Origin: Streptacidiphilus sp. P02-A3a
GTDB lineage: Bacteria; Actinomycetota; Actinomycetes; Streptomycetales; Streptomycetaceae
NCBI RefSeq assembly: GCF_014084105.1
Contig: NZ_CP048289.1
Coordinates: 3,915,922 to 3,979,921, forward strand
Direction: 5' to 3'
DNA length: 64,000 bases
The first letter of the stretch is position 1. Each line of letters opens with the position of its first letter. The position numbers were made by a program, and so were the translations under genes. The notes under the pieces were generated by a model. The model worked only from the letters and a program-made list of their open reading frames with translations. It searched no databases and was not told the origin of the DNA. Positions 1-64,000 of this stretch are shown here, piece by piece.

Positions 1-22
1 CAGGCCGCTGCTCAGGTTCGGC

Positions 23-2377
<2,355 letters not shown>

Positions 2378-2408
2378 CGGTGAAGGTCCTTCGGTTCCGG
2401 AGCGGGAA

Positions 2409-2459
2409 GGCCCGCTCGACGCGGTACGGGAGGCACCCGGTACCGGCGTCGAGCGGGCC
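2409..2459 (-). terminator. long hairpin between the GH3 and GH95 genes (terminator or attenuator-like)
   Basis: GGCCCGCTCGACGC (2409-2422) pairs perfectly with GCGTCGAGCGGGCC (2446-2459). Pairing continues inwards with bulges through GGTACGGG and CCCGGTACC, giving a stem of roughly 20 bp. No T-run follows, which is usual for actinobacterial terminators. Because both flanking genes read leftwards, it could end most GH3 transcripts or stabilise the upstream mRNA. The structure is directly visible; its role is inferred. Confidence 0.55.
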
Positions 2460-2489
2460 GGCTCATGGCGGGCCGGGCGGCGGACGGGC

Positions 2490-5453
2490 TCAGGGCGCGG
2501 CGACGATGCCGAAGGACGCCAGCCGCAGCCCGTCGTGCAGGGTCAGCCGCAGGTCCTGGACACCGCGCGGGCCGTCCGGCAGCGGGCCGCTGACGGTGGT
2601 CCAGGCGAAGCGGTCGCCGGTGCCGGGAACGGCGATCCGGGTGACCGGCGCGCCCTCGCCGCACTGGACGAACAGGTGGGACCCACCGGGCGTAGCCGGT
2701 GACACCTCGGCGGTGAACCGGAGCGGACCGGACCCGTCGGGGCCGAGGTCGACCGAGCGGTAGCGCAGCGAGCCGACGGCCGCGCCCGGCGCGGTGGTGA
2801 CCGCGTCGCCGTGGTCGCGGTGGGCGGCGGTCAGGGTGATCGCGGCGCAGTCGTCGAAGTCGGCGGCCTCGACCCGGCGGCCGAGCACCGCGCGCGGCGC
2901 GGGGGCCGGGCCGGTGACGGTGAGCGGCGCGACCTGGGTGGGTTCCTCGGCGGAGCGGCCGACCAGCAGCTCGTAGCGGCCGGGGTCGACGGTGAACGCG
3001 CCGGTGGCGACGTCCCAGTGGGCGAGGGCGGCAGCGGGGAGGGTGAAGCTCACCGTCCGGGTCTCGCCGGGGGCCAGTGTCAGCTTGTGGAAGTCCACCA
3101 GCTTCAGCCGCGGCGCCCGGTAGCGCGCGGCGTGGGCCCGGGCGTACAGCTGCACCGTCTCGCTGCCGCCGCGGGCACCGCTGTTGCTGATCTCGACGGT
3201 GGCCGTCAACGAGCCGTCCTGGGGCAGTTCGGCGCGGGACAGCCGCAGGCCGGTGTGGGTGAACTCGGTGTACGACAGGCCGTGGCCGAAGGGGTAGAGC
3301 GGCGCGGCGGCGTGGTACTGGTACGTCCAGCCGCCCTGGATGATGTCGTAGTCGAGCCGTTCCGGAAGCTCGTCGTCGGCCCGGTACCAGGTCTGCGGCA
3401 GCCGTCCGCCGGGGTTGGCGTCGCCGAGCAGCACGGCGGCGAGCGCCCGCCCGGTCTCCTGGCCGCCGTGCGAGGTCCACAGCACGGCGGGCAGGTGCCG
3501 CTGCGCCCAGTCGACGGCGTAGGGGTAGCTGCTCATGACGACCAGGACGGTGTCCGGGCAGGCCGCGGCGACGGCGCGGAGCAGCGCCTGCTGCGCCTCG
3601 GGCAGGTCGGTGGACTCGCGGTCCTGGGTCTCGCGGCCGTTGATGTGCGGGTCGTTGCCGAGGACGACGACGGCGGTCCCGGCCGCGCCGGCGGCGGCCA
3701 CGGCCTCGGCCAGGCCGTCCCGCAGCACGGTGCGGGTCCAGCGCTCGGCCTGCCCGGGGGTGTCCGCGTCGACCCGGACCAGGCCGGTGGCCGGGTCGAC
3801 GGTGGCGTACTTGCCGCTGTGGACGTTGCGCAGCAGCTCGGCGCCGTCGGGTCCGGCTTCGAGACGGAAGGTCTCGTGCACGTCCCAGCCGTTGGGCTGG
3901 ACCTGGTCGGCGGCCAGGGTCAGGTCGGCGTCCTTGAGGCTGACGTAGCGTCCGGTACGGGCGTTGCGCAGGGTCAGCACGCCGCCGCCCCAGTCGAACA
4001 GGTCGAGCGCGCCGTCGTCCGGGTCGGCCGCGGTGTCCGGCCCGGCCGTGCCGGGACGGGCGTGCATCGGTCCGGCCGGGTCGGCGCCGGGGACGGCCAG
4101 GGCCGCGCCGGTGGAGGCGGCCCGCAGCTCGATCCGGTCGACGCCCTCGGTCCGGACCACCTCGCCGCCGTGCCCGTCCAGGGCCCCGGCGAGGCCGTCG
4201 GCGACGGTGAACCGGTACGGCATGGTGCCGCTGTACCAGTCCTCGAACAGCGAGTCGGCGAGCGGGCCGACCACGGCCACGCCCCGGCGCTGGGCGGCGG
4301 GGTCGAGCGGCAGCAGGCCGCGGTCGTTCTTCAGCAGCACCATCGACTCGGTGGCGGCGCGCCGGGCGAGGTCGCGGTGCTCGGGGCAGTCGACCACCGC
4401 CCAGTCGACGGCGGCGTAGGGGTCGAGCTCGGGGTCGAACTCGCCCAGGCGGAAGCGTATCGACAGCTGCCGTCGCACGGCCCGGTCGATGTCCGCCTCG
4501 GTGAGCAGGCCCCGGTCCAGGGCGGCGCTGATCCGGCCGGTGGTGACCCGGCTGTCCTCGGCGTGGTCGGTGAAGCTGTCGACGCCCGCCCGCAGCGCGG
4601 CGGCGTGGGACTCGGCGTGGTCCGGGTAGTAGCGCTGCGGATCGACCAGGTTGGACGGCGCCTCGGCGTCGCTGCAGACGAACAGGTCGTGCCCGGTGGG
4701 CGCGGCCCAGCGGCGCAGTTCGCTCTCGATCAGCGGACTGACGTGGCACGGGCGGCCGTTGACCAGGTTGTAGGCGGGCATCACGCCGGTCGCCGAGCCG
4801 GAGGCGATGGCGGTGCGGAAGGCCGCCAGGTCGTACTCGTGCAGCACCCGGGGGCGCAGCCCGGAGGAGGTGGTGCAGCGGTCGTCCTCGTTGTTGTAGG
4901 CGAGGAAGTGCTTGAGCACCGGGGCGGTGCGCAGGTAGAACGGGTGGTCCCCGGCCAGGCCGCGGCAGAAGCTGTCCGCGAGCCGGGCGGAGAGCAGCGG
5001 GTCCTCGGAGTAGCCCTCCTCGTTGCGGCCCCAGCGCGGGTCGCGCAGCAGGTTCACCACCGGTGCCCAGGCCTGCAGGCTGGACCGGCCCTCGCCGATG
5101 GCGGGCGGCCGGTGGTGGTGGTAGGCCCGCTGCTCGGTACCGGTGGCGGCGGCCACCTGCCGCAGCAGTTCCTCGTCCCAGGTCGCGGCCAGCCCCACGG
5201 CCTGCGGGAAGACGGTCGCCGGGCCGAGCCAGGCGACGCCGTGCAGGGCCTCGGTGCCGGTGCGGAAGGGGCCGACACCCAGCCTGGGCACGGCGGCCGA
5301 GTACTGGTGCAGCATCGCGATCCGCTCCTCGACGGTGAGCCGGGCGAGCAGGTCCGCGACCCGCTCGGCGAGCGGCAGCGCGGCGTCGCGGAAGCGGAGC
5401 GGGCCGGACGGGTCTGCGGCTCGCTGGTCTGCGGACGCGGAGGCGGTACTCAC
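2490..5453 (-). CDS. GH3 family beta-glucosidase/beta-xylosidase with beta-trefoil-like insert and C-terminal CBM-like domain
   Basis: This 987-residue protein belongs to glycoside hydrolase family 3, retaining exo-beta-glycosidases that release glucose or xylose from non-reducing ends. The (alpha/beta)8 domain carries the nucleophile candidate D262 (CSDAEAP). The second domain has the conserved block around E608 (RETQDRES), the likely acid/base region. Between them, at about residues 485-575, sits an extra segment with two repeats (LRNARTGRYVSL and LLRNVHSGKYATV) resembling a fascin/ricin-type beta-trefoil. A fibronectin-III-like domain follows, then about 125 residues starting EAADFDDC that look like a CBM6/35-type module. 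No signal peptide is seen. I chose the GTG at 5453, preceded by AAGGGG; an ORF continues 234 bases upstream but its R/P-rich translation looks non-coding. It is probably controlled by the operator at 5666-5678. The family is certain; the substrate (xyloglucan backbone glucose) is inferred from context. Confidence 0.9.
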   Translation of the reverse strand: MSTASASADQRAADPSGPLRFRDAALPLAERVADLLARLTVEERIAMLHQYSAAVPRLGVGPFRTGTEALHGVAWLGPATVFPQAVGLAATWDEELLRQVAAATGTEQRAYHHHRPPAIGEGRSSLQAWAPVVNLLRDPRWGRNEEGYSEDPLLSARLADSFCRGLAGDHPFYLRTAPVLKHFLAYNNEDDRCTTSSGLRPRVLHEYDLAAFRTAIASGSATGVMPAYNLVNGRPCHVSPLIESELRRWAAPTGHDLFVCSDAEAPSNLVDPQRYYPDHAESHAAALRAGVDSFTDHAEDSRVTTGRISAALDRGLLTEADIDRAVRRQLSIRFRLGEFDPELDPYAAVDWAVVDCPEHRDLARRAATESMVLLKNDRGLLPLDPAAQRRGVAVVGPLADSLFEDWYSGTMPYRFTVADGLAGALDGHGGEVVRTEGVDRIELRAASTGAALAVPGADPAGPMHARPGTAGPDTAADPDDGALDLFDWGGGVLTLRNARTGRYVSLKDADLTLAADQVQPNGWDVHETFRLEAGPDGAELLRNVHSGKYATVDPATGLVRVDADTPGQAERWTRTVLRDGLAEAVAAAGAAGTAVVVLGNDPHINGRETQDRESTDLPEAQQALLRAVAAACPDTVLVVMSSYPYAVDWAQRHLPAVLWTSHGGQETGRALAAVLLGDANPGGRLPQTWYRADDELPERLDYDIIQGGWTYQYHAAAPLYPFGHGLSYTEFTHTGLRLSRAELPQDGSLTATVEISNSGARGGSETVQLYARAHAARYRAPRLKLVDFHKLTLAPGETRTVSFTLPAAALAHWDVATGAFTVDPGRYELLVGRSAEEPTQVAPLTVTGPAPAPRAVLGRRVEAADFDDCAAITLTAAHRDHGDAVTTAPGAAVGSLRYRSVDLGPDGSGPLRFTAEVSPATPGGSHLFVQCGEGAPVTRIAVPGTGDRFAWTTVSGPLPDGPRGVQDLRLTLHDGLRLASFGIVAAP

Positions 5454-5574
5454 CTGGGGAACCCCTTGGGACGAGGGACGGATCGGAACAGGCACGGCTG
5501 GACGGCCGGGGCGCGGGCGCGGGTGACGGAGCGCGGCGGGCCGGGAGCGGCCGCGGTGCGGGCTCGGGCGCCAA

Positions 5575-5657
5575 GCGGTGCGGGACGCGGTGCGGCGAAG
5601 TGGTGCGGCGGTGCGGTGCGGCGGTGCGGTGCGGTGCGGTGCGGCGATGCGGTGCGA
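5575..5657. repeat. GGTGC/CGGTG low-complexity tract in the GH3 5' leader
   Basis: Units of GGTGC and CGGTGC recur, with an uninterrupted run of GGTGC pentamers near 5626-5645 and degenerate copies on both sides. The tract lies between the GH3 promoter candidate and the GTG start, so it would be transcribed as a C-rich leader. Unit number may vary between isolates. Confidence 0.6.
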
Positions 5658-5665
5658 GGCGTTGG

Positions 5666-5678
5666 TGAAGCGTTTCGA
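5666..5678. promoter_or_regulatory. LacI-type operator, imperfect copy (GH3 side)
   Basis: TGAAGCGTTTCGA differs from the perfect palindrome at 5906-5919 at only two positions over the shared span. It lies immediately downstream of the GH3 promoter candidate (5679-5706), where a bound repressor would block transcription start. LacI-family proteins typically bind palindromes with a central CG, as here. Confidence 0.65.
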
Positions 5679-5706
5679 AAGTGACACGGTGAACAGCGGG
5701 TGTCAA
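5679..5706 (-). promoter_or_regulatory. promoter candidate for GH3/GH95
   Basis: On the minus strand a perfect TTGACA (forward 5701-5706) is followed after 16 bases by TCACTT (forward 5679-5684), a weak -10. The -35 box is exact, the -10 is not, and the operator overlaps the expected start. This leaves a leader of roughly 220 bases before the GTG. Confidence 0.5.
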
Positions 5707-5866
5707 CCGCTGTCCACCGTTGCCGACCGTAGCGCGGCGGGGTGCCGCGGCTCCTCGATCCAGGTTCGCATACGTGCCAACCCACGTGCTACAGGCCAGA
5801 AGTGAAGGGACAGCCGGGAAGTGGCGGCTGTGGCGGGGGATGGCCGGAGGTATTTTGTTCATCCCC

Positions 5867-5895
5867 TTGTCGAATCGGTAACGCGTGGTTAGTCT
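5867..5895 (+). promoter_or_regulatory. promoter candidate for the importer operon
   Basis: TTGTCG (5867-5872), a 17-base spacer and TAGTCT (5890-5895) fit the actinobacterial SigA/HrdB pattern. The predicted start near 5902 sits at the edge of the perfect operator at 5906-5919, which is consistent with repression. Confidence 0.5.
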
Positions 5896-5905
5896 CGCCG
5901 CAACA

Positions 5906-5919
5906 TCGAAGCGCTTCGA
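5906..5919. promoter_or_regulatory. LacI-type operator, perfect palindrome (importer side)
   Basis: TCGAAGCGCTTCGA is a perfect 14-bp palindrome with a central CG, the usual form of LacI-family operators. It lies just after the -10 candidate and 99 bases before the lipoprotein gene. A near copy is present on the other side of the same control region. Confidence 0.75.
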
Positions 5920-6017
5920 CGCATCGACCCGAACTTCGCTGTGCCACCGCCGTGCCGCCTACCCAGCGGCCCCAGCGGTGATGACCGGATCCTCAACGAC
6001 GAAGGGCCGCAACGACC

Positions 6018-7697
6018 ATGAGCATCGAGATGAACCGCAGATCAGTGCTGCGCACCGCCATCGGCGTGTCCGGGGCGGCGGCCATGGCGCCGCTGCTCAG
6101 CGCCTGCGGTACCGGCGGCTCGGTGAAGGCGGGCGGGAACACCAAGGCGGGCCTGGCCGCGACCCTCCCGACGCACGTGCCGAACACCTCGATCAAGGCG
6201 GACATCCCCACGGTGTCCTTCGCCAACGGCGCGTCCACCGACCCGGGTTTCCTCAGCTACCCGGCGAACCCGGTCGCCACCGTCAGCGGCATCCCCGGCT
6301 CCGGCGGCAGCTACACGGCGGTCACCCCGCTCTGGGGCACCATCCCCTCGCCCGGCAACCAGTTCTACCAGGCGGTGAACAAGGCCCTGGGCACCACGCT
6401 GACCATGCAGCCGGCCAACGGCGTCACCTACAACACCGCCATCCCGACGCTCACCGCCGCGCAGAAGCTCCCCGACTGGGTCCAGCTGCCGACCTGGTGG
6501 AACGCCGCGTTCGAGGTCGGCGAGCTGGCCGGGACGCAACTCGCGGACCTGACCCCGTACCTGGCGGGCGACAAGATCAAGGCGTACCCGAACCTGGCGG
6601 CGCTGCCGACCGGCGCCTGGGAGTGCGGGGTCTGGGACAACAAGCTCTACGGGATCCCCTCCTTCGCCTCCGGCACCAACTTCGCCGGGGCGCTGTACTA
6701 CCGGGAGGACGTCTTCGCGACCAAGGGCATCCAGGCGAGCAGCATCACCTCCGCCGCCGACATGATGGCGCTCGGCAAGGAACTCACCGACGCCAAGGCC
6801 GGGGTCTGGGCCTTCGACGACATCTGGACCTACTTCTCCCCGACCTTCGGCGTGCCCAGCAAGTTCCGGGTGGACGGCGGCAAGCTGGTGCACAGGTACG
6901 AGACCGCGGAGATCCTGGAAGCACTCAACTGGCACTACCAGCTTGCCAAGTCCGGCTACATGCACCCGAGCGCGCTGGCCGGGGACAGCAACGACGCCAA
7001 GACCCGGTTCTACGGCGGCAAGGTGCTGGTCACCGGTGACGGAACCGGCGCCTGGAACCTCGCTGACGCACAGTCAGGAGCCGCCGCCAACAAGGCGTAC
7101 CGCCGGGGCGCGCTGCCGGTGATCGCCGCCGACGGCAGCTCCACCCCGTCGATCTACCTCGGCTCCTCCGCCAGCGAGATGAGCTACCTCAGCGCCCGGC
7201 TCAAGCCGGCGCAGATCAAGGAGCTGCTGGCGGTCGCCAACTACCTTGCCGCACCATGGGGTTCGCTGGAGTACACGCTGATCAACTACGGCGTCGAGGG
7301 TGTCGACTACACCATGGTCGACGGCGTCCCCACGGCCACCGCCACCGGGCAGAAGAACGTGCAGCAGCAGACCTACCCGTTCCTGGCCACCTGCCAGTAC
7401 ACGGTGACCAACCCCGGCGCCCCGCAGATCACCCAGGACTACTGCGCCTGGGTCGCGGCCGCCGCCAAGTACGCCTACAAGCCGGTGTTCTGGAACATGA
7501 ACATCGTGGTCCCGGGCCAGTACGCCACCGCCGACGCCGCGCAGGCCGTCGAGGACACCATCACCTCGATCTACCACGGCCTCAAGCCGGTCTCCGCGTT
7601 CCAGGACGCCGTCAGCACCTGGAAGAAGAACGGCGGCGACGCGGTCGTGGCCTGGTACCAGAGCAACATCCTGGACAAGTTCGGCTCCGGCCAGTAA
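6018..7697 (+). CDS. sugar ABC transporter substrate-binding lipoprotein (LplA-like, CUT1)
   Basis: This 559-residue extracellular solute-binding protein would capture oligosaccharides and hand them to the two permeases encoded next. The N-terminus has a twin-arginine pair (R7-R8) and a lipobox LLSAC with the lipidated cysteine at C30, so it should be membrane-anchored outside the cell. Its length is well above the 420-450 residues usual for CUT1 binding proteins and matches the long LplA/YtcQ type, which typically pairs with LplB- and YtcP-like permeases as it does here. AAGGG lies 11 bases before the ATG; a second ATG at 6030 (MNRRS) is a possible alternative start. It is the first gene of the rightward operon behind the perfect operator. 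Ligand is inferred as a xyloglucan oligosaccharide from the surrounding hydrolases. Confidence 0.88.
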   Translation: MSIEMNRRSVLRTAIGVSGAAAMAPLLSACGTGGSVKAGGNTKAGLAATLPTHVPNTSIKADIPTVSFANGASTDPGFLSYPANPVATVSGIPGSGGSYTAVTPLWGTIPSPGNQFYQAVNKALGTTLTMQPANGVTYNTAIPTLTAAQKLPDWVQLPTWWNAAFEVGELAGTQLADLTPYLAGDKIKAYPNLAALPTGAWECGVWDNKLYGIPSFASGTNFAGALYYREDVFATKGIQASSITSAADMMALGKELTDAKAGVWAFDDIWTYFSPTFGVPSKFRVDGGKLVHRYETAEILEALNWHYQLAKSGYMHPSALAGDSNDAKTRFYGGKVLVTGDGTGAWNLADAQSGAAANKAYRRGALPVIAADGSSTPSIYLGSSASEMSYLSARLKPAQIKELLAVANYLAAPWGSLEYTLINYGVEGVDYTMVDGVPTATATGQKNVQQQTYPFLATCQYTVTNPGAPQITQDYCAWVAAAAKYAYKPVFWNMNIVVPGQYATADAAQAVEDTITSIYHGLKPVSAFQDAVSTWKKNGGDAVVAWYQSNILDKFGSGQ

Positions 7698-7753
7698 TCG
7701 CAGCGTCCGAGTCCACGTCCCCGCGAACGTCGTCACAACCCTCAGGAGGCACA

Positions 7754-8761
7754 GTGGCCGCGACAGTGACCACGGAGGGCACCCAGTCCCCGGCACGGGT
7801 GCCCCGTCGACTCATCAGGCGCGGTCGACGCGCGCGGCCGGACCGGGAACCGAAGCTCAACTGGCGGATCCGGCTGCGCCGGGACAAGTCGCTGATCATC
7901 ATGACGCTGCCGGCCGTGGTCCTGCTGCTGGTCTTCAGCTACCTGCCGATCCTGGGGAACATCACCGCCTTCCAGTACTACGACCCGCTGGTGGGCATCT
8001 GGAACAGCACCTGGATCGGGCTGCAGAACTTCCAACAGCTGTTCAACGACCCGCTGTTCTGGGAGGCGATGAACAACACCCTGGCCATCAGCGCCATCCA
8101 GCTGGTGCTGTTCTTCCCCATCCCGATCATGCTGGCACTGCTGCTCAACTCGGTGCTCAGCCAACGGCTCAGGTCGGTGATCCAGTCCGTCGCACTGCTG
8201 CCGCACTTCTTCTCCTGGGTGCTGGTGATCACGCTGTTCCAGCAGATGATCGGCGGAGCCGGGCTGCTCAACCAGTTCCTGCGCAACCACGACATCGGCG
8301 TGTGGAACATCATGACCGACCCGACGACCTTCAAACTGCTGGTCACCTCCCAGGTGATCTGGAAGGACGCGGGCTGGGGCATCATCGTGTTCCTGGCCGC
8401 GCTCTCGGCGATCGACCAGAACCTGTACGAGGCCGCCGCCGTGGACGGCGCCGGGCGCTGGCGCCGGATGTGGCACATCACCCTGCCCGGGATCAAGGGC
8501 ACCATCGTGCTGATGCTGGTGCTGCGCCTCGGCAACATCCTCAACGTCGGCTTCGAGCAGCTGCTGATCCAGCGTCAGGCCGTGGGCCACGACGCCGCCG
8601 ACGTCCTCGACACCTTCTCGTACTACTACGGCATCGCGACCAACAACTACGGCTACGGGGCCGCGGCGGGCATCTTCAAGAGCGTCATCTCGCTGGTCCT
8701 GGTCTACGGGGCCAACAAGCTGGCGCACCTCTTCGGCGAGGACGGTCTGTACCGCTCATGA
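7754..8761 (+). CDS. sugar ABC transporter permease (LplB-like, CUT1)
   Basis: This 335-residue inner-membrane permease forms half of the transport channel. After a basic N-terminal tail of about 45 residues come a first hydrophobic helix (MTLPAVVLLLVFSYLPIL) and further membrane segments. The cytoplasmic EAA loop, EAAAVDGAGRWRRMWHITLP, contacts the ATPase. I chose GTG 7754 because AGGAGG lies 4 bases upstream (7744-7749). The open frame extends back to 7256 but is only a shadow of the binding-protein gene there. Its stop overlaps the next start (ATGA), showing translational coupling. Confidence 0.9.
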   Translation: MAATVTTEGTQSPARVPRRLIRRGRRARPDREPKLNWRIRLRRDKSLIIMTLPAVVLLLVFSYLPILGNITAFQYYDPLVGIWNSTWIGLQNFQQLFNDPLFWEAMNNTLAISAIQLVLFFPIPIMLALLLNSVLSQRLRSVIQSVALLPHFFSWVLVITLFQQMIGGAGLLNQFLRNHDIGVWNIMTDPTTFKLLVTSQVIWKDAGWGIIVFLAALSAIDQNLYEAAAVDGAGRWRRMWHITLPGIKGTIVLMLVLRLGNILNVGFEQLLIQRQAVGHDAADVLDTFSYYYGIATNNYGYGAAAGIFKSVISLVLVYGANKLAHLFGEDGLYRS

Positions 8762-9693
8762 GCACACTCAGCCTGGGCGGCACGCGCCGCCGCAACTCCG
8801 ACCGGCCGATCTGGGAGGAACCGCCGACCGCCGCCGGACAGGCGGCCAAGGGCACGGTACTGACCCTGATCGTGCTGGTGATCCTGGTCCCCATGTACTC
8901 GGTGGTGGTCACCAGCCTGTCCAACCAGGCCTCCATCAACGACGCGGGCGGGATGGTGCTGGTCCCGCACGGCCTGACGCTGAGCGCCTACCGGACCATC
9001 CTGTCCGGCGGCCCGGTCGCCCGCGCGCTGATCGTCAGCCTGGCGATCACACTGGTGGGCACGGTGTTCTCGATGGTGGTCTCGGTGCTCTGCGCCTACG
9101 GGCTCTCCCGCTCCCGGTCGCTGGGCCACCGGTTCGTGCTGATGCTGCTGATCGTCACCATGTTCGTCAGCGCCGGTCTCATCCCGACCTACCTGGTGGT
9201 GGTCGGCCTCGGCGGCTACGACAGCTACTGGGCGCTGATCATCCCGAGCTCGGTCAGCGTGTTCAACATCCTGGTGCTGCGCTCCTTCTACTCCGGGACG
9301 GCGTCCGAACTGATCGACGCCGCGCGGATGGACGGGGCCAACGAATGGCGCATCCTGTGGTCGGTGGTACTGCCGACCTCGCGCGCGGTCACCGCCGTGG
9401 TCACCCTGTTCTACGCGGTCGGCTACTGGAACTCCTTCTTCAACGTCATGCTCTACATGCCGGTGGACAGCCAGAAGTGGCCGTTGCAGTACGTGCTGTA
9501 CGAGTACGTCAACCTCGGGATGAACATGCCCGGGCAGACCAACTCCGGCTTCGGCAGCGGGCATTCGCAGACCGCGCCGCTGTCGCTGCAGATGGCCGTG
9601 GTGGTGCTGACCCTGATCCCGGTGCTGATCGCCTTCCCCTTCCTGCAGAAGCACCTCGGCAAGGGCATGCTCACCGGCGCCATCAAGGGCTGA
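8758..9693 (+). CDS. sugar ABC transporter permease (YtcP-like, CUT1)
   Basis: This 311-residue protein is the second permease subunit. It has a first membrane helix near residues 37-58 (TLIVLVILVPMYSVVVTSL) and an EAA-type loop (DAARMDGANEWRILWSVVLP) for ATPase contact. Its start overlaps the stop of the preceding permease by four bases. No ATP-binding subunit is encoded anywhere in the operon. In Streptomyces, several CUT1 importers share the general ATPase MsiK encoded elsewhere, and this system probably does too. Confidence 0.9.
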   Translation: MSTLSLGGTRRRNSDRPIWEEPPTAAGQAAKGTVLTLIVLVILVPMYSVVVTSLSNQASINDAGGMVLVPHGLTLSAYRTILSGGPVARALIVSLAITLVGTVFSMVVSVLCAYGLSRSRSLGHRFVLMLLIVTMFVSAGLIPTYLVVVGLGGYDSYWALIIPSSVSVFNILVLRSFYSGTASELIDAARMDGANEWRILWSVVLPTSRAVTAVVTLFYAVGYWNSFFNVMLYMPVDSQKWPLQYVLYEYVNLGMNMPGQTNSGFGSGHSQTAPLSLQMAVVVLTLIPVLIAFPFLQKHLGKGMLTGAIKG

Positions 9694-9741
9694 CCGCCCA
9701 CTCCACCCGCTTGTTCCTCCCCGTCCGAGAGGTCCGTTCCC

Positions 9742-12018
9742 ATGCGCGTCTCCGCAACGAAGAACGCCGCAACGAAGAAGAGAACGCTGCTCACCGCGGC
9801 CGTCTGCCTGGGCCTGCTGGGCGGCACCCTGGCCGCCGCCCCGGCGGCCTCGGCCGCGCCCGCCGGTACCGGCGGCCCCACCTGGTCCAACGTGAAGGTC
9901 GGCGGCGGCGGTTTCGTCACCGGCGTGGTGTTCAACCAGTCCCAGCCGGGACTGGCCTACCTGCGCACCGACATCGGCGGCCTCTACCGCTGGAACGCGG
10001 CGCGGCGGACCTGGGTCCCGCTGCTGGACTGGACCGGCTTCAACGACTGGAACCAGCTCGGCGTCGAGTCCGTGGCCACCTCCCCGGAGCACCCGAACCG
10101 GGTGTGGGCGGCGGTCGGCGAGTACGCGGACAGCTGGAACAAGGGGAACAACGGCGCGATCCTGCGGTCCGACGACTACGGCAAGCACTGGAAGGCCACC
10201 CAGCTGCCGATCCAGCTGGGCTCCAACGACCAGGGCCGGGACTCCGGCGAGCGGCTGGCGGTCGACCCCCGGGACGACGACATCCTCTACTTCGCCTCGC
10301 GCGACAACGGGCTGTGGAAGTCCACCGACGGCGGCGTGACCTGGGCGCAGGACCCGGCCTTCCCCGACCTGGGCAGCGACAGCGACGCCGGGTTGCAGTT
10401 CGTCACCTTCGACCAGACCCAGGGCCGCCGCGGCGACCCCAGCCAGCACCTCGTCGTCGGCGACGCGGACACCAGCGCGCTCTACCAGTCCACCGACGGC
10501 GGAGCGACCTGGAGCACGGTCGGCGGCGGCCCGGGGACCATCCCGATCAAGGCCCAGTTCTCCGGGACCGGCCAGCTGTACGTCGTCTACGACACCTCCA
10601 CCGGCCCGTACGCGATGGGCGCGGGCGCGGTCTACCGCTACGCCGGCGGCAGCGGGGGACAGGGCGGCAGCGGGGCACACGGTGTCGGCGCGGCCACCGA
10701 CATCACCCCGGTCTCCTCCACCTTCGGCTACGACGGCCTGGCGGTGGACCCGGAGCACCCGGACACCGTGATCGTCTCCACCAACGACCGCTGGTACCCG
10801 GTGGACACCCTGTACCGCTCCACCGACGGCGGCCAGGACTGGAGCGACGTCTCCGCCTCCACCACGCTCGACGTCTCCAGCACGCCGTACCTCGACTTCG
10901 GCGCCGCCGCGCCCAAGTTCGGCTGGTGGATCGGTACCGTCGCGATCGACCCGTTCGACTCGAACCACGTGGTCTACGGGACCGGCTCGACCCTGTTCGG
11001 CACCGACAACCTCGACGCGATGGACCACGGCGGCACCGTCGACTTCTCCTCCGAGGCGGTCAACGGGGTCGAGGAGAACGCGGTCAACGACCTGGTCGTG
11101 CCGAACCTCAGGCAGAGCCCCTGCCGGGTGGTCAGCGTGATGTCCGACGTGGGCGGCTTCTGCCACACCTCGCTCACCGCCTCGCCGTCCACCGGCATGT
11201 CCACCGACCCGCTGCTGAGCAGCGGCGACAGCGTGGCGCAGAGCGCCGACGGCGGGCTGATGGCCCGGGTCGGCACCGGCGGCTCGGACGGTTCGGACGG
11301 CGGCTGCTCCACCGACGGCGGCGTGACCTGGACGCCGTTCACCGACCCCGCCGCGATGACCAGCGGCGGCGGCCAGGTCGCGGTCTCCGCCGACGGCGGC
11401 GTCATCCTGTGGTCCGCCGGGGACGGCTCCGGCGTCTACCGCTCCACGGACCACGGCCGGAGCTGGACCACCGCCACCGGCCTCGCCGCCGGGCCGCGGC
11501 CGGTCGCCGACCCCGGGAACCCCGACGACTTCTACGCGCTTGACCCGGACGCCGGGGTGGTCTACCGCTCCACCGACGGCGGCCGGACCTTCACCGCCCG
11601 GGCCACCGGCCTGCCGACCGGCGGCAGCGAGCAGCTGCGGGCCACCCCCGGGACGTCCGGCGACCTGTGGCTGAGCGCGCAGGACAGCGGACTGCTGCAC
11701 TCCACCGACGGCGGCGCGACCTGGACCAGGACCACGGCCGCGACCTCCTCCTACACCCTCGGCTTCGGCAAGGCCGCCCCGGGCTCGCGGCAGCCGACGA
11801 TGTACCAGGTCGGCGTGGTGGGCGGGACCACCGGGATCTTCATGTCCACCGACGGCGCCGCCTCCTGGACCCGGATCAACACGAACGCGCAGAACTGGGG
11901 CTCAACCGGGCAGATCATCACCGGCGACCCCTACCATTTCGGACGGGTCTACCTCGGCACCAACGGGCGCGGCATCCAGACCGTCGACGTGTCCCGCCCC
12001 GCGCTCGGCGGGGAGTGA
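9742..12018 (+). CDS. secreted GH74 xyloglucanase (endo-beta-1,4-glucanase acting on xyloglucan)
   Basis: This 758-residue secreted enzyme belongs to GH74, inverting enzymes built from two seven-bladed propellers that cleave the xyloglucan backbone. A signal peptide (about residues 1-39, ending ASA) directs export. At least eight Asp-box-like motifs are visible, such as KSTDGGVTW, RSTDGGQDW and HSTDGGATW. The paired catalytic aspartates of the family are candidates at D77 (RTDIGG) and D469 (MSDVGGF). No cellulose-binding module follows, so only the catalytic unit is present. GAGAGG lies 9 bases before the ATG, and the gene follows the permease after 48 bases, probably in the same operon. Family and export are secure. 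Whether it acts in endo mode or on chain ends cannot be read from sequence alone. Confidence 0.92.
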   Translation: MRVSATKNAATKKRTLLTAAVCLGLLGGTLAAAPAASAAPAGTGGPTWSNVKVGGGGFVTGVVFNQSQPGLAYLRTDIGGLYRWNAARRTWVPLLDWTGFNDWNQLGVESVATSPEHPNRVWAAVGEYADSWNKGNNGAILRSDDYGKHWKATQLPIQLGSNDQGRDSGERLAVDPRDDDILYFASRDNGLWKSTDGGVTWAQDPAFPDLGSDSDAGLQFVTFDQTQGRRGDPSQHLVVGDADTSALYQSTDGGATWSTVGGGPGTIPIKAQFSGTGQLYVVYDTSTGPYAMGAGAVYRYAGGSGGQGGSGAHGVGAATDITPVSSTFGYDGLAVDPEHPDTVIVSTNDRWYPVDTLYRSTDGGQDWSDVSASTTLDVSSTPYLDFGAAAPKFGWWIGTVAIDPFDSNHVVYGTGSTLFGTDNLDAMDHGGTVDFSSEAVNGVEENAVNDLVVPNLRQSPCRVVSVMSDVGGFCHTSLTASPSTGMSTDPLLSSGDSVAQSADGGLMARVGTGGSDGSDGGCSTDGGVTWTPFTDPAAMTSGGGQVAVSADGGVILWSAGDGSGVYRSTDHGRSWTTATGLAAGPRPVADPGNPDDFYALDPDAGVVYRSTDGGRTFTARATGLPTGGSEQLRATPGTSGDLWLSAQDSGLLHSTDGGATWTRTTAATSSYTLGFGKAAPGSRQPTMYQVGVVGGTTGIFMSTDGAASWTRINTNAQNWGSTGQIITGDPYHFGRVYLGTNGRGIQTVDVSRPALGGE

Positions 12019-12135
12019 TCCAGCCATGACGCGACCGACCCTGACGAGCGGTCACTACGCTGGCCGCAGCGGCGGGGCCCGCGCGGGGTCGGCCGCGGCA
12101 CCATCAGCACAGCGAACATCGAGGGGGAGCACGTC

Positions 12136-13146
12136 ATGGTGACACTCGCCGAAGTCGCCCGTCAGGCGGGCGTCTCGCCCAGTACCGTCAGCTACGTCCT
12201 GAGCGGCAAGCGGACGATCTCCGGACCCACCCGGGCCCGGGTCGAGCGCGCCATCAGCGACCTGGGCTACCACCCCAACGCGGGCGCGCGCGCCCTCGCC
12301 GGAAAGCGCTCGCACATCATCGCGCTGGTGGTGCCGCTGCGCACGGACGTCTACGTCCCGATCATGATGGAGATCGCCATCGCGGTCACCATGTCCGCCC
12401 GCCAGTACGGCTACGACGTCCTGCTGATCACCAACGACGAGGGCCCCGAAGGGGTGCGCCGGGTGGCGGCCAGCGGACTGGCCGACGGCGTGGTGCTGAT
12501 GGACGTCGAACTGCAGGACGAACGGATCCCGGTGCTGCGGGAGCTCGGCACCCACGCCGCCACCATCGGGCTGCCCGCCGACTCCCACGGCATGGCCTGC
12601 GTCGACCACGACTTCGCCGCGGCGGGCGCGCTCTGCGCCGACCACCTGGCCGACCTCGGCCACCGCGACGTCGCCTTCATCGGCTACGCGCCGCAGGTCT
12701 ACCAGCGGCACGCCGGATACGCCGAGCGCACCCTGCTCGGGTTCCGGGAACGCTCCGAGGAGCGCGGGCTGCGGATCCTGCACCGGCCCTGCGAGGGCAG
12801 CTACGAGAGCACCGCGGGCGCGCTCGCCCGGATCCTGGAGGACCGTCCGGCCACCACCGGCTTCGTGGTCCAGAACGAGGGCGCGCTCGGACCACTGCTC
12901 AGCCTGCTGCGCACCACCGGGCGGATCGTCCCCGAGGACGCCTCGGTGGTCGCGCTCTGCCCCGAGCAGCTGGCCGAGCAGAACTCGCCCCGGCTCACCG
13001 CGGTCACCGGCCCGGCCCAGGAACTCGGCCGCCAGGCCGTGGAACTGGTGATGGCCCGGATCAACGGTGACCCGGCCCCCGAGGTCACCCTGCTCACGCC
13101 GGTGCTGACCGTCCGCGAGAGCAGCGGCCCGGCCCCGCACCGGTAG
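12136..13146 (+). CDS. LacI-family transcriptional regulator of the locus
   Basis: This 336-residue protein has a LacI-type helix-turn-helix at residues 3-25 (LAEVARQAGVSPSTVSYVL), a hinge reading NAGARALAGKRS and a periplasmic-binding-protein-like sugar-sensing domain. Such proteins usually repress until a sugar ligand releases them from DNA. GAGGGGGAG lies 7 bases before the ATG. It sits between the GH74 and GH31 genes, and the two LacI-type palindromes in the divergent region at 5666-5919 are its most likely targets. No obvious copy of the operator was found in front of this gene itself. The effector is probably a xyloglucan breakdown product; this is inference. Confidence 0.92.
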   Translation: MVTLAEVARQAGVSPSTVSYVLSGKRTISGPTRARVERAISDLGYHPNAGARALAGKRSHIIALVVPLRTDVYVPIMMEIAIAVTMSARQYGYDVLLITNDEGPEGVRRVAASGLADGVVLMDVELQDERIPVLRELGTHAATIGLPADSHGMACVDHDFAAAGALCADHLADLGHRDVAFIGYAPQVYQRHAGYAERTLLGFRERSEERGLRILHRPCEGSYESTAGALARILEDRPATTGFVVQNEGALGPLLSLLRTTGRIVPEDASVVALCPEQLAEQNSPRLTAVTGPAQELGRQAVELVMARINGDPAPEVTLLTPVLTVRESSGPAPHR

Positions 13147-13210
13147 CCCGCGGCAGCACACCCCATCCCACCCCACCGCGCATCGCACCACACGCACCTG
13201 GAGTATTCGC

Positions 13211-15259
13211 ATGCCCAACCACATCCACGACCTCGGCGGAGCCCTGGAGTGGCGCGCCCGAGGCGAGACCCTGCGGGTCGAGCCCTGGGGCCGCGACTCG
13301 GTGCGGGTGCGGGCCACCCCCGGCGGCGCGCTGCTGCCGGACCTGCCCGGCGCGCTGCTCGACGCCGACCCGGCCACCGCCGGAACCGCCGGAACCGCTG
13401 AGATCAGCATCGAGGGCAACACCGCGACCCTGGTCAACGGCGCGATAACGGTCCGCCTCGACGGCAACGCCGCCGACGCGAGCGACCCGCAACTGCACCC
13501 CGCCGCCGGTCGGCTGACCTTCCTGAACACCGCCGACGGCAGCGAACTGCTGGCCGAGGAGCCGCACCACTTCTGGTGGCCCGGCCCGCGCCTCTACACC
13601 GCCACCGGGAACGGCTACCACCGGCTGGAGCAGCGCTTCCGCGCCTACCCCGGCGAGCGGCTGTACGGCCTGGGCCAGCACACGCACGGCCTGCTCGACC
13701 AGAAGGGCGCGGTGATCGACCTGGTCCAGCGCAACGCCGAGGTGAGCATCCCGTTCCTGCTCTCCGACCGGGGCTACGGCCTGCTCTGGAACAGCCCGGC
13801 GATCGGCCGGGTCGAACTCGCCGAGACCGGAACCCGCTGGGTCGCCGACAGCGCACGGCAGTTGGACTACTGGGTGACCGCGGGCCGCCCGGCCGACGTA
13901 CTGCGCCGCTACGCGGACGCGACCGGGCACAGCCCGATGCTGCCCGACTGGGCGGCCGGCTTCTGGCAGTGCAAACTGCGCTACCGCACCCAGGAGGAGC
14001 TGCTGGAGGTCGCCCGCGAGTACCGGCGCCGCGACCTGCCGCTGGACGTGATCGTCGCCGACTTCTTCCACTGGACCCACCTGGGGGAGTGGCGGTTCGA
14101 CCCGGAGGAGTGGCCCGACCCGGCCGCCATGGTCGCCGAACTCGACCGACTCGGCGTCAAGTTGATGGTCTCGGTGTGGCCCTCGGTGAGCCCGCTGTCG
14201 GAGAACTTCCACGAACTGCTGAACCAGGGCCACCTGATCAACACCGAGTACGGCCCGGTCGCCCACGCCGACTGGCCGGACAAGGGCCTGGACGCCTACT
14301 CGGCGCAGGTCGCGTTCTACGACGCGACCAACCCCGACGCCCGGGCCTTCGTCTGGGAGCGGCTCCGGCGCAACTACCTGGACCTGGGCATCAAGGTGTG
14401 GTGGCTGGACGCCTGCGAGCCCGAGCTGAAGCCCGGCTACCCGGCCAACCTGCGCTACCACGCCGGTCCCGGCCTGGAGGTCGGCAACCTGTACCCGCGC
14501 GAGAACGCCCGCATGATCCACGAGGGGATGACCGCCGCCGGGGAGAGCGAGGTCGTCTCGCTGAACCGCTCGTCCTGGGCCGGTGCGCAGCGCTACGGCG
14601 CGGCGCTGTGGTCCGGCGACATCGGCACGGACTTCGCCAGCCTGCGCGCCCAGATCAAGGCCGGGCTGAACGTCATGGTCTCCGGCATCCCCTGGTGGAC
14701 CACCGACATCGGCGGCTTCCACGGCGGCGACCCGGACGACCCCGGCTACCGCGAGGTGCTGGTCCGCTGGTTCCAGTACGGCGCGTTCTGCCCGCTGTTC
14801 CGGCTGCACGGCTTCCGCGGCCCGGAGCAGCGGCTCGAACCCGCGATGACCGGCCTGCCGAACGAGGTCTGGAGCTACGGCGACGAGGCCTACCGGATCC
14901 TCACCTCCTACCTGCGGCTGCGCGAACGGCTGCGGCCCTACCTGCTGCGGCAGCTGGCCGAGGCCGCCGAGCAGGGGCTGCCGCCGATGCGCCCGCTGTT
15001 CGTCGAGTTCCCCGACGACCCCGCGGCCTGGACCGTCGACGACGCCTTCCTGCTCGGCCCGGACCTGCTGGTCGCCCCGGTCACCGAGGCGGGCGCGCGC
15101 CGCCGCGAGGTCTACCTGCCGTCGGGCGCGGACTGGACCGACGCCTGGACCGGCGCGGTGCACCCCGGCGGCAGCCGGACGGCCGTGGACGCCCCGCTGG
15201 ACCGGATCCCGCTGTTCCTGCGCGACGGCGCGGAACTGCCGATCCAGCAGGAGGCCTGA
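13211..15259 (+). CDS. GH31 family alpha-xylosidase (YicI-like)
   Basis: This 682-residue retaining glycosidase belongs to GH31. The nucleophile is candidate D400 in WLDACEPE, and the acid/base is D470 in WSGDIGTD. The WLD..EP form, with a glutamate three residues after the nucleophile, is the version seen in YicI-type alpha-xylosidases that remove non-reducing alpha-1,6-xylose from xyloglucan oligosaccharides. There is no signal peptide, so it should act in the cytoplasm. TGGAG lies 7 bases before the ATG. The TGA stop shares its last base with the ATG of the GH42 gene (TGATG), so the two are translationally coupled. Xylosidase rather than glucosidase activity is supported by the GH74 and GH95 neighbours as well as the motif. 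Confidence 0.88.
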   Translation: MPNHIHDLGGALEWRARGETLRVEPWGRDSVRVRATPGGALLPDLPGALLDADPATAGTAGTAEISIEGNTATLVNGAITVRLDGNAADASDPQLHPAAGRLTFLNTADGSELLAEEPHHFWWPGPRLYTATGNGYHRLEQRFRAYPGERLYGLGQHTHGLLDQKGAVIDLVQRNAEVSIPFLLSDRGYGLLWNSPAIGRVELAETGTRWVADSARQLDYWVTAGRPADVLRRYADATGHSPMLPDWAAGFWQCKLRYRTQEELLEVAREYRRRDLPLDVIVADFFHWTHLGEWRFDPEEWPDPAAMVAELDRLGVKLMVSVWPSVSPLSENFHELLNQGHLINTEYGPVAHADWPDKGLDAYSAQVAFYDATNPDARAFVWERLRRNYLDLGIKVWWLDACEPELKPGYPANLRYHAGPGLEVGNLYPRENARMIHEGMTAAGESEVVSLNRSSWAGAQRYGAALWSGDIGTDFASLRAQIKAGLNVMVSGIPWWTTDIGGFHGGDPDDPGYREVLVRWFQYGAFCPLFRLHGFRGPEQRLEPAMTGLPNEVWSYGDEAYRILTSYLRLRERLRPYLLRQLAEAAEQGLPPMRPLFVEFPDDPAAWTVDDAFLLGPDLLVAPVTEAGARRREVYLPSGADWTDAWTGAVHPGGSRTAVDAPLDRIPLFLRDGAELPIQQEA

Positions 15260-17262
15260 TGGGCGGGCTGCTCGGCCCCGGCCTGGCCTTCGGCGGCGAC
15301 TACAACCCGGAGCAGTGGGACGAGCCGGTCTGGCGGGAGGACGACGCCCTGATGCGGCAGGCCGGGGTGAACCTGGCCACCGTCGGGGTGTTCTCCTGGG
15401 CGCTGCTGGAGCCGGAGGAGGGGCACTACTCGTTCGACTGGCTCGACGCCCAACTGGACCGGCTGCACGCCAACGGCGTCCGGGTGGACCTGGCCACGCC
15501 CACGGCCTCGCCACCGCCCTGGTTCACCCTGGCCCACCCGGAGGCGATGCCGGTCACCGCCGACGGCACCCGGCTCACCCACGGCAGCCGCGACACCTAC
15601 TGCCTGGCCGCTCCGGCGTACCGGCGGGCCGCCGCCCGGATCGCCGGGGCGCTGGCCGAGCGCTACGCCGGGCATCCGGCGCTGGCGATGTGGCACGTCC
15701 ACAACGAGTACGCGACGGTCTGCTACTGCGAGCAGTCCGCGGCGGCGTTCCGGGTCTGGCTGCGGGCCCGGCACGGATCCCTGGACGAGCTCAACTCGGC
15801 CTGGGGAACCGCCTTCTGGGGCCAGCGCTACGGCTCCTGGGAGCAGATCACGCCGCCCCGCGCCACCCAGTGGCACCAGAACCCGGGCCACCTGCTGGAC
15901 TTCCGCCGGTTCTGGTCGGACGAGGCACTGGCCGCGTACACCGAGCAGCGCGACGCGATCCGCCGCCACAGCGGCCCGCGGACCCCGGTCACCACCAACC
16001 TGATGCTGCCCGGCTACCAGGTGATCGACCTGTGGGCGTTCGGGCGCGAGGTCGACTTCGTTGGCATCGACCACTACCCGGACGCCCCCGGCGTCGACGC
16101 GGGCGCGGACACCGCCTTCGGCGCGGACCGGGCCCGCTCCTTCGGCGGCGGCAAACCGTGGCTGCTGATCGAGCAGGGCACCAACACCGTCCACACCGCT
16201 GAGCGGACCCTCGCCAAGGAGCCCGGCGACCTGCTCCGGCACACCCTCGGCCACCTCGGGCGCGGCTCCGACGGCGCACTGTTCTTCCAGTGGCGGCAGT
16301 CCAAGGCGGGCGCCGAGCTGTGGCACTCGGCGATGGTGCCGCACGCCGGTCCGGACACCCGGATCCACCGCGAGGTGGTCGCCCTCGGCGCGGCGCTGGA
16401 GCGGCTGGCCGAGGTCGCCGGGTCCACGGTGGCCGCCGAGGCGGCGGTGCTCTGGGACGCCGACGCCTGGTGGGCGCTGGACACCAACGGCATGCCCTCC
16501 GCCGACCTCGACTACCACGCCACCGTCCGGCGCGCGCACCGCGCCCTGTGGGAGGCCGGGGTCACCGCCGACTTCGCGCACCCCGAGCACGACCTGTCGC
16601 GGTACCGGCTGGTCCTCGCGCCCAGCCTGTACCTGCTCTCCGACGCGGGCGCGGCCTCGCTGCGCCGCTACGTGGAGGGCGGCGGCACGCTGCTGGTGCA
16701 GTACTTCAGCGGGGTGGTCGACGCCCGGCACCAGGTCCGCACCGGCGGCTACCCGGGCGCGCTGCGCGAGGTGCTGGGCATCCGCGGCGAGGAGTTCCGC
16801 CCGCTGGCCACCGGAGCCACGGCCGCCCTGTCCGACGGCTCCTCGGGCACGGTGTGGAGCGAGGACCTGCGGACCGAGGGCGCGCGGGCGGTGCTGCGCT
16901 ACGCCTCGGGGTCACTGGCCGGCCGACCCGCGCTCACCCGCCACGCGTTCGGCGCGGGCACCGGCTGGTACCTGTCCACCCGGCTGGACGACGAACGCTA
17001 CGCGGCGTTGCTGGCGCGGGTCCTGGAGGAGTGCGGGGTGGCCGCCGAGGTACCGGGGCTGCCGCCGGGGGTGGAGGCGGTCCGCCGCCGGGGCCCGCTC
17101 GACGGGCGGGACACCGGCTGGCTGTTCGTGCTCAACCACCTGGACACCCCGGTCCAGCTGCCCGGGATCACCGCCGGGCGGGATCTGCTCACCGGCGCGG
17201 ACGTGCCCGGCGACGGCCTGCGGCTCGCCCCGGGCGGTGTCGCGGTGCTGCGCGAGCCGTAG
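15259..17262 (+). CDS. GH42 family beta-galactosidase
   Basis: This 667-residue retaining beta-galactosidase begins with the GH42 signature GGDYNPEQW. E150 (HVHNEYAT) is the likely acid/base and E305 (LLIEQGTN) the likely nucleophile. The middle third is the trimerisation domain, with a short C-terminal beta domain after about residue 600. It lacks a signal peptide. In this locus its probable job is to remove the beta-1,2-galactose that caps xylose in xyloglucan side chains, after fucose removal and before alpha-xylosidase action. It overlaps the GH31 stop by one base. It is the last gene of the rightward series and is followed by a GC-rich hairpin. Confidence 0.9.
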   Translation: MGGLLGPGLAFGGDYNPEQWDEPVWREDDALMRQAGVNLATVGVFSWALLEPEEGHYSFDWLDAQLDRLHANGVRVDLATPTASPPPWFTLAHPEAMPVTADGTRLTHGSRDTYCLAAPAYRRAAARIAGALAERYAGHPALAMWHVHNEYATVCYCEQSAAAFRVWLRARHGSLDELNSAWGTAFWGQRYGSWEQITPPRATQWHQNPGHLLDFRRFWSDEALAAYTEQRDAIRRHSGPRTPVTTNLMLPGYQVIDLWAFGREVDFVGIDHYPDAPGVDAGADTAFGADRARSFGGGKPWLLIEQGTNTVHTAERTLAKEPGDLLRHTLGHLGRGSDGALFFQWRQSKAGAELWHSAMVPHAGPDTRIHREVVALGAALERLAEVAGSTVAAEAAVLWDADAWWALDTNGMPSADLDYHATVRRAHRALWEAGVTADFAHPEHDLSRYRLVLAPSLYLLSDAGAASLRRYVEGGGTLLVQYFSGVVDARHQVRTGGYPGALREVLGIRGEEFRPLATGATAALSDGSSGTVWSEDLRTEGARAVLRYASGSLAGRPALTRHAFGAGTGWYLSTRLDDERYAALLARVLEECGVAAEVPGLPPGVEAVRRRGPLDGRDTGWLFVLNHLDTPVQLPGITAGRDLLTGADVPGDGLRLAPGGVAVLREP

Positions 17263-17282
17263 CGCGGCTGGTCGTGGTGGGC

Positions 17283-17312
17283 GGGGCGGGGCCGGTGTCG
17301 CGGCCCCGCCCC
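17283..17312. terminator. bidirectional hairpin terminator between convergent genes
   Basis: GGGGCGGGGCC (17283-17293) and GGCCCCGCCCC (17302-17312) form a perfect 11-bp stem around an 8-base loop. It lies exactly between the stops of the convergent GH42 gene (17262) and membrane-protein gene (17319), so it can serve both directions. No T-run follows. Confidence 0.7.
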
Positions 17313-17318
17313 ACCCGG

Positions 17319-17798
17319 CTAGGGCATGTCCGGCAGGGTGTCGGTGGCCCAACTCGCGAGCACGCCGATGACGGCCGCGAGCGGCAGGCACACCAGCAGC
17401 TGCCCGGCCATCTGCGAGCGGGTGAGACTGCCGGTGGAGGTGACCGTGACCGCGAAGAACGCGATGTAGCCCAGCGCCATGACCGCCGCGAAGACGGGGA
17501 GCGGCCTGGGCACCGCTCGTTCCAGCAGCACCAGCACCGCCACCGCGATCAGGGTGGCGGTGATGATTCCGACGGTCAGCGCGCCGGAGTTGGGGAAGCC
17601 TCCCCCCTCGATCTGACCGGCGTTCTGGAAGGCGTCCAGGTTGAGCATGGCGCGGACCAGATAGGTGAGGACGAACCCGGACGCGATGGCGACGGCGCAG
17701 GCGGTCAGGGTGCGCAGGGCCAGGGCGCCCGGGGACACGGCGGGCTGCCGTCCGCGCGTTCTGGTGGCGGGCAGGCGGGTGTGGGTGGTGTTGATCAT
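17319..17798 (-). CDS. four-helix membrane protein of unknown function (DUF6069-like)
   Basis: This 159-residue protein has four clear hydrophobic segments (starting about TLTACAVAIASG, GALTVGIITATL, PVFAAVMALGYI and LLVCLPLAAVIG) and a basic N-terminal tail. Size and topology resemble the actinobacterial DUF6069 family; I assign this from memory and with caution. No catalytic motif is visible. I chose the ATG at 17798 with TGGAG upstream. A longer form from 17837 would have to cross a tandem repeat in the leader. It sits alone between the xyloglucan locus and the biosynthetic cluster, and nothing links it to either. Confidence 0.65.
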   Translation of the reverse strand: MINTTHTRLPATRTRGRQPAVSPGALALRTLTACAVAIASGFVLTYLVRAMLNLDAFQNAGQIEGGGFPNSGALTVGIITATLIAVAVLVLLERAVPRPLPVFAAVMALGYIAFFAVTVTSTGSLTRSQMAGQLLVCLPLAAVIGVLASWATDTLPDMP

Positions 17799-17813
17799 CG
17801 CGGGCTCCAGTGG

Positions 17814-17835
17814 TCGTAGGAACCTCGTAGGAACC
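17814..17835. repeat. tandem 11-bp repeat upstream of the membrane-protein gene
   Basis: TCGTAGGAACC occurs twice head to tail (17814-17824 and 17825-17835), a spacing of about one helical turn. It lies just upstream of the ATG at 17798. Its function is unknown; two adjacent protein-binding half-sites are one possibility. Confidence 0.45.
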
Positions 17836-17913
17836 AAGGACTTCCCTCCCGGTATAGCGTCCCGGATGGCCCGGCGCGCCTCCGGTTAGCCCATCCGGGG
17901 GCGCGCGAACCGG

Positions 17914-20900
17914 TCAGCCGACCTGCTCCGGGAGCGACACCTCCCGGGCGATGGCCGACACCGTGGTCAGCGTCGGCGCCGCGATCACCCGGCCGAGGTG
18001 GGACATGAACGCGGTCTCCCGCTGCGGCGGCAGGACCTCCCGGCAGACCCCGGCCAGCATCGTCAGCAGCGACAGCGAGTCCCCGCCCAGCTGGTGGAAG
18101 TCGGTGTGCGCGTCGATCCGGTGCGGCTCGACACCCAGGATGCCCGACCAGATCGAGGCGACCTTGGCCTCCACCGGGTCCCGGTCCGGATCCGCCGCGC
18201 CGTCGGCCGGGCCGCCGTCCGCCCGCTCGGCGAAGGGGTCGGGCAGCGAGCGCACGTCCACCTTCCCGGCGACGCTGTAGGGGATCCGCTCCACCACGAA
18301 GGTCGCCGCCGGAACCATGTACGCGGGCAGCCGCTCGGCGGCGTGCGCCTGCAACTCCGCGACCTCGACCGCGCCGTTCACCAGCACGTAGCCGTAGAGC
18401 CCCTTGCCGGAGCCGTCCGGGCGGCTGCGGGCCACCACCACGGCCCGGTCCACCCGCGGATGCTCCTCCAGGGTGTTCGCCACCTCGGCCGGTTCGACCC
18501 GGTGACCGCGCACCTTCACCTGGTCGTCGATCCGGCCCAGGAACTCAAGGCCGCCGTCCGGCAGCCGCCGGGCCAGGTCCCCGGTCCGGTACACCCTGGT
18601 CCCGTCGGCCAGCCGGGGGAAGCGCTCGGCGTCCAGGTCGGGGCGGCCCAGGTACCCCCGGGCCAGCTGCACCCCGGCCAGGTACATCTCGCCCACCTCG
18701 CCGGTCGGCACGAACCGCCGGTTCGGGTCGAGCAGGTGCACCTGGGTGTTGTGGGCGGGCACGCCGATCGGCACGGCCGCGAGCTCGGCGTCCCGCACCG
18801 GGTCGAAGGTGTAGGCGGTGCAGCCGATGGTGGCCTCGGTCGGGCCGTACTCGTTGATGATCCGGCAGTCCGGGCCGAACATCTGCTGCGCCCGCGCGGC
18901 GACCTCTACCCGCAGCTGCTCACCGACGACGACGATGCTGCGGAAGCCGGTCGGTTCGACGTCCAGCCGACCGATCAGCTCCAGGTGCGACGGGGTGAGG
19001 TTGAGCATGGTCGCGCCGGACTCCTCCAGCAGCCGGCGCAGCGTCAGGTGGGTGGGCTGGTCCTGGACCAGCACCACCGTCCCGCCGGTGATCAGCGGCA
19101 GGAAGATCGAGGTCCCGGACACGTCGAAGGAGAGCGAGGTCAGCAGCGGCAGCCGGGTCCCGGCGTCGACGCCGAACTCCTCGATGCCCCAGTGCAGGTA
19201 GTTGAGCAGGCTGCCGTGCTCGATCTGGACGCCCTTGGGCCGCCCGGTGGACCCCGACGTGTACAGGACGTAGGCCAGGTCGTCCGGCCGCGACTCGGCG
19301 TCCACCGAGGGGCCGGGGTCGGCGGCGGTCCCGAGCAGGTCGTCCAGGGCGATCGGCGCGCAGCTGTCCGGGCAGTGCTCGCGGCCCTGCTGCCCGGCCT
19401 CCACCAGGCAGAACCGGGCGCCCGAGTCGGACAGCAGACCGGCCAGCCGGGCGTCCGGATGCCGCACCTCCAGCGGCAGGTACCCGGCTCCGGCGCGGAG
19501 GATCCCCCAGATCGCGGCGATCGCCGCCGGAGTCCGCTCGGCGAGCACACCCACCACCTCACCGCGGTCCACGCCCCGGGCGCGCAGCCCGGCCGCGACC
19601 GCGTCCGCGCGGCGGCTCAGCTCACGGTAGGTCACCTCGCCCTGGGGGCCGCTCAGCGCGACCGCGTCCGGGGTGAGCTCGACCTGGTCGCGGAACAGCT
19701 GGAGCAGCGAGCGCGGGGAGGCCGGCTCCCGCTCGGTGCGGTTCGCCGCCGGATCGCGGTCGGCCCGCGGCGACAGCGCCTCCACCACCGAGTCGAGCAG
19801 CGCGTCCATCCGCTCGGCGGCACCCGGCACGTTCCGCCAGGTGAGCACGATCTCGGTGCGGCCGGAGGTCTCGATGACGTCGATGCCGGGAGGCGCCGAG
19901 GGGCCCGAACCACCCAGGTTGTACAGGGTGGTGGCGCGGAAGGAGTCGGCGCTGTAGTCCGCCGGGTCGGTGAAGCCGAGGTTGGTGACGAAGGCCGTGC
20001 CCATGAAGAGCTGCTTCTTCACCGCCGCTGCCTCCATGCCGTCGGCGAGCACCCGCAGCACCGGCCGTGGCACCCGCAGCAGCCAGGAACCGGTGCGCAG
20101 GGCGATCTCCCGGTTCTCGGACAGCCCCGTCAGCAGGTCCTGGTGGACCTCCTCCCAGCCGGTGCCCGGCGCCACGTCGAGGTCGACGGCCAGCGACAGC
20201 CAGCCGGTGGACCGCAGGTCGGGCTGGTGCCGACGCAGGTCGACCGGGACGAAGAAGCGCGCCTTCGCCTCCGGCAGCGAGTCCGGCTCGGTGGCCGCGG
20301 CGACGGCGGCGATCACCTTGGCGGTGACCGCGGCCTGGGTGCCCTCGATCGTCCGCCGCCGCCAGATCAGGCCGTGCCGCCCGGAGGTCAGCGGCGCCAT
20401 CAGCGTGGGCCACTCCGACTTGCCCTGGCCGCGCGGGATCGGCGGCAGGCCCTCGGGCAGCAGCTGCCGCAGGAACTCGTCACTGTTCCAGGCCGAGGGA
20501 GCACCCAGCGGCTGCTCACCGCGCAGTACTCGGAACACGTCCGCCGCCCAGACCAGTACGCCCCGGGCGTCGGTCACCCCGTGGAAGCCGCGGAAGACCA
20601 GCCGCAGCGGCTGCCCGGGACCGCCGGGCACGAACAGCACCTCGCAGGTGGGGCCGCCGTCGTTGAGCGTGGTCTGCAGCGCGGGATCGGCCAGCAGGTC
20701 CTGTCCGTCCGGCAGCCGCACCACGCGCACCTCCGGGGCGACACCGCTGTCCACCCAGCTCCGCCGCCGACGGCGCAGCCGGGTACCGGGGCACACCTCG
20801 GCGACCGCGGCCACGGCCGCGGCCAGGGCCTCGGCGCTGAGCTCCCCCTCGCCCTCGAACACGTGCTGGATGACGTTCGGCACGCCCATCCCGGCGTAGA

Positions 20901-20961
20901 TCCATTCGGCCGGCCCCATCCGTCGGACGTACGACGAGGCAGAGGTGTGCGCGTTGTTCAC
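17914..20961 (-). CDS. single-module non-ribosomal peptide synthetase, C-A-PCP
   Basis: This 1015-residue protein has three domains. The first about 420 residues are a condensation/acyltransferase-like domain in which the usual HHxxxDG reads FHGVTDARG, keeping the second histidine, the aspartate and the glycine. The adenylation domain follows, with LYTSGSTGRPKG, EYGPTEATIG, YRTGDLARR and the A10 motif AGKVDVRSLP. A peptidyl carrier with the phosphopantetheine serine in LGGDSL ends the protein, and there is no thioesterase. Aligning by eye to GrsA gives a pocket of roughly D-V-T-N-V-V-E-I-G-K, closest to Asn/Asp-type codes; this is a weak call. I chose GTG 20961 with GGAG 5 bases upstream. ATG 21024 (GGAAG upstream) would add 21 residues. 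It diverges from the PKS genes and may add an amino-acid-derived unit to the polyketide. Confidence 0.85.
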   Translation of the reverse strand: MNNAHTSASSYVRRMGPAEWIYAGMGVPNVIQHVFEGEGELSAEALAAAVAAVAEVCPGTRLRRRRRSWVDSGVAPEVRVVRLPDGQDLLADPALQTTLNDGGPTCEVLFVPGGPGQPLRLVFRGFHGVTDARGVLVWAADVFRVLRGEQPLGAPSAWNSDEFLRQLLPEGLPPIPRGQGKSEWPTLMAPLTSGRHGLIWRRRTIEGTQAAVTAKVIAAVAAATEPDSLPEAKARFFVPVDLRRHQPDLRSTGWLSLAVDLDVAPGTGWEEVHQDLLTGLSENREIALRTGSWLLRVPRPVLRVLADGMEAAAVKKQLFMGTAFVTNLGFTDPADYSADSFRATTLYNLGGSGPSAPPGIDVIETSGRTEIVLTWRNVPGAAERMDALLDSVVEALSPRADRDPAANRTEREPASPRSLLQLFRDQVELTPDAVALSGPQGEVTYRELSRRADAVAAGLRARGVDRGEVVGVLAERTPAAIAAIWGILRAGAGYLPLEVRHPDARLAGLLSDSGARFCLVEAGQQGREHCPDSCAPIALDDLLGTAADPGPSVDAESRPDDLAYVLYTSGSTGRPKGVQIEHGSLLNYLHWGIEEFGVDAGTRLPLLTSLSFDVSGTSIFLPLITGGTVVLVQDQPTHLTLRRLLEESGATMLNLTPSHLELIGRLDVEPTGFRSIVVVGEQLRVEVAARAQQMFGPDCRIINEYGPTEATIGCTAYTFDPVRDAELAAVPIGVPAHNTQVHLLDPNRRFVPTGEVGEMYLAGVQLARGYLGRPDLDAERFPRLADGTRVYRTGDLARRLPDGGLEFLGRIDDQVKVRGHRVEPAEVANTLEEHPRVDRAVVVARSRPDGSGKGLYGYVLVNGAVEVAELQAHAAERLPAYMVPAATFVVERIPYSVAGKVDVRSLPDPFAERADGGPADGAADPDRDPVEAKVASIWSGILGVEPHRIDAHTDFHQLGGDSLSLLTMLAGVCREVLPPQRETAFMSHLGRVIAAPTLTTVSAIAREVSLPEQVG

Positions 20962-21197
20962 GGTGTCTCCAGGGCCGGGTGCCAGGTACCGGGGGTGATT
21001 GTGGACGTCTGCCGCCGTTGGCATGTGGACTTCCGGTGGCTGCGAAGTGAAAAGGAGTCTTCGGCTGTTCGGAGGTGGTCGGAGATGTTCAATCCGGCGG
21101 CCGATGGGCCATGCTGGGGCCGAATCGTCCGGGTGCGCGCCGGAGAGATGCGAGCCTGGCTGTTTCCTTTCCCGTACGACGGAGGAAGTGGGCTGAC
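20962..21197. promoter_or_regulatory. divergent intergenic region between the NRPS and the small-protein gene
   Basis: These 236 bases separate two divergent genes and must hold both promoters, but I could not identify convincing -35/-10 pairs. GGAGG at 21181-21185 precedes the rightward gene. No coding frame with actinobacterial codon use is visible beyond a possible N-terminal extension of the NRPS to 21024. Confidence 0.4.
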
Positions 21198-21443
21198 GTG
21201 AAAGACGAGACCTCGCCGCTGGAGATGCATTCCGGGCAACTGTACGCCCTCCTTGAGGGCGGTCCTGTCGACATACCGGTCGACCGCAGGGAACACCCGG
21301 TCGGGGCTGCGGACGGCAAGATAAAGCTCCCGTACTACGGTGGTTACGAGCATTTCGAGCGTACCGACGAGTACTCCGGCGGCTACGACGGGCAGCGCCG
21401 CCTGATCTACCGCTGGGTGACCAGGACCGAGATCGCCGAGTGA
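21198..21443 (+). CDS. small DUF5988-like protein
   Basis: This 81-residue protein starts at GTG, with GGAGG (21181-21185) 12 bases upstream, a slightly long gap. The central LLEGGPVDIP and the later KIKLPYYGGYEHFE and IYRWVTRTEIAE segments resemble DUF5988, a family of roughly 70-80-residue actinobacterial proteins often found near secondary-metabolite genes. The family name is from memory. No membrane segment or catalytic motif is seen, and the function is unknown. Its position as the first rightward gene before the PKS genes, divergent from the NRPS, suggests co-regulation with the cluster. Confidence 0.7.
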   Translation: MKDETSPLEMHSGQLYALLEGGPVDIPVDRREHPVGAADGKIKLPYYGGYEHFERTDEYSGGYDGQRRLIYRWVTRTEIAE

Positions 21444-21457
21444 GTCCGAGCACCACA

Positions 21458-21498
21458 GACGGCGTTCAACTGCTGAGAGTTCACAGTTGAACGCCGTC
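21458..21498. promoter_or_regulatory. perfect 15-bp inverted repeat (operator or terminator)
   Basis: GACGGCGTTCAACTG (21458-21472) and CAGTTGAACGCCGTC (21484-21498) are exact complements around an 11-base spacer. It begins 14 bases after the stop of the small-protein gene, so it could terminate that transcript. Its core GTTCAAC/GTTGAAC recurs in the pair at 21536-21563 with almost the same spacing, which favours a protein-binding site. Confidence 0.65.
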
Positions 21499-21535
21499 GT
21501 CCGGCGTGCGCATTCACCAGGCCAGGTTCTCTTTT

Positions 21536-21563
21536 GTTCAACCGGGTAATTCCGCAGTTGAAC
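21536..21563. promoter_or_regulatory. second GTTCAAC/GTTGAAC inverted pair
   Basis: GTTCAAC (21536-21542) and GTTGAAC (21557-21563) are 21 bp apart centre to centre, against 22 bp in the pair at 21464-21492. The right arm shares the longer core CAGTTGAACG with the first pair. Two helical turns of spacing suit a dimer of dimers or a large activator. Confidence 0.55.
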
Positions 21564-21600
21564 GGCGCGGTAACCGCCCCGGCTGCCACCCGGGTGAAGG

Positions 21601-21630
21601 TTGCGTGCCCCTGCGCGGCCCAGTTAGCAT
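21601..21630 (+). promoter_or_regulatory. promoter candidate for the PKS operon
   Basis: TTGCGT (21601-21606), an 18-base spacer and TAGCAT (21625-21630) form a plausible sigma-70-type promoter. The paired repeats lie about 75-175 bases upstream of the predicted start, where an activator would be expected. The leader would be about 140 bases. Confidence 0.35.
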
Positions 21631-21776
21631 CCTGCTCAAGGTGATTCGCATTCGGTCGTGTCTCTGTTTTCTCATACGGAGATGTTTTCGCCCGCCAGAC
21701 CGGGAAGCCCTCCCGGAAAGCCTTTTTGCATCGATTCATGGGAAAGCTCGCAGAGCGATCAGGGAATGGCGACTGA

Positions 21777-35948
<14,172 letters not shown>

Positions 35949-35993
35949 CATGGTCGACCACGTTGATAGCTTCGGAAATATGAGGTTCCGCAG

Positions 35994-54974
<18,981 letters not shown>

Positions 54975-55023
54975 CAACCTGTCCGTCGAACCGTTCGGCC
55001 GGCGCTGGTGAGGGAGAACTCTG

Positions 55024-58000
55024 ATGGTGGAGAGTGAAAAGCTGCTGGCCTACCTGAAGAGGGTGTCGGCCGAGCTGTACGAGACCCGGGAACGGCTGCG
55101 CAAATTCGAGACCGGGGAGCAGGAACCGGTAGCGATCGTCGGAATGAGCTGCCGACTCCCGGGCGGGGTCGACAGCCCGGAGAGCTTCTGGGACCTGCTG
55201 GCCTCGGGTACCGATGCGATATCCGGATATCCGACGGACCGCGGCTGGGAAAGCGGCATGGAACTCGATCCGGATTCGGCGATGTGCCGTGGCGGATTCG
55301 TCCACGACGCGGCCCGTTTCGACCCGGGATTCTTCGGCATCAGCCCGCGTGAGGCGCTGGCGATGGACCCGCAGCAGCGGCTGCTGCTGGAGACCTCCTG
55401 GGAGGCGCTGGAGCGGGCGGGCATCGACCCGACCTCGCTCCAGGGCTCGCCCACGGGCGTGTTCGCCGGAGCGTCGTTCGCCGGGTACCCGGCGGAGGCC
55501 GCCGCCGGGTCCGGCATCTACCAGATGACCGGAACCGCGCCCAGTGTCATCTCCGGCCGGATCTCGTACACGCTGGGCCTGGAGGGCCCGGCGGTGACCG
55601 TGGACACCGCCTGCTCGTCCTCGCTGGTGGCGCTGCACCTGGCCGCCCAGACGCTGCGGTCCGGCGAGTGCTCGCTGGCACTGGCGGGCGGGGTGACCGT
55701 GATGGCCGTCCCCGCCGCGTTCTCGGAGATCTCCCGCCAGGAGGGGCTGGCCGAGGACGGCCGCTGCAAGGCCTTCGGCGCCGGAGCCGACGGCACCGGC
55801 TGGGCCGAGGGAGCAGCGGTGCTGGTCCTGGAGCGGCTGTCCGACGCGCGCCGCAACGGGCATCCGGTGCTGGCGGTGGTGCGCGGCAGCGCGGTGAACC
55901 AGGACGGCGCGTCGAACGGTCTGACCGCGCCGAACGGTCCCTCGCAGCAGCGGGTGATCCGGGCCGCGCTGGCCAGCGCCAGGCTGACGGCGGCGGACGT
56001 GGACGCGGTCGAGGCGCACGGCACCGGCACCGTCCTCGGCGACCCGATCGAGGCGCAGGCGCTGCTCGCCACCTACGGCCAGGACCGGCCCGAGGACCGG
56101 CCGGTGTGGCTGGGCTCGGTGAAGTCCAACATCGGCCACACCCAGGCGGCGGCGGGCGCGGCCGGGGTGATGAAGATGGTGCTCGCGCTGCGGCACGGCC
56201 TGCTGCCGTCCACGCTGCACGTGACGGAGCCGTCCACGCACATCGACTGGGCGTCCGGGCAGGTCCGGCTGCTGAACGAGCCGGTGCCGTGGACGGCCGA
56301 CGGCCGCCCCCGGCGGGCGGCGGTGTCGGCCTTCGGGGTCAGCGGCACCAACGCCCACGTCATCCTGGAGGAGGCCCCCGCCGCCGAACCGGAGAGCGGC
56401 GACGCCGCCGCCCCGGACGACGCCGGGAAGGTGCTGACCGGGGGTCCGGCGGTCTGGCCGCTCTCCGGCCGCAGCGCCGCCGCGCTGACCGCCCAGGCCG
56501 CGCGGCTGGGCGCCGCGATCCCGGAGTCGGACCCGGTCGATGTCGGCTGGTCGCTGGCCACCACCCGTTCGGCCTTCGAGCACCGCGCCGTCCTCGTCGG
56601 CGACGGCCGCGAGGCGCTGACGACCGGACTGTCCGCGCTGGCGGCCGGTGAACCCTGGCCCGGCCTGGTCACCGGCGCCGCCGGCACACCCGGTCCGGTG
56701 GTCTTTGTGTTTCCTGGGCAGGGTGGTCAGTGGGTGGGGATGGGGTTGGAGTTGGCGGCGGTGTCGCCGGTGTTCGCGGCGCGGTTGGCGGAGTGTGGGG
56801 AGGCGTTGGCGCCGTTTGTGGAGTGGGATCTGTTTGAGGTTTTGGGTGATGCGGACAGTCTGTCGCGGTTGGATGTGGTGCATCCGGCGTTGTGGGCGGT
56901 GATGGTGTCGTTGGCGGCGGTGTGGGAGGCGGCGGGGGTTCGTGCGGATGCGGTGGTCGGGCATTCGCAGGGGGAGATCGCGGCGGCGTGTGTGGCTGGG
57001 GTGTTGTCGTTGGCTGATGGTGCGCGGGTGGTGGCGCGTCGGGGTCAGGCGATGGTGGGGTTGGCGGGTCGGGGTGGGGTGTTGTCGATTGCGGCGTCGT
57101 TGGGGGTGGTGGAGGAGCGGTTGCGTGGTGGGGATGGCCGGGTGAGTGTGGCGGCGGTCAACGGTCCTGCGGCGGTGGCTGTTTCGGGTGTGGTGGAGGC
57201 GTTGGAGGTGTTGGCGGCGGAGTGTGAGCGGGACGGGGTGCGGACGCGGTTCGTGCCGATGGACTACGCGCCGCACGGTCCGCAGGTGGAGGGCATTCGG
57301 GAGGCGGTGCTGTCCGGGTTGGAGGGGATCGCGCCGGGTGTGGCGGTGGTTCCGATGGTGTCGGGGATGACGGGGGAGTATCTGGACGGCGCGGAGGCGG
57401 GTGCGGGGTACTGGTACGACAGCCTGCGTTCCACCGTCCAGTTCACGCGTGGGGTCGAGCGGTTGGGGCGGGACGGGTACGGGGTGTTCATCGAGGTGTC
57501 GCCGCATCCGGTGCTGACCTCGGGGACGGCCGCGACGTTGGAGGGGCTGGGGTTGGAGCCGGTGGTGACCGGCACGCTGCGGCGTCAGGACGGCGGCGCG
57601 GCACGATTGTTGGCCTCACTGGCGGCAGTGCACGTACACGGGGTGGAGGTCGACTGGTCGGCGGTACTGCCCGCCGGACACCGGATCGACCTGCCGACAT
57701 ATCCGTTCCAGCGTCAGCACTACTGGCCCGATTCCGTGGCCGGTGCCGCCGACGTCGCCTCCGCCGGTCTGGGATCGGTCGGGCATCCCCTGCTCGGCGC
57801 GGTGATCGAACTGGCCGACGGCGACGCGCTGGTGTTCACCGGGCGGCTGTCGCCGACGGCCCAGCCCTGGCTCGCCCAGCACCAGGCGGGCGGCACGGTG
57901 TTCTTCCCCGGCAGCGGCTTCGCCGAACTCGCCGCGGTGGCCGGAGCACGACTCGGCTGCACCCGGATCGACGAACTGACCATGGCCGAGCCGCTGCCGC

Positions 58001-61000
58001 TCGCCGCGAGCGGCGCGGTCCAGGTCCAGGTCACCGTGAGCGGCCCGAACGGTGCCGGGCAGCGGGAGGTCGAGATCTTCGCCCGCCCGGCGGACGCGGG
58101 CGTCCCCTGGACCAGGCACGCCGCCGGGCGGATCGCCCCGGCCCTGCCGCCCGCCGGATTCGCCGACGGGTTCGGCGTCTGGCCCCCGACCGGCGCCGTG
58201 GCGGTACCGGTCGACGACGGGTACCGGGAGCTCGCGGCGGCGGCCGGGTTCGGGCCCGCGTTCCAGGGCCTGCGGGCCGCCTGGCGGCGCGACGGCGAGG
58301 TCTTCGCCGAGGTCGCCCTGCCCGAGGCGGTCGCGGGCAACGCCGTTGACTTCGGCCTGCACCCGGCGCTGCTGGACGCCGCGCTGCACGCCGTCTGGCT
58401 GGCGGACCCGGCAGCTGCCGCCGAGGGCCCGCAACTGCCGTTCGCCTGGTCCGGCCTGTCGCTGTACGCGGTCGGCGCGTCGGTGCTGCGGGCCCGGCTG
58501 CGGCGGTCGCCGAACGGCGTGCTGTCGCTGCTCGCGGCCGACGCGACCGGCGCGCCGGTGGTGTCGGTGGAGTCGTTGGTGCTGCGCCCGCCGGCGTCCC
58601 TGGCAGCGGCCGGAAGCGCCCTGCGGGACGCCCTGTTCAGCATCGAGTGGACGCCCGTGCCGGTGTCGCCGCCCGCAGCCGACGGCCACTGGGGGGTCCT
58701 CGGCGGGGACCCGCTGGGGCTGGTCGAGCGCCTCGGCGCGGCCGGTGTCCAGGCCACGGCGTATGCCGATCCGGCCGCGATCGAGGCCGCTGGAGCGGTC
58801 CCGGCGCTGGTCCTGGCCGCCATCGGGACGCAGGCCGGTCAACCGGACGAGGCCGCGCGAGCCCGCCGGGTGACCGCTGAGGCGCTGGCACTGGCCCAGC
58901 AGTGGCTGGCGCTGGAGCTGCCGTCGCGGCTGGTCGTGGTCACCCGTGGCGCGGTCGCGACCGAACTCGCCGAGGACGTGGCCGATCTGGGCGCGGCCGC
59001 GGCCTGGGGCCTGCTGCGCTCGGCGCAGTCGGAGAACCCCGACCGGCTGGTCCTGGTCGACCTGCCCGCCGCAGACGATGCCGCCGCAGACGATGCCGCC
59101 ACCGGTGATCACGTCACTGACCCGGTCGCGGTGCTGGTGGCCGCGCTGGGCACGGCGGAGCCGGAGCTCGCGGTGCGTGGCGGCCGGGTCCACGCCCGTC
59201 GGCTGGCCCGCCCGTCCGCCCTCGCCGCACCGGCGGAGCCCGGGACGGCCCGCCGGGGCGCGGTCCTGGTCACCGGCGGTACCGGGAAGCTGGCCGGGCT
59301 CACCGCCCGGCACCTGGCCGTGACCGGCCGGGCGGAACGGCTGATCCTGGTCAGCCGCTCCGGTCCGGCCGCCGCCGGGGCCGCCGCCCTCGCCGCCGAC
59401 CTGGCCGCGACCGGGGTTGGCGTGACCGTCGCCGCCTGCGACGCCGGGGACCGGGCCGCGCTGACCGCGCTGCTGGCCGACACCACCCTGTCCGGCGTGG
59501 TGCACACCGCCGGGATCGTCGACGACGGCACCATCGGCGCGCTCACCCCCGAGCGTGTCGACGCCGTGATGCGGCCCAAGGCCGACGCGGCCTGGGCGCT
59601 GCACGAACTGACGCTGAATCAGGAGCTGGACCTGTTCGTCCTGTTCTCCTCCGGCGCGGCCACCTTCGGCGCCGCCGGGCAGGGCAACTACGCCGCCGGG
59701 AACGCCTTCCTGGACGCGCTGGCCGCCCGCCGCCGGGCAGCGGGGCTGACCGCCGTCTCCCTGGCCTGGGGAGCCTGGGTGGCCGGTGAGGGGATCGGCC
59801 GGAACCTCAGCAAGGACCTGCTGGACCGGATGACCGGCGGCGGCGCCAACGAACTGTCCGCCGACGAGGGCCTGGTCCTGCTCGACCTGGCGCTCGCCCG
59901 GGACGAGGCGGTGCTGATGCCGGTCCGCTTCGACGTCGCCGGGCTGCGTGCCCAGGTCGCCCGGGGCGGCGAGATCCCGGCCCTGCTGCGGGGGTTGGCC
60001 GGTCCGGCGCGACTGTCCACGGCCTCCGCCGGGAACCACGGCGCCGAGGCGGACACGCTGCGCCGCCGACTGGCCGGGCTGTCCCCGGCCGAACGCGACC
60101 GCGCGCTGACGGACCTCGTCCGCACCCACGTCGCGGCCGTCCTCGGCCACGCCTCGGCGGGCGCGGTCGAGGTGACCCGGGCGTTCACCGACCTCGGCTT
60201 CGACTCGCTGACCGCCGTCGACCTGCGCAACCGGCTGGGCGCGGCCACCGGGCTGCGGCTGCCCGCCACCCTGGTGTTCGACTACCCGACCACCGCCGTG
60301 CTGGCCGGTCACCTGACCGCCGAACTGCTCGGCGACCTGGGCGCGGAGGCCGCCGGGCCGGTGCTCACCGGCGCCCCGATCGAGCCCGACGAGCCGATCG
60401 CGATCGTGGGGATGGGCTGCCGCTATCCCGGCGGCGTCCGCGACCCGGAGGCGCTGTGGGAGCTGCTGGCCGCCGGGGGCGACGCGATCACCCCGCTGCC
60501 CCTGGACCGGGGCTGGGACCTGGACAGCCTGTACGACCCGGACCCGGACAAGGCCGGTACCTTCTACGCCCGCTCCGGCGGATTCGTGCACGACGCCGCC
60601 GAGTTCGACCCCGGCTTCTTCGGCATCAGCCCGCGTGAGGCGCTGGCGATGGACCCGCAGCAGCGGCTGCTGCTGGAGATCTCCTGGGAGGCGATGGAAC
60701 GCGCCGGGATCGACCCGGTGAGCCTGCGCGGCTCGCAGACCGCCGTCTTCGCCGGTGGCACCACCTGGGGGTACGGCCTTTTCGGCGCCGGCACCTCCGA
60801 AGGCCACCTGATGACCGGAGCCGCGACCAGCGTCCTGTCCGGACGCGTCTCGTACACGCTGGGCCTGGAGGGCCCGGCGATGACGATCGACACCGCCTGC
60901 TCGTCCTCGCTGGTGGCGGTGCACCTGGCCGCGCAGGCGCTGCGGTCCGGTGACTGCTCGCTGGCGCTGGCCGGTGGTGTCACCATCATGGCCACGCCGG

Positions 61001-64000
61001 GCGCGCTGATCGGCTTCTCCCGTCAGCGCGGCCTGGCCCAGGACGGCCGTTCCAAGGCGTTCTCGGCCTCCGCCGACGGCATGGGCATGGCCGAGGGCGC
61101 GGGCATGCTGCTGCTGGAGCGGCTGTCCGACGCGCGCCGCCACGGGCACCGGGTACTGGCGGTGGTGCGCGGCAGCGCGGTGAACCAGGACGGCGCGTCG
61201 AACGGCCTGACCGCCCCCAACGGGCCCTCGCAGCAGCGGGTGATCCGGGCCGCGCTGGCCAACGCCGGGCTGACGGCGGCGGACGTGGACGTGGTGGAGG
61301 CGCACGGCACCGGCACCGAACTCGGCGACCCGATCGAGGCCCAGGCGCTGCTGGCGACGTACGGCCAGCACCGGCCGGAGGACCAGCCGGTGCTGCTGGG
61401 CTCGGTGAAGTCGAACCTGGGCCACACCCAGAGCGCGGCCGGGGCCGCCGGGGTGATGAAGATGGTGCTGGCGCTCCAGCACCAGCACCTGCCGCGCAGT
61501 CTGTACGCCGAGGAACCGGCGGAGAACGTCGACTGGGCGGCCGGAGCGGTCGAACTGCTGGCCGAGCCGCAGCCGTGGCCGGTCAACGGCCGGGTCCGGC
61601 GAGCGGGTGTGTCGTCCTTCGGGATGAGCGGCACCAACGCCCACGTCATCATCGAGGAGGCTCCGGCCTTCGTCCCGCAGGAGGTGCCGTCGGTCGATCC
61701 GGTGGCGTTGCCGGTGTTGACCGGGTCGGTGGCGGCGTGGCCGGTGTCGGCGCGGTCGGGTGCCGGGTTGGTGGCGCAGGCGGGTCGGTTGGGCGAGTTC
61801 CTGCGGGCTCGGCCGGAGTCGGACACGGCGGACGTGGCGTGGTCGTTGGTGACCAGCCGGTCGACCTTCGAGCACCGGGCGGTCGTGGTCGGCGCGGACC
61901 GGCCCGCACTGCTGGCGGGCTTGTCGGCGGCGGCCGCCGGTCGCTCGGCGGTGGGCCTGGTCACCGGGGCGGTCCCGGCCGTCGGCGCCGGTCGGGTGGT
62001 GTTCGTGTTCCCGGGTCAGGGGTCGCAGTGGGTGGGTATGGGTCGGGAGTTGGCTCAGGGCAGTCCGGTGTTCGCGGCGCGGTTGGCGGAGTGTGAGCGG
62101 GCGCTGGCGCCGTACGTGGACTGGTCGTTGGTCGAGGTGCTGGCCGGTGTCGCGGGTGCGCCCGGCTTCGATCGGGTGGATGTGGTGCAGCCGGTGTTGT
62201 GGGCGGTGATGGTGTCGTTGGCGGCGGTGTGGCAGGCGGCCGGGGTCGAGCCGGACGCGGTGGTGGGGCACTCGCAGGGCGAGATCGCCGCCGCCGTGGT
62301 CGCCGGGGCCCTGACGCTGGAGGACGCGGCCGCCATCGTGGCGTTGCGCAGCCGGGCGCTGATCGCGCTGTCGGGTCGTGGCGGGATGCTGTCGCTGGCG
62401 GAGTCGGTCTCCGAGGTGGAGGCACGGATCGGGCGCTGGGGCGACCGGGTGTCGGTGGCTGCGGTCAACGGGCCTGGGGCGACGGTGGTTTCGGGTGATC
62501 CCGAGGCGCTGGCCGAGGTCCTGGCCGGGGCCGAGGGCGTCCGGGCGCGGATGCTGCCGGTGGACTACGCCTCGCACGGTCCGCAGGTGGACGAGTTGCG
62601 GGAGGAGATCCTGGCGCTGCTGGCGGGGGTCGCGCCGCAGTCTGCTCGGGTGCCGATGGTGTCGGCGATGACGGGTGAGTTCCTGGAGGGCCCGGAGTTG
62701 GATGCCGGGTACTGGTATGCGAGTCTGCGGGCCACGGTGGAGTTCTCGCGGGCGGTCGAGGTGCTGGGCCGGGCCGGGTACGGGGTGTTCGTCGAGAGCT
62801 CCGCGCACCCGGTGCTGACCAACGCGATCGGTGACACTCTCGAAGGCCTCGCCGACGTCGCCGACCCGGTGGTCTCCGGGACGCTGCGCCGCGACGACGG
62901 CGGCGCCGACCGGCTGCTGGTGTCGCTGGCGACGCTGCACGTCCACGGCGTCCCGGTGGACTGGACGGCGGTCCTGCCGACCGGCGCACGGGTGGACCTG
63001 CCCACCTACGTCTTCCAGCGGCAGCGGTTCTGGATCGACTCGGGCATGGCGCCGGAGACCAGCAACCCGGCCGAGAGCCGGTTCTGGACCGCCGTCGAGG
63101 ACGGCGACCTCGCCGGGCTCACCGACACGCTCGCCGTCGACACCGACCGGCCGTTCCACGAGGTGCTGCCCGCGCTGGCGTCCTGGCGGCAACGCGCCCG
63201 GGGCACGGTCGGCACCGCCGACTGGCGGTACCGGATCTCCTGGTCGGCGCTGCCCGACCCGGGCCCGGTGCCGCTGACGGGGAGCTGGCTGCTGGTCGCC
63301 GACCCCGCCCAGCGGGCGCTCGCCGACGCCTGCCGACGGGCCTTCGCGGCAGCCGGTGCCGACACCGTCCTGGTCGAGGTCACGGCCGACGAGGCGGGCC
63401 GGAAGGCGCTGGCCGCCCGGCTCGATCCGGACCCGCTACCGGTGGGCGTGGTCTCGCTGCTGGCCCTGGACGAGTCCCCGCTGGCCGGGGAACCGGTGGT
63501 CAGCACCGGCCTGGCCGGGACGCTCGCGCTGCTCCAGGCGCTCGGCGACCGCGACATCGACGCGCCGCTGTGGGTACTGACCCGGGGCGCGGTCGCCGTC
63601 GGAGCAGGCGACCTGCTCACCGCGCCCGCGCAGACCCCGGTATGGGGGCTGGGCCGGGTCGCCGGCCTGGAGCACCCCGGCCGCTGGGGCGGGCTGATCG
63701 ACCTGCCGCAGGAGCTGGACGAGCAGGCCGCGGACCGGTTGGTCCGGCACCTGGCCGGGAACACCGTCGGCGGCCCGATCGAGGACCAGGTGGCGATCCG
63801 CCCAGACGGCGTCCACGGCCGCCGTCTGGTCCGGGCGCCGCGCACCGGCGCCGCCGCGCGCTGGACGCCGTCCGGGACGGTCCTGGTGACCGGCGGGACC
63901 GGCGCCATCGGAGGCAGGATCGGCGGCTGGCTGGCCGGTCGTGGCGCCCCCCGGATCGTGCTCTCCAGCCGCTCCGGCCCGGCCGCCACCGGGGCCGCCG
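55024..64000 (+). CDS. type I modular polyketide synthase, modules 8 and 9, truncated by the window end
   Basis: The frame is open from ATG 55024 (AGGGAG 7 bases upstream) to the last base, giving 2992 residues with no stop. An N-terminal docking helix (MVESEKLLAYLKR) is followed by module 8 (KS-AT-DH-KR-ACP) and module 9 (KS-AT and the start of a KR). Module 8 has the only dehydratase in the window. Both ATs have GHSQGE, with YAPH (748-751) in module 8 and YASH (2515-2518) in module 9, so both should use methylmalonyl-CoA. The gene is 49 bases behind the preceding PKS and continues the colinear series. The rest of the KR, its ACP and any later modules or thioesterase lie outside the window. 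Confidence 0.95.
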   Translation, partial: MVESEKLLAYLKRVSAELYETRERLRKFETGEQEPVAIVGMSCRLPGGVDSPESFWDLLASGTDAISGYPTDRGWESGMELDPDSAMCRGGFVHDAARFDPGFFGISPREALAMDPQQRLLLETSWEALERAGIDPTSLQGSPTGVFAGASFAGYPAEAAAGSGIYQMTGTAPSVISGRISYTLGLEGPAVTVDTACSSSLVALHLAAQTLRSGECSLALAGGVTVMAVPAAFSEISRQEGLAEDGRCKAFGAGADGTGWAEGAAVLVLERLSDARRNGHPVLAVVRGSAVNQDGASNGLTAPNGPSQQRVIRAALASARLTAADVDAVEAHGTGTVLGDPIEAQALLATYGQDRPEDRPVWLGSVKSNIGHTQAAAGAAGVMKMVLALRHGLLPSTLHVTEPSTHIDWASGQVRLLNEPVPWTADGRPRRAAVSAFGVSGTNAHVILEEAPAAEPESGDAAAPDDAGKVLTGGPAVWPLSGRSAAALTAQAARLGAAIPESDPVDVGWSLATTRSAFEHRAVLVGDGREALTTGLSALAAGEPWPGLVTGAAGTPGPVVFVFPGQGGQWVGMGLELAAVSPVFAARLAECGEALAPFVEWDLFEVLGDADSLSRLDVVHPALWAVMVSLAAVWEAAGVRADAVVGHSQGEIAAACVAGVLSLADGARVVARRGQAMVGLAGRGGVLSIAASLGVVEERLRGGDGRVSVAAVNGPAAVAVSGVVEALEVLAAECERDGVRTRFVPMDYAPHGPQVEGIREAVLSGLEGIAPGVAVVPMVSGMTGEYLDGAEAGAGYWYDSLRSTVQFTRGVERLGRDGYGVFIEVSPHPVLTSGTAATLEGLGLEPVVTGTLRRQDGGAARLLASLAAVHVHGVEVDWSAVLPAGHRIDLPTYPFQRQHYWPDSVAGAADVASAGLGSVGHPLLGAVIELADGDALVFTGRLSPTAQPWLAQHQAGGTVFFPGSGFAELAAVAGARLGCTRIDELTMAEPLPLAASGAVQVQVTVSGPNGAGQREVEIFARPADAGVPWTRHAAGRIAPALPPAGFADGFGVWPPTGAVAVPVDDGYRELAAAAGFGPAFQGLRAAWRRDGEVFAEVALPEAVAGNAVDFGLHPALLDAALHAVWLADPAAAAEGPQLPFAWSGLSLYAVGASVLRARLRRSPNGVLSLLAADATGAPVVSVESLVLRPPASLAAAGSALRDALFSIEWTPVPVSPPAADGHWGVLGGDPLGLVERLGAAGVQATAYADPAAIEAAGAVPALVLAAIGTQAGQPDEAARARRVTAEALALAQQWLALELPSRLVVVTRGAVATELAEDVADLGAAAAWGLLRSAQSENPDRLVLVDLPAADDAAADDAATGDHVTDPVAVLVAALGTAEPELAVRGGRVHARRLARPSALAAPAEPGTARRGAVLVTGGTGKLAGLTARHLAVTGRAERLILVSRSGPAAAGAAALAADLAATGVGVTVAACDAGDRAALTALLADTTLSGVVHTAGIVDDGTIGALTPERVDAVMRPKADAAWALHELTLNQELDLFVLFSSGAATFGAAGQGNYAAGNAFLDALAARRRAAGLTAVSLAWGAWVAGEGIGRNLSKDLLDRMTGGGANELSADEGLVLLDLALARDEAVLMPVRFDVAGLRAQVARGGEIPALLRGLAGPARLSTASAGNHGAEADTLRRRLAGLSPAERDRALTDLVRTHVAAVLGHASAGAVEVTRAFTDLGFDSLTAVDLRNRLGAATGLRLPATLVFDYPTTAVLAGHLTAELLGDLGAEAAGPVLTGAPIEPDEPIAIVGMGCRYPGGVRDPEALWELLAAGGDAITPLPLDRGWDLDSLYDPDPDKAGTFYARSGGFVHDAAEFDPGFFGISPREALAMDPQQRLLLEISWEAMERAGIDPVSLRGSQTAVFAGGTTWGYGLFGAGTSEGHLMTGAATSVLSGRVSYTLGLEGPAMTIDTACSSSLVAVHLAAQALRSGDCSLALAGGVTIMATPGALIGFSRQRGLAQDGRSKAFSASADGMGMAEGAGMLLLERLSDARRHGHRVLAVVRGSAVNQDGASNGLTAPNGPSQQRVIRAALANAGLTAADVDVVEAHGTGTELGDPIEAQALLATYGQHRPEDQPVLLGSVKSNLGHTQSAAGAAGVMKMVLALQHQHLPRSLYAEEPAENVDWAAGAVELLAEPQPWPVNGRVRRAGVSSFGMSGTNAHVIIEEAPAFVPQEVPSVDPVALPVLTGSVAAWPVSARSGAGLVAQAGRLGEFLRARPESDTADVAWSLVTSRSTFEHRAVVVGADRPALLAGLSAAAAGRSAVGLVTGAVPAVGAGRVVFVFPGQGSQWVGMGRELAQGSPVFAARLAECERALAPYVDWSLVEVLAGVAGAPGFDRVDVVQPVLWAVMVSLAAVWQAAGVEPDAVVGHSQGEIAAAVVAGALTLEDAAAIVALRSRALIALSGRGGMLSLAESVSEVEARIGRWGDRVSVAAVNGPGATVVSGDPEALAEVLAGAEGVRARMLPVDYASHGPQVDELREEILALLAGVAPQSARVPMVSAMTGEFLEGPELDAGYWYASLRATVEFSRAVEVLGRAGYGVFVESSAHPVLTNAIGDTLEGLADVADPVVSGTLRRDDGGADRLLVSLATLHVHGVPVDWTAVLPTGARVDLPTYVFQRQRFWIDSGMAPETSNPAESRFWTAVEDGDLAGLTDTLAVDTDRPFHEVLPALASWRQRARGTVGTADWRYRISWSALPDPGPVPLTGSWLLVADPAQRALADACRRAFAAAGADTVLVEVTADEAGRKALAARLDPDPLPVGVVSLLALDESPLAGEPVVSTGLAGTLALLQALGDRDIDAPLWVLTRGAVAVGAGDLLTAPAQTPVWGLGRVAGLEHPGRWGGLIDLPQELDEQAADRLVRHLAGNTVGGPIEDQVAIRPDGVHGRRLVRAPRTGAAARWTPSGTVLVTGGTGAIGGRIGGWLAGRGAPRIVLSSRSGPAATGAA
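55123..60336 (+). other. PKS module 8: KS-AT(methylmalonyl-like)-DH-KR(B)-ACP
   Basis: The KS cysteine is C197. The AT has S648 and YAPH (748-751), a small variant of YASH. The DH starts GHPLLGA and has the HxxxGxxxxP motif from H953 and the D1118 motif HPALLDA, so it looks active. The KR has IVDDG and Y1556 (B-type, expected before a DH), but its cofactor loop reads TGGTGKLA with A1424 in place of the last glycine. The ACP serine is S1728. Confidence 0.9.
60391..64000 (+). other. PKS module 9 (partial): KS-AT(methylmalonyl)-KR start
   Basis: The KS cysteine is C1959 (MTIDTACSSS). The AT has S2417 and YASH (2515-2518). The dimerisation element (FWTAVEDGDLAGL) is present, so no DH is expected. 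The KR begins TVLVTGGTGAIGG near residue 2952 and is cut, so its type cannot be read. Confidence 0.88.

Follow-up and report, generated by a model that had tools for sequence, protein, structure and literature searches.

Proposed twin palindromic operators over divergent promoter candidates of a probable xyloglucan gene cluster in Streptacidiphilus sp. P02-A3a, and their predicted LacI-family repressor

The window, the whole 64,000-nucleotide stretch of the Streptacidiphilus sp. P02-A3a chromosome analyzed here, contains two palindromes placed over a pair of divergent promoter candidates. It is probable (approximately 0.88) that these are operators of a LacI-family dimer encoded at 12136-13146, which would keep both promoters blocked until it is released by a sugar derived from xyloglucan. 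The sites, their placement, their conservation, their co-occurrence with the protein and the surrounding gene content can all be seen in the sequence. As a twin-operator switch the arrangement is real, well conserved, and ordinary in kind.

Both sites lie in a gap of 564 bp, bounded by the GTG start of a GH3 glycosidase gene (5453, minus strand) and the ATG of a putative solute-binding-protein gene (6018, plus strand). The first-pass annotation had proposed twin sites on divergent promoters with centers about 240 bp apart; both were found where it had put them, and the centers are separated by 241 bp. The elements of the gap are as follows.

5665-5678, no strand: left operator, GTGAAGCGTTTCGA, with TGAAGCGTTTCGA at 5666-5678 and a core, GAAGCGTTTC (5667-5676), that carries one mismatch
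5679-5706, minus strand: leftward promoter candidate, TTGACA-16-TCACTT; an alternative 17-bp spacer gives CACTTT
5867-5895, plus strand: rightward promoter candidate, TTGTCG-17-TAGTCT, called from sequence
5906-5919, no strand: right operator, the perfect 14-bp palindrome TCGAAGCGCTTCGA, with its core GAAGCGCTTC at 5908-5917

The right operator begins 10 bp past the -10 hexamer of the rightward promoter and the left operator abuts the -10 hexamer of the leftward promoter, so that each would cover the start region of its own promoter. Even length, a central CG, a position near a promoter start, and conservation alongside a regulator give the sites the character of LacI/GalR operators. Within the window, no operator stands directly before the lacI gene itself.

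Actinomycete promoters are generally looser than the E. coli consensus. A strict E. coli-style consensus scan of 5454-6017 returned no promoter, and the promoter calls therefore rest on conservation. When the window is aligned with eight relatives, the CTTGT and TANTNTC columns of the right promoter and the TGTCAAC columns of the left promoter are invariant. There are 62 invariant columns in all, and 37 of them belong to the operators and the four promoter hexamers, elements that together occupy 52 of the 564 bases. Across a wider set of loci (described below; window included), all 41 spaced pairs have a TTGAC no farther than 50 bp from the left site, and in 43 of 45 rows a TTGT or TTGC precedes the right site by 28-52 bp, the two exceptions being loci with adjacent sites.

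Further features of the gap were noted. A GC-rich tandem repeat of GCGGT-like units (TRF score up to 87) occupies 5553-5656, part of the leader that separates the left operator from the GH3 gene, and the matching stretch is much shorter in one relative (L012). On the plus strand, the interval between the promoters contains one terminator-like hairpin (5825-5846; 1 against a shuffle mean of 0.3). Just 5' of the right -35 hexamer, TTTTGTTCA occurs at 5853-5861, and several relatives show, by eye, a TTTGTTCA-like block; this may be an AT-rich promoter element or the site of another regulator.

The genes on either side of the gap point to a probable substrate. They are listed below in order of position.

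23-2377, minus strand: GH95 gene (Pfam PF22124, E 1.5e-163), presumably fucosidase-type, in the same direction as the GH3 gene and downstream of it
2490-5453, minus strand: GH3 glycosidase, 987 aa, GTG start (PF00933/PF01915), first gene of the leftward operon
6018-7697, plus strand: putative lipoprotein solute-binding protein, 559 aa, so called from a lipobox-like N-terminus and its position at the head of the rightward operon
7811-8761, plus strand, start approximate: ABC permease 1 (Pfam PF00528)
8764-9693, plus strand, start approximate: ABC permease 2 (Pfam PF00528)
9742-12018, plus strand: GH74 xyloglucanase-like protein, with a secretion-signal-like N-terminus and PDB matches
12136-13146, plus strand: LacI-family repressor, 336 aa (Pfam LacI and Peripla_BP_3), proposed partner of both operators
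13211-15259, plus strand: GH31 alpha-xylosidase-like protein (top PDB match the alpha-xylosidase MeXyl31, 5zn6, E 1.4e-210)
15268-17262, plus strand: GH42 beta-galactosidase-like protein (Pfam PF02449, E 5.7e-129)

The top PDB match of the GH74 protein is 4lgn (deposited as Cellulose-binding, family II; E 1.4e-167), and PDB entries named xyloglucanase, of which there are many, match it from E 8.6e-154 (6p2o). The solute-binding-protein candidate has no Pfam or NCBIfam match at E 0.001, and no ATPase gene was seen among the named cluster genes. GH74, GH31, GH42, and GH3 families together with two permeases make up the gene set of a xyloglucan locus, and this content, with the GH95 and LacI genes, indicates that the substrate of the cluster is probably xyloglucan or its oligosaccharides. 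Beyond the sugar cluster, an NRPS-like gene (17914-21456, minus strand) and a modular polyketide-synthase-like gene encoding 4723 aa (21777-35948) were recognized by eye.

The protein encoded at 12136-13146 is a full-length member of the LacI family, with an N-terminal LacI helix-turn-helix (PF00356, 63.1 bits against a cut-off of 27) followed by a sugar-binding domain of the periplasmic type (PF13377, 100.5 bits; cut-off 26.5). Its recognition helix reads V-S-[PSA]-S-T-V-S-Y in nearly all of the loci printed. Loci of its relatives include those of Lentzea, Saccharothrix, Kutzneria, and Nonomuraea.

Binding, the dimeric state, the direction of control, read-through along the operons, and the inducer belong to the mechanism that we infer. 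In this mechanism each palindrome would be occupied by a LacI-family dimer, which would cover the start region of the adjoining promoter and block RNA polymerase there, so that two operons would be silenced together: GH3 and GH95 to the left, and to the right the genes for the binding protein, the permeases, GH74, LacI, GH31, and GH42. Because lacI sits among the rightward genes, the repressor would limit its own synthesis. Release would be brought about by a xyloglucan-derived sugar, either an imported oligosaccharide or a fragment of one.

Palindromes may also arise by chance in GC-rich intergenic DNA. A 10-bp palindrome is short, and the core with up to one mismatch occurs in the window five times, three of them elsewhere than in the gap. 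Only 1.52 copies are expected, with 2 of 100 shuffles reaching five, and the remaining two copies fall within the single 564-bp gap. Among 5000 simulated gaps (first-order; core with up to one mismatch) the mean was 0.016 sites, 1.6% had at least one, and none had two. The conservation described next makes a chance origin extremely improbable.

A set of 80 loci was gathered by similarity to the LacI protein only, operator sites playing no part in the selection. The GH3 and binding-protein genes diverge as in the window in 44 of them. In every one of these 44 divergent loci the core, with up to one mismatch, turns up in the gap or no more than 60 bp outside it, and a site stands near the binding-protein gene. 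Two or more copies are found in 42 of the loci, and 40 have a spaced pair (more than 40 bp between sites), the second site lying on the GH3 side. The exceptions are L013 and L036, where two matches near one gene are only 16 bp apart and so do not form spaced pairs, and L027 and L033, with one site each. The 44 gaps contain 86 matches in 14,496 bases (5.93 per kb), and the remainder of these same loci 95 in 881,436 (0.108 per kb). Retention of the palindromes in loci chosen by protein alone bears out, at the level of sequence comparison, the earlier designation of them as LacI-type operators.

The 36 loci without the divergent arrangement mostly place the sites elsewhere: in 28 a pair stands upstream of lacI at a distance of no more than 300 bp, ten of these loci having a further pair near a GH3 gene (by eye), and in L020, L023, L024, and L025 the binding-protein gene is preceded by at least one site. 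No operator-like site was seen near lacI or the binding-protein gene in 4 of the 80 loci, namely L014 (21 kb examined) and L007, L026, and L040, in which the sequence examined starts 347, 96, and 188 bp before lacI, respectively. Matches to TGCAGAAGCACTTC just before lacI in many loci were considered as a third operator and rejected, as by eye they fit LQKHF coding sequence at the permease C-terminus.

The association of site and protein extends to whole genomes. Of 150 genomes belonging to the same family as that of the window, 77 have a gene for a LacI relative (E 1e-60 or better) and 59 contain the exact 14-mer. The 14-mer is present in 55 of the 77 genomes with a LacI relative versus 4 of the 73 without one at this threshold (Fisher p 4.8e-18, uncorrected for relatedness), amounting to 140 copies versus 4; it is absent from 22 of the 77. 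The backward-read control pattern is found in 4/77 and 7/73 genomes, respectively. This co-occurrence supports the 12136 protein, which the first-pass annotation had put forward as the partner of the operators, in that role.

Control of the promoters might conceivably be shared with a different LacI-domain protein or with a second regulator acting in the gap. LacI-domain matches number 29 in the genome (one in a short frame) and leave room for another family member on the site, the TTTGTTCA-like block upstream of the right -35 is common to several loci, and in several Lentzea loci the same palindrome adjoins a paralogous LacI gene. We consider shared control unlikely, given that the 12136 protein is the only one of the 29 within the cluster and that its relatives, the ones compared in this way, show the genome-wide association with the motif. 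The Lentzea cases (L022 728, L028 2413, L029 2401, and L049 463) have the palindrome near the start of that paralogous second gene, a hint of cross-talk or of a duplication in which the operator was kept.

The first-pass annotation had suggested that repression might work through a DNA loop between the operators. In a looped form of repression, the same LacI-family protein would hold the operators together over 241 bp and strengthen repression of both promoters. Dimeric GalR loops DNA with HU. Spaced operator pairs are the rule (the 40 divergent loci above), and in the window and its eight nearest two-site relatives the spacings (190, 209-211, 213, 214, 232, and 241 bp) are near whole turns at 10.5 bp. 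For these nearest loci, phasing gave R 0.66 and p 0.014, rising to p 0.042 and 0.063 once similar values were collapsed. Over 12 spacing clusters, however, there is no phase preference (p 0.28); spacings among all spaced pairs, window included, range from 88 to 241 bp, with those of 88-122 bp near half turns; and a phasing figure of p 0.013, for which the period was left free and the null took no account of relatedness, is too generous. The alignment of the 12136 protein to LacI (1lbg) runs out 2 residues short of the query's end (at 334 of 336) and 28 short of that of LacI (at 332 of 360), and there is thus no LacI-type C-terminal tetramerization helix. The 78 of 80 LacI relatives with a stop in the sequence are 335-405 aa long (median 342), and by eye the last 22 residues of the eight longest relatives lack a leucine heptad. 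Each site, moreover, already covers its own promoter. Phasing is weak on these figures, and the comparisons add little to the case for a loop. Looping by the 12136 protein is possible, but we regard it as quite unlikely.

Sites away from the cluster bear on the extent of a regulon. The genome of the window, 9.33 Mb in size, contains one exact copy of the 14-mer and one copy with a single mismatch; with up to two mismatches there are 47 copies, as many as of the backward-read control (47). Such loose matches are not enriched across the genome, a point that would suit chance palindromes. Twenty exact sites in other genomes were hand-picked among the matches listed, 19 of them away from LacI relatives and one (L121) approximately 3 kb from one. 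A sugar-related gene stands beside the site in 11 of these 20 stretches, all 11 Pfam-checked: GH12 (3), GH95 (2), GH3 (3), pectinesterase (2, one with GH43 on the opposite side), and a binding-protein gene (1). A clear sugar target was not found in the other 9. Two Lentzea loci have the site before a GH12 gene, one copy with a changed base.

Within the genome of the window, the near-perfect operator TTGAAGCGCTTCGA at C1:6243362 (L085 9363-9376) lies approximately 55 bp before the gene of a CBM2 protein that is secreted-looking and has weak arabinofuranosidase similarity. This site is a candidate distal member of the regulon. The exact core is upstream of 2 of the 20 homologs of the CBM2 protein examined, that of this genome included; a homolog is present in seven LacI loci out of 80; and a different LacI gene is found 6 kb from the site. 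Other matches in this genome (L123, L125, L127, L131, L133) fall inside long open frames. A further match, GAAGCGTTTCGA (L124 1501, C1:1121525), is in the gap before a DPP IV-like peptidase gene, not a sugar gene, and may be chance.

A cellulose regulator of the CebR type, in place of the local LacI protein, might also own the sites. CebR of Streptomyces is likewise a LacI-family regulator of plant-polymer genes that acts on a 14-bp palindrome around AGCGCT, a hexamer shared with the sites described here (PMC4898821, PMC5332605, in the sections available). It differs in recognizing TGGGAGCGCTCCCA, of which degenerate TGGaAGCGCTtCCA copies are also given (PMC5332605), and in responding to cellobiose or small cello-oligosaccharides as signal (PMC4898821, PMC5332605). 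The genome analyzed here has eight exact and seven one-mismatch CebR-type sites, none of them in the window, and these form a separate set; its only GH12 match lies 233 bp after one of them. In relatives of the window, the base adjoining the GAAGC half-site is C or T, whereas CebR sites have G, and the sites follow the local LacI protein across genomes. Ownership by CebR is accordingly rejected as very unlikely, and the 12136 protein is retained as the proposed repressor. It is tempting to speculate on an actinomycete-wide system (Streptomycetaceae and others), in which an unnamed xyloglucan repressor would hold a regulon separate from that of CebR, would add GH12, GH95, GH43, and pectinesterase genes in some genomes, and in the clade of the window would have operators on one face of the DNA, with a dimer looping the promoters, perhaps with a bending protein. 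As a whole this proposal is distinctly improbable. The operator, regulator, and substrate predicted here nevertheless offer a testable set for an actinomycete plant-polymer regulon, and a scan with the motif would find predicted xyloglucan genes and set them apart from the cellulose (CebR) regulon.

In E. coli lac, a LacI tetramer acts on more than one operator. The present system is similar in having more than one operator and possible co-operation at a distance, and differs in that the 12136 protein is without the tetramer tail. The available parts of a review of hemicellulase gene control (PMC10766802) and of a paper on xyloglucan in Xanthomonas (PMC8245568) name no such regulator, and no xyloglucan LacI regulon of actinomycetes was found by title or opening of the abstract among the open-access papers searched. 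The xyloglucan cluster of Ruminiclostridium cellulolyticum, as far as the accessible text describes it, shares a GH31 alpha-xylosidase, a GH3 beta-glucosidase, a GH42 beta-galactosidase, and an ABC importer with that of the window, but has a two-component system with an AraC-like regulator and no LacI repressor (PMC4780118). Judged by description, the nearest described analog found appears to be the predicted GloR regulon of Thermotoga. GloR is a predicted local regulator of the LacI family at the Thermotoga maritima xyloglucan-oligosaccharide locus gloR<>gloEFGKL-cel74-fucAI, and its effector is stated as unknown in the portion of the paper available (PMC3750489). Both loci combine a local LacI-family regulator with an ABC importer and an intergenic operator, and the Thermotoga locus likewise includes a cel74 gene and a gene named fucAI; it belongs to another phylum, has another gene order, and also contains an operator of the cellobiose regulator CelR (PMC3750489).
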